Source of the DNA: Isoetes taiwanensis
Lineage: Eukaryota > Streptophyta > Lycopodiopsida > Isoetales > Isoetaceae
NCBI GenBank assembly: GCA_021234155.1
Contig: JAJEKV010000083.1
Coordinates: 462,332-526,331 of the forward strand
Direction of reading: 5' to 3'
Length of the DNA stretch: 64,000 nt
Of the stretch, positions 1-64,000 are shown one piece after another. The position numbers were made by a program, and so were the translations under genes. The notes beneath the pieces are model-generated. The model was not told the origin of the DNA. It saw only the letters and a list, made by a program, of their open reading frames with translations, and did not search any database. How positions within the stretch are numbered: position 1 is the first letter of the stretch; each line of letters opens with the position of its first letter.

Positions 1-1134
1 ATGCCTGGACTAGATTCCATGTTGAAAGACAGGTGCTCCTCAAAACTTGTTTGTTTTTCTCTTGCAAGTATTAAATCCATCACCTGTGCATTCTTTAGCA
101 ACTAATAATAGTGCCCAATGTACCTAGCCTTAAGTTGAGAGTTCGTAAATATTTTGGGCTGCAAAGAAAAGTGTACCCACATATACTTGTTCTATAATGC
201 TTATCTTTGTAATTGTTGTGCGTATGTAAAGTGAGGCACTCTGTGATATTATTATAGGTTAGTATTTTAAATATGCACGAATCAAATTTAAATTGTGTTT
301 GGATCTTACATTCAATACATCAAAATTGATACAAGTTACAAGAGGTGATTGTGTATGTAAATAATTTATTAGTACCTTCATGCACCGGGTAGTAGCTTCT
401 GAAGCCAATTCCTCTATGGCTGCCCACCTTATATGTAGAGCAGAACGAAGAAGTATATTCTAAGAAAGATGAAGTGATGTATATTCAAGCACATAATCTT
501 GTTACTCATTCAAATATACAACAATGTTTGAAGTGAATATATTTGTCTCGCAAATAGAATCTATTGTTCTAGACATATGGCTTGTCCAATAACTGACCGA
601 TGTCTTACATCATCTGGAAACATTAGATATACCAACATTTCAGTGGGTTGGATGGACCTGGCTTTGGAAATGCGTTTGATACTTATAAGTTTTATGATCC
701 AACAATGATAACATTGAGAAAATATGGATGTCCAGAAGATGGATGGTTTGCGTATAATAAGCTTATAATCCATCACGATTCATTGTCATAAATTGACTTT
801 TCATGATATATAATGGTCTTACCAGCTCAAGAACCTTTTTGCGGCAAGCTTGCCCCTTTCAACAGTCTTACAGTGTTAGATGCAAAAAGTGTGCATTGCC
901 AATGGAAGCATTCATACCAAGATCACAAAAGATGGTTCGTCGCATAAAACGTATATTCGTACGACTTTCTTACAATGGTTTTCATATGATTTAGGGCATG
1001 TATTTAGTTTTATGTATAAAGTATGTATTTATAGAGCGTGCCTATCATTTTTACTCAACATTTTTTTCCTAATGGTAATGTCATGTATATGCTTTTCTTG
1101 TGTATTTCTATAATAGTATGAGAAAAAATGGCAT
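1..1134. other. AT-rich intergenic, no supported gene
   Basis: AT-rich sequence with only short open frames that do not resemble any family I recognise. A plus-strand stretch around 620-900 reads as two short hydrophilic open segments but lacks splice signals good enough to call exons. No RNA gene or repeat structure stands out. Confidence 0.5.
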
Positions 1135-1957
1135 GCAGGCATCGAGCAATTCTTCTTTAGGGTTCTTGTTTTCTGCTGTGATTGCTATCTCCGTGGAAAT
1201 AGGCCTTCATTATTCCTGAAAGAAGAATTAGGAATCAAATCACAGATCCCATATGCTATAATGCTGGCAGAAGTAGGAATGTTTCCACTTGAACTGGAAG
1301 GATTGTACCAGGCAATCAATTTCTATAATAGGGTCCAGGCGCAAGACACTACGCGGCTATCACATCAAGCAATGGTAACTTCAGATTGGTGTAGAAGCTT
1401 GCAGGCATGGGCAACCAGATGGGGCATTGGCAGTACATGGCCGCTTGAAAAACAAGAGGTCCGGGTCATGCTCGAAAAGGCAGCAGTGGATAAGCTCTGG
1501 GCTAATCCGGGAAAAAGGATGTTGGAATATCGGTTAAATGTTAACCATATGATCACGTATGAGAGCCAATTATATCTGAAGGCAAATATATCTAAGATAC
1601 AAAGGAGACTTATTGCCAGGTACAGGACAGGGTCACACAGGCTGGAAATTGAAATTGGCAGATGGGCAAAAATTCCAGTGGAAGATCGGACATGTAAATT
1701 GTGCAGAACAGGACAGGTTGAAGATGAGCGACATGTTTTCTTAGTATGCTCGGCATATATTAGACAACACTTTGGGATACAGGCACTAGACGTTTATTCT
1801 TTGTTAATGCTACCGCCAATGGCATTAGGTCCCTATATAAGGGCGGTGGATGCACACCGTGCCTTGATGCTGAGATTGTAAACGTTTGTTCATGTGCTCC
1901 ATGGCCTCTCGAGGCCCAAGTGAGCAATAGACATAATAATAATAATAATAATAATTA
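1135..1957 (+). mobile_element. 3' end of a LINE (non-LTR retrotransposon) ORF2
   Basis: The open frame ending at 1881 (about 245 codons, open before the first Met at 1261) matches the C-terminal part of LINE ORF2 proteins, downstream of the reverse transcriptase. It has the RRLIARYRTGSHRLEIEIGRW stretch followed by a Cys-His finger of the form CKLC-x(n)-ERHVFLVC. ORF2 proteins copy the RNA at a nicked target; only this tail survives. The frame is followed by about 50 bases and an (ATA)n run at 1931-1957, typical of the 3' end of LINEs that prime on a short repeat. No RT or endonuclease domain lies upstream, so this is a 5'-truncated dead copy. Related fragments lie at 9.2-9.6 kb and 14.3-14.6 kb. 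Confidence 0.8.
1931..1957. repeat. (ATA)n microsatellite, LINE 3' tail
   Basis: About eight ATA units directly downstream of the LINE ORF2 stop. Position and composition fit a LINE tail rather than an independent microsatellite. Confidence 0.75.
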
Positions 1958-2640
1958 TCTTGATGCACCCAGTGCTACATTTGGACGATCCATCAGGCTA
2001 TATTCCAAATCCAGCCTTCCTATGCCAAAAAAACAGGCTTTTTGTCTGGAATTGTTTTTGTCCAGTACGACAACCAAACGTGGCCATGGATCTCGATGGT
2101 TCTTGTATTGAAGCTGTACGTGTAGCTTGTTTTGCTGTTATATTCAGATCATAGGTTTGTTTCCCATGTCGTGTTCTTTCCTTTGCATCTAAGTCTCAGG
2201 CCAGCGAGGCGTAAGATCCATCTAAGAAAAAATATATGAGGTTAAACAAACCAGATCCTGGACTTGAATAGTCCCTAGTATCCCTACTATGCCAGTGTTT
2301 CCGAGATGTTTCTGATTGGATCTTTCAAGGCATTTCCGATTGGTTCTGCTAAAGCTCAAATCGACTGAATCTGCTAATGCTCAGAACGACTTGATATATT
2401 AAGAAATCTATCCATTTGTCTACAGCATATTCCCAATGTTTTAGCCATCTCTTTAGCCTATTTTGAATAAGTTCCCTGATTTTTTTATGCTTCTAAAGGC
2501 CATGAAATATTGTAAATTGAGTTGTTTTGTTGCTTGAATCTCAAGTTGTCTTAAGCTATTTCATATTATTGCTCACTTCTATAGAAATGAAAAATGTTGA
2601 AGGCTTAATGGATCCATCCAGGGCAAAGTGTATGTTACAA
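1958..2640. other. Intergenic, no supported feature
   Basis: AT-rich sequence with no recognisable coding, RNA or repeat signal. It could be an intron upstream of the CHX exon at 2.7 kb, but no other exon is visible. Confidence 0.4.
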
Positions 2641-2679
2641 AGTAGGCGTTGAAGATCCTCCTTTAATCAGTCTAGCTGG

Positions 2680-3166
2680 TCAAACTATTACAGATTCTTT
2701 CCTTCTGCCAATGCTATCAGGTACTAAAAATGGATCTCAGATTTTGTTGTTATCTTGATTACCTGTTTTGGCAAGATCTTTGGAACATTTTTTTACTGAA
2801 ATGGCATTTGGATTGCAAGCAAGTAAGGGCCTATCACTGGGTTTTATGATGAATATTAAAGGGGTTGGTGGAGCTCATTGTTCTCAAAATTGGCAGAAAT
2901 GAAAGGTAACAACCTTCTCTTTCTTTTCCCTTAGCAAAAAAATATATTTATTGGTGCAAATAGAATGGTCATAGAGACTTTTAGCTACAAATTGGCTAAT
3001 GTTTTTCAGTTCTCGTGTTTTGTCAGGTCTTGAACAGGTCTTGAACAATGAATGCTTTGCCATTATGATCATTATGGCCCTTGTTACGACATTCATGATT
3101 GCATCAGATGTTATGTTGCTATACAAACCAGATAAGAATATAAATGTGCCCATTGCAACAGGTAAA
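2680..3166 (+). pseudogene. CHX-type cation/H+ exchanger pseudogene, two exons
   Basis: The plus strand encodes pieces of the transmembrane core of a plant CHX (CPA2) monovalent cation/proton exchanger. From 2749 it reads VILITCFGKIFGTFF, then in other frames LSLGFMMNIKG and KGLVELIVLKIGRNER (to 2905). After an apparent intron (donor AAAG/GTAACA at 2905, acceptor AACAG just before about 3043) it reads VLNNECFAIMIIMALVTTF and ends YKPDK near 3156. These match the family's KGLVELIVLNIG and FAIMVLMALFTTF signatures. A TGA at about 2794, a frame change before LSLGF and an extra G in the GGGG run near 2863 break it. Only this short core is found, with no N-terminal helices and no C-terminal domain, so it is a decayed fragment. 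Family assignment is from memory of CHX motifs. Confidence 0.75.
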
Positions 3167-3169
3167 TAA

Positions 3170-4285
3170 ATCCTAGTCCTGGCTACAATGTTAAGCAGGT
3201 ATTTCCAAAGCGGATGGACCTCTTAAAAGTCTTTGGACAAGTTCAATACATTTCATGTTGATTTATTCATTTCTGATCTGTGACAATACTATCTTTACAT
3301 TGTCTTATTCACATCCTTTGATAATTTTCAAGGGCCTAAAAATTCGTCTGTAATACCTGAATAATGTAGAACTTAAACTGAGTCGTTCCTACATTTGTAG
3401 TGGTATTTCCCCCGAGGGGATGCACCAAAGCTATGGGGGGACACGCCATCTGCGTGCACAGGGTTAGAAGAAAACCCCCCGTATGCAACTTTTCCTTGTA
3501 GAAAAACCCCTCCCATCAGGTCTTATATTGTCGAAAATTTTGCACCCATACTATACTTGTACAAGCATTTTTGTTAGTGAAAACTATACCCATCCCATAT
3601 AAATACTTATTTCAAATGTACTCGAAAATAGATCTAATAGTGTAGAAACCTAAATCCAATAATCCCTCTTCACATTTAGAGATCAAATGATGCCCTCCCA
3701 TACATGTATAATTTATTCTCCTCCTGCCAACTTCCCCCTCACGACTTTGTATGGTATGAAATACACAAAAACCATACTTACTATGATGTATATGTGTGTT
3801 TTCATCAAAAATAGACGCCCTAAAGGTCACTCACTAGTGTTGTATGGCCAGTATAGTATGAACACCCCTTGTATTTTCCTTTCCTTTGTTTCACAACTTG
3901 GCATTTATAGGCTTGACATCTAGTTTATTCTATTCTATTCATTTATGCTTTGAAGATGCAATGCACATATCCATACACTTGTGAAGGAGAACACTTGTAT
4001 GCTTGTGATAGCACATTATTTATACATAGAGATTGATGGCCTTAGTGTTTGTTTATGCATATGCCTCTTAACAACTCTCGATAAACAAATGTGTACATAG
4101 AACACGCCATCTTTGTTTTTTCAATTTCTCTTGCAATGCAATGTTTTTCAGGTCAAAAACCCTGACATTTGGCCTCAAAGGGGCCACCTCAAAATTTCCA
4201 TACAACATTCACACATATTTCTTACAAGATGCATATTTAATCCGTACATATTATGTACCTTATTAATAATAATGCATTAATATAG
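3170..4285. other. Intergenic, no supported feature
   Basis: AT-rich with short open frames on both strands (for example near 3612-3923) that are mutual shadows and carry no known motif. Confidence 0.4.
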
Positions 4286-4294
4286 CACATTGAA

Positions 4295-4695
4295 CCATTG
4301 AAAGGGGCATCTAACATATTAAGAAATTGAACCATTAAATTAACCCCCTCCTTCCCCACCTCCGAACCCCCCAGTTGTTTTTGCTGATATTCGTGCAGGG
4401 CGTCCAACGGTTGGCAAGGAGCCCCAAACACATAAGCCAGTATATGTGTACCGTACATGTGTACAATGCACCTCACAACCTGTGGGTTATTTGTGTATTT
4501 GAAACTGACAGTTAACTAAAACTTACTAAAAAACGAGTCGGGCGTAACGATGATCGTCCGAAACCGACATCCAACGGTCCGAGCTTACTGATGGACGCCC
4601 TACACACATATCAGCAAAAACAACTAGGTGGTTCCAGGGGTTTAATATAATGGTTCAAGTTCTTAGCGATTTGATGTCAAATGGCAATCCACCCC
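4295..4695. mobile_element. Foldback MITE-like element
   Basis: Two arms of about 80-100 bases are inverted complements. The inner part of the left arm (4371-4403, GTTGTTTTTGCTGATAT...) pairs with the right arm (4594-4626, ...ATATCAGCAAAAACAAC) with few mismatches. Pairing continues outward, where a TTGAACCATTA-like stretch near 4321 pairs with the TAATGGTTCAA at 4658-4668. The centre contains GCGT/CGTCC-rich sequence and no ORF. This is the form of a non-autonomous DNA transposon. I cannot fix the exact ends or a target duplication. Confidence 0.6.
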
Positions 4696-5064
4696 ATGAA
4701 AAGAATTACCTATTCTACTTACTTTGAATTGCAAAAAAGCTTTAATCAATATGCAAGTTGCAAGCACTATGCATAGATTTCTACCAAGATGAATCTTCAA
4801 TTGATGTCGTCCTAATAGGCAGCGTAGATAATATTAGACAAATTAATAGACAATAACAATAATAATAACAAATATGAGAGACATTTAACTAGATAATAAA
4901 GTGAGGGGAAAGATTCAAGAGGCTACAAAAATAAGAGCATATAAGTCGGAATGATGTATGAAATGCAAATGTTAAAATGCAAGGCTGGGGGAGTATATTA
5001 AAAGATAAGGGCTAAATAGCCAAGGCTTTTTTGCTAAAATATCAACCACGCTCTCATAGCCAAT

Positions 5065-5605
5065 CAAAAGCAAGGTGCAAATCACGCTTAGCGTGTTTTA
5101 AAAAAGAGAACGCTACCCTGGAGTGCAATCAAGACGCCATAAGTGCCAATCTCTGGAGCTCATAAAAATTATTGTATCTACATTTCAAGTGCTGCTTGCA
5201 AACAGTTAAGGCTTTATTTAGTGAAGAATTGTCACTATTTGCTAAATCTAGCTTCTTATCATTTATAAGGGAGGAGATCGGCAATGAAAATTTAGATGCA
5301 TCAGAATACAGATCAGGTATGACTCCCAAGCGTTTCTTACTGCACATTATTGGCCCAGTAGAATTGCACCATTTCGTCTGGTATTGCTTTGATCTTCTTC
5401 ATGACTGACTTATCACATAAACTAACCACCGATCTCTGTTGTTTAAACTTACCTTATATCTATCAGCGGTGCAAAACTGTAGACGTTTGTGAAGCACCTC
5501 CAAGATGGCTCCATATATGAATCTGATTTCTATATACCGTTCAAGAAAAGTCTTAATTGTTGCAAAGGCAAAGAGCAATCACGCTTAGCGTGTTTAAAAG
5601 GAAAA
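5065..5605. repeat. Direct repeat with CACGCTTAGCGTG palindrome
   Basis: A ~35-base direct repeat occurs at 5068-5107 and 5568-5605. Each copy contains the perfect 13-base palindrome CACGCTTAGCGTG followed by TTT(T)AAAA. The 460 bases between hold two minus-strand open stretches (about 5129-5390) that look mildly coding but are not recognised. Confidence 0.6.
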
Positions 5606-5705
5606 GCTATGAAAAAGTCTTAACTGTTGTTTGTTGTTGCCACTACTTACACGACTACTCAGAAACTAAAAACAGGAATTACTATTGATAGAAGGAGGGC
5701 GTAGT

Positions 5706-5895
5706 CTTTCCTGTTGCGCCTCAGTCAGCGCCTTAGAGCCATCACTCAATTTCTGCAGCTCAACCTCCTTATCATGTGGCACAATCTGCTTTTCCCCGTG
5801 CTCCAGCAAAGTCTGCTCAGTGTTCAATCTCAGGTTCCTGCCCGACTTATCTCAAGCATAGTATATTTTGAGCTTCTGCTCCTCAAATCAATGGA
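5706..5895 (-). other. Exon-like minus-strand segment, unrecognised
   Basis: Read on minus, 5895-5706 is hydrophilic and coiled-coil-like, rich in E, K, Q and L (ending KLSDGSKALTEAQQERLRP), with one in-frame TGA near 5868. A possible acceptor (TTGATTTGAG) lies just before it. Another open minus segment at 5390-5129 could belong with it. I recognise no family, and either could be a decayed gene or chance. Confidence 0.25.
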
Positions 5896-5899
5896 GTAA

Positions 5900-6590
5900 G
5901 AGGTAAAGGACGACGTTTTACAATTAAATGGAGACAACATGCATCACTTGCAAGCAGAATGTGTTTTTAACAGCTGATGATGGCCGATTCCAGCTTGGTC
6001 TTGCCTCGGCATTCCTTCGCGTTGTCATGCCAAAAATCGTCTTCCCAACTGTGTTTTATTCCTGTATCATCCTCCTTAACTGTGTTTTTTTGCTATGTTT
6101 TTTGCAGGCATCAAAAGCAATCGATCCATACCATGTTCATTCAGAGGTATTTTCTCAACCTCTAATATTTTTCCAGCTTCCTTTTCATATGACGAATCCA
6201 ATGCTCGGGGGATTCACCCAGAAGACCCGTATAAACCTAGAGAGTGTATGGAAGGGGTTTTTTTCTCGATGTTTTCGTACGTATACTAGGGGTCTAAATC
6301 CTCCTCTTACTGACATTCTAGTGTATTTTCTCCATGGAAGGGGTGTTTTTCCAACACTTTTCCGTACGTATATAGGGGTGTTTCTTCTCACCTTAAGCAT
6401 GCAGGTGGCATATGCTCATATGATAAAGGTGAATCCCCCGGGATCCAATGAGCACATTTGCAGCATGATAGGATTAAAGGAGAGGCCATGGATCGACCAA
6501 GAAGTTGCTAGAGAAAGCACAAAAAAGAAACACAAAATAGGCAAAAGATGGAACTTGAATTTTGAATCTGCCCGTGCGCTTTTGAACTGT
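5900..6590. other. Non-coding stretch with a ~47 bp direct repeat
   Basis: The stretch 6247-6293 is repeated imperfectly at 6334-6380; both copies run ATGGAAGGGG ... CGTACGTATA(C)TAGGGGT. A 235-codon plus frame spans 5928-6635. It has no domain, unlike composition and internal repeats, so I do not call it a gene. Confidence 0.45.
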
Positions 6591-6594
6591 GAAA

Positions 6595-6832
6595 TGAAGG
6601 AGCATATCTGTAGCATATGTCGGAGCAGCATATGAATCAGCGGGGCATTATAAATCGAAGGAGCATATCTGAGGATCATATGAATCGGAGGAGCATATTT
6701 GCATATGAAACAGAGGAGCAAATGAATCGGAGGGGCACTAAGAATCGGAAGAGCATATCTATAGCATATGAAACAAAGGAGCATATGAATCGAAGGGGCA
6801 CTATGAATCGGAGAAGCATACATGCAGCATCA
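6595..6832. repeat. Degenerate minisatellite, GAATCGGAGGAGCATAT-like unit
   Basis: About ten imperfect copies of units such as AATCGGAGGAGCATAT, AATCGGAGGGGCACTA and GCATATGAAACAGAGG alternate with variable spacing. On plus they read as repeated MNRRS/HMNRRG peptides, and on minus as repeated RFI/LLRF peptides. Both frames are by-products of the repeat rather than proteins with a recognisable family. Confidence 0.7.
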
Positions 6833-9008
6833 AAGATAAAGAGGAAGCCACGCATCAACCAGGGATCAACCAAGAAGCTGCAACGAGAAGCACAAAAGGA
6901 AAAGTCAGAAATGAATCTGGATAGAATTTGAAAAATGCCTTTGTCAAGCAATGCATCAATCAGATTGTTTCGACATCTTTGATGGAAAAATCTTGAGCTC
7001 CAAAAGTAAGCTGCAGCGACATGCTCAAGTGCTCAGGGAACGAATTACGGGCCAGGTAGAAATCCGTGACATTAAGCTTCGCACTTTTCTCTGTGCATCT
7101 TTGAAACACCGATCTAAAAGTAGGTATACAGAAAATAGAATGTAGGAGCTTCACATTAAAAAAAAAAAAAAACTTAAACAAAGTATGCCTTTTTGGTCAC
7201 GCCAAGCGTGCATATTTGTGGTTTTTTGAGCTATTGTAGGCTAAATTTGATACATAAAAGAAAACGTCATTGTGGAGTTAAATTGATAATTTTTTTGGTC
7301 TTTTCTGGGTTCTCTTTTTTAGAGCACAAAGCAACTCTTTCAAACCATTCATGGCATATGCCCAGAACATCCAGGTTTTTAGTCGTTTTTTCTCTTTTGC
7401 ATTTAGACCCTATTCGAAATAGATGGAACTTCTATTTTGGAGTTTGGCATGTAGCTTCGAGTTCATATTGCATCTTAGTATTGCACTAGCTTAGAGTATT
7501 ATTTTGTGTTTTGGTTGATAGTTCACTCTTCTCAACCAATTTTTGTATTATGAGTCTCATTTTTCATGTCAATTCTAGAAAACTAATACTTGTTTTGTGA
7601 TACCTGTAGCTTTGACGTGGAAATAACATGCGTTATTATATGTATGCTAGGAGTTTTATTTTGGACCACAGAAGAAAGCACAATATGAGTAAATTAGGAT
7701 TCTCGGTCAGGGTCAAGTCTTTGTGCAACATATGAGCTCTAAACTTAAGGCCTATAAGCACATTCTCGCCATGTGAGCTTTGAACTTGAATGAGGCTATT
7801 ACAATTGGATGTAAGGAAGAAAGCTATGGTATCTTTAGAAGTGTCTTCTGAGAAGTAATTGACATGATGTCTGAAGAGGTACATATGTAAAACATTTTCT
7901 ATTTTCTATGCAATTCTGTTGTGCTATTATAAAAAAAATCACATTCTCGATGCGAGTTTACTAACCCGGGAAAAAGTAGCAATGCCAAAAGGGTCCAAAA
8001 TCCTAGCATAAATCCAATTTAAATGAATGATGGTTATCTTGGTGTTCTAGTCTCTGAGCCTTGCAAAAGTTCTCTTGGTGTAGGAACCAGCAGATTGACG
8101 TCGTCATTAGGCATGCCACGTTTGGAGCCATGAATTAGTGTGTGTTGTTCCTTTTTTTATGGGTTTTTTTTCGTGCTTGTAGAGGCACGTCTACTCTTCT
8201 GTGATATGTTGAATGTGACCTCTGAAATTTGTGATTTCAGTTTCTGGAAACCATGTTTTTTCAGAGTAGGTTGACATATGCACTGACACTTCTAAAATTT
8301 CAGCGGGCTAAGCCCCTGGATATAGGGGAGATCCCTTGTGTTGGGATTGCTCCTATGCCTAGATGAGCATCGGCATTGTGCTTGGGTTCAACTCCCCGGG
8401 CTCACTGATATGTGTGAGTTGTTTTCTTATAGTGTGCATGGTGATGGGCGGCCTTCCGGATGGTAATAATGCTCTTGATGGCTGTTGAACTTCATGCTTT
8501 GAGAGTACTCTAGAGCATTTCCACCATCCGGAGCCGAGTTGATACTAACAACAACTATGTATCATGATCATCAGTCTGATGCCCCTGATTGTTAGTGATG
8601 CCAGACTGATCATCTTGATGCATAATGTTGTTGAAATTAGAGACATCTTCAAGAAGGCATGTTAAGTATGTGGAGGGCGTTGGATCCCAGTTGGGGTTCG
8701 GTTCCTCAAGCTCACTTGATGTACTGGTTATTTGTTTTGTTGTGTTGGTGTTAGGGAAATTCGAATGACCTAACCATTGAATAGGGAGCTGGTTGAACCC
8801 CCCGTATAAATCGAGTCAGTATGGGGTGTTCGACCCCATCTTGACTCTCAATGAAGGGTGCATATGGATGCTCGTGGAATATTCCTTAAGATGTTTCCAT
8901 GATCCATTCTTTTTTAGTAATCGTCCAGAAAAGTTTCTTTTAGATGAAAGAAATCCATTCTAGCTAGATGAGAAAAATGGTGGCTTAGACACAAATTGAT
9001 CTCCCTTA
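6833..9008. other. Intergenic, no supported gene
   Basis: Nothing coding is supported. Two loosely similar stretches near 8380-8440 and 8690-8750 share a GGTTCAACTCC / GGTTCGGTTCC core followed by ...GGGCTCACT / ...AAGCTCACT. This hints at an old duplicated short repeat. A poly-A run lies at 7158-7171. Confidence 0.4.
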
Positions 9009-9032
9009 AAGGAAGGAAGGAAGGAAGGAAGG
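9009..9032. repeat. (GGAA)n microsatellite
   Basis: Five to six tandem GGAA units next to the 3' side of the minus-strand LINE remnant. Confidence 0.8.
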
Positions 9033-9199
9033 TACTTTTATCGTCCACGGAGACCAATCGGGCTATGGGACCCAATACAAAAACGCAGCAAAAGCGGATT
9101 CTTTCGGATTAAAACCCCCACCAAGGGTTTTCGAGGGAAAACCGCGGCGGCAGAATCACCACCGACAAACCGTATGCTAATCATATAAAATGCGTAAAC

Positions 9200-9629
9200 A
9201 TCCCAATATATACTGGGCATGCACCACCCCGTAGTGCCTAGTCACGGACAAACCGGGGGGCAAAGGTGACCTCGCAGTCCGGTACCTCTGGATGTATGAC
9301 CCGTGGCACGCATCGACGGGTGTGTTCATCAAGAAATGCAAGGGCACGTCCCCGCCGCATTTAAGGGAGCGATCCGCCCCTGACCGACCGAACGCCGGGC
9401 AACTCGAAAGTGTGAGACTCATCCTCAATGGCACCGCTTGACAAAGACTCGACAGAGCCTCGGCACCCTGGCGGGGCTCCCCAATCCACCTGCCCGTCTC
9501 GATGCGAAGATGGTGGGCACCGGTGCGAATGGAGGCAATGAGTCTGTGCTTTTTCAGGGGCAGCTGGGAACGCAGGTAGAGCTGTGGGCCCCGGGGGTGA
9601 ACGCATTGACATTGTGTGTGTTGGAACAT
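9200..9629 (-). mobile_element. Decayed LINE ORF2 C-terminal fragment
   Basis: On minus the sequence gives KKHRLIASIRTGAHHLRIETGRW, the same LINE tail motif as at 1.6 kb. A frameshift follows, and a second minus frame continues with the acidic GAIEDESHTFELPG finger region. It is less intact than the 1.1 kb copy and carries frame changes and no tail repeat that I can define. It sits about 290 bases beyond the 3' end of the LRR gene, with the LINE sense strand in the same direction. Confidence 0.65.
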
Positions 9630-9915
9630 TACAAATGCTCTTTCCTTTCTATTTGCTTTTTAGCACTTTTCTCATGATTAACAACATTGAATTATGTTCC
9701 TAGTCTAAGTTTTTATGTCAAATGCAGGCAAAATATGAGTATTAACATCCATGACACATTATTAAGTAGGAAGAGCGAGTAGAATAAACTTGTAAAACCA
9801 TATTGACCTCAAAATCGAAGCTTTTATATCATGTACCAGTTAAAAACATCACCTTATTTACTCACTAGAGGATAGTCCAGCAACATGCATTGCCAGTCAG
9901 AAATACACACAACAT

Positions 9916-11693
9916 TTAACATCCTTTAAGAGGGTAGCCACATAGCTTTGGATTGCCCTCGTAGCTTGATGAATTGAACTTGGTTAAAGCGTCTCCTTGT
10001 GGTATCTTCCCACTTAATTTGTTGTATGACAAATCTAGTGATTCCAACCATAGATTCAAAAAAGACTCTGGGATTGAGCCACTCAGTTTATTCCTGGACA
10101 AATCCAAGTCTTTCAAATGATCTAAAGATCCTATGCCAGATGGCAGCTTACCAGAAATTTTGTTGTGGGATAAATCTAAAGACTTTAGCTGCCACAGTTT
10201 CGACAATGACTCAGGAATTGAACCACTTAGCTGATTCTCTGATAGGTCAACATTTTCCAGGCTGATTGCATTTCCAAGATTTGATGGTATTATGCCTGAA
10301 ATCTTGTTGTTGTGAAGATATAAACCACCAAGACCTATTATGGGGAGATGCTTCCTGTAATGGAGTTAAATGACAAATCAATAACAGCTGGTCTATGCTC
10401 ATCCTCTGGGTCTCCTGGTAACCTGAGCTTGCTGAACCAGCTAGGTATGGGACCTTTGAGGCTACAGTTGCTTAAGTCGATAACCGAAAGTGTTGGAATG
10501 CTTGTAATGCTTTTGATAGAATCAAAGGTTAGCACATTTCCGCTTAATTTCAAAGTAAACAAGTTTTTTATTGACTTTAAATCCGTCGGCAGCCCATTAA
10601 TCTTGTTGTAACTGAGATCTAAAAAATATAGATTCGTGAGGTTACTGCCAAATCCATCACTAAGAAGATCAGAGAGATAGTTGCTATGTCCATCAAACTC
10701 TGACAGCTTGCCAAGGAGGCTAAGCGATGGAGGAAGTGGGCCTGTGAAGTAGTTGTTCTGGATCTCAAGAAGTTGCAGATTTGGGGTTCCTCTAAATATA
10801 TCAGGAATGGGACCATATAGACCTGTGTTGGATATTCTTAAGGCTGACAATGCATTAAGGCCTTCAAAAGAAGAGGGAAGAGTGCCTCCAATATCTGGAT
10901 TATCCTGAAGTGATAAGTATTGAAGCTTAGAAAGGTCTCCTAAACTGGCAGGGATGGGGCCATGTAAGAAATTATTTGAGAGATCCAAATCTTGAAGATT
11001 GTGGAGCAAACCAACGGCAGAAGGTATGGTGCCATGTAAAAGATTATTTGATAGATCCAATCTTTCAAGGTTATGGAGCATAGAAAGTGCAGAAGGTATA
11101 GTCCCTACCAATTTAGCTTTCTGTAGTTTGAGGATCCTGAGCTTGCTAAGCTTAGAGAAATTTGAAGGCAGACTGCCAGTAATGCCAGAGAAAGAATAAT
11201 CACAAGACAAATCAAGCTCTTCTAGATTAGGAAGGCTGAAGAGAAAGTGAGGAAGGGTACCATTAATACCTGGATTGTTGGACAACTTCAGATTTTTTAA
11301 CTTTGTAAGGTTGGAAAGGGATGTAGGGATTGGACCTGTAAAATGCCGCCATGGAGCATCTAGGGTTTCAAGCTCTGACATAGTGGCTAGAGCCCCAAGA
11401 ACAGAAGTGGGTGTAGTTTCAGCAGAACCAGAAGGCAGATATAAATAACTAACTCGCCCTGTTGTAACATTGCATGCAACCCCATCCCAATTACAACAAT
11501 TTGTATCATTTGAATTCCAAATGGCTGCAAGATCTGTTACCTGAGATTTGAGTTTAAGCAAAGCAATGCCATCTGCAGGTATACATTGCTCGGCTGCTTG
11601 AACAGATGTTGTAGCTGTCCAGAATAATGTTACTAATAGTACTGCTATACAGTATAGGGACGCCATTATCCCAAGGAATAGAAATTGTATCAA
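9916..11693 (-). CDS. LRR receptor-like protein (secreted, no kinase), one frameshift
   Basis: A plant extracellular leucine-rich-repeat protein of about 590 residues, read from ATG at 11693 to a stop at 9916-9918. It starts with a hydrophobic signal peptide (about residues 1-33, ending VQAAEQ). An LRRNT cap follows (IALLKLKSQVTDLAAIWNS, then CCNWDGVACN). About 17 LRRs of the plant type (LxxLxLSxNxLxGxIPxxLxxL) follow, with a C-terminal cap LCGYPL. There is no transmembrane helix or kinase, so it resembles secreted RLP/PGIP-like proteins that sense ligands in the wall. The frame stops at 10338 and resumes one base off. The shift sits at a GGGG run (10342-10345, plus strand), where one missing base would account for it. 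This could be real decay or a homopolymer sequencing error; the repeats on both sides are otherwise intact. Confidence 0.8.
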
Positions 11694-12490
11694 AGCCTAA
11701 AAAGATGCTTGAAATTGCTGAAAAAAGCTTGTGACCTGTGATGGATGTCATGCTTGAGATGATGTTTTTATAATCTGAATTTGAGGAAGATTGCTGCACG
11801 TTGTTCGCCTTAACCGCCATTCTGGCAGTCATTTTGATAGCCGCAGACGCGGCCCCAAAGCACAAGTTAAAAGAGGTCAAAGACAATAAGACATAACTCA
11901 AGTGCTTAGAAAATTTGCATCATCATGCAACCTCATAATCAACCCGTTTAAAGATAAGTAACCAATTTGCCGGCTTTTGCAAATTGTGCATGACGGTTTA
12001 GACACAACTTGCATATACAAGTACGGCGGCACTACCCTAGTATACAGACCAGGGTGCTTCATATCGAGCAACGAAGGTGCTTCCGAATCCGATCATAAAA
12101 ATGGACAGTAGATGCTGTTAATTATCATTTCACAATAATCCTTGGCATCAATAAAGTCAGTATGTTGTGAATTTTTGGGTTGCCCCTACAGGGGCAAATC
12201 CTCGCCCATGTGGGTTTCTAGCATATTCTAAGCATATCTTGGAATATGCTTAGGATATGCCAAAAACTGCTCCAAACCTAGTGTTGCCTGTAAACTGGCA
12301 GTCGCCAGTGTTGCTGGACGGCCGATGTGGAAACTGGCCAACCGGCTCCATATCCGAGCTCAGCTATGGAGGTCGATGCATTCGGTATAGAGGTCACCTG
12401 TGTTATAGCTTAGATTATGGCAGTTCTTGGCCAGATTTATGGCTAACAGGGTTTTTGGCCGGGAACAGAGTTTAGTCAGGGTTTTGGTTT
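11694..12490. other. Upstream region of LRR and PPR loci, one hairpin
   Basis: This holds the shared upstream region of the divergent LRR (minus) and PPR (plus) loci. I see no clear TATA box. A strong inverted repeat at 12221-12260 (AGCATATTCTAAGCATAT pairing with ATATGCTTAGGATATGC) follows a short GCCCCTACAGGGGC hairpin at 12182-12195. These look like remnants of a small foldback element. Confidence 0.45.
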
Positions 12491-14279
12491 ATGCGTCTTT
12501 CTCTTCTGGAAAGCAAAATAGGGCAGAGATGCAGGTATGTTTCAAGGTGTTTGGAGGTTCAGAGTGATGCATTAGTGGGTGCGTCAGACCCAATGGAAAC
12601 TGTGGTGGGCATTAGTCGTAATCTTCCAGTCATTACTCTCAAAAAGAAGAAGGATGAAACGGATGTTGTTCCCATTGCTTTTGAATTATGAAAGTGTGCC
12701 AAGCACTTTATCAGAAGGCAAGAACCTTCAATCTTGTTTCTTGCAGACTTGCTTATCAGAATGTATATCAAATGTGGAGCTCTCCATGATGCTAGAACTA
12801 TTTTTAATAACATGAATAAATGTAAATCCTATTCTTGGTGCATTATGATTGCATCTTAAGCTCAGCAGGGATGGTTCAAAGAAGTTGAGGAATTATTCCA
12901 TTGTATGCCTTGTAAAAGTTTTCTATCATCTACCACTTTGATTTCGATTTATTGTCAGCAAGGTCGGTTGGACCAGGCTTTTAATTTGTTGATTCAAATC
13001 AAACAATCAGATACAGTTGCGTGGAATGCATTGATATCCGGCCATGTCCAACAGGGGAAGTTGAAAGAAGCTCTTGACGTTTTTAGAAAAATGCCTGAAA
13101 GAAATGAAATCACTTGGAAAGCCATGATTAATGGTTATACTCAGCATCGTCACTTTGAGGAGGCAATGGATTTATTCAACAAGACATTCTTTCGAAATGT
13201 AGCTTCATGGAATGCCTTGATCTCAGCATATGCTCAGCAAGACTTCATCCTAAGGGTTGTTATACTCTTTTGTCAAATGCCCAGCCGAGATATTGTCTCA
13301 TGGACTGCTATAGTTTCAGGTCTTGCCCAAAAGAGGCATCTTAAAGAAGCTCTTATGTCTTTAAGCAAATGCCCAAAAGGGACATGGTTTCATGGAATGC
13401 TTTATTATCAGCTTATGCTAGGCGAGGGCACCTAAAAGAGGCCATTGCCTTCTTTGATAGAATGCCACAAAAGCACATCACTTCCTGGAATTCTTTAATT
13501 GCAGGTCATCTTGAATGCCAATACTTTGCAAAGGCTTTAGTTTATTTTTAAAATATGCCCCAGAGGAATTTGATCTCATGGAAAATTATGCTAGGTGGTT
13601 ATGCTCAAAACGGGTACATCAAGGAAGCTTCTAAAGTATTTGAACACAATGCCACAACGGAACACCTCCTCTTGGAATGCGATTATTGTAGGCTATACTC
13701 GTCAAGGACGCATTGCTAAGGCGCTCCAACTTTTTCAAGGTATGATGCTTAAAAAGCTGAAAACAGATAGTCTAGTCTTCATTAACATTCTTGATGCATG
13801 TGCAGATCAAATGTCCCTGGTAAATGGTAAGTGGATGCATGCATATATTTTGAACCATGTGTCTAAAACAAATATTATTGTCAATAATGCTATTTAAAAT
13901 ATGTATGCAAAATGGGGGTGTCTAGAAGAGGCACATATAGTATATGATAAACTGTCTGTATGAAATACTGTCATATGGAACACTATCATTGGGTCACATG
14001 GGCACCATGGCTATGGTAGCCAAGCCGTGAAGATTTATCAACAGATGAAGCTGAAAGAAATGGTACCAGATGAAATAACATTTGTAACTGTGTTGTGTGC
14101 TTGCATGCTGGCCTAATTAATGAAGCTTACCATTTTTTTGTTTCTATGGGTTATAATCACAACATTGGGCCACCATTGAAATAGTGTAATTGCACAAGTG
14201 ACCTTCTTGGGCTGTGTTGGATGGCTGGATGAAGCTGAGGCATAAATTTACAGTATGGTTCAACATTCTAATTTTCCAT
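12491..14279 (+). pseudogene. PPR (pentatricopeptide) protein pseudogene
   Basis: About ten to twelve ~31-residue PPR repeats of the short S type, with the recurring W-NA-LISGY-Q-G---EA---F-KMP-RN pattern (for example WNALISGHVQQGKLKEALDVF from 13021). The C-terminal part near 13980-14280 resembles the E-type tail of organelle RNA-processing PPR proteins (IIGSHGHHGYG, then GWLDEAEA). Such proteins bind organellar RNA. The frame is broken by TGA at 12689, TAA at 12857, a frameshift near 13370, TAA at 13549, a shift near 13600-13650, TAA at 13895 and further stops. Several stops sit where a C-to-T change from CGA or CAA is the simplest origin. The 3' end runs into an antisense LINE fragment at 14280, so the final domain is lost. 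Confidence 0.85.
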
Positions 14280-14640
14280 CTGATCAATGTATAGGCCAAA
14301 GAGTGTGGGGGAGAGGGGGCAACCCTGACGCACTTCGATGCTACTGATTACCGGCTGTGCTGACGATGTGATATGGCCTGAGCATGCCTCGTATAGCCTA
14401 TATACTGCATTCTGCAAGTCAAGGGGGGTCCCCAGCTGCCGCAATCTGTCCCATAGCTTGTCGCGGGGTACTGTGTTGAAAGCTTTTGCAAAATCCACGA
14501 AACAACAGTACAGGTTCTGCCGGCGATTCCTGCTATCCTCAATCAATGTGCGCAGCAAAATACCAAATCTTTCAGCCAAAATAATAGCTTGAAATTCAAT
14601 ACAAAGTTTACTGACAAGAGGAGACGGATTAAGATTTAAT
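14280..14640 (-). mobile_element. LINE reverse-transcriptase fragment
   Basis: The minus frame has the classic non-LTR RT blocks: YCCFVDFAKAFNTVPRDKLW (block with the first catalytic Asp), then VRQGCPLSPTLFGLYID. The downstream YADD block is missing because the fragment ends where it meets the PPR pseudogene at about 14280. This is likely the same LINE family as the tails at 1.1 and 9.2 kb. Confidence 0.85.
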
Positions 14641-16195
14641 TTATATGGTATAGATGCATCATATGGCAATTCTTTCTAATTGTTACCTGCAAAGTGCAGA
14701 ATCCTCTCCAACAATGGATATAGAAAAAAAAAAGAAACTGATTGAAGACATTGATGTGGAGAGGCATTATACTATTGGTGCATTATTTGTTTGTATCATG
14801 AAAAGCCGCAAAGTATTGGTACCATCAAATAGCTCTAGAAAGCATTGAGCAACTTGATCGAATGTTTAAAGCAACAATTTCTCATTGTTTGTCAATGTTT
14901 GAAGCGCACATCTACTTTGGTTTCTCATATGTCCATATTGTAATGTGTAAGTTGCTGAAATATTTGGTTTATATGGCACATCGATGTATAAAGAAGTGGC
15001 ACATTTTCAAGATGTTGGCCTCAAATTTTAGGCAGAGCAGATGCCAATCTTTAGCATATCAAACTAGGGGTTAACTGCAATTTTGATATGCGTCACTTCT
15101 ATTGTCATCCCATATTTTGTACATGGGTAAAAATGTTTCCTTTTCTTCTCCAACACTCGTAGAGATAGACCTTGTTTGTCACGGTTTTTGTCACCCAAAA
15201 TACACTATTATTATCGTCATAAATAACTTTGCGCAACTAAAAGACTATAAACCATTGCAAAAGACCAAAAGACTTGCAAAAACAGCCTCAAATCGTGATT
15301 GGCCATGGCTACCAAACCGATGTTTCATTGGCTTTCGTTTTGATTCTAGAACTATAGACGTAAAAAATCATAAACGAGTGAATAAAATAATGCAAGCTAA
15401 ATAAAGCAAATTTGTTGCTCGAATTCAAATGATTCAAGCAATTCCGCAGCAGCTGTTTGATCCAAACCCCTGTGTCTCATCTTATTCAAAAGCCCTGCTC
15501 ACATATCAATGTAACCTGGTCATTCATCATCTAATTGTAATCGCACCTGGCCCAATGAATATGGAAGTTCTATCTCTATATATTTTGATGTCTCATCTAT
15601 CTTACCTACAAAAGAAATAACAGGATAATCTTTGCACCCTCAATTTAATCATCTAGTTTAACCCTTGTAATCTCAACACTCCTCCATCATGTCTTGACCT
15701 ATAAATTCTATATACCTCTGGATTTGCAATAGCCATTCTTGCTTTAAATGGACATATCAGTACCAAGAAAAAAAAAAAAAACCATGATGCAACCTTTTTC
15801 TTATGAACTGCTAGGCCAGAAGAACAGTCCACCCAATCTGCCAAGAAAGGCCGGATCTTGGCCTGCTCTATTTTTAGGGTTTTTCAAAAAAGTTTTTTTT
15901 TTCGATTTATCCACAGGCCGAAGAGAGATTTGACCAAGGTATAAAAAGAAAAGTGCACCTTTTTTTTTTTAAATTTATGCATGAACCTCCACGTTAGATA
16001 TGACCTGCAGGGAGGCACCCACATGGCTAAGGTGGATTCGTGGAAGTGAATGATTGGGGAAGAAGGGGAGGGGAGGTGATAGGTAGGCAAATTTTATAGC
16101 AGACTTGCCTGACCTCTCCTACAATATTTCTTGGCTTTCTAGGCTATCCACCTGTAGAGCCAGCTAGCCTCAATTGAATGAGACCTATTGGATCT
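14641..16195. other. Intergenic, no supported gene
   Basis: AT-rich with A/T homopolymers (15768-15782, 15893-15902, 15960-15970). The open frame at 14654-14848 resembles no known domain. Nothing else is supported up to the Harbinger target site. Confidence 0.45.
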
Positions 16196-16198
16196 TTA
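16196..16198. repeat. Harbinger target site duplication TTA (left)
   Basis: TTA directly precedes the left terminal inverted repeat and is matched by TTA at 21101-21103. A TTA/TAA duplication is the hallmark of PIF/Harbinger insertion. Confidence 0.8.
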
Positions 16199-16214
16199 GG
16201 GGCAGATTTCACTA
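16199..16214 (+). repeat. Left terminal inverted repeat of Harbinger element
   Basis: GGGGCAGATTTCACTA; pairs with 21085-21100 with two mismatches. Confidence 0.8.
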
Positions 16215-16514
16215 CGACTACTGGCAATTTCAATACATTCAGCAATTTCCAGGCCGCAATTTGCCCTTCCGTCGAGATAGATTCCACAGGGCCAAAACTA
16301 CCGGCTGACTCAGCGTCCATGTCGCCAACATCTTCAACAAATTGGCGTCAAGAATCTTCGTGAGAGGAGGCGTGCATTCGTTAGCTCCTCCATGCTCGAA
16401 GATGAAACGCATATCAGGTAAGCAATCAGATTCTTAATTCACTATTCCTTTCCATAAATTCACGTTCCTTCTTGTTGCTAAAATAGATAAACTTGGTTGA
16501 ACGTAGAAGATTAG

Positions 16515-18097
16515 GTGAATATGGAAAGAAGAACTTCAGAGGAACATGCAATTGCCAATCTTTTGACTCCACAAGTCTTCAGTCTCAATTCATCAGAAAA
16601 TCATTCCACAGATCCTAGTTCTGTGCAAGAAGAATATGCAGAAGAGGTTGATGTTGCTATGGACAGTGCACTAAATCATGTGGATGATGAATCAAATGAG
16701 AGGGTAAATAGCCTTATTATGAGAAAACAACTGATTGTTTTTGCCCTCGCTTGCTATATGCAGTTTATGATGCTACTTTTCCAAGGAGATACCACAGAAG
16801 CTATCACTTATGGCTTGATCAGTGCTATCTAGTGCTTAGAGGTTCAAATGGAAGGTCTGCCAGGAGACGCCCTAATATATGGTGTTACGATAGGCCAGCA
16901 ACATTCATGGAATGTACCTTGATGCAATTTTACAGTGATGGTATGTTCAAGAAAAGGTTGAGGTTGTGTAAACAAACTTTTGAGTACATTTGCCAAGAAT
17001 TAGGGCCTCTATTAAAGCGTGAGGATACAAAAATGCGCCTCAGCATTTCTGTAGAAACTAAGGTGTGCATTGCACTATCTAGACTCGCTACAGGTAATAC
17101 AATTACAGAGATTGCAGACAATTATGCAGTAGGCTACACCACAGCCCAGCGTGCTATTTTGGATTTTTGTTTTGCTCTCAAAGAGAAATTGCACAGATTA
17201 TGCATCAAATGTCCATCAACTGAACGATTTCAAACACTTGCACAAGAATTTGAGAAATTGAAAGGCATTCCGTATGTTGTTGGTGCGATTGATGGTTCAC
17301 ATATCCCCGTTATGGCCCCAGTTGAAAGCAGAGAGGACTATTACAATCGGAAAGGGTTTTATTCTATCATTCTTCAGATAATTGTGTCCTCAAGCTGCTT
17401 GATTTGGGACTATGACATGGCCTGGCCTGAGAGTTTGCATGATTGGAAAGTGTTTGAAAGCTCAAACGCAGGGAGAAGAATTATGAACAATGGAAGATTA
17501 AAGAAATATTGTCTTGTGGGTGATGCGGCGTATCCTCCCAGGCCATGGATGTTATCGCCTTTCAAAGGTCACAAAGATGGTTTGAACATGATGGAATACA
17601 ACTGGAATTACCTCCAGTCTAGCACTAGGATGCCTGTTGAGTGCGCATTTGGGATGCTAAAGTCCAGGTTCAGAATTTTATTGAAAAGAATGGATGTCAG
17701 ATTAGAATTTGTTCCTGCTATTGTGACTGCATGTTTGATTTTGCATAACTTGTGCATCTTTCATCGAGATAAGTTTGATGATGATTGGATAACTGAAGCG
17801 ACGAAGGAATTGGAAAGATCAATTGCATCTGAGGAGACTTCTAAACGAGCAGAACGTAGATTGAAGAGATTGAAAATCTCAGGTGGCGATATTGCAAATG
17901 CTGCAGCTTATGGTATTCATGGTGTGAGAGGTGTTGACATGGATCCTCTCGAGGCCCTTGCAAGAGCTCTGGAGGAAGATGTAGAGGATGTGGTAGCAGT
18001 TTCAATAAATGGTCCGCAAAGTCAAAAGGATGCAAATGCAAGTAATACTGCTAGATGCAACGCATTGGTCAGGGCTCTATATCTTCAAACATCCTGA
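16515..18097 (+). CDS. PIF/Harbinger transposase (DDE_Tnp_4 family)
   Basis: The transposase cuts and inserts the element at TTA sites together with its Myb-like partner. The main frame opens at 16751 and ends at 18097 (448 residues). Counting from that Met, an HTH-like region spans about 100-140 (VCIALSRLATGNTITEIADNY). The catalytic triad is D181 (VGAIDGSH), D258 (LVGDAAYP) and E297 (PVECAFGMLKSRF), and the LQSSTRMPVE and LHNLCI family motifs are present. An upstream frame from 16515 (acidic N-terminus then LIVFALACYMQF) seems to be the true N-terminus, joined by a frame change near 16780-16795 before RRYHRSYH. That change could be a small intron, a real frameshift or an error. The core shows no stop or missing catalytic residue. 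Confidence 0.88.
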
Positions 18098-18190
18098 TGA
18101 CATAATTAAAGTTAGTTCTCCTTTGTGCTACTTGAAGTATGAAGTTTGTCATTTAATTAAATGCGTTACCATGTGTCTTGAAGGAATGGG

Positions 18191-18325
18191 CAAGAAGTGT
18201 ATCAGCAAGAAGTGTATCAGCAAGGGGCATTTCCCACATAAATATGCCTCTCAAAATGAGCAAGAAGTGTATCAGCAAGAAGTGTATAAGCAAGGGGCAT
18301 TTCCCACATAAATATGGCTCTCAAG
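18191..18325. repeat. 70 bp tandem repeat inside Harbinger element
   Basis: Two units of 70 bases (18191-18260 and 18261-18325). Each starts with two ~16-base subrepeats CAAGAAGTGTATCAG followed by CAAGGGGCATTTCCCACATA. Confidence 0.85.
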
Positions 18326-18821
18326 TATGTAGATCATTCGTCTTGTGTTATTTCCCACTTTTAAAGATAAAACTGTTCAAAGATCAAGTCTTCCTTGGAG
18401 ACCAAGCATGATTGTATCCTCCTTCGCACAAATCCATATAACATTTCTAGAAACAATTATTTGTGTTTAGAAGATTGTTGATTCACGGTTATTAAAAATT
18501 ATGTAGCCTAGAGGATTTAGGAAAGCATATCTTTGGACTGCTATATAAGGATTACATGAAGGCAATGCAACTATAAAATTTTAAGGAATTTTATTAAGTA
18601 AAATTTTATTACTTCACTACCTGCATGCATATACACATACTTAGAAAACAGACAGGCTTATTTGTGCATGTCTTTTTGACACAAAATATATGTATTTATG
18701 AGAAAAAGAAAGCAAAATGTTGCTCCTTGAGAAAAACAGTGTGTAAACAAGCTGCTTACAGGAGATCAATTTTCCCATTGTGAGTACTATTATAACAGGT
18801 ATTTACAACAGCTTATGGTAC
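18326..18821. other. Non-coding interior of Harbinger element
   Basis: AT-rich sequence between the transposase 3' end and the captured NPF exon. No ORF or structure is supported. Confidence 0.4.
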
Positions 18822-19012
18822 CCTGTTCCACAGAAAAAGCCTCCATCTGAGCGAGAGCTGTCCAAACAAAGAATGTGCTTGCCCATATTGGCAGCAACCT
18901 GAGAACCATCTTCACTTCCTCAACCTGTGTAACGGTGCAAAGCTTCCACTGGCTGACATAACTCAGAAATTCCATGTCTTTGGGAAGAATAATTGTTGCC
19001 CTATCAAGAAAC
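18822..19012 (-). pseudogene. Captured exon of an NPF (NRT1/PTR) transporter
   Basis: On minus, 19012-18822 encodes FLDRATI ... WKLCTVTQVEEVKMVLRLLP ... ALAQMEAFSVEQG. This is the segment of the NPF nitrate/peptide proton symporter family that follows the central loop (family pattern FLDKAAI, WRLCTVTQVEEVK, LLPIWA, YAQMSTFFVEQG). It is bounded by good splice signals: a pyrimidine-rich acceptor ending TTTCTCAAACAG just upstream and a donor GGTACC at 18821. No other NPF exon is visible within the transposon or nearby, so it is an isolated exon lying between the Harbinger ends. That looks like transduplication of host sequence by the transposon; insertion of the element into an NPF gene would not place an exon inside its ends. 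Confidence 0.78.
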
Positions 19013-19104
19013 CTGTTTGAGAAACTTCTTATCAACCACAGCGAGAATTCACAATTCACAATTGCAGCAAAATGGTTTAAGGATCTTACAAAAACTGAGC
19101 GGTG

Positions 19105-19315
19105 CGAACACATTGGACATATAAAATACAATGAACAATGAACATGGAAACCAATGAACATATAAAAAACAGCACATAAACTATAGCACATGAAATACAT
19201 GAACATTGAACATATAAAATACAGCACATTGGACACTCGAACATGGCAACCAATGCAGCTGAACATGTGACAGCCTGTGTTGCAGCTGAACATGTGACAG
19301 TAACAATTTCAATTA
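19105..19315. repeat. Short degenerate GAACAT/AAATAC repeats
   Basis: GAACAT(AT/GG)..AAA and CAGCACAT/GGACA units recur about every 20-40 bases, including two copies of CAGCTGAACATGTGACAG at 19256 and 19283. They produce long but meaningless minus frames. Confidence 0.6.
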
Positions 19316-19535
19316 AGCAATAGAAAACTAAACATGAACAACAATAAATTAGTAGCAATGAAGTAAATAAGTAAGTGGTTCAACAAGTAGTTTGAATCAT
19401 TATGAAAGAGAGTACAATCTGAAACTGTGAAACTCCAGCTTGACAAACCTGTGAGCCAAACATGAGCAATGTCACCACTCATATCATAAAATGAAAAAGT
19501 AAGATAGACTAAAGGAAATGTACCTAACATTTTCT

Positions 19536-20682
19536 TCAGAGCTTCTTCACTAGCATTCCAAAATAGGAGTCGAAGCTTCGCAGCAATTCGAGGCGCTCTT
19601 CTTTCAGCTTGAGTTTGCGTTCCTCAATCTTTTCCATCTTGTCAATGAACTCCTTACGCCCGTCCTTGAGTTCTTGCAGCAATTGGCGTTTCTGATCTTT
19701 ATTGTTGCTTTTTGGATCAATTGTCTTCTCTACCTTGACCTCAACCTTCACCATCTTCTTGTTCTTGGTGTGTCGTCTCTACATTGGGTTCAAGTTTCTT
19801 ATCCATTCCGTCTTCATCCATAGCTTCTTTGGGTGCACCATCTAGCTCACTAGGTAATGAACTACCATTTCTATTGTTTGCTTCATTATCAGAATCAGAA
19901 TCCACCTCTATAGCTGCACCATGTATGGCCTTGGACACATTTGCTCTCGTGCCCATGAACTCATCAATAATGTCAAACCACTCACATGTATTTGCTCTAT
20001 CGTTCCCAGAAATGCTATTATGATGCTTATCAGCCTTGTACTCAGCATAGATGGACATCAATTTTTTCCTGCAGGCCTCTGCATCCTTGTCCAAGTCAGG
20101 ACAACGAGCAACAACACGCCTATGGACTCTCGTCCACAATTCACGCAGGTTCCCTTGTTTTGGCTTGTTGAAGTCATCAAGAAGTTCAGCTCTAGCATGA
20201 ATAAGCTGCACAGTCCACTTATCATCCCATCTAGCCCACTTACCTTTATCCTCCTTCTTGGAAGCCTTGGAACAACCTTTCCTGCTTTCTGCCTTTGGAA
20301 CCTTATCTGCAGGGTTCATGATATTTGGGACAGCACATTTTTTTGATTTGTTACTAGCAATTTCTAGTTGGTTTGGCAATGGATTAACGGGAGTTGCATG
20401 GTGAGCAGTAGGAAAGTTAGCAAGAGGCATGTTTGATCGATAAGCCTTATCAGCTTGAACAGGCTGGCTGGATGGAAATTAGTAAGGAGCAGACTGGGTT
20501 GGATAGCCTGGATGTGGCTGCTGAAATCCATGGAAGGGTGCATTGGCTGGATTGGTTGTTTGGAATCTTCTCAAAGGAAGCTTTTGAGGACCAGCAAACC
20601 CTTGTTGTACAGAAAGTACAAAGGACTGTTGATCTTCTTGAGTCTCATGAACGATTTCAATCTGTAACTTATTGCACAACAT
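19536..20682 (-). CDS. Harbinger Myb/trihelix-like partner protein (broken)
   Basis: The second Harbinger protein binds the transposon ends and brings the transposase to DNA. The minus frame from 20682 is Pro/Gln-rich (QTTNPANAPFHGFQQPHPGY). It meets a TAA at 20479-20481, continues in the same frame through Met at 20430, and ends at 19741. Counted from that Met, a trihelix/Myb-SANT domain spans about 64-160 with conserved tryptophans (KWARWDDKWTVQLI, LRELWTRVHRRV, CEWFDIIDEFMG). An acidic Ser/Asp tail follows. A second minus frame, 19754-19536, adds a Lys/Glu coiled coil (RKEFIDKMEKIEERKLKLK) and is probably the true C-terminus, one base out of frame. The TAA is explained by CAA to TAA. Convergent to the transposase. 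Confidence 0.8.
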
Positions 20683-21084
20683 AAAAAATGCTACTTTAGC
20701 CTATGAATTGGTATGAGAATGGAAAAGGCAGAAGAAATCTTACGGGTTGTTGGTTCTCAAGCTTTCTTCTAGAGGAAACGGTGCCATCGTCTACAAACCG
20801 GCTAGCAATTGTTGATCAGCCTGGAGGCTGAAAGGAAGAACTAGCAAGACGAACTAGATTTCTTAAGGAGAATTTTGGCGGTAGTAGGAAACGTGGCCAT
20901 TATCATCACTTTCGGCGGTTAAACCTTAGGGCAAGAGAGGTCGTCAATAAGGTTACGTTTTGGCAATTCCATCTCAGCGATTGGAGCACAACTTCCAGGC
21001 ATAGTGCAATATCAACGTAAAGGTTATTTGATGATGTGGCCATTTCCTATTGCTAAACGATACTCAATTTAACTTTATTGGCAC

Positions 21085-21103
21085 TAATGGAATCTGCCCC
21101 TTA
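21085..21103 (-). repeat. Right terminal inverted repeat plus TTA duplication
   Basis: 21085-21100 is the inverted copy of the left end (ending AATCTGCCCC), and 21101-21103 is the TTA target duplication. The next bases, GGGTGATTTTCTAC, could be the end of the adjacent second Harbinger element sharing this TTA, but its other end is not visible. Confidence 0.75.
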
Positions 21104-21530
21104 GGGTGATTTTCTACTATAGGTACATTTTAGGACTATCATATAATTATATGACACCATTTTATGATGCCATATCATGTTTAAGACACGTCTTATTTTT
21201 ATCATTTTTCCATTCTAACAAATAAGACATGTCTCAATAATATAAGACATGTCTTAAAAGTTTACATTTTCCACTAATAAATGACATGGAACATGTCCTT
21301 TAAATTTTAATTCAACGTAGCAATACTTTACATAAAGACAACACAACTTTATGTTCAAATCAATCCTCCTCCATGTTTGCAATTCCATTGCATTTGTTTA
21401 CTTCATACAAAGCTTTAGCTAATGCGTCCCTTCTTGCAGTATCTTCCAGTTGATAATTGAGTGTAACCACTTCCTCTTGAATATCAGAATCTGAACCATT
21501 TGCAACACCATCGTAAGCCACACCTAATTC
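21104..21530. other. 3' flank of second Harbinger transposase
   Basis: AT-rich sequence with repeats of AAGACATGTCTTA type (near 21180-21260). No gene; probably the untranslated end of the second Harbinger element. Confidence 0.45.
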
Positions 21531-22388
21531 TCATAAAGCATCTCTAGCAGCATTATCCCTACATTCCTTTAACTCTTCTTGGGCTTCCCTGATCCAAATT
21601 TCATCAAAAGCATCATTGTGAATAATACATAAGTTATGTAGAACTAAACACGCCGATACAACTAGCGGAACATGCTTCAAACGCATCTCCATTTTTTTCA
21701 ATAGTATACGAAAACGAGCTTTTAGTATATCAAATGCCCTCTCCACGGACATCCTGGTGCTAGACTGAATGAAATTCCAATGTTTCTGTATTGGGGTAAA
21801 TACTGGGCCTACATTAAAATGTGGTGTCAACAGCCAATTCCTAGCATTGTAACCTGCATCACCTAATATGCAGTAATTGCCCATTTGACCAGAGGTAAAT
21901 TTGGTGCAAGCAGATGTTCTTTCAAATAGAGCCCAATCGTGCATACTTCCTGCCCAACCAACATCGTAATCCCATATCAGACACCTGGAATCAACAATGA
22001 TTTGTAGAAGGATGGAGTGAAAGCCTTTCCTATTGTAATAATCAGGAGCATGCTCTATAGGAGCTGTTATGGGAATGTAACTGCCATCCACTGCCCCAAT
22101 CACATTGGGAATGCCATGCTTGGCCTCAAAGCCAGTTGCATATTTCTTACACGTACTCATGGAGGGCCAAATAAGACCACGATGCAGTTTTTCCTTCTTT
22201 ATTTTTATTGCCTAACAAAATTCTATAACACAAAGCTGTAGTGACGCCAACTCATATAATTCTGCTACCACGGGAAGTGTTGAACCACTTGCAAGGCGAG
22301 TCAATGCAATAGCCACTTTTTTTGGGACTTCCAAAGCCAATCTTAGGTGTGTGTTCTTCCTCACTAGCACTGGATGTAACACACTGCA
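21531..22388 (-). pseudogene. Second Harbinger transposase, 3' two thirds, split by LTR element
   Basis: On minus, 22388-21531 encodes the HTH region (VAIALTRLASGSTLPVVAEL) and the DDE core: Asp in IGAVDGSY, Asp in ILGDAGYN and Glu in MSVERAFDILKARFRIL. It is related to, but clearly diverged from, the transposase at 16.8 kb. One in-frame TAG lies at 22212-22214. At 22388 the frame runs into the 5' LTR. The missing N-terminal part continues at 35674 on the far side of the 13.3 kb retrotransposon. Both sides carry CTGCA, so this gene was intact when the retroelement landed. Confidence 0.85.
22384..22388. repeat. LTR element target site duplication CTGCA (left)
   Basis: CTGCA directly precedes the 5' LTR; the same five bases follow the 3' LTR at 35674-35678. 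A 5-bp duplication is normal for Ty3/gypsy integrase. Confidence 0.85.
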
Positions 22389-24060
22389 TGTGATGTTCGG
22401 GACGCGTATCTCACGGTCCCCGGGCGTATACCGCATCGTTGCCACGTCCGCATTACCGCCACTCCGACCGACGGTAATGCGTAACGTGTAGCCAGGTGGG
22501 TAGCCCCTAGGGGGCAACTTGCCAGAAATATGTGCAACTATTAATGTGCACATTTTCCAATGTACACATTAATGTGGGCACACATTTCCATGTGGACACT
22601 TCATGCCAAGTGGGCCACACCCTTAGGTGCAATTAATGTGCACATTTTCCAATGTACACATTAATGTGGGCACACATTTCCATGTGGGCACATTTGGCCA
22701 CCTAGCCCTTAAAGGCAAGTGGGCCCATTTCCAATTATCCCACATGCCCAAAGGGGATAATTGGAAACCCTAACCAACCCCCTTGTCTATATAGGGTAGG
22801 AAACCCTAACTTGCCCAATTTCGATTCTAGGGCTTTAGAACTCTGTTTTGGCTGCCTCAACAGCCAAAACCGCATCCTAGACTCTGCCTGGGAGAATTGC
22901 ATCCTTAGTTTCTCTTGATTCGAGCGTTTCAGCAGGATGGTCGAGCTCAGGTCAGGAGGAGCCTCTCAAGGATCAGGTATTTAGCCAATTAGATAGTCTA
23001 AACCCTATTTCAGTCATCGAATCAGTAGGTTTAGCCTCTTAGATTGCCCATAGCAGCTCTCTAGATCTCTAGATAGCAGATTCTAACTAAAGAACCTAAC
23101 TCTATGTTGTAGATTAGATCTAGTTCTTTAGTTCTCTGTGAAGTATATGGATGATGTATCTCTATGAACTCCTTGTATTGGGAAGGGGGGTAGAGACCTA
23201 AAGCTCTGTAGTTGATGCTCCTAGAGTAGCCTCTCTAGCACACTGTAGATTCGCCCGTGCACAAGAGCCATACACCGGATGTGGGTGAAGGGGCGGGCTG
23301 GCTAAGAAGGAGATTCATGTCCTGACTCTTGAACGATCCCTCTGGTGTGTAAAGCCTACCGGGGATCATTGTGACTAGGTCCAATGGCTTGTCACTGTGT
23401 GCGGGCAAGGCATGGGCTCGACACCCGTGAAGTGGTGTTCACTTTCTAGTGGGTTCAGTCGAATACGGGCAGTGGCCCTCTAGTCACCTTGAGTCAGCAT
23501 GTAGATCTCGGAGGGAGTGATCCCTACCTGCCCATCTAACCGGGAAGATGAGCCCGGGAACGGCCCTTTTGGCTATGCATCCGTGGGCTCTGGTCAGTCC
23601 CGACACTTTTCAGCCCACTCGCAAAGTGTGCACGGGAGAGGCGGATGGAGTGGACAACCCTATGCCATGTTCATATGCCGCCCAAATCCATTGCCATGAA
23701 TTACGTCCCAATGAACTCACGGAGACCCAAGCCGTCACCATCCCTTCGAAATCCGAGCCTTGGGTAGGATTCCCCTATGTGATGTCTTGATCTTTGTCGA
23801 TCAGATATAGGTGGAGGACCATCCTTCGAGATGGTCATATGATGTTGATGTATGTGCTACTGACATGTATGTTTACGCTTCAGCGGCTAGGTAGGCCCCG
23901 AGGGAGACGGGGTGCAATGACCCTTCCTCTTCCCCACGGCACCCGTCCACGCGGTTGCGATGTCATGTGAAGGGCCCCTCGTATTAGCATGGAGCTGGTA
24001 TGGGGATGAACTCGATTGTATACGGTGAGTGCACCGTGATATGAGTAGGGGGCGTCCGCG
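22389..24060 (+). repeat. 5' LTR (copy A)
   Basis: Starts TGTGATGTTCGGGAC and ends just before the PBS (here written GCGTCCGCG; ACGTCACA in cleaner copies). The clean ends TGTGACGT and ACGTCACA are an exact 8-bp inverted repeat. A ~56-base segment (ATTAATGTGCACATTTTCC...) is duplicated at 22539-22594 and 22633-22688. It matches the 3' LTR at 34006-35673 along its whole length. Most differences are small indels. Confidence 0.88.
22765..22809 (+). promoter_or_regulatory. LTR promoter: TATA box flanked by two telo-boxes
   Basis: TATATAG at 22788-22794 lies between two AAACCCTAA telo-boxes (22765-22773, 22801-22809). Transcription would start near 22820. Telo-boxes occur in plant promoters of ribosomal and other growth genes and bind telomere-repeat-binding factors. 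The same arrangement recurs in each LTR copy, for example near 34376-34420. Confidence 0.6.
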
Positions 24061-24061
24061 G

Positions 24062-24072
24062 TGGTATCGAGC
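24062..24072 (+). other. Primer binding site, initiator tRNA-Met type (copy A, one base lost)
   Basis: TGGTATCGAGC, one A short of the standard TGGTATCAGAGC seen cleanly at 37196-37207. It is complementary to the 3' end of plant initiator tRNA-Met and lies one base after the LTR end. Confidence 0.85.
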
Positions 24073-24263
24073 TATGTTCTTGGAGACCAAGAGCAAAGCA
24101 TCGCCATGTTCCCGATAGCACTAACTTGATAGGATCCTTAAACCTCGAAAAATGGGAAAAAAAATTTCTCATTTTTGTAGTTATGCTAAGCTAGTAACAG
24201 TTAAAATGAATAAAAATGTAAAAAGATTAAAAATTGGTGAGCCAACATCCAAAAAGTAGGGTG

Positions 24264-24328
24264 GTCTCACACTTGGCCAGGGACGAAAAGCGAGATTCTC
24301 GAAATGGGGGTGGGCTTAACGTGTGAAC
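24264..24328. repeat. Palindromic hairpin repeat 1 (copy A)
   Basis: Degraded member of a ~67 bp family with the plan GTCTCACACGT-CGCGCC...CGAGATTCTCG...GGGCGC-ACGTGTGAGAC. The outer arms pair, GCGCC pairs with GGCGC, and CGAGATTCTCG pairs with itself. The clean equivalent in copy B is 37400-37466. Confidence 0.75.
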
Positions 24329-24452
24329 ATTCAAACTTTGACACCAAAAAAAAGTTGTAAATTACAATAAAATAACTTGGTAATTCTAATTTTAAACTAA
24401 GAATCGGTAGAATTAGCATGTTACATGTTAATTTAATAGTGGGTCCCACCAT

Positions 24453-24519
24453 GTCTCACACGTCGCGCCAGGACCAAAAATGAGATTCTCAAAATCGGGC
24501 TGGGCGCAACATGTGAGAC
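24453..24519. repeat. Palindromic hairpin repeat 2 (copy A)
   Basis: GTCTCACACGTCGCGCC... ...GGGCGCAACATGTGAGAC; second of the pair before the histone cassette, about 75 bases upstream of its TATA box. Confidence 0.8.
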
Positions 24520-24594
24520 CTTGCTTAATTAGGTGTTTTAGATGCTTTAAGTAACCCAAAAAGGTAATTAAAAGTTGACCTAAAAAGTGGCCCC

Positions 24595-24603
24595 TATAAA
24601 TAG
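24595..24603 (+). promoter_or_regulatory. TATA box of histone H3-like cassette
   Basis: TATAAATAG, 107 bases before the ATG, after the two hairpins and with a C-rich initiator-like stretch at 24611-24632. It suggests a promoter separate from the LTR. Confidence 0.6.
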
Positions 24604-24701
24604 ACCTAGACCCCTCCCATTTTTCGTGTTCTTCCCTAGAACTTTGCTCGTGCTCGCCAAGGCGATCTTCTGGCGCTTAGCTCCGATCGGCAAACCACCA
24701 A

Positions 24702-26016
24702 ATGATGGCCCGCACCAAACAAACTGCAAGGAAGCCTAGCCGAAGCGGATCCTCCAGCGCCAGTGGCTCCGGCCTATTTCAAAGGGTCCTTCGAGAACGC
24801 CTTCTCCATGAAGGCGAATCTTCTTCGAGCGAGGAAGCGGGATCGGATCGGAGCGACCGTACAGAGCTCGTAGAGGACGACCGGCCGGACATCATGCACC
24901 AAATCCTCGAAGAGATCGCACAGGAGGAGGGAAGAAGCAAGGAGGAGCAGGAGCAGATAGGGGCGCCAAGAAACCAGGGAGCAGCCTGGGAGGACACCCG
25001 CCCCACAGAGGAGAAGCGGCAGAAGCGGACCAATCAACAGCCCAAGAGCAAACCCAGGTTGAGACCCACCTGCAAGAAGGGCAAGGAAGAGAAGAACAAA
25101 GAATAAAGACTCAAATTCAGCGGAGGAAGCCGACCTTGCACGCTTCATCAGCAAGTATGAAGCCAAAGAGCGCCGCCGGGAGCAGAGGACGAAGAGTCGG
25201 GAAGACGACCCGACCACAGTCAGCGGGTTGAAGAAGAGGAAGGCCAAAGCCATAAAGGCAGGCAAAAGGAAAGTGGTGAAGGTCGGGAAGCGAGCAGTAG
25301 GTCCCGTCATCAACGAGCCGTCAGGAGAGGAGACCCCGCCTACTACCGACGACTCGGATGAAGACTACGTGCCAGGCGCAGAGGGAGCAAGCTCTTCAAA
25401 ACCCCCGGTCGTAGAGGAAGAAACCCCGGCGGGTGCAGGCAGAAAGGGAGGAGGCGGGAGCGGTTAAGCCCCACCTTTCCCAACGTGGGATAGGGTTAAA
25501 GCCCCGCGACCCCAACGGGAGACGTATGTGATAGACCCTGTCAAGGTCTATCAGAAGAGAATTAGGGAGCACAACTCCTATATGGAGAAGTGGGAGGCAT
25601 ACAATGCCTACTTTCAGGAGCATCGGGTGAGGACAGTTGAAGGTGGAGTACCCCCGAAGCAGACCTTGAAGCCACCGCCACCCAGGCCCAAGCCTCTCCG
25701 AGCACCAGGTAAGAAGCGGAGCAAGAAGAAGAAGTTGGAGGACAGAGCCCTTAAGGAGATCCGCCACTTCCAGAAGAGTTACGGACTCTTGATCCCCCGG
25801 GCGCCGTTCCAACGCTTGGTTCGTGAAGTAATGCAAGAATACAACACGGACATGCGAGTAACCGACGAAATGTTGCTGTGCCTACAGGAGGCAGCAGAAG
25901 CAAAAATAGTGCAGCACTTCGAAGATTCAACGGCCTGCACGGTGCACGCGAAGAGGGTTACCCTCATGAGGCAGGATATGTATCTTGCCAGGCACATCAA
26001 GGGAGAACGCCCTTGA
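24702..26016 (+). CDS. Histone H3-like protein encoded by the retrotransposon (copy A)
   Basis: This is a full H3-type histone with a very long insertion between tail and fold, about 430 residues against 136 for normal H3. Two ATGs (24702, 24705) precede ARTKQTARK, identical to H3 residues 1-9 including K4 and K9; residue 10 is Pro instead of Ser. A Ser/Glu/Lys-rich linker follows, with an acidic [10 protein letters not shown] motif near 25345. The C-terminal 91 residues (25741-26013) align to the H3 fold without gaps: [57 protein letters not shown]. Equivalents of H3 C110, H113, R116, D123 and L126 are kept. About half the fold residues match canonical H3 as I remember it. LLIP.APF and RVTLMR recall CENH3, but loop 1 has canonical length. 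Copy A has a frame change near 25090-25200 and a stop at 25465; the linker is noisy. Confidence 0.85.
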
Positions 26017-26159
26017 GATTTTGTAAATAACTGTAAAATTTTGTTAATATAAAGAATTTTTGTGTAAATAAAGTGTCAGACCTTGTTTAAATAAGTTAAG
26101 ATATCGATCCCTAGCTTTTGTTTTAGTTAAATTGGAGCTTTGAGCAAAATTGAGACGAT
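26016..26159 (+). terminator. 3' UTR and poly(A) signals of histone cassette
   Basis: The AT-rich tail after the stop contains AATAAAG at 26067 and TTGTAAAT/TGTTAATAT elements typical of plant poly(A) regions. The cassette therefore may end its own transcript. The downstream hairpin 3 follows at 26160. Confidence 0.5.
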
Positions 26160-26226
26160 GTCTCACACGTCGCGCCAGGACCGAAAACGAGATTCTCAAA
26201 ATGGGTGCAGGCAACGCGTGTGAGAC
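26160..26226. repeat. Palindromic hairpin repeat 3 (copy A)
   Basis: GTCTCACACGTCGCGCCAGG... ...ACGCGTGTGAGAC; first of the pair before cassette 2. Confidence 0.8.
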
Positions 26227-26358
26227 CATGCCCAAAAATGCCCAAAACAGCTCCAAATCGACCAAATAAGGGGTCAATTCTGCCTAACTCGACGAGTTTA
26301 GTGGAATTACAGCCTTAGATCACTTAAATTGAGTAAGCCTAGCCCAATTGGGACCCAT

Positions 26359-26425
26359 GTCTCACACGTCGCGCCAGGACAGAAAACGAGATTCTCAAAA
26401 TCGGTCTGGGCGCAACGTGTGAGAC
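26359..26425. repeat. Palindromic hairpin repeat 4 (copy A)
   Basis: GTCTCACACGTCGCGCCAGG... ...GGGCGCAACGTGTGAGAC; second of the pair before cassette 2, about 180 bases upstream of its TATA box. Confidence 0.8.
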
Positions 26426-26603
26426 CTCATACCATTTCTTCACTAAATGATCTCCAAATTGTACAATAGGTTCAGTAGTTGTTCTTAGCATGCTCAAACC
26501 CTAGAAATAGTCTTCAAACTTGCAATTGCATCCCTTAATAGATCAGAATTGCCTAATCTCAGTAAATTCTAGGTCATCCAAAAATTAGGGTTTTCCCCAA
26601 TTC

Positions 26604-26650
26604 TATATATAAGTTCCCCCATTTCTCATTTAGCACCCTGCAAATTTGCT
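26604..26650 (+). promoter_or_regulatory. TATA box and leader of cassette 2
   Basis: TATATATAA at 26604-26612, followed by a CT-rich leader. The leader then carries GGCGATCTTC and GGCGCTT (26664-26690), the same words found in the leader of the histone cassette at 24661-24680. The two cassettes therefore share a promoter-leader design. Confidence 0.6.
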
Positions 26651-26726
26651 CTCCACTGCTTAGGCGATCTTCCAGATCCCTGAGGCGCTTCTGCATCCGT
26701 CTGTTACTCCCTTCTTTGCTAGATCA

Positions 26727-28149
26727 ATGGCCATTAGCGACTTGGGCGATGGTGCAAATACAAATGCCCATGTCTTCTTAGAGGCGGATGTCAACGACAT
26801 CTTCCAACTCTTTGGGAAAGAAATTGACATCCAAGCTACGCTAAATGCAACCCCATCATATAGGCAAGTGCTAGCAGAGTTTCAGACTAGGGTAGGACCC
26901 TCCCTTGTTCAGTCCCCCTTGCATAGGATATTTCGTTCCCGGCCATCCTTCAAGCAACCTTGGGTGATGTTCCTAACATCGCCAAGTACTTAACCAACAA
27001 GGCGCCAGAGACTCGCCTGACTACATGGTCCTGACAGCCAATAGGACCACCGCCGCCCTAGCCATCTTCTTATCCCACCAATAAAACCCGATGGGGGCAA
27101 CCTCTATCCCTCCGATGGAGGTGAACCCCATAGCAAAGGTAAGAGGAAGAGCGGATGCTTTTGCAAGATCAACAGAACAAGAGGCAAGAGAAGGAGAAGA
27201 GGGCCGGACGACGAGGAATACACCTGAGCTCGACTCGCAGGCAAGAACGGGCGCCAAGGGCTAGGCATCAGAAAGCTGATCAACTTCGAAAGGAGCCGGG
27301 CACGCATATCCATCCGGAACCTTCCCCGCGGGGAGAGGGAGCTCGTGTTGGACGAATCGCTCCACCAACCGCGGCGGAACCGACGTGGACGACTTCATCG
27401 TCCGGGAGCCTCGGACTTTCCGCTTCAAGTCAGAGAAGCCGACACCTTACACTGTGGGACCTCCGATATCCGTGCCTACAAAGCAAAGATCGGGCAAATG
27501 ATGGACGGCGGAGCTGCCAACAGAGGAGGAGTTCCTCGCCCTCCAAGAACAGATGGGGATCCGTGGGAAGACCACGAGCATCCTAATGCCCAGGCCTTCG
27601 ACACCACCCCCGGCAAGAGGAGAAGGAATCGACCTCAGGAGGGTCGACCGCACAATTGAAGACTACCGGGAGCTCACCGAGATAGAGGTCGACGAGTACG
27701 CCGGGCGGCACAGAACAGGAGGCCAAGCAAGTGGAGAATCATCCGCGACGCACAAACGGAGTCGCCAGTACTACTTGCCGCTGCTGCTGGATGGGAGAAT
27801 AGCGGTAATACACCGCAAGTTCAGTCCCAGAGGAGAGGAAGGGGTGTTCATGCTGATTGCACTCTCGGGCTTCGGCAGGCATGCTCGCATAGCGGCAAAT
27901 GTTGACTATGCTGTCCTGGTCAAGAGGGCAATGGCACTCGACCTCTTTGACTTCGCCATACCCCATCGGCGTCGGCGAGATTGGTGGATCGCGCGGCCCT
28001 TACATCCGACGCGGGTAGAAGACTTGGTGAGAGCCTTACAGGGACGCTCGTCGGCAAGCATCATCAGGAACTTGGGTCACTCGGTAGGGACGGCCCAAGT
28101 TAAGAAGTTTCTTGAAGACAACCCGTCTTACCGGCGATTTCAAGACTAG
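26727..28149 (+). CDS. Unrecognised protein, cassette 2 (copy A)
   Basis: I do not recognise this protein. It starts MAISDLGDG at 26727. The N-terminal part (DVNDIFQLFGKEIDIQATLN, then a region with FLSHRAENPMG in copy B) is followed by an acidic Glu/Gln-rich stretch and a basic RR/KR tract. The C-terminal ~198 residues are open from 27553 to 28149 (RSRQYYLPLLLDGRIAVIH, EGVFMLIALSGFGRHARIA, VKRAMALDLFDFAIPHRRRR). Frames change around 26990-27550, where sequence noise is high. It shares promoter, leader and hairpin pair with the histone cassette, so the two are probably expressed alike. It does not resemble H4, H2A or H2B, nor gag or an envelope protein with membrane helices. A partner for the H3-like protein is only a guess. 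Confidence 0.6.
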
Positions 28150-28300
28150 TTAGACTCTTGGTCCCGGAGACTCTTTTTGTACTAAAATATTATATGATAT
28201 ATAAATACAATTCTGTTGCACTTTAAATGTTTTGTTGATGTATTTTGCCCCACAATTATACCAACAAACATAAACAATGCAAGAGAACAAAGGAAACTAA
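28150..28300 (+). other. Spacer between cassette 2 and gag
   Basis: AT-rich spacer with TATATGATATATAAATA (28190-28207), which could be the poly(A) region of cassette 2 or a start signal for gag. An ATG at 28276 opens only seven codons before TAA. Confidence 0.4.
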
Positions 28301-29700
28301 CCATATAGCCATGAATCACTTGTGGATGCAGCTAGAGGCCTAAGCGCAGGGGAACGACAACTGCGAGACCTTATAGAAGAACGGACCCCGCCCAGACCAC
28401 CCCCGGCAAGGAACGTGTTTGAAGATATGGAACCCATGACCCCAGAGGAGGAGATATCCCAGATGAGGACGGACCTTGAGCAGATAAAGGCCTTGTCGTC
28501 CGCACTGCGTGAGCAGTTCGGTGGGCAATGCTCAATTGCCACAAGCATCGCTCCCGAAAACAGAAGGGACAAGAAGAGGAGCAAGAGAAGGAGATCCCCC
28601 AGCTCGGATTCCTCAGACTCAAGTTCGAACTGTCGGACTCGAGGAAGAAGAAGAGCAGGCCCAAGACCGAACAGAAGGAAGGCAAAGGAACACTGAAGAG
28701 GGAAGGCAGAGGAACACCCCAGAAGGACGACAAAGAGACACCAGGGCCTCTGACTACCAGAAGAAGGTAGATTCCGCACTGGGCAATGTATGGAAGGCCC
28801 TGAATCGAAACAGGCCTCGGGGAGAACAGTCGGATTGGAAGTAGAGGCATGGCTGGACGAAATGAGTGAGTACGGCAATGCTTATGGCATGAAGGATAAA
28901 GATAAAGGAAGAGTGGCAACAGCCAACTTGAAAGGAGCCGCACGGATTTGGTGGAAGGGTTATGCAAAGGCACATGGCTTAAGCAGGGATGCTTGTAAGT
29001 TCAGGAAGTTTGCTAAAGCCTTCAAGCACCATTACGTCCCAAGGGAACATAAGTCCAGCATGATGCAGCAGTTCTATAGGTTGCAGCAAGGCAACAAATC
29101 AGTCCAGAAATATACAGAAGAATTCATGAGGCTAAGACTGTATGTGCCAAAGTTGGGAGAGAAGCATGCAGTTGAAAGTTATATTGAGGGGCTGAATGAG
29201 GAGATCCGCAAGCTTGTGAGGGCAATAAACCCTAAGACAGTATCGGAAGCAGAGTCCAAGGCTATAAGCTTGCAGGGGTCGGGACCTCAGAATAGCGGCG
29301 CGAAGCGGCCCGTATTTCCGGGATAAAGGCAAGGCGACAGAAGCTATAGCCCTAGGGCAGCCGATCCGTGTCCAAATAGAGCCTCGCATGGTGGAAACCA
29401 GGGAAACAAATAGGAGAAGAAGCGGTGTCCTTCAAGGACAAGCGGGAGGGTCAAACTACCCAAAGCGGTCGCGATCCTTTTTGCGGCGATGCCCAAGGAA
29501 AAGAGACAGAGTGCATAGAAAAGCAGCTTTTGCTTCATGTGCTTCCAGCGAGGCCATAGGACGCCAAACCGCCCCACGTCATGAGTGCAGCTCTAGCGGA
29601 GTTGGGAGATTGGGACGCCTGTCCGACGACGACGGGCGGCGAAGCCCGCGAACTACATTCGTGGTGAGTGCCATATCTTTGCCGCAATAGATACGAAGCA
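28301..29700 (+). CDS. Gag polyprotein (copy A, frameshifted)
   Basis: Gag forms the particle that packages the element RNA. The frame after a TAA at 28298 has no ATG start until internal ones. It begins HESLVDAARGLSAGERQLRD, then a Pro/Glu region and a Ser/Asp/Glu-Lys tract. The retrotransposon gag core follows (EAWLDEMSEYGNAYGMKDKD, GAARIWWKGYAK, FAKAFKHHYVPREHKS, YTEEFMRLRLYVPKLGE, SYIEGLNEEIRKLVR) up to about 29290. A zinc-knuckle-like Cys-x2-Cys-x4-His lies at 29531-29557, its last Cys not visible in this noisy stretch. Frames shift at about 28600-28780 and 29290-29530. Copy B gives the same core at 42634-43016. Confidence 0.8.
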
Positions 29701-29953
29701 AGCGTAAAAGCCGATTATAAGGTAATTTCCACGGTAGGAAAGGCCAAGACCAAGTCCTTCATAGTCTTGATAGACTCGGTGAAGTAGCCATAACTTTGCA
29801 TCCCCGTAATGGTTCAAATGTTGAAGTTGAAACCATTGAAGTCAAAAGCCAAGGCCCGTCGCCTTAGCAAGTGGTGCGGTAAGGCGCATTGCGGCAAAGA
29901 GAATTAACCGACATCGACTTGCCGTGGATTAATATCCGGATGGGGCAGAAGTA
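29701..29953 (+). CDS. Aspartic protease region (copy A, broken)
   Basis: The frame reads ...KSFIVLIDS and then shifts. The Asp-Ser of the retroviral-type protease active site (family pattern D-S/T-G) sits at about 29769-29774. In copies B and C the following bases differ by small indels, so the Gly and the flanking loop are scrambled. It cleaves Gag-Pol in the particle. Too damaged here to judge activity. Confidence 0.55.
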
Positions 29954-31230
29954 ATGGGCATTGGCAAGTATGACTTGATCATAGGAATGGAGTACCTTGG
30001 ACCAGCAAGGGCCATTATCGATTGTGGAAAGCGGAAGGTGACCTTCCCAACACCCGACGGCAAGATCATTGAGATAACAGGTAAGGAAGTTGTTCCCATC
30101 ATGCAGTGTATGTCTTCTAAACGGCTATTCAAGTGCATCAAGAGTGAGCAAGTGGCATACATCTTCAAGCTTGAGATTAGTGAGCCAGAATCGGAAGGAA
30201 GCAAAGAAGACAAAGTGCTCAGCAAGTTACCCAAGCAAATAGCTAAGCTGATCACGGAGTTCCATGATCTCTTTCCAGATGAGATCAAGCAGCTTCCTCC
30301 CTATAGGGGAATCGAGTGCGAAATAGCACTCGAACCGGGAACAAAGCCAACAAGCAAGGCTCCATATAGAATGACAACGCAGGAGTTGTCAGAGCTAAAG
30401 AAGCAGTTGCAGGAGCTGCTTGACCTAGGTTTCATTAGACCTAGTGTTTCGCCATTTGGAGCGCTCATTCTCTTTGTAAAGAAGAAGGATGGCAGTTTAA
30501 GGATGTGCATAGACTACAGGCAGTTGAACAAGCACACCATTAAGAACAAGTATGCGCTCCCCAGATCAGATGACTTGATGGATCAGCTACAAGGAGCAAG
30601 AATCTTCTCCAAAATCGACTTAAGGTCAGGGTATCATCAGATCAGGATAAAGGAAGAAGATATCCATAAGACTGCCTTCAGAACGCGGTATGGGCACTAT
30701 GAGTTCACGGTGCCCCCGCGACGTTCATGAGGCTCATGAACGATATCTTCAGGGAGTTCCTAGACACCTTTGTGATTGTTTTCTTTGATGACATTTTGGT
30801 GTATAGCAGATCCCTTGAAGAGCACGTACAACACTTGAGAAGAGTGCTGGAGAAGTTGAAGAGGCACCAGTTGTACGCCAAGTTGTCGAAGTGCCACTTC
30901 GCAACAGAGAAGGTGGAGTATCTAGGTCATGTGATCTCGATTAGAAGGCATCTCGACGGATCCTCGCAAAAGATTGAAGCCGCCATTCGGCCGGCTACCA
31001 AGAATGTGCATGAAGTCAGAAGTTTTCTACGGCCTTGTGGTACTACAGGAAGTTCGTGAAGAACTTTGCCAAGATAGCGGCCCCGTTAACAGACTTGACG
31101 AGGGCGGAGAAAGTAAAAGATTGGGCGGAGCATTGGCACAAGAAAGCCCAAGCAGGGTTTTAATTGTTGAAGGAAGCTTTAACAACCGCCCGGCCTTAAC
31201 CCCTATTGGGACCCGGGAAAGACAAGCTTG
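29954..31230 (+). CDS. Reverse transcriptase (copy A, frameshifted)
   Basis: From 29954 the frame has the linker before RT ([18 protein letters not shown]), then RT blocks: [70 protein letters not shown] and [12 protein letters not shown]. The frame breaks at 30715, where the PFGLxNAP block should be: about 22 bases are missing, joining EFTV to AP-ATF. It resumes with [12 protein letters not shown], the catalytic FFDDILVYS (YxDD box) and GHVIS. The same deletion is in copies B and C. Further frame changes lie near 30940-31060. As written it cannot make a full RT. Confidence 0.85.
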
Positions 31231-31590
31231 TAGCGGCGACACGAAGTAAGATAGCTACAAAGTGCGGTGCTTATGAAAAGAAGAGCGCGCGTGGTAGCGT
31301 ATGATTCCGGAAGATGAACGGCGCCGAAACACGCTACCACACGCATGATCAGAATTGCTTGCGTTTGTCGGGCATTAAGAATTTGGAGGCACTACCTTTT
31401 GGGAAGGAAGTTCCAAATTGGATACGCACCACCGTAGCCTCCAATATGTATTCACGCAACCACACCTCAACCTGAGGCAGAGAAGGTGGATGGAGTTCCT
31501 TGAAGAGTACGACTTTGATATAGTCTACAAGCCAGGGAAGCTCAATGTGGTAGCGGATGCGCTTTCAAGGCATCCCCTGACAACTAGAGT
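31231..31590 (+). CDS. RNase H domain (copy A, frameshifted)
   Basis: Broken frames from 31240; the C-terminal part is clear from 31418: [20 protein letters not shown], then [20 protein letters not shown]. The catalytic TDH.SLQ segment is frame-shifted here but clean in copy B (45043-45360: [20 protein letters not shown], then [10 protein letters not shown]). It removes the RNA template after reverse transcription. Confidence 0.8.
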
Positions 31591-32660
31591 GCATTGCAAT
31601 GCAATTTCGACCCTCTCCAGCGACTTTGGTAAGAAGATTGAAGATTCCTTGCCAACGGATGTGGATTTCAGGGAAGTATGGGCAAGCCTCTCTAAGGAGG
31701 CTAGAACAGATAAGGAGCGGGAAGCCTTTAAACATTATAAGAAGGAAGGCAACCTGTTGTACCATAAGAATAAGTTGTGCGTACCCGAATCATCAGGGGT
31801 AAGGAAATTGATCCTCCACAACACGCACAACAGCCCAATAGCTGGCCATGCGGGATTCATGAAAACATATTTCAAAGTGCGCAACAGCTATTATTGGCCA
31901 GGAATGAAGAAGCAGATAGCTCGCTACATCAAGGAATGCCACTATGTCGTGAGAAGGCGAAGCGAGCTTAAATTCCAGGAGCTTTAGAGCCATTAGCGGT
32001 GCCAAATGCTAAGTGGGAGGTGATTAGCATGGATTTCATCACAGGACTCCCAAGGACCGTAAGAGGGAAAGATGCTTTGATGGTAGTAGTCGACAAGTTG
32101 TCGAAAATGGCACATTTTATGCCTTGCAAGACCACGATATCACGACTATGGATACTGTGAAGCTCTTCACCAAAGAGATCTTCAGGCTTCATGGCATGCC
32201 AAGGGAGATTATCTCCGACAGGGATCCGAAGTTCATGAGCGCCTTTTGGCAAGACCTCTTTGCGACAATCCAGACGAAGCTATCCATGAGCACGGCATAT
32301 CATCCTTAGACGGATGGCCAAACGGAGCGGACCAACAGGATTTTGGAAGACATGCTACGAAACTATGTCTGGAATAAGCAAGGTATGTGGGAAGAATTTA
32401 TTCACTTGGTGGAGTTTGCCTATAATAGCACCAAGCAGGAATCATCCCAAATGTCGCCGTTTATGATCAATTACTGCTATCGCTTGCCTAACTCCGCACA
32501 ATTTGGCACAACCCCGTGTCCAAGGTGGAAGTTTCAGCGGCCAGATGTTGGCCGATATCGCGGCAAACTTGTGGAAGAAGTTCGAGGGTATCGCTAGCAG
32601 CAAGAAGTCGACAAAAGAGCATCACGACAAGCATCGAATCGGTAAGAGAGTTCAAAGTTG
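31591..32660 (+). CDS. Integrase (copy A, contains TAG stop)
   Basis: The HHCC zinc-binding N-domain ([15 protein letters not shown], then YIKEC, with the CxxC damaged) leads to the DDE core: Asp in [10 protein letters not shown], Asp in [14 protein letters not shown] and Glu in [12 protein letters not shown] at 32307-32309 interrupts it between AYHP and TDGQTER, where CAG to TAG is the likely change; copy B has the same TAG. The C-terminal GDDVWLK region follows near 32660. It inserts the element DNA with a 5-bp stagger, matching the CTGCA duplication. Confidence 0.85.
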
Positions 32661-33070
32661 GAGATGATGTTTGGCTCAAGATCAAGGTGAAGCGGTGGCT
32701 CGGGATCGGAATTGCAAGAAGCTTGCTCCAAGGTGGGCTGGACCTTCCGAGAATAGTCAAGAGAGTAGGTAACCAATCCTACAAGCTAGACTTGCCAAAG
32801 ACACCTAAAGATTCATAAGGTCTTCCACGTGAGTTTGTTGAAGAAGCATACTCCAAATCCGGCGAAGTCTTGGACACTCCAACGATGTTGGAAATGATGG
32901 AGGAGCAAAATTGGAAATAGTTCCGAAATTGATTCTTGATAAAGCCTTCAAGAAAACGAGGAGATCGAATTCCTCCAAAGATTTGGTCAAGTGGAAACAC
33001 TTACCGCTGGAAGACGCGACGCGGGTACTTAAGAAAGATTTAGTAAAGCAAAGACCCCAGCTTTATGGAG
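32661..33070 (+). CDS. Integrase C-terminus with chromodomain (copy A)
   Basis: After the GDDVWLKI and [18 protein letters not shown] segments and a KVFHVSLLKKH-like link, the frame from 32911 reads [20 protein letters not shown], then [13 protein letters not shown]. This is the chromodomain pattern of gypsy chromoviruses (ILDK.....R....LVKW.GLP.EDATW). Chromodomains of this kind bind methylated H3 tails, chiefly H3K9, and steer integration to heterochromatin. Position at the end of integrase is standard. Aromatic cage residues cannot all be checked because of indels. This is the reading domain for the same tail that the element's own ORF1 carries. Confidence 0.75.
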
Positions 33071-33992
33071 CAATGGGGCGGCAAGGTCATCTCCAAGAAA
33101 TCGGCTCAGGGCATGTCGATTCGTGTAGATTAATTCTATGTATAGTTAAGATTAATCTACGCATGCAACCTATGCTAGGTATGGGTCGCATGCGTTCTAC
33201 CATGATGGGACCACTACGGTGATCTCTAGGGCGTGGTGTAATGTCAATGTAGGCATGACCGCGTTTTAAACTGAGCGAAAGTGGAAGGTAGATTAGAAAG
33301 TCTACTTACGTCCTACTAAGTAGCAGACGACCTCGAGAGAAAGGAGGTCATTAAGGAATGCATTGATAGGAAAGGCACCTTTAGCCCCATATATGCTTTG
33401 ATAGGAGGAATCGGCCTTCACGCCCACATACCGGGAAGGACCTATCCTCCACGCCAAGGCAACTAGGGTGTAGGCATGAGCGGCATATAGGCATATAGGC
33501 CGTCTCCACGACCATAATAGAAGATTCACCCTCTTCCTCTGGCGGAGATTAGCCATGCATCCATGTAGATAGGTGGGGTGGTCACCATATAACTAAAATT
33601 TTTATTAATAATTAAATGATACTAACGTGGTGTCGACCATATGAGCCAATAGAGCCCCCTGAGAGGGCAAGGAGGTCGAAGCTCAGAAGACTTGCAACAC
33701 AAATTTTGTTGGAATGTGTTGCAAGGAATGAAGAGACCTCGGACGTTAATTTTAATTTTGATAAACTTAATTGTCATGTTAAGTGAATTTTTGAGTAACC
33801 TGTTTTAATGATGTTATGAATTGATAAGTTATTTCATAATATAATGGTGTGATAATGTCCTAAAAATATTACCTTAAGGTAATCTTAATAAATGTGTAAA
33901 TACTATAGTAGCTATCGTATGTATCAGGTTGATTGCAGGTTAGGATGATCCCAAGGTGGGGAGACCCACGATGTTTGCGACGACATCATTTC
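33071..33992 (+). other. 3' non-coding region of the element (copy A)
   Basis: Contains short GTAGATTAATTCTATG / TAAGATTAATCTACG repeats (33124-33164) that can pair as a stem, and AT-rich sequence with ATATAATGG near the end. No ORF is supported. Confidence 0.5.
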
Positions 33993-34005
33993 AAGGTGGG
34001 GAGAA
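33993..34005 (+). other. Polypurine tract (copy A)
   Basis: AAGGTGGGGAGAA directly before the 3' LTR; primes plus-strand synthesis. Copy B: 47764-47775. Confidence 0.8.
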
Positions 34006-35673
34006 TGTGACGTTCGGGACGATAATGTCCCCGCGATCTATACCGCTTCGCTGCGTCACGCCGCATACCGCCACTCCGACCGGCGTGTGCGCTAACGCAG
34101 AGCCGGGTGGGTAGCCCCTAGGGGGCAACTTGCCAGAAATATGTGCAACTATTAATGTGCACATTTTCCAATGTACACATTAATGTGGGCACATATTTCC
34201 ATGTGGACACTTCATGCCAAGTGGGCCACACCCTTAGGTGCAATTAATGTGCACATTTTCCAATATACACATTAATGTGGGCACACATTTCCATGTGGGC
34301 ACATTTGGCCACCTAGCCCTTAAAGGCAAGTGGGCCCATTTCCAATTATCCCACATGCCCAAAGGGGATAATTGGAAACCCTAACCAACCCCCTTGTCTA
34401 TATAGGGTAGGAAACCCTAACTTGCCCAATTTCGATTCTAGGGCTTTAGAACTCTTTTTTTGCTGCCTCAGCCAAAACCGCATCCTAGACTTCTGCACCG
34501 GAGAATTGCATCCTTAGTTTCTCTTGATTCGAAGCGTTTGTTGGGATGGTCGAGCTCAGGTCAGGAGGAGCCTCTCAAGGATCAGGTATTTAGCCAATTA
34601 GATAGTCTAAACCCTATTTCAGTCATCGAATCAGTAGGTTTAGCCTCTTAGATTGCCCATAGCAGCTCTCTAGATCTCTAGATAGCAGATTCTAACTAAA
34701 GAACCTAACTCTATGTTATAGATTAGATCTAGTTCTTTAGTTCTCTGTGAAGTATATGGATGATGTATCTCTATGAACTCCTTGTATTGGGAAGGGGGGT
34801 AGAGACCTAAAGCTCTGTAGTTGATGCTCCTAGAGTAGCCTCTCTAGCACACTGTAGATTCGGCCTGTGCACAAGAGCCACACCGGGATGTGGGTGAAGG
34901 GGCCAGACTGGCTAAGAAGGAGATTCATGTCCTGACTCTTGAACGATCCCTCTGGTGTGTAAAGCCTACCGGGGATCATTGTGACTAGGTCCAATGGCTT
35001 GTCACTGCGTGCGGGCAAGGCATGGGCTCGACACCCGTGAAGTGGTGTTCACTTTCCAGTGGGTTCAGTCGAATACGGGCAGTGGCCCTCTAGTCACCTT
35101 GAGTCAGCATGTAGATCTCTGGAGGGAGTGATCCCTACCTGCCCCATCGGAAACTGGGAAGATGAGCCCAGGAACAGCCCTTTTGGCTATGCATCCGGCG
35201 GGCTACAGTCAGGTCCCGACACTTTTCAGCCCACTCTGCAAAGTGTGCACAGGAGGGGCGGATGGAGTGGACAACCCTATGCCATGTTCATATGCCAGCC
35301 AAATCCATTGCCATGAATTCTGTCCGCAATGAACTCTGGAGACCCAAGCCGTCAGTCATCCCTTCGAGTCTGAGCCTTGGGTAGGATTCCCTATGTGATG
35401 TGCTGATCTTTGTCGATGCAGATAGGTGGAGGACCATCCTTCGAGATGGTCATATGATGTTGATGTATGTGCTACTGACATGTATGTTTACGCTTCCGTA
35501 GCTAGGTAGGCGCTGAGGGAGATGGGGTGCAATGACCCCTTCACTCTTCCCACTGGCACCCGTCACGGTTGCAGTCTCATGTGAAGGGCCCTGTATTAGC
35601 ATGGAGCTGGTATGGGGGATGAACTCCTGTTTGTATACGGTGAGTGCACCGTATATGAGTAGGGGACGTCACA
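34006..35673 (+). repeat. 3' LTR (copy A)
   Basis: 1,668 bp, TGTGACGT ... ACGTCACA. It has the same TATA/telo-box block, duplicated GTGCACATTTTCC segment and 3' end as the 5' LTR. The near identity of AT-rich parts implies a recent insertion, but noise prevents dating. Confidence 0.9.
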
Positions 35674-35678
35674 CTGCA
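35674..35678. repeat. LTR element target site duplication CTGCA (right)
   Basis: Matches 22384-22388. Confidence 0.85.
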
Positions 35679-35930
35679 CAACCATTCAAAAGTTGCCCGT
35701 GAAACCCACATCTTCTGACAAAACATTCTATCCGTGTGACTATGTGACAAGATGTTTTCGTAGTATCCTTCTATGCGCTTGTACACCCAACAACTCCTTT
35801 GCTGCCTTGTCATGAAAGTCATCTTTTGTACCAACTCGAGCACTTGCACACATGCATACATGTATCTCTTGGATGGTGGCGCCTCGCTGGGCCTTAACAT
35901 CTCCAACATTATGAAGGACTGCAATATTTG
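35674..35930 (-). pseudogene. N-terminal part of split Harbinger transposase
   Basis: On minus, 35924 down to 35674 encodes MLEMLRPSEAPPSKRYMYAC, then RSCWVYKRIEGYY and RMFCQKMWVSRATFEWLC. This aligns with the region just before the HTH in the 16.8 kb transposase (RRRPNIWCYDR, MFKKRLRLCKQTFEYIC). The protein continues at 22388 on the other side of the LTR element. Repeated in flank copies B (from 49409) and C (from 62903). Confidence 0.8.
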
Positions 35931-35949
35931 GCATATTTGTAGAAGGTTG

Positions 35950-36980
35950 TGTCAAGTGCTTGGACCCATTGGGAAACAAAATCCTGAAGACAAATTAGAA
36001 CACAAGACGTGAGAATGGGCAACCGAGGAAATGATCTCAGCAGGCATGACTATGTAACAAGCTGGCCATGATACAACAGGCTGAAATAAGTCAAACTGAA
36101 GATAAAGATATGCATCTACCAAGTTAGATGCATCTTTTAGAAGCATCTTGACATTTGTTGATACAAACTTCCTTGTGTATCCTAGGTGGAGTGCATTAAA
36201 ATATAAATGGGGTCTTAATTAATTAAATAGCATAAATAGTAGTACAATGGTTTCAGTTAAAAAAAGAGCTTAAAAAGGTAACAATATGTTGAGAGCCAAG
36301 TTACCTTTTAAGAATAGTTATCCACCTTGAATGCAAGATGGACTCAAGTCTTTTGTCTTCGAACTGCACAAATCCTTGGGCTTCATGGAATCCTCCTGGT
36401 CCCCTGCAACATCCAGCAACTCAAATCATATCTTGTTCATGCAAACAAACAATATGGAAGAGATCCCAAAGACCCAAAAACATGGCTGTTAAGGCCACAT
36501 TTGCTTAGCCCTTGTTGAATAAAGAACTGTATGGTTTGACCTGTGTTACCAAAGGACTAGGAAAACAGTTTTCAGGATATAGAAGGAATACCTAACAGCT
36601 TTAAGTTATAACTCTCACCTGACAACTCAATGTTGTAAAATAAAACCTTAAGGCCAGCGACCAAGAAATGAATAACCCTGCTATCCTCATGTATAATCTA
36701 ACTAATACTTTTTATAGTATCCTTGGTTAGTAGAACAAGGTAGTGACTGGAAACAAGAGCAGAAACTTACTGCATAGGATACTGCAGCAATGTGAATCCA
36801 GTAAAACAAGAACCAAGAACCAAGAATTGGAATCTTATGATATAAATTACACAAAAGACTTGCAATTGTTCGTATAATGAATCTAATGCATGCTACTTTT
36901 AAAACATTCAGTTCTGCATATGCTGTCATAAGTCTGTACATATTTTTAGAAATAGAAGGCATCACTGACTCTTGTACAAT
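35950..36980 (-). other. Phase-consistent exon chain on minus, unrecognised host gene
   Basis: Three minus-strand segments have splice signals and agreeing phase. One is 36685-36619 (ends with donor CAG/GTGAGAG; reads DSRVIHFLVAGLKVLFYNIE). The second is 36403-36326 (acceptor GATGTTGCAG, donor CAAG/GTGGAT; reads DQEDSMKPKDLCSSKTKD). The third starts at 36181 (acceptor CCACCTAG; reads YTRKFVSTNVKMLLKDASNL, then VDAYLYLQFDLFQP) and runs to a stop near 35954. An earlier hydrophobic segment at 36965-36760 ends at GTAAGT. I do not recognise the protein. The order places it upstream of the Harbinger element on the same strand, so the transposons may sit in an intron or 3' region of this gene. Confidence 0.4.
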
Positions 36981-37023
36981 ACTTGGGCATTCAGAATAGA
37001 TGAAAAAGGATAAGGGTTTTACT

Positions 37024-37194
37024 GAGGTAGGCCCTGAGGGAGACGGGGTGCAATGACCCCTTCACTCTTCCCACTGGCACCCGTCACGGTTGCAGTGTCA
37101 TGTGAAGGGCCCTGTATTAGCATGGAGCTGGTATGGGGGATGAACTCCTGATTGTATACGGTGAGTGCACCGTATATGAGTAGGGGACGTCACA
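37024..37194 (+). repeat. Truncated 5' LTR end (copy B)
   Basis: Last 171 bases of the LTR, ending ACGTCACA; the junction with the flank is at GGTTTTACTG/AGGTAGGCCC (about 37020). The start lacks TGTGACGT. Confidence 0.85.
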
Positions 37195-37195
37195 G

Positions 37196-37207
37196 TGGTA
37201 TCAGAGC
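37196..37207 (+). other. Primer binding site (copy B, clean)
   Basis: TGGTATCAGAGC, complementary to the 3' end of initiator tRNA-Met. Confidence 0.9.
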
Positions 37208-37399
37208 TATGTTCTTGGAGACCAAGAGCAAAGCACTGGCCATGTTCCCAGTAGCACTAACTTGATAGGATCCTTAAACCTCGAAAAATGGGAAAAAAAA
37301 TTTCTCATTTTTGTAGTTATGCTAAGCTAGTAACAGTTAAAATGAATAAAAATGTAAAAAGATTAAAAATTGGTGAGCCAACATCCAAAAAGTAGGGTG

Positions 37400-37653
37400 G
37401 TCTCACACGTCGCGCCAGGACCGAAAACGAGATTCTCGAAATCGGGCTGGGCGCAACGTGTGAGACATTCAGCTTTGACACCAAAAAGTTGTAAATTACA
37501 ATAAAATAACTTGGTAATTCTAATTTTAAACTAAGAATCAGTAGAATTAGCATGTTACATGTTAATTTAATAGTGGGTCCCACCATGTCTCACACGTCGC
37601 GCCAGGACCAAAAATGAGATTCTCAAAATCGGGCTGGGCGCAACATGTGAGAC
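37400..37653. repeat. Hairpin pair before histone cassette (copy B)
   Basis: Two 67-base palindromic units, 37400-37466 and 37587-37653. The first is the cleanest member of the family: GTCTCACACGTCGCGCCAGG at one end, CGAGATTCTCG in the loop, GGGCGCAACGTGTGAGAC at the other end. Confidence 0.85.
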
Positions 37654-37835
37654 CTTGCTTAATTAGGTGTTTTAGATGCTTTAAGTAACCCAAAAAGGTA
37701 ATTAAAAGTTGACCTAAAAAGTGGCCCCTATAAATAGACCTAGACCCCTCCCATTTTTCGTGTTCTTCCCTAGAACTTTGCTCGTGCTCGCCAAGGCGAT
37801 CTTCTGGCGCTTAGCTCCGATCGGCAAACCACCAA

Positions 37836-39152
37836 ATGATGGCCCGCACCAAACAAACTGCAAGGAAGCCTAGCCGAAGCGGATCCTCCAGCGCCAGTGG
37901 CTCCGGCCTATTTCAAAGGGTCCTTCGAGAACGCCTTCTCCATGAAGGCGACCTTCTTCGCGAGCAGGAAGCGGATCGGATCTGAGCGACCGCATGAGCT
38001 CGTAAGAGGACGACCCGGCGGACATCATGCACCAAATCCTCAAGAGATCGCACAGAGGGAGGGAAGAAGCAAGGAGGAGCAGGCGATATAGGGCGCCGTC
38101 GGCAAACCAGAGCAGCCTGTGAGGACACCCGCCCACGGGAGGAGCAAATGAGAGCAAAGGCGGGCCAATCAATGTACCCCAAGAGCAAAACCCGTGTTGA
38201 GACCCACCTGCAAGAAGGGCAAGGAAGAGAAGAACAGCAACAGCCAGCACTCAGCCCCGCAGAGGAAGCCGACCTTGCACGCTTCATCAGCAAGTATGAA
38301 GCCAAAGAGCGCCGCCGGGAGCAGAGGACGAAGAGTCGGGAAGACGACCCGACCACAGTCAGCGGGTTGAAGAAGAGGAAGGCCAAAGCCATAAAGGCAG
38401 GCAAAAGGAAAGTGGTGAAGGTCGGGAAGCGAGCAGTAGGTCCCGTCATCAACGAGCCGTCAGGAGAGGAGACCCCGCCTACTACCGACGACTCGGATGA
38501 AGACTACGTGCCAGGCGCAGAGGGAGCAAGCTCTTCAAAAACCCGGTCAGAGGAAGAAACCCCGAAAGCGTGGCACAGAACGAACGAGGAGGCGGGGGAT
38601 TGATGGCCCCACCTTTCCCAACGTGGGATAGGGTTAAAGCCCCGCGACCCCAACGGGAGACTTATGTGATAGACCCCTGCCAAGGTCTATCGAAGAGAAT
38701 TAGGAGCACAACTCCTATATGGAGAAGTGGGGAGGCATACAATGCCTACTTTCGTGAGCATCGGGTGAGGACAGGTTGAAGGTGGAGTACCCCGGCGGAC
38801 CTTGAAGCCACCGCCACCCGGCCCAAGCCTCTCCGAGAACCCACCGTAAGAAGCGAGCAAGAAGAAGAAGTTGAGGACGAGAGCCCTTAAGGAGATCCGC
38901 CACTTCCAGAAGAGTTACGGACTCTTGATCCCCCGGGCGCCGTTCCAACGCTTGGTTCGTGAAGTAATGCAAGAATACAACACGGACATGCGAGTAACCG
39001 ACGAAATGTTGCTGTGCCTACAGGAGGCAGCAGAAGCAAAAATAGTGCAGCACTTCGAAGATTCAACGGCCTGCACGGTGCACGCGAAGAGGGTTACCCT
39101 CATGAGGCAGGATATGTATCTTGCCAGGCACATCAAGGGAGAACGCCCTTGA
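37836..39152 (+). CDS. Histone H3-like protein (copy B)
   Basis: Same layout as in copy A: ATGATG then [15 protein letters not shown], a noisy acidic-basic linker (a long frame at 38148-38603 with [20 protein letters not shown] and [15 protein letters not shown]), and an intact histone fold at 38880-39149 ending GERP-stop. The fold DNA from about 38890 to 39149 is, by eye, the same as in copy A. The TATA box TATAAATAG is at 37729-37737. Frame changes near 37960-38150 and 38590-38880 break this copy as written; the linker indels differ from those in A, so a clean joint reading across copies is likely to be open. Confidence 0.8.
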
Positions 39153-39295
39153 GATTTTGTAAATAACTGTAAAATTTTGTTAATATAAAGAATTTTTGTG
39201 TAAATAAAGTGTCAGACCTTGTTTAAATAAGTTAAGATATCGATCCCTAGCTTTTGTTTTAGTTAAATTGGAGCTTTGAGCAAAATTGAGACGAT

Positions 39296-39565
39296 GTCTC
39301 ACACGTCGCGCCAGGACCGAAAACGAGATTCTCAAAATCGGTCTGGGCGCAACGTGTGAGACCATGCCCAAAAATGCCCAAAACAGCTCCAAATCGACCA
39401 AATAAGGGGTCAATTCTGCCTAACTCGACGAGTTTAGTGAAATTACAGCCATAGATCACTTAAATTGAGTAAGCCTAGCCCAATTGGGACCCATGTCTCA
39501 CACGCGTCGGCCAGACGTAAAACGAGATTCTCAAAAATCGGGATGCAGGCTAACGCGTGTGAGAC
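39296..39565. repeat. Hairpin pair before cassette 2 (copy B)
   Basis: Units 39296-39362 and 39495-39565 of the palindromic family. Confidence 0.8.
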
Positions 39566-39866
39566 CTCATACCATTTCTTCACTAAATGATCTCCAAATT
39601 GTACCATAGGTTCAATAGTTGTTCTTAGCATGCTCAAACCCTAGAAATAGTCTTCAAACTTGCAATTGCATCCCTTAATAGATCAGAATTGCCTAATCTC
39701 AGTAAATTCTAGGTCATCCAAAAATTAGGGTTTTCCCCAATTCTATATATAAGTTCCCCCATTTCTCATTTAGCACCACACCAAATTTGTTTCCATCGCT
39801 TAGGCGATCTTCCGCATCCCCCGAGGCGCTTCATCCGTCTCTGTTACTCCCTTCTTTGCTAGATCA

Positions 39867-41935
39867 ATGGCCATCTTGACTTGAGGCGATGGTACAACGC
39901 CTGCCCATCTTTGCCGAGGCGGATGTCAACGACATCTTCCAACTCTTTGGGAAAGAAATTGACATCCAAGCTACGCTAAATGCAACCCCAGCATATAGGC
40001 AAGTGCTAGCAGAGTTTCAGACTAGGGTAGGACCCTCCCTTGTTCAGGTCCCCCCTTGCATAGGATATTTCGTTCCCCGGCCATCCCTTCAAGCAGCCTT
40101 GGGTGATGTTCCTAACATCGCCAAGTACTTAACCAACAAGGCGCAGAGACTGCCTGACTACATGGTCCTGACAGCCAATAGGACCAAGCATTAGGATTTT
40201 TTTGAGATTAAAAAAGGGCCTTCAAAACATGTCAACTAAGCCAAATGAAGATAAATGAACTACCAATCAGAAATCAGAGCCTGACGGGTCCAGTCAGCAA
40301 AACTGTTATAACTAACTCACTGGATCACATTTTTTAGCATAACTATTGATAGAAAAGTCCAAATGAGCTCTCGTTTAGTGCAATAGATAGATCTCGTTGA
40401 GATCTTTCCAACCTTAGGTGTTTTGCACATATTTTAACCACTTATGATTGTCAAAACTCCAAAAAATATGGTTTTTACAATTTTTTACTATCCTACGGGG
40501 CTAAAAGATATGCAAACCACCCAAGGTTGGAAAGGTCTCAATGAGATCTATCTATTGCACCAAACAAGAGCTCATTTGGACTTTTCTATCAACACTTATG
40601 CTAGAAAATGTGATCCAGTGAGTTAGTTATAACAACACTTTGGCCGACCGGATTACCAGCCTGCTTTCTCGATTGGTTCATACAAATTTTAGTCAGCAGT
40701 TCTTAGAAGGCCCTTTTATGATCTCAAAAAATCCCTAATGTTCTCTTACACCGCCGCCCTAGCCATCTTCTTATCCCACCGCGCCGAAAACCCGATGGGG
40801 GCAACCTCTATCCCTCCGATGGAGGTGGACCCCATAGCAGTGCAAGAGGAAGAGCAGATGCTTTTGCAGTATCAACAGGAACAAGAGGCAAGAGAAGGAG
40901 AAGAGGGGTCTGACGACGAGGGAATACATGAGCTCGACTTCAGACGAAGAACCAGCGCCAAGCGAAAGCAGGAGCTGATCAACTGAAACGGCGAGGGGCA
41001 TCGAAGTTGTTCCCCGCCGAGCCTGGGCATCACAAGCCTAGCCCCTATCATCATCAGCGAGGAGAGGAGTATCTACTCCTCAGCGACATCCGTAACAACT
41101 AGAATGCGGGGAGGGAGCTGAGTGTTGGACGAATCGCCTCCACCAATGCGGGCGGGAACCGACATGGATCGACTTTCATCGTCCTGGGGAGCCCCGGACT
41201 TTCGGGCTTCAAATCGAGAAGCGGCACCTGGCTACGTGGTGCGACCTCCGATATCCAGCCTACAAGACAGCATCGGGCAAATGATGGACGGCGGAGGCTA
41301 TACCCAGAGGAGTTCCTGCGCCTCCAAGAACAGATGGGGATCCGCAGGGGAAGACCACGAGCATCCCTAATGCCCGCTGTGCCTTCACACCACCCCCTAA
41401 GAAGGAGAAGGAATCGAACCTCAGGAGGGTCGCACCGCATTAAATTGAAGACTACCGAGCTCACCGAGATAGAGGTCGGCGGAGCACGCCAGGCGCAATG
41501 CATCGAGGAGGCCAAGCAAGTGGAGAATCATCCGCGACGGCAACCGACGTCGCCAGTACTACTTGCATTTCTTCTTTGGATGGGAGAATAAGCGGTAATA
41601 CACCGCAGTTCAGTCCCGGAGGAGAGGAAGGGGTGTTCATGCTGATTGCACTCTCGGCTTCGGCGCATGCTCGCATAGCGGCAAATGTTGACTATCTTTG
41701 TCCCGTCAAGAGGGGCAATGGCACTCGACCTCTTCGACTTCGCCATACCCCATCGACGTCAGCGAGATTGGCGATGGCGCGACCCTTACATCCGGCCATC
41801 GGGGTAGAAGACTTGGTGAGAGCCTTACAGGGCCTTCGTCGGGCAAGCATCATCGTGAACTTGGGTCACTTTCGGTAGGGACGGCCAAGTTAAGAAGTTT
41901 TGAAGACAACCCGCCTTACGGCATTTCAAGACTAG
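39867..41935 (+). pseudogene. Cassette 2 protein, interrupted by a MITE (copy B)
   Basis: Equivalent of 26727-28149. The N-terminal part DVNDIFQLFGKEIDIQATLN and a cleaner following region (PNIAKYLTNKAQRLPDYMVL) are readable up to 40188. A 552-base foldback element then interrupts it. The frame resumes with AALAIFLSHRAENPMG and the acidic/basic middle, then the noisy C-terminal half. The product is not recognised. Confidence 0.6.
40189..40740. mobile_element. 552 bp foldback MITE in cassette 2 (copy B)
   Basis: Ends are CATTAGGATTTTTTTGAGAT and its inverted partner GATCTCAAAAAATCCCTAATG. The arms pair along most of their length: the sequence around 40315-40440 (CACTGGATCACATTTTTTAG..., GATCTCGTTGAGATC) is complementary to 40500-40630. 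It is absent from the matching site in copy A (27043) and present, degraded, in copy C (about 53824-54358). No ORF. The target duplication is unclear. Confidence 0.8.
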
Positions 41936-42094
41936 TTAGACTCTTGGTCCCGGAGACTCTTTTTGTACTAAAATATTATATGATATATAAATACAATTCT
42001 GTTGCACTTTAAATGTTTTGTTGATGTATTTTGCCCCACAATTATACCAACAAACATAAACAATGCAAGAGAACAAAGGAAACTAACCATATAG

Positions 42095-43350
42095 CCATGA
42101 ATCACTTGTGGATGCAGCTAGAGGCCTAAGCGCAGGGGAACGACAACTGCGAGACCTTATAGAAGAACGGACCCCGCCCAGACCACCCCCGGCAAGGAAC
42201 CTGTTTGAAGATATGGAACCCATGACCCCAGAGGAGGAGATATCCCAGATGAGGACGGACCTTGAGCAGATAAAGGCCTTGCTGTCCTCACAAGCAGGAG
42301 CAGGTTCGGTGGGCAATGCTCAATTGCCACAAGCATCGGCTCGGAAAACAGGAAGGGACAAGAAGAGGAGCAAGAGAAGGAGATCCCCCAGCTCGGATTC
42401 CTCCGACTCAAGTTCAGACTCAGACTCCGACTCCGAGGAAGAAGAAGAGCAGGCCCAAGACCGAACAGAAGGAAGGCAAAGGAACACTGAAGAGGGAAGG
42501 CAGAGGAACACCCCGTAAAGGGCGACAAAGAGACACTGTGGCCTCGACTACCGTAAGAAGGTAGATTCCCGCCTTTGGGCAATGTATGGAAGGCCCTGAA
42601 TCGAACAGCTTCGGGGAGAACAGGTCGTCGATTGGAAGTAGAGGCATGGCTGGACGAAATGAGTGAGTACGGCAATGCTTATGGCATGAAGGATAAAGAT
42701 AAAGGAAGAGTGGCAACAGCCAACTTGAAAGGAGCCGCACGGATTTGGTGGAAGGGTTATGCAAAGGCACATGGCTTAAGCAGGGATGCTTGTAAGTTCA
42801 GGAAGTTTGCTAAAGCCTTCAAGCACCATTACGTCCCAAGGGAACATAAGTCCAAAGATGATGCAAGGCAGTTCTATAGGTTGCAAAGAAGGCAACAAAT
42901 CAGTCGAAATATACGAAGAATTCATGAGGCTAAGACCGTATGTGCCAAAGTTGGGAGAGAAGCATGCGCTTGAAAGTTATATTGAGGGGCTGAATGAGGA
43001 GATCCCAAGCTTGTGAGGGCAATAAACCCTAAGACAAATGATCGAAGCGAGTCCAAGGCTATAAAACTGCGGGGGTCTGACCTCGGGAATAAGCGAGCGG
43101 CGGCAGTTATTTCCAGGATAAAGGCAAGGCGCGCGGAAGCTATAGCCCTAGGGCAGCCATCCGAGGTCCTAGAGCCTCTATGGTGGAAACCAGGGAAACA
43201 AGGGGAGAAGAAGCGGGTGTCCTTCAAGGACAAGCGGAGGGGTCAAACTACTCCAAAGCGGTGCGATCCTTTTTGCGGCGTGCCCAAGGAAAGAGACGAG
43301 GTGCATAAAAGCGGCTTTTGCTTGGTGCTTCGGCCGCCATAGGACAGCAA
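42095..43350 (+). CDS. Gag (copy B, frameshifted)
   Basis: The N-terminal part LVDAARGLSAGERQLRDLIE is open from 42108 to 42518, including a Ser/Asp tract. The gag core from about 42634 (EAWLDEMSEYGNAYGMKDKD, GAARIWWKGYAKAHG) runs to about 43016. Copy B keeps more of the SSDSDSDSEEEEEQ stretch than copy A. The zinc-knuckle area near 43310 is scrambled. Confidence 0.75.
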
Positions 43351-43499
43351 AACCGCCCCTACGCCATGAGTGCAGCTCTAGCGGAGTTGGGGAGATTGGG
43401 GCCGCCTGTCCCCGACGGCAGCGGCGAAAAAGCCCGCGACTACATTCGTGGTGAGTGCCATATCTTTGCCGCAATAGATACACGGCAAAGCGAGTAAGC

Positions 43500-46400
43500 C
43501 GATTATAAGGTAATTTCCACGGTAGGAAAGGCCAAGACCAAGTCCTTCATAGTCTTGATAGACTCAGAAGTAGCCATAACTTTGCATCCCCGCAATGGTT
43601 CAAATGTTGAAGTTGAAACCATTGAAGTCAAAGCCAAGGCCGTCGTCTTAGCAAGTGGTGCGGTAAAGGCGACGGCAAAAGAGAATTAACCGACATCGAC
43701 TTGCCGGGATTAATATCCGGATGGGGGCGAAGTAATGGGCATTGGCAAGTATGACTTGATCATAGGAATGGAGTACCTTGGACCAGCAAGGGCCATTATC
43801 GATTGTGGAAAGCTTTAAGGTGACCTTCCCAACACCCGGCGGCAAGATCATTGAGATAACAGGTAAGGAAGTTGTTCCCATCATGCGGTGTATGTCTTCT
43901 AAACGGCTATTCAAGTGCATCAAGAGGAGCAAGTGGCATACATCTTCAAGCTTGAGATTAGTGAGCCGTAATCGGAAGGAAGCAAAGAAGACAAAGTGCT
44001 CGAAGAAGTTACCCAAGCAAATAGCTAAGCGATCACGAGTTTCCATGATCTCTTTCGGATGAGATCAAGCAGCTTCCTCCTATAGGGGAGTCGAAAAGCG
44101 AAATAGCACTCGAACCGAACAAAGCCAACAAGCAAGGCTCCATATAGAATGACAAACGCAGAGTTGTCGAGCTAAAGAAGCGATTCAGAGCTGCTTGACC
44201 TAGGTTTTCATTAGACCTAGTGTTTAGCCATTTGGAGCGCCCATTCTCTTTGTAAAGAAGAAGGATGGCGGTTTAAGGATGTGCATAGACTACGTGGCAA
44301 TTGAACAAGCACACCATTAAGAACAAGTATGCGCTCCCGGATCGGATGACTTGATGGATCAGCTACAAGGAGCAAGAATCTTCTCCAAAATTGACTTAAG
44401 GTCAGGGTATCATCAGATCAGGATAAAGGAAGAAGATATCCATAAGACCGCCTTCAGAACGCGGTATGGGCACTATGAGTTCACGGTGCCCCCGCGACGT
44501 TCATGAGGCTCATGAACGATATCTTCAGGGAGTTCCTAGACACCTTTGTGATTGTTTTCTTTGATGACATTTTGGTGTATAGCAGATCCCTTGAAGAGCA
44601 CGTACAACACTTGAGAAGAGTGCTGGAGAAGTTGAAGAGGCACCAGTTGTACGCCAAGTTGTCGAAGTGCCACTTCGCAACAGAGAAGGTGGAGTATCTA
44701 GGTCATGTGATCTCAGCAGAAGGCATCTCGACGGATCCTGCAAAGATTGAAGCCGTCATTCAGTGGCCGGCGCCGAAGAATGTGCATGAAGTCAGAAGTT
44801 TTCTCGGCCTAGCAGGGTACTACAGGAAGTTCGTGAAGAACTTTGCCAAGATAGCGGCCCCGTTAACAGACTTGACGAGGGCGGAGAAAGTGAAAGATTG
44901 GGCAGAGCATTGGCACAAGAAAGCCCAAGCAGGGTTTGAATTGTTGAAGGAAGCTTTAACAACCGCGCAGCCTTTAACCTCCGGGACCTGAGAAAGACAA
45001 GCTTGTAGCGGCGGGCACGCCAGTAAGATAGCTACAGGTGCAGTGCTTATGCAAGAAGAGCGCGTGGTAGCGTATGATTCCAGGAAGATGAACGACGCCG
45101 AAACACGCTACCCCACGCATGATCAGGAATTGCTTGCGGTTGTCAGGGCATTAAGAATTTGGAGGCACTACCTTTTGGGAAGGAAGTTCCAGTTGGATAC
45201 AGACCACCAGAGCCTCCAATATGTATTCACGCAACCACACCTCAACCTGAGGCAGAGAAGGTGGATGGAGTTCCTGGAAGAGTACGACTTTGATATAGTC
45301 TACAAGCCAGGGAAGCTCAATGTGGTAGCGGATGCGCTTTCAAGGCATCCCCTGACAACTAGAGTGCATTGCAATGCAATTTCGACCCTCTCAAATAACT
45401 TTGGTAAGAAGATTGAAGATTCCTTGCCAACGGATGTGGATTCGGGGAAGTATGGGCAAGCCTCTAAGGAGGCTAGAAACGGATAAGGAGCCGGGAAGCC
45501 TTTAAACATTATAAGAAGGAAGGCAAACTGTTGTACCATAAGAATAAGTTGTGCGTGCCAATCATCGTGGGTAAGGAAATTGATCCTCCACGACATTTGC
45601 ACAACAGCCCAATAGCTGGCCATGCGGGGATTCATGAAAACATATTTCAAAGTCGCCAATAGCTATTATTGGCCAGGAATGAAGAAGCGATAGCTTCATT
45701 ACATCAAGGAATGCCAGCTATGTCGCGCATCGAAGGCAGAGTACTTCGAATTCCGGGAGCTTTAGAGCCATTAGCGGTGCCAAATGCTAAGTGGGAGGTG
45801 ATTAGCATGGATTTCATCACAGGACTCCCAAGGACCGTAAGAGGGAAAGATGCTTTGATGGTAGTAGTCTCAAGTTGTTTAAAATGGCACATTTTATGCC
45901 TTGCAAAGACCACGATATCTGACTATGGATACAAATAAGCTCTTCACCAAAGAGATCTTCGTGGCTCATGGCATGCCAAGGGAGATTATTCAAACCGGGG
46001 GATCCAAGTTCATGGCGCCTTTTGGCAAGACCTCTTTGCGACAATCCAGGCGAAGCTATCCATGAGCATCGCATATATCATCCTTAGACGGATGGCCAAA
46101 CGAGCCGGACCAACAGATTTTGGAAGACATACACTACGAAACTATGTCCGGAATAAGCAAGGTATGTGGGAAGAATTTATTCACTTGGTGGAGTTTATAA
46201 TAATAGCACCAGCGTGAATCATCCCAAATGTCGCCGCTTATGATCAATTACGGCTATCACGATTGCCTAACTCCGCACACTTTGGCACAACCCCGTCCAA
46301 GGTGGAAGTTTCGCAGCCAGATGTTGGCCGATATCGCGGCCTTTGTGGAAGAAGTTCGAGGGTATCCGCTAGCAGCAAGAAGTCGACAAAAAGAGCATCA

Positions 46401-46860
46401 CGGCAAGCATCGAATCGGTAAGAGAGTTCAAAGTTGGAGATGATGTTTGGCCCAAGATCAAGGTGAAGCAAAGCTCGGGATCGGAATTGCAAGAAGCTTG
46501 CTCCAAGGTGGGCTGGACCTTTCAGAATAGTCAAGAGAGTAGGTAACCAATCCTACAAGCTAGACTTGCCAAAGACACCTAAAGATTCATAAGGTCTTCC
46601 ACGGAGTTTGTTGAAGAAGCATACTCCAAATCCGCATCGGTCTTGGACACTCCAACGATGTTGGAAATGATGGAGGAGCAGCTGGAAATAGTTCCAGAAT
46701 TGATTCTTGATAAAGCCTTCAAGAAAACGAGGAGATCGGGAATTCCTCCAAAGATTTGGTCAAGTGGAAACACTTACCGCTGGAAGACGCTGACGCGGGT
46801 ACTTAAGAAAGATTTAGTAAAGCAAGTACCCACGCTTTATGGAGCAATGGGGACGGCAAG
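43500..46860 (+). CDS. Pol: protease, RT, RNase H, integrase, chromodomain (copy B, frameshifted)
   Basis: Protease Asp-Ser near 43559-43566. RT blocks run from 43740, with the shared PFGLxNAP-region deletion at 44488-44503, then the FFDDILVYS box. The palm and connection are better preserved than in A ([40 protein letters not shown], 44503-44991). RNase H at 45043-45486 is clean, with [20 protein letters not shown]. The integrase [20 protein letters not shown] is at 45805, with a TAG before the GQTE-like block near 46086. The chromodomain start [13 protein letters not shown] is at about 46700. Frame changes separate most parts. Confidence 0.8.
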
Positions 46861-47763
46861 GTCATCTCCAAGAAATCGCTCGTGCATGTCCGATTCGTGT
46901 AGATTAATTCTATGTATAGTTAAGATTAATCCACGCGATGCAACCTATGCTAGGTATGGTCGCATGCGCGTTAACATGATGGGACCACTACGGTGATCTC
47001 TAGGGCGTGGTGTAATGTCAATGTAGGCATGACCGCGTTTTCGCTTGAGCGAGTGGAAGGTAGATTAGAAACTCTACTTCTGTCCTACGGAAGTAGACGA
47101 CCTCGAGAGAAAGGAGGTCATTAAGGAATGCATTGATAGGAAAGGCACCTTTAGCCCCATATATGCTTTGATAGGAGGAATCAGGCCTTCACGCCCCACA
47201 TACGGGAAGGACCTATCCTCCACGCTGGGCAACTAGGGTGTAGGCATGAGCGGCATATAGGCATATAGGCGCTGTCTCCACGGCCATAATGGAAGATTCA
47301 CCCTCTTCCTACGCCGGGAGATTAGCCATGCATCCATGTAGATAGGTGGGGTGGTCACCATATAACTAAAATTTTTATTAATAATTAAATGATACTAACG
47401 TAGTGTCGACCTGCAGGCCAATAGAGCGCTCCGGAGGGCAAGGAGGTCGAGCTACGAAGACTTGCAACACAAATTTTGTTGGAATGTGTTGCAAGGAATG
47501 AAGAGACCTCGGACGTTAATTTTAATTTTGATAAACTTAATTGTCATGTTAAGTGAATTTTTGAGTAACCTGTTTTAATGATGTTATGAATTGATAAGTT
47601 ATTTCATAATATAATGGTGTGATAATGTCCTAAAAATATTACCTTAAGGTAATCTTAATAAATGTGTAAATACTATAGTAGCTATCGTGATGTATGTTGT
47701 TGATTAGGTTAGGATGATCCCAAAGGTGGGGAGACCCACGATGCCGCGGACGAAGATCATTTC
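46861..47763 (+). other. 3' non-coding region (copy B)
   Basis: Matches 33071-33992; the AT-rich stretch 47461-47690 is the same as 33700-33915 in copy A by eye. Confidence 0.6.
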
Positions 47764-47775
47764 AAGGGGGGAGAA

Positions 47776-49408
47776 TGTGGCGTTCGGGCGATTATACGGT
47801 CCGGGGCGTAATCGACGTTGCCACGCCGCATACCGCGCCACTCCGAATCGGCGTGTGCACGCTAATGTGTAGCCAGTGGGTAGCCCCTAGGGGGCAACTT
47901 GCGTAAATATGTGCAACTATTAATGTGCACATTTTCCAATGTACACATTAATGTGGGCACATTATTTCCATGTGGACACTTCATGCCAAGTGGGCCACAC
48001 CCTTAGGTGCAATTAATGTGCACATTTTCCAATGTACACATTAATGTGGGCACACATTTCCATGTGGGCACATTTGGCCACCTAGCCCTAAAGGCAAGTG
48101 GGCCCATTTCCAATTATCCCACATGCCCAAAGGGGATAATTGGAAACCCTAACCAACCCCTTGTCTATATAGGGTAGGAAACCCTAACTTGCCCAATTTC
48201 ATTCTTTGGCTTTAGAACTCTGTTTTGGCTGCCTCAACAGCCAAACAGCATCCTAGACTTCTGCACAGGAGAATTGCATCCTTAGTTTCTCTTGATTCGG
48301 CGTTTTGCCAGGATGGTCGAGCTCGAAATCGGAGGAGCCTCTCAAGGATCGTATTTAGCCAATTAGATAGTCTAAACCCTATTTCAGTCATCAATCGGTG
48401 GTTTAGCCTCTTGGGTGCCCATAGCAGCTCTCTAGATCTCTAGATAGCAGATTCTAACTAAAGAACCTAACTCTATGTTATAGATTAGATCTAGTTCTTA
48501 GTTCTCTGTGAAGTATATATGGATGATGTATCTCTATGAACTCCTTTGTATTGGGAAGGGGTAGAGACCTAAAGCTCCTCAGAGCTGATGCTCCTAGAGT
48601 AGCCTCTCTAGCACACCAGATTCGCTGTGCACAAGAGCCACACTTGGGGATGTGGGTGAAGGCCGACCGGCTAAGAAGGAGATTCATGTCCCGACTCTTG
48701 AACGATCCCTCTCGGTGTGTAAAGCCTACCGGGGATCATCAGACTAGGTCCAATGGCTTGTCACCAAGGGCAAGGTGTATGGGCTCGACACCCGTGGAAG
48801 TGGTGTTCACTTTCCAAAGGTTCACTGGTCACGCAAAGGGGTCTCTAGTCACCTTGAGTCGGCATGTAGATCTCGGAGGGAGTGATCCCTGCCCCGCCCC
48901 ATCGGAAACCGAAGATGAGCCCCGGAAACGTACCTTTTGGTTATGCATCCCAAGGGCTATCCCGTCCTCGACACTTTTCAGCCCACTCGCAAAGTGTGCA
49001 CGGAGGGGCGGATGGAGTGGACAACCCTATGCCATGTTCATATGCCGCCCAAATCCATTGCCATGAATTCCCGCCCGAATGAACTCGAGACCAAGCCGCC
49101 GGTCATCCTTGATGCGAGCCTTGGGTAGGATTCCCTATGTGATAATGCTGATCTTTGTCGATGCAGATAGTGGGAGGACCATCCTTCGAGATGGTCATAT
49201 GATGTTGATGTATGTGCTAATCGACATGTATGTTTACGCCCGCTAGCCTAGGTGGGCTACGAGGAGATGGGGTGGCAATGACCCCCTTCACTCTTCCCAC
49301 CGGGCGCACCCGCCACGGGAAGGGCCCTGTATTAGCATGGAGTCGTATGGGGGATGAACTCCTGTTTGTATACGCAGAGTGCACCGTATATGAGTAGGGG
49401 ACGCCACA
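47776..49408 (+). repeat. 3' LTR (copy B)
   Basis: Starts TGTGGCGTTCGGGCG after the PPT and ends ACGCCACA. TATA and telo-box block at about 48140-48190. More indels than copy A. Confidence 0.85.
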
Positions 49409-50738
49409 ATCGCACAACCATTCAAAAGTTGCAGTGAAACCCACATCTTCCGACAAAACATTCTATCCGTGGTGACTATGCATGACAAGATGTTTTAAAG
49501 GTATCCTTCTATGCGCTTGTACACCCAACAACTCCTTTGCTGCCTTTGTCATGAAAGTCATCTTTTGTACCAACTTCGAAAGCACTTGCACAATATGCAT
49601 ACATGCTTATCTCTTTGATGGTGTATTTCACTGGCCTTAACATCTCCAACATTATGAAGGACTGCAATATTTGGCATATTTGTAGAAGGCTGTGTCAAGT
49701 GCTTGGACCCATTGGGAAACAAAATCCTGAAGACAAATTAGAACACAAGACGTGAGAATGGGCAACCGAGGAAATGATCTCAGCAGGCATGACTATGTAA
49801 CAAGCTGGCCATGATACAACAGGCTGAAATAAGTCAAACTGAAGATAAAGATATGCATCTACCAAGTTAGATGCATCTTTTAGAAGCATCTTGACATTTG
49901 TTGATACAAACTTCCTTGTGTATCCTAGGTGGAGTGCATTAAAATATAAATGGGGTCTTAATTAATTAAATAGCATAAATAGTAGTACAATGGTTTCAGT
50001 TAAAAAAAGAGCTTAAAAAGGTAACAATATGTTGAGAGCCAAGTTACCTTTTAAGAATAGTTATCCACCTTGAATGCAAGATGGACTCAAGTCTTTTGTC
50101 TTCGAACTGCACAAATCCTTGGGCTTCATGGAATCCTCCTGGTCCCCTGCAACATCCAGCAACTCAAATCATATCTTGTTCATGCAAACAAACAATATGG
50201 AAGAGATCCCAAAGACCCAAAAACATGGCTGTTAAGGCCACATTTGCTTAGCCCTTGTTGAATAAAGAACTGTATGGTTTGACCTGTGTTACCAAAGGAC
50301 TAGGAAAACAGTTTTCAGGATATAGAAGGAATACCTAACAGCTTTAAGTTATAACTCTCACCCCGACAACTCAATGTTGTAAATAAAACCTTAAGGCCAC
50401 CAAGAAATGAATAACCCCGCAAGTATCCTCATGTATAATCTAATCCATACTTTTATAGTATCCTTGGTTAGTAGAACAAGGTAGTGACTGAAAACAAGAG
50501 CGTAAACTTACCGTGATAGGATAATTGCAAAGAATGTGAATCCAAGAAAACAAGAACCAAGAACCAAGAATTGGAATCTTATGATATTAATTACACAAAA
50601 GACTTGCAATTGTTAAATTATAATGAATCTAATGCATGCTACTTTTTAAAACATTCGCCTCGCATATACGCCATAAGTTCTATACGTAATCACTTTAAAG
50701 GCTGTTTTCGCACGTAATGAGAAAAAGCGATGCGGGTT
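49409..50738 (-). other. Flank copy B: Harbinger N-terminus and exon chain
   Basis: Same sequence as 35674-37022. From 49660 to 50360 it is virtually identical to copy A, then noise rises towards 50738. It shows the repeat unit includes host flank, not just the element. Confidence 0.8.
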
Positions 50739-51485
50739 TACCGGTGTAGTTCCCAGGGAGTCGGGTAATGACCCTCCTCACTTTTCCTCCCACGGCAAAT
50801 CTGCCACGCTGTGCCGTCGAAGGCCCTGGAAATGGGGATGAACTCGACATGAAGCGCAAACGTATATGGCGGGGACGTCGGCGGCAATGGAAGTTATAGC
50901 CTTTTGGAGCATCAAGAAGCACCTGCCATGTACCCTGAATAACTTGAGTAGATCCTTAAACTCTAAAAAATGGGTACCTTCACTTTGTGTTGCTAAGCTA
51001 GGTAACAAGAAATGAATAAAAATGTAAAAGATTAAAAATTGGTGAGCCAACATCTGGGTGGAGTTCACACGCTCGCCAGACCAAAACGATTCTCTAAACG
51101 GGCCGGGCGAACGCGGTGAGACATTCAGCCTTTGACACCAAAGTTAAATTACAATAAAAATAACTTGGTAATTTAATTTTAAACTAAGAATCAGTAGGAC
51201 TAGTGCATGTTACATGTTAATTTTAATAGTGGTTCATGTCTCACACGCCGCGGCCAGACCAAAATGAGATTCTCAAATCATCGGGCAACCATGTGAGGAT
51301 CTTGCTTAATTAGGGTGTTTTAGATGCTTTAAGTAACCCAAAAGGTACCAAAAGTTGACCTAAAAGTGGCTCCCCATAAATAGACTCCAGACCCTCCCAT
51401 TTTTCGGGTGGTTCTTCCCTTAGAACTTTGCCTGCGGTTTCAAGGCGCATCTTCCGGCGCTTAGTCTCGGACGCAAACCACCAAA

Positions 51486-52763
51486 TGATGGCCCGCGACC
51501 AAACAAACCGGCAGAAGCGGAAGCTCTAGTCAAGTGATCCTCCACCGCTGGCTCATTTATCAAAGGGCTATCTCAGAACGCTTCTCCATGAAGGCTTAAT
51601 CTTCGGAGCCGGAAGCTGGATCGATCGATACCACGAGCTCAGAGGATCTAATCGCCGGACATCATGCACCAAATCCTCGGCGAGATCGCATGAGGAGGGA
51701 GAAGCAAGAGTGAGCAGGAGCAGAGCAGGGTACAAGAAACTGTATGTTTCCCAGATAAGGACACCCTACCACTGTGAGGAGTGCAACAGAGTGCGGTCAA
51801 TCAATGCTCTCAGAGCAAACCTAAAGGACTCCACCAAGAAGGGCAAGGAAGAGGAAGAAGAACAAAGAATAGCCAAGACTTCAAATTTCCGGGCAGAGAA
51901 AGCTTGACCTTTGCAATCGCCCATCACAAGTATGAAGCCAAAGAGCCGAGCAGAGGAATTTAAGAGTTCCGGAAGACGACCACCACAAATGGGTTGAAGA
52001 AGAGGAAGGCCAAAGCCATGTGCTGCTGAAAGTGGTGAAGGCCTGAAGCCAGCAAGAGGTCCTGCCATCAACGAAGCCACAGGAGAGGAGAGACCTCGCC
52101 TACTACCGACGCACTGGATGAAGACTTGCCGCGCTGCAGGGAGCAAGCTCTTCTCAAAACCCCTGGCCAGAGAGGAAGCAGCCCCGAAAGCAGTGGCACA
52201 GAAATCAGGAGGGGAGCGACAGTTTGGCTTAAGCCCCCACCTTTCCTAACGTGGGATAGGGTTGGGGCCTGCCGAATCTCAACGGAGACGATGTGATAGA
52301 CCCCGCCAAGGCTCCATCAAGAGAATTAGGGTTACCAACTCCTATATGGAGCATGGGAGGCATACAATGCCTACTTCTCGTAGAGCACTGTGAGGACAAA
52401 TAGCTGCGGATACCCCCGGCGCACCTGGAAGCCACCGCCACCTGTGCCCAAGCTCGAAGCACCGTGCAAGCATGAGTGCGAAGAAGTTGAGACGAGGCTT
52501 CCCTAAGGAGATCCTACCACCTGTAAGAGTTACTGACTCTGATCCTGCCGCTCCAACGCTTGGTTCAAGCAATGCAAGAATACAACACTACACGCGCAGT
52601 AACCGACGAATAAGCTGGCCGCCTAAGGAGGCGCTAGGCAAAAATAGGCAAAAGACTTCGAAGATTCAACTACCAGTATTCGCGTAATGCCGAAGAGGTT
52701 ACCCCTCATGAGGCGGGTGGATATGTATCTTGCCGCACATCAAGGAGAACGCCTGGAGATTTT
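51486..52763 (+). pseudogene. Histone H3-like region (copy C, scrambled)
   Basis: ATGATGGCCCGC is followed by one extra base and the tail codons; fragments of the linker and fold remain recognisable at 52000-52760 (AAGGAGATCC, CTCCAACGCTTGGTTC, CTTGCCGCACATCAAGG). No usable frame. Confidence 0.65.
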
Positions 52764-53823
52764 GTAAATAACTCCAAAAATTTTGTTAATATAAAGAATT
52801 CTTTGGTGTAAATAAAGGTCGGACCTGTTTAAATAAGCAAGAAGATATCATCCTTTCTAGCTTTGTTTTTTAGTTAAATTGAGCTTTGAGCAAAATTAGA
52901 CGATAGTTCATTTTCATCACGCTACCAGACCGAAAAATCCAGATTCAAAACGGCCCCTGGGCTTAAACGTAGAGACCATGCCCAAAAATGCCCAAAACAG
53001 CTCCAAATCGACAAATAAGGTCAATTCTGCCTAACTCGACGAAGCCAGCGGAAATAATGCCGCGATCACTTAAAATTGGGAGTAAGCCTAGCCCAATTCG
53101 GGACCCATGCACCCCACGCCGCCAGTTGTGAAAATCCAGATTCTCAAAAATCTGCCTCGGGCTAACGCGGTGAGACCTTGTATTATACCATTTCTTCACT
53201 AATGATTCTCCAAATTGTACCATAGGTTCAATAGCGTTGTTCTAGCATGCTCAAACCCTAGAAATAGTCTTCAAACTTGTAATTGCATCCCTTTAATAGA
53301 TCAGGAATTGCCTAATCTCAAGAAATTCTAGGTCAATCCAAAAATTAGGTTTCCTTTCCCCTAATTCTATATATAAGTTCCCCCATTTCTCATTTAGCAC
53401 CCCTCGCAAATTCTGTTTCCATCATAGGGCCATGTATCTTCTGCATCCCCAGGCGCTTCTCAAGATCCGGCTCATATCTTTCTTGCTAGATCACTGCCAT
53501 CACGACTTCTCGGCGATGTAGTACAACAAGTGTCTATAAGCGGCCGGTATGGATGTCACCCATTATTCCTTTCCAACTCTTTGGGAAAGAAATTGACATC
53601 CAAGCTACGCTAAATGCAACCCAAAGATATAGGCAAGTGCTAGCAAGAGTTTCTCGTAGGACTAGGTAGGACCCCTCCCCTTGTTCGTAGTCCCCCTTGC
53701 ATGTGATATTTCCTGCCTGCCATCCTCTGGGCAAAATTTTGGGTGATGTTCCACATCGCCAAGTACTTAACCAACAAGGAAGCAGAGATCGCTCGACTAC
53801 ATGGTCCTCGACAATAGGGACTA

Positions 53824-54358
53824 AGATAGGGATTTTTTTTTGAGATTAAAAGCGGCCTCTTCAAAACGGTGTCAACTAAGCCAAATGAGATAATGACTAC
53901 TAACCTAAAATCGAGTTCGATTTGAACAAATAGCAAATGAAGTTAGGAACATCCATCGATCATTTTTTAGCATTAACTATTGATAAAACCAAATGAGAGA
54001 ATAGATAGATCTCGTTGAGATCTTTTCCAATCTAGTGTTTTGGCACATATTTTAACCAATTTATGATTGTCAAAACCCAAAAATATGGTTTTTGGCAATT
54101 TTTACTATCCTACGGGCTAAAGATATGCAAAACCAACGGCTAAGCTTGGAAAGGTCTCAATGAGGATCTCCATTCCATTGCACCAAACAAGAGCTTCATT
54201 TGACTTCTTCTATCAACACTTATGCTAGAAAATGTGATCCAAAGAGTTAGTTATAACGTTGTTGGATCGATTTTCACCAGCCTGCTTTCTGACAGAAGTT
54301 CATACAAATTTTAGTCAAGAGTTCTTAGAAGGCCCTTTTATGATCTCAAAACTTAATG
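53824..54358. mobile_element. Foldback MITE (copy C)
   Basis: Degraded equivalent of 40189-40740, at the same place in cassette 2. Confidence 0.7.
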
Positions 54359-54599
54359 TTCTCTTACAATCACGCCTCTAGCCATTCTCTCTCTACTCAA
54401 TGCTGCCGGAACCCGATGGGGCAATCTCGGTCCCTCCGATGGAGGTGGGACTCCATAGTAAAGCAGTAAGAGGAAGAGCAGAAGGTTTTTGCAAGATTAC
54501 CAGAACAAGAGGCAAAGAGAAGGAGAAGAGGGGCTCTGACGACGAGGGACAAGAATGAGTTCGACTCAGACGAAGAATCCAAGGCCAAGCAGAAAGCAG

Positions 54600-57500
54600 G
54601 AGCTGATCGCAATCCCCGAAGCGGAGTCAAGCAGGGCATCGAGTTGCCTCACTCCGGGCTAGGCATCACAAGCCTAGCCCCTATCATCATCAATCTGAGA
54701 GGAGTATCTACTCCTGCCGACATCCGGTAACCTTCCCTAATGCGTGGAGAGGAGTCAGTTGGACTTTTAACGGCCTGGGACTAACCGCGGGGTGATCGAA
54801 GAGTTGACCACTTTATCGTCTCCGAGCCTCACTTCTCAGCCAAGTCGGTAGTCGGCTACCTGGCCAGGAAGCTGCACCGATATCCGTGCCTACAAAGAAG
54901 ATCGTGCAAATGATGGACGCAGCCGGAGCTGCTGAATGAGGAGGAGTTCCTGGCCTCCAAGAATGTATGGGGATCCGTGGAAGACCACGCAGCATCCTCC
55001 AATGCCTGTGCCTTCACACCACCTCCCCTAAGAAGTGAGAAGGAATCACTCCCGGGGAGGGTCGACTCCGCATTAATCGAAGACCACCGAGCTCACCGAG
55101 ATAGAGGTCGACAGTACGGGCGCACGTAATCGTAGAGGCCAAGTGCAAGTGAGAACATCCGCGACGACAACGGCTGTCGCCAGTACTCATTTCTGCCGCC
55201 ACGGCCGATGGCGAATAAATGTACACCGCAGTTCACCTTAGGAGAGGAAGTGTTCATGCTGATTGCACCCTCGGCTTCTGCAGTGCATGCTCGCATAGCG
55301 CAATGTTGACTATGCCGCCCCGTCAAGAGTGGGCAATGGCACTCGACTCTTCGACTACCATACCCCATCGACGCCAGCGACACAATAGCAAAATCGCCCC
55401 AGCATCCATCAGCAGGTAGAAGACTTGGTGAGAGCCTTACAGGACGCCGCCGGGCAGTTATCATCGTAGAACTTGGGTCACCGGTAGAATGCGCCCAAGG
55501 CTAAGAAGTTTCTTTAGACAACCTTGCCCATCAAGCGATTTCAAGACTAGTTAGACTCTTGGTCCCTGGAGACTCTTTTTGTACTAAAATATTATGATTA
55601 TATAAATAATTCCTTGCTAGACTTTAAATGTTTTGGTTGATGACGGTCTCTGGCCAATTATACCCAACAAACATAAACAATGCAAGAGGAACAAAGGAAA
55701 CTAAATCCATATAGCCACATGAATCACTTGTGGATGCAAATTTTAGAGGCTTCCAAGCTGCCAGGGAACAACCCATGAGATCTTATAGAAGAACGGACCT
55801 CACCCAGACCACCCCAAGAAGGAACCTGCTTGAAGATATGGAACCCATGACCCCGTGAGGAGGAGATATCCCAGAGGAGGACGGACCTGAGTGTATAGCG
55901 GCCTTGCTGTCTCACAAGCAGGAGTGGTGTTCTATAAGGCCGCCCACCGTCACAAGCACGGGCTCGGAAACAGGAAGGGACAAGAAGAGGAGAAGAGAAG
56001 TGAGATCCCCAGCCTCGATTCCGACCTGCCCTCGCACTGCATCCACCGGTGAAGAAGAAGAGCAGCCCAAGACCGAATGTAAGGAAGGCAAAGGAACAAT
56101 CAAGAGGGAAGGCAGGAAACACCCCGTGAAGGACGACAAAGAGACACTGTGGCCTCCTCGACTACCGTAAGGTAGATTCAAAGACCGCAATGTGGCGAAG
56201 GCCGAACGGGAAGGCCTCGGGAGAACAGGTCGTGATTGGAAGTAGAGGCAGCTGGCTACCAAATGAGTGGAGCACGGCAATGCTTATGGCGTTTAGCGAT
56301 AAAGATAAAGGAAGAGGGTAAACAGCCAACTTGAAAGGAGCCACGGATTTGGTGGAAGGGCGAGTAAAAGGCACATGGCTTAAGGTGGATGCTGTGTTCG
56401 TGAAGTTTGCTAAAGCCTTCAAGCACCATTACGCCCCAAGGGAACAGGAAGTCCAAAGATGATGCACAGGCTTTCCTATAGGCCGCGGCGTGCCATAGCG
56501 CTACCAACCAGTCCAGAACATACAGAAGAATTCATGAGGCTAAGACTCAGATGTGCCAAAGTTGGGTGAGAAGCATGCGCTGAAAGTTATATTGAGGGGC
56601 TGACGAGGAGATCCCAGTTTGTGAGGGCAATAAACCCTGAAGACAAAAAGATCGAAGCAGAGTCCGGAAGCAATATAAGCTTGCGGTGGTCTGACCTCTA
56701 ATAGCTGCAAGCGCATGTTAAAGATTTCCGTGATAAAGGCAAGGCGACGGGGAAGCTATAGCCCTAGGCGTCATTCAGGTCCAGAGCCCCTATTGCGTGG
56801 AAACCAGGGAAACAAGAGGAGAAGAAGCGTGTCCTTCAAGGACAAGCAGAGGGGCTCAAACTTACCCAAAGCGGTGCGACTCTTTGCGCCATGCCCATGA
56901 AAGAGACAGAGTGGCATGAAAAGCAAATTTTGTTTGTGTGGCTCCAGCCGTGCCATAGGACAGCAACCGCCTCTTTACCGGCCATGAGTGCAGCTCTAGC
57001 CGAGTTGGGAGATTGGGGATCGCCTGTTCGACGACGACGGGCTTAAGAAGCCCGACTACATTCGTGGTGAGCTATATCTTTGCCGCGACAGATACACGCC
57101 AGCGTAAAGCCGCGATAAGGTAATTTCCATGGAAAGGCCAAGACCAAGTCCTTCATAGTCTTGATAGATCAGGAAGTAAAGCCATAACTTTGCATCCCCG
57201 CACGGTTCAAATGTTGAAGTTGAAACCATTGAAGTCAGCCAAGGCCCTACTGCCTTAGCAAGCGGTGCGGTAAGGCGACTTCCAAGCAGTAAGAGAATTA
57301 ACTTCGACATCGACTCTGCCGTGGATTAATATCCGTGATGGGGCGAAGTACCGGGCATTAAGTGGCATGCGACTTGATCATAGGAATGGAGCACTTGACC
57401 AGCAAGGGCCATTATCGATTGTGGAGTTTGAAGGTGACCTTCCAACACCGACGGCAAGATCATTGAGATAATGTAAGGAAGTTTGTTCCCATCATGCGTT

Positions 57501-60480
57501 GTATGTCTTCTAAACGCTATTCAAGTGCATCAAGAGGAGTAAAGGGCATACATCTTCGCTAAGCTTTGAGATTGGGGTGAGCCGTAATCTAAGGAAGCAA
57601 AGAAGACAGTGTCAAAGAAGTTACCCAAGCAAATAGCTGCCGACACGAGTTCCCATGATCTCTTTCCGTATGAGATCAAGCGCCTTTCCTCCCTAGAGTC
57701 GAAAAGCGAATAGCACTGGAATCGGGAACAAAGCCAACAAGCAAGTGCCTGATATAGAATGCACGACAACGCCAGAGTTGTCGTGAGCTAAAGAAGCAGC
57801 TTATGTGAGCCGCTGACCTAGGCTAGTTTCCTCATTAGACTTAGTGTTTCGCCATTTGGAGCCCCATTCTCTTTGTAAAGAAGAAGGATGGCAGCTTTAA
57901 GGATGTGTAGACTATGTGCGCCTGAACAAGCACACCATTAAGAACAAGTATGCGCCTCATCGATGACTTTGATGGATCATCAGCTACAAGGAGCAAAGAA
58001 TCTTCCTAAAATTGACTTAAGGTCGTGTATCATCGATCAGATAAAGGGAAGAAGATATCCATAAGACGCCTTCAACGCCAGGTATAAGCACTATGAGTTC
58101 ATCGTGCTCTCACACGCTCATGAGGCTCATGAATCCATATCTCCTCGTGGAGTTCCTAGACACCTTTGTGATTGTTTTGATGACATTTTGGTGTATAGCA
58201 GATCCCTTGAAGAGCACGTGATAACACTTGAGAAGAGGCCGGAGAAGTTGAAGAGGCACTGGGGCTAGGCCAAGTTGTCGGGCGCCACTTAAATGCAGGA
58301 AGGTGGAGTATCTAGGTCATGTGATCTCGAGAAGCAGCATCTCGACGATCCCCGCGAAAGATTGAAGCCGCTATTCAGCGGTCGGCTCAAGAATGCAGAA
58401 GTCGGGTTTTCTACCAGTAGAGTACTACAGAAGTTCGTGAAGACCCCTTGGTTAAGATAGCGCCCTGCTAATGCATTTGGACGAGGGCGGAGAAAGTGAA
58501 AGATTGCATGGAGCATTGGCACAAGAAAGCCCAAGCGTGGTTTGAATTCATTGAAGGAAGCTTTTAATGAACCGCCAGCCTTTAACCGCCGGACCGAGAA
58601 AGACAAGCTTGTGGTGCTTTACGACGCGAGTAAGATAGCTATAAAAAGGTTTATGTAAAGAAGAGCACGTGGTACAGATGATTCCGGTGAAGATGAATCC
58701 ACTAAACACGCTACCACACGCATGATCAGGAATTGTTTAAGGCTGGTCGTGGGTATTAAGAATTTGGAGGCACTACCTTTGAAGGAAGTTCCAGCTGGAT
58801 ACGTAATTCACCGAAATTCCAATATGTATTCACGCAAATCCACACCTCAACCTGAGGCGTAGAAGGTGGATGGAGTTCCAGCACGACTTGATATAGTCTG
58901 GGCAAGCCGCGGAAGTCAATGTGGTAGCTGGATGCGCTTTCAAGGCATCCCATTAACTAGAGTGCATTGGTAATGCAATTTAATTCTCCACACTTTGGTA
59001 AGAAGGATTGAAGATTCCTTTGCCAACTGATGTGGATTTCAGTGAGATGGGCAAGCCTCTAAGGAGGCCAGGAAATGTATAAGGAGCGGGAAGCCTTAAA
59101 CATTATAAGAAGGAAGGCAACTGCAGGCCCATAAGAATAAGCTGTGCGACCAATCATCGTGGGTAAGGAAATTGATCCTCCACGACACGCACAACAGCCC
59201 AATAGCTGGCCACAAAGCGGATTCTATGAAAACATATTTCCAAAGTGCGCAATAGTTATTATTGGCCAGAAATGAAGAAAGCGATAGCTCGGTATATCAA
59301 GGTAAGGAATGCCAAATATGTCGCCATCAAGGCGTATAGCTTCAATTCCAGAGCTTGAGCCATTAGTCGTGCCAAATGCTAAGTGGGAGGTGATTAGCAT
59401 GGATTTCATCACAGGACTCCCAAGGACCGTAAGAGGGAAAGATGTTTTGATGGTAGAATGGCTGTTGTTTAAAAATGGTACATTTATGCCTTGCACACTA
59501 CGATACAAACATATGGATACAGCCGGTTTTCACCAAAGAGATCTTCAAAGCTCATGGCATGCCATGATTATTCCACAGTATCCGAAGTTCATGGTTACTT
59601 TTGGCAAGACTTTAGCATTAATCCAGACGAAGTTATCCATGAGCATCTATGATAATACTTCATCCCTTAGATCTGATGGCCAAACTGAGCCGACCAACAG
59701 ATTTTGGAAGACATACTTAAACTATGTCCGGAATAAGCAAAAGCGTGGGAAGAATTTATTCGTTTGGTGGAGTTTAGTTTTATATTAGCACCAAGCGTGA
59801 ATCATCCCAAATGTCAAGCATGATCAATTACGGGCTATCAAGGTTTCAATCTGCATTAATTTGGCACAACCCCGTCCATGTGGAAGTTTCGCAGCCAGAT
59901 GTTACCGACAGCAGCCTGTGGAAGAAGTTCGAGGGTATCCGAAGAAGAAGTCACAAAAAGAGTGATCACGGCTGCTGACGTAAGAGAGTTCCAAAGTTGG
60001 AGATGATGTTTGGCTCAAGATCAGGTGCTGCGCGGCTCGTAGATCGGAATTGCAAGCAGTTTTCTGTTCCGCGGTAATGGATCCTTCTAATAGTCAAGAG
60101 AGTAGGTAACCAATCCTACAAGCCAGACTTGCCAAAGACACCTAAAGATTCATATGTCTTCCAATGAGTTTGTTGGAAGAAGCATATTCAAACTGCATCG
60201 GTCTTTGACACTCCAAACGATAAGTTGGAAATGATGGAGGAGCAATTCGGAAATAGTTCCGCACTGATTCTTGATGTAAAGCCTTCAAGAAAAACGAGAG
60301 AGATCGTGACCCTCCAAAGATTTGGTCAAGTGGTTTACTTACTGTGCTGGAAGATCGACGCGGGTACCCTTAAGAAAGATTTAGCAAGCAGCATCTACGC
60401 TTTATGGAGCAATGGACGGGTAAGGTCATTCAAGAAATCGGGGCTCGTGCATGTCGACTGTAGATTAATTCTATGGTTAA
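54600..60480 (+). pseudogene. Cassette 2, gag and pol remnants (copy C)
   Basis: Recognisable pieces in order: cassette 2 C-terminus (to about 55550), gag core (about 56240-56640), [16 protein letters not shown] region (58170), RNase H pieces (58800-58960), integrase [20 protein letters not shown] (59400), and chromodomain traces (60260-60400). All are frame-broken. Confidence 0.65.
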
Positions 60481-61301
60481 GATTAATTCACGATGCAACC
60501 TATGCTAGGTATGGTCGATGCGCATAACATGATGGGACCACCACGGTGATCTCTAGGGCGTGGTGGCAATGTCACGTAGGCATGACCGCTACTGAGCTTG
60601 GCGCGGGATGGTGATTGAAAGTCTATCATCTCTACTGGCAGACGCACTGAGAAAGGGAGGCCATTAAGGAATGGCATTGATAGGAAAGGCACCTTTAGCC
60701 CCATATGCTTTGATAGGAGGAATCAGCCTTCACTCATTATTACCGAAGGACCTATCCTCCACTGCAACTAGGTGTAGGCATGAGCTGCATATAGGCATAG
60801 AGTAGCGTCAGCCTCCACGGCCATAATGGAAGATCACCCTCTCTACCGGGAGATTAGCCATGCATCCATGTAGATAGGTAGTGGTCACTATATAACTAAA
60901 ATTTTTATTAATAATTAAATGATACTAACGTAGTGTCACCGCAGCCAATGTAGAAGCCCGGAAAAGCAAGGAGGTCGAGTTATTTGAAGACTTCCGCAAC
61001 ACAAATTAATGGAATGTGTTGCGCTGAAATGAAGAGACTTGACGACTTTAATTTTGATAAACTATCTGTCATGTTAAGTGAGGAATTTTTGAGTGTAACT
61101 GCTTTAATGATGTTATGAATTGATAAAGTTATTTTACAATATAATGGTGTGATATCAACTTTAAAAATATTACCTTAAGGTAATCTTGTTAAATGGTAAA
61201 TACTTCATAGTGAAGCATCATGTGACGTTGACGGTAAGGTTAGATGATCCGCTGGACCTGCCCCATGCCGCGGACAAACATCATTTCAAGGGTGGGGAGA
61301 A

Positions 61302-62902
61302 TGCTTCCAGACAAGAGATAATGGCCCCGGTGACGACACGACGTTGCCACGCCGTATTAATGCCAATTCTAATCATCGTACGCCAATGTGTAGCCAGTGG
61401 GTATTCCTGTAGGGGCATCACGTAAATATGTGCAATTCATTAATGTGCACATTTTGCCCAGCACATTAATGGGCACATATTTCCATGGACACTTCATGCC
61501 AAGTGGGCCACACTTAGGTACTAATGCACATTTTCCAATGTACAGCCATTAATGTGGGCACACATTTTCCATGGCAACATTTGGCCACCTAGCTCTAAAG
61601 GTAGCCCATTTCCAATTATCCCACATGCCCAAAGGATAATTGGAAACCCCTAACCAACCCTTGTCTATATAGGTAGAAACCCTAAATCTGCCCACTCTCA
61701 TTCTAGGGCTTTAGAACTCCTGCTTTTGGCTGCCTCAACAGCCAAACCGCGATCCTAGACTCCCCACTGGGGAGAATGTATCCTTAGTTTCTTGATTCAG
61801 CCAAGCCGCCAGATGGTCGAAGCTCAAAATGTAAGGAGCCTCTCAAGGATCGTATTTAGCTAATTAGGGATAGTCTAAACCCCTATTTCACCATCAATCT
61901 AGGTTTAGCCCTTAGATTACTCAAGCAGCTCTCTAGATCTCTAGATAGCAGATTCTAAACTAAAGAACCTAACCTATGTTATACATTTAGACGAAGTTCT
62001 TAGTTCTGAAGGCGGACGACGTATCTCTATGAACTCCTTTGTATTGGGAAGGGGTAGAGACTCAAAGCTCAGAAGCTGATGCTCCAGAGTAGCCTCTCAG
62101 CACACCAGATTCGCCTGCACAAGAGCCAATAACGGATGTGGGTGAAGGCCAGACCGGGCTAAGAAGGAGATGTCCCGACTTTGAACGATCCTCCGTGTGT
62201 AAAGCCTACCGGGGATCATCAGGACTAGGTCCACGGCTTTGTCATCATGCGGCGTAAGTGTATGGCTGGCCTCGGCTGAATCTCGAAGTGGGTGTTCACT
62301 TTCCAAAGGTTCACTGAATACGCAAAGGGGTCTCTAGTCACCTTGAGTCAAGATGTAGATCTCGAGGGAGTGATCCCTACCTGCTCCCACTGAACCGGGA
62401 AGATGAGCCTCCAGAAACGTACTCCTTTGGTTGCGTATCCGCGGCTGTACCGTGTCCTCGACACTTTTCAGCCCACTCGCAAAGCGTACGGAGGGGCGGA
62501 TGGAGGGATAACCTTTATGCCATGTTCAGGCGCTGCCCAAATCCATTGCCATGAATTCGTCCGCGAATGAACTCGAGAATCTGCCGCCGGGCCATCCCTT
62601 CGAAGTCCGAGCCTTGGGTAGGATTCTGTAGGATGTGTCATCTTTGCTGATGCAGATAGGTGGATGGACATCCTTCGAGATGGTCATATGATGGATGTAT
62701 GTGCTAATGACATGTATGTAAGTCTACGCTTCCGCAAAATTAGGCGCCGAGGGAGATGGGTAATGACCCTTCACTTTCCTTAATCGGGTGCACCGCCATG
62801 CTTTTGCAATTTCATGAAGGGCCCCAGATAGCATGGAGTCGGGTATGGGGATGAACTCGCTTTATACCTGCGGAAAGCAACGAGGCGAGTAGGGATGCCA
62901 CA
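61302..62902 (+). repeat. 3' LTR (copy C)
   Basis: Follows GGTGGGGAGAA. The boundary bases are degraded (TGCTTCCAG...), the right end is ATGCCACA. The rest follows the copy A LTR in order, including the telo-box and CTCTAGATCTCTAGATAGCAG block. Confidence 0.75.
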
Positions 62903-63936
62903 TCGCACAACCATTCAAAAGTTGCCCGTGAAACCTACATCTTCCTCGACACAAAACATTCTATCCGCGGTGACTATGTGACAAGATGTTTTCGTATCCT
63001 TCTATGCGCTTACACCTAACAACTCCTTTGTCATTTCCTTTGTCATGAAAGTCATCTTTTGTACCAACTCGAAAGCACTTCGCACAATATGCATACATGT
63101 ATCTCTTTGGGATGGTGTATTTCTACCGGGCCTTTAACATCTCCAACATTACAGCGAATCGCAATATTTGCATTTGTGGTAGCTATCGTATCAAGTGCTT
63201 GGAACTACTAAAACAAAATCCCAAGACAAATTAGGAACACAAGACGGAGAATGGCAACCGAGAAATGATCTCGCCAGTATGACTATGTAATGTCGGGCCA
63301 TGATACAACAGTTGAAATAAGTCAAACCGAAGATAAAGATATGCATCTACCAAGTTAGATGCATCTTTTAGAAGCATCTTGACATTTGTTGATAAACTTC
63401 CTTGTGTATCCTAGGTGGGAGTGCATTAAAATATAAATGTGGGTCTTAATTAATTAAATAGCATAAATAGTAGTACAATGGTTTAAGAAAAAGAGTTTCT
63501 AAAAAGGTAACAATATGTTGAGAGCCAAGTTACCTTTTAAGAATAGTTATCCACCTTGAATGCAAGATGGACTCAAGTCTTTTGTCTTCGAATCAGACAA
63601 ACTTGGGTTTTGTTTGAATCCTCCTCGTCCCCTCTCGTACAGAACATCCAAAGAACTCAAATCATATCTTGTTCATGCAAACAACAATATGGAAGGAGAT
63701 CCCAAAGACCCAAAACATGTATCGTTAAGGCCACATTTGCTTAGCCCTTTGTTGAATAACAAAGAATCAGGAGGATTTGACCTTGTTACTAAAGGACTAG
63801 AAAATAGCTGATAGAATACCTAACAGCTTTAAGTTGAGCTAACTCTCACCCGACAACTCACTGTTGTAAATAAAACCCAAGGTCACACCAAGAAACAATA
63901 ACTCGAGCAATACGTAACTGAACGCATAATACCGAT
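62903..63936 (-). other. Flank copy C, up to assembly gap
   Basis: Third copy of the Harbinger N-terminus and exon-chain flank. It is cut by the gap at the position equivalent to about 36670 of copy A. Confidence 0.75.
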
Positions 63937-63946
63937 NNNNNNNNNN
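63937..63946. other. Assembly gap (10 N)
   Basis: Ten N bases; a join of two contigs with unknown distance. Confidence 0.99.
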
Positions 63947-64000
63947 CATTGAGTTTTAGATGTTCTCATTGTTTCAATAATTTTGTTGCAGGAAAATGCT
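63947..64000 (+). other. Clean sequence with a possible splice acceptor
   Basis: 54 bases ending TTTTGTTGCAG/GAAAATGCT: a pyrimidine-rich stretch and CAG as at intron 3' ends. Too short to assign. Confidence 0.3.

Follow-up and report, generated by a model that had tools for sequence, protein, structure and literature searches.

A histone H3 fusion gene in chromodomain Ty3/gypsy retrotransposons of Isoetes taiwanensis

Three copies of the element in the window

The window (the whole 64-kb stretch of DNA that was analyzed) contains, from 22300 to 64000, three copies of an LTR retrotransposon in a row, designated A, B, and C, with flanks partly common to them (Table 1). In all likelihood the host is a lycophyte, not a fern; the earlier note on this DNA had proposed searches of fern and other plant genomes. 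The sequence 3' of the 3' LTR of copy A is repeated 3' of that of copy B, and the 5' LTR of copy B measures about 170 bp. These common flanks and the shortened LTR suggest a tandem duplication of the element together with its flank, rather than three insertions. The two LTRs of copy A differ by a K2P distance of 0.075; its 3' LTR has the termini TG..CA (TGTGACGT..ACGTCACA), and the ends of its 5' LTR have diverged.

Table 1. Positions of the element features within the window
Feature	Position	Strand	Remarks
Copy A, target-site duplication CTGCA	22384-22388 and 35674-35678		flanks both LTRs
Copy A, 5' LTR	22389 to about 24055	+	from self-alignment; starts TGTGATG; end approximate owing to diverged 3' end
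Copy A, PBS	24062-24073	+	degenerate, TGGTATCGAGCT; from self-alignment
Copy A, palindromic hairpin repeat	24453-24527	+	about 70 bp; upstream of H3 ORF
Copy A, TATA box of H3 ORF	24595-24602	+	TATAAATA; 110 bp 5' of ATG
Copy A, start codons of H3 ORF	24702 and 24705	+	ATG at each
Copy A, H3 ORF, first part	24705-25106	+	tail and N-terminal linker; closed by stop
Copy A, exact H3 tail, residues 1-9	24708-24734	+	ARTKQTARK; read from sequence
Copy A, H3 ORF, remainder	25120-26016	+	second frame, linker and fold; in-frame stop at 25465-25467
Copy A, histone H3 fold	25741-26013	+	alphaN to C terminus, last residues GERP; Pfam PF00125, 6.3e-28
Copy A, hairpin repeats 3' of H3 ORF	26160-26234; another at 26359	+
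Copy A, ORF1 (second novel ORF)	26727-28149	+	broken
Copy A, gag	28427-29323	+	PF03732, Ty3_capsid
Copy A, protease and reverse transcriptase region	29489-30897	+
Copy A, integrase and chromodomain region	32029-33130	+	domains identified in related copies
Copy A, 3' LTR	34006-35673	+	followed by CTGCA at 35674-35678
Copy B, PBS	37196		TGGTATCAGAGC
Copy B, H3 ORF	37839-39149	+	broken
Copy C, H3 ORF remnant	51655-52752	+	diverged, broken

The earlier note had described an ORF, placed between the primer-binding site (PBS) and gag, that joins an exact H3 tail, a linker, and a gap-free H3 fold. The placement holds, with the PBS at 24062, the H3 ORF after it, and the gag match from 28427. The tail and the gap-free fold are likewise both present in copy A, but they do not lie in a single ORF. 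The tail frame runs for 133 codons to a stop at 25104-25106, and the second frame, from 25120, reaches a stop after 115 codons, 5' of the fold. H3 sequence occurs in all three copies; A and B, which the note set beside a scrambled C, are also broken, with identities to the intact proteins of 55-67% for copy B and 32-37% for copy C. No ATG-started ORF of at least 120 aa combines tail and fold anywhere in the 64-kb window. A profile search of the kind that the note had proposed returned Pfam Histone for copy A at 6.3e-28, spanning 25582-26013, and the fold is identical to plant H3 at 50 of 92 residues without gaps.

On either side of the H3 ORF, copies A and B have a repeat roughly 70 bp long (GTCTCACACGTCGCGCC..GGCGCAACGTGTGAGAC), at 24453, 26160, 26359, 37400, 37587, and 39296. 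Its predicted folding energy is -30 to -44 kcal/mol, and it contains ACGT and CGCGCC cores, which we take to resemble those of cell-cycle promoters. An Rfam scan of 22300-40000 gave nothing at gathering score. The ORF1 ATG of copy A is preceded, at a distance of about 120 bp, by a TATATATAAG box. Elsewhere in the window, the ORFs at 16907-18097, 19741-20430, and 21531-22160 presumably correspond to a PIF/Harbinger transposase and its Myb-like partner, and the minus-strand ORF at 10338-11666 to a leucine-rich-repeat receptor-like protein.

The H3 ORF and its carriers across the genome

The genome search covered 1,658,258,908 bases in 1110 contigs. Tail, linker, and fold stand intact in a single frame of 400-451 codons at 27 of 65 distinct places (loci L001-L078), a count that required the tail within two substitutions and that is not a rate, 40 stretches having been taken from the list of fold matches, mostly with long open frames. 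The single-frame protein of the earlier note, broken in the window, is thus found elsewhere in the genome. A stop-free fold is present in 143 of the best 150 of 9253 candidates, 39 of these having an open frame of at least 400 codons. A degenerate 11-residue tail pattern, which also accepts Ser at both Arg places, matched 419 genomic places, and the reversed-pattern control matched none; the 45 matches inspected share one 10-residue reading in 26 spellings. Chance is excluded by the exactness of the tail, by the Pfam score, and by the number of copies.

In these proteins, referred to as class 1, a linker of about 300 residues with basic stretches separates the tail from the fold, whereas a host H3 has 136 codons including Met. 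PF00125 matched class 1 at 1.1e-27 and the class 2 proteins described below at 2.5e-41. The 60 best PDB matches listed all carry H3 names, with H3.3/H3.1 at the top, and CENP-A is not among them. For the linker, no relative was found at E<=1 among 7999 candidates scored. A protein search gave 2506 proteins, of which the 120 listed cover 29-40% of the query; the top three (P0001-P0003) proved to be strings of repeated histone pieces and were rejected as relatives. Among viral contigs, 15 tail-pattern matches were obtained and none was confirmed. The AlphaFold models are poor, with a mean pLDDT of 53.7 for class 1 and 43.4 for class 2.

Pieced together from several copies, the class 1 element reads LTR, PBS, H3 ORF, ORF1, gag, protease, reverse transcriptase (RT), integrase, and chromodomain. 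Pfam matches to such pieces include PF03732, PF08284, PF00078, PF00665, and PF00385 (1.7e-10). TG..CA LTR ends, the CTGCA duplication, and the PBS TGGTATCAGAGC in copy B are marks of chromoviruses, and we take the PBS to be of the initiator-tRNA type. Neither terminal inverted repeats nor a hAT transposase was encountered, and LTR retrotransposon genes stand in their place. At least 30 of 110 protease-RT matches are preceded on their own strand, at no more than 8 kb, by a class 1 H3 match (of the best 150), the distance being 3.80-3.93 kb in 20 of the 30. In this lineage of LTR retrotransposons, which are of the chromodomain Ty3/gypsy type, the H3 ORF is the first internal gene, and it has a TATA box of its own.

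That box (CTATAAATA) lies 108-112 bp 5' of the ATG in 27/27 intact copies by scripted count. Of the two ATGs in the double start ATGATGGCC, the first is missing in 7/27 copies and the second is present in all 27; since the second is always kept, the product would begin M-A-R-T. Removal of the initiator Met would expose the true H3 N terminus, ART. The 11-residue tail is identical in 23 of the 27 copies, and the other four carry one change each (two A7T, one R2C, and one T after K9). At position 10, which is S in H3, 26 copies have P and one has T.

In the chromodomain of one copy (L037:8108-8692), inspected by eye at the HP1 cage positions, aromatic residues are missing at two of the three cage sites. 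In type II chromodomains, the aromatic cage is lost at the first and usually the last site, according to the part of the survey available (PMC6317226), and the element's chromodomain looks like this type. ORF1 has no Pfam match, and the protein search returned a single homologue, P0121, from a 2007-base contig (45% identity over 99% of the query). Because the best of 86 matches scored for P0121 in this genome is only 52% identical, another species is the very probable source of P0121, in which case the lineage would not be confined to this one.

A second class of element emerged from a search with canonical H3, in which the best 150 of 9064 candidates fell into two groups: 15 at 96-98% identity, which we regard as host genes, and 135 at 71-86%. 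Eight of the 135, chosen for long frames, were examined, and all eight are intact ORFs. The class 2 protein opens with a conserved N-domain of 190 aa; a variable linker follows, and then an H3 fold that runs from about KPHRFRPG and is about 86% identical to host H3. It starts M..TK, mostly MA.TK, and is otherwise without the ARTKQTARK tail; MA.TK may be a relic of ARTK. With a class 2 query, at least 102 places were scored out of 12410 candidates, at 77-100% identity, and 68 of them are stop-free.

In the one class 2 copy studied with its flanks, an LTR is homologous to the class 1 LTR (158 bp at 83%, 4.6e-34), and a similar LTR end is accompanied by the PBS TGGTATCAGAGC. About 200 bp 3' of the H3 ORF in this copy lies a homologue of ORF1 with one stop inside (two-sequence search: E 2e-12 at 55 bits, with about 26% identity across 283 residues). 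ORF1 is found 190-427 bp 3' of the H3 ORF in at least 48 of the 102 class 2 places, as judged from the best 150 of 4045 candidates. Class 1 gag and pol pieces were unmatched in the three stretches around one class 2 copy (L099, L100, and L101), and none of 15 class 2 places compared, out of 102, lies near the 110 RT matches of class 1 type. Homology of the class 2 protein itself to ORF1 was considered and is unsupported (probability 0.2%).

Constraint on the H3 proteins and their proposed role

Pooled Nei-Gojobori dN/dS over the 27 intact class 1 ORFs (pS 0.40-0.47; L061, with an aberrant linker, retained) is 0.070 for residues 1-13, a figure lowered by requiring the tail in sampling, 0.20 for the linker, and 0.035 for the fold, for which dN is biased downward because the copies of both classes were taken from lists ordered by fold identity. 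In three parts, the linker gives 0.26, 0.20, and 0.12. Internal branches yield 0.038 for the tail, 0.32 for linker 14-230, 0.13 for linker 231-326, and 0.034 for the fold, and terminal branches yield 0.18, 0.29, 0.14, and 0.053, respectively. Class 1 pairs whose folds diverge by 0.3-0.6 at fourfold sites show a mean residue difference of 4.2-5.7% in the fold vs. 22% elsewhere. In class 2 (eight copies), dN/dS is 0.078 for the N-domain and 0.031 for the fold. Selection of copies by fold identity or tail does not touch the figures for the class 2 N-domain or for linker 231-326. In the sampled copies, both the class 1 and the class 2 folds are under strong purifying selection.

This constraint bears on a hitchhiking account of the gene, in which a pseudogene of a host H3 became trapped in the element and has been copied passively ever since. 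Such an origin would suit the many broken copies, including all three in the window, and the count of 39 copies with both a stop-free fold and an open frame of at least 400 codons in the best 150 of 9253 candidates. It is already contradicted, however, by a fold dN/dS of about 0.035 at high synonymous divergence, on internal branches too, and by the conservation of the TATA box, the module, and its spacing, and hardly any credence can be given to it. The three outcomes that the earlier note had named beforehand as fatal to its proposal did not come about. Further elements in the genome carry the ORF (27 intact ORFs at 65 places and 419 pattern matches), the fold's dN/dS of 0.034-0.053, for copies drawn from a list ranked by fold identity, is not near 1, and the many copies and strong fold constraint exclude a one-off host H3 pseudogene.

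The reading that we favor, at a probability of roughly 55%, is that the H3 fusion pairs with host H4, enters nucleosomes in the manner of a histone variant, and anchors its N-terminal regions on chromatin. The fold would pair with host H4, and the pair would be placed in nucleosomes as a variant histone is; the element-specific N-terminal region, perhaps along with the partner ORF, would thereby be held on chromatin. Such anchoring might benefit the element, either because silencing is resisted or because sites are marked for the chromodomain integrase. Both classes join a sizeable foreign N-terminal region to the fold and have a partner ORF as well, and this shared architecture points to anchoring more than to tail display.

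Tail display is the essence of another proposal, in which ARTKQTARK on a long charged arm acts as a decoy that occupies the K4/K9 readers and writers of silencing, with the fold serving for nuclear or chaperone retention. The tail's sequence lends this some weight, being identical in 23 of 27 copies and one residue off in the other four, constrained at a pooled dN/dS of 0.070, and represented by 419 pattern matches. Against this, class 2 has the same architecture with no tail beyond MA.TK and an equally constrained fold; because the tail is missing there, its mimicry cannot be the whole function. Moreover, the replacement of S10 by P in 26 of 27 copies and by T in one may weaken K9 readers. 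We regard a decoy as unlikely.

C110, H113, D123, and L126 of the H3-H3' interface, reported as retained by the earlier note, are indeed kept in the window fold and are invariant in the 27 intact class 1 copies as well. Class 1, to which the window copies belong, is altered at R63, K79, K122, and R129, which read P63, N79, Q122, and H129. Class 2 keeps R63, K64, R69, R72, R83, and K122 in 8/8 copies, residues that serve as DNA contacts in canonical nucleosomes. The alpha2 chaperone site reads EMLL in class 1, FAIL in class 2, and SAVL in the host; some viral H3s thought to enter chromatin have TAIL there, according to the available part of a review (PMC9145170). Given the residue losses of class 1 and its EMLL site, the host CAF-1/HIRA routes may not take it. 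Thus, both would pair with H4, and class 2 at least would enter nucleosomes via host routes; for class 1 a different route may be required, perhaps by way of the linker.

The same residues could be read as those of a non-nucleosomal protein that binds H4 or a histone chaperone and so impedes the deposition of host nucleosomes on newly made cDNA or on element DNA. Class 1 would suit such a sink, keeping the H3-H3' residues while the DNA contacts R63 and K122 and the alpha2 chaperone site are changed. Class 2 would not, since its DNA contacts are kept, as expected of a nucleosomal histone, and the sink seems a doubtful explanation overall. A still less probable role is packaging, in which the protein and Gag would compact cDNA within the particle, comparable to the histones of marseilleviruses, for which compaction of viral DNA has been proposed in the available part of the review (PMC9145170). 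The position of the H3 ORF 5' of gag and the basic stretches of the linker would be in keeping with this role; the element pieces scanned gave no match to H4, H2A, or H2B, however, and the near-host fold of class 2 suggests host partners.

Anchoring through nucleosomes may also be extended to a more speculative proposal. Here, the element would write and read its own mark, the H3-fusion nucleosomes at or near its copies being recognised by the integrase chromodomain or the partner ORF. We hold this to be improbable as it stands. If it were true, new copies would be directed to chromatin that the element had marked itself, or would remain active there, and the fusion would be the parasite's equivalent of a centromere-specific histone. 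According to the available part of a 2019 survey (PMC6317226), no partner of type II chromodomains has been identified. The element's chromodomain looks like this type, and its own H3 is a candidate for that partner.

Origin, significance, and known systems

Mean fold differences are 42% between class 1 and host, 14% between class 2 and host, and 43% between the two classes. In the fold tree, class 2 joins the host H3s and class 1 lies far off on a long branch. All 35 element folds (27 class 1, 8 class 2) share Y54F and A135P, which are absent from the 12 host loci. From these two residues and the shared architecture, and against the fold tree, we infer that the element H3 gene descends from one captured host H3. 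CENH3 has a longer loop 1 between alpha1 and alpha2; an origin from CENH3 is rejected on the gap-free alignment with H3 at loop 1 and on the ranking of the 60 best PDB matches listed. With two diverged classes that both carry a constrained H3 fold and a homologous ORF1, the H3-fusion gene and its partner gene are an old, selected module of these elements.

Transposons are usually viewed as targets of host chromatin, and here a lineage keeps a gene for a central chromatin protein. Its products form a natural set of H3s in which about 300 residues separate tail and fold and several important residues are lost, and they thereby ask what an H3 needs. For the type II chromodomains of plants, they also supply a specific candidate as partner. 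In genome annotation, the hundreds of element-borne H3 folds may pass for host histone genes in Isoetes taiwanensis. The published repeat library was purged of repeats similar to plant proteins, according to the portion of the genome paper available (PMC8566536); H3-bearing elements may therefore stay unmasked and be annotated as genes.

Histones on mobile DNA are already known from DNA viruses and from one fungal hAT transposon. Among the papers listed in searches of the open-licence literature, none showed an LTR retrotransposon with a histone gene. Plant chromoviruses share gag, protease, RT, integrase, the chromodomain, and the PBS type with class 1; the available parts of three papers describe no H3 gene in them, whereas class 1 has two extra genes 5' of gag (PMC6317226, PMC3350952, PMC2864245). 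A close parallel is H3L of the Pyrenophora tritici-repentis hAT transposon, likewise a mobile element that amplifies an H3-like gene next to genes of its own, the long form of which has a further ORF of unassigned function alongside, as ORF1 is here (PMC3538342). That element is a DNA transposon with 26 very similar copies, and the accessible part of the paper describes no selection test (PMC3538342). In contrast, the Isoetes elements are LTR retrotransposons in two diverged classes, at hundreds of places, with long N-terminal regions and strong constraint.

Single H3s of large DNA viruses are thought to be derived from the host and to enter host nucleosomes, and some are N-terminally extended, as in DSLPV1 with 53 extra residues (PMC9145170, in part). 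In the available part of that review, such extensions, in DNA viruses, amount to tens of residues (PMC9145170), vs. about 300 in class 1. Bracovirus CvBV-H4 is another extended-tail histone on mobile DNA and, according to the same partly available review, is incorporated into host chromatin; it differs in being an H4 rather than an H3 and in acting in the parasitised insect (PMC9145170). CENH3 also joins the H3 fold to a divergent, longer N-terminal part, but the element H3 has no loop 1 insertion and is element-encoded. Measured against these systems, as far as the available parts of the sources extend, what is new here is the LTR retrotransposon as carrier, the 300-residue N-terminal region, and the occurrence of one partner gene in both of two diverged classes.
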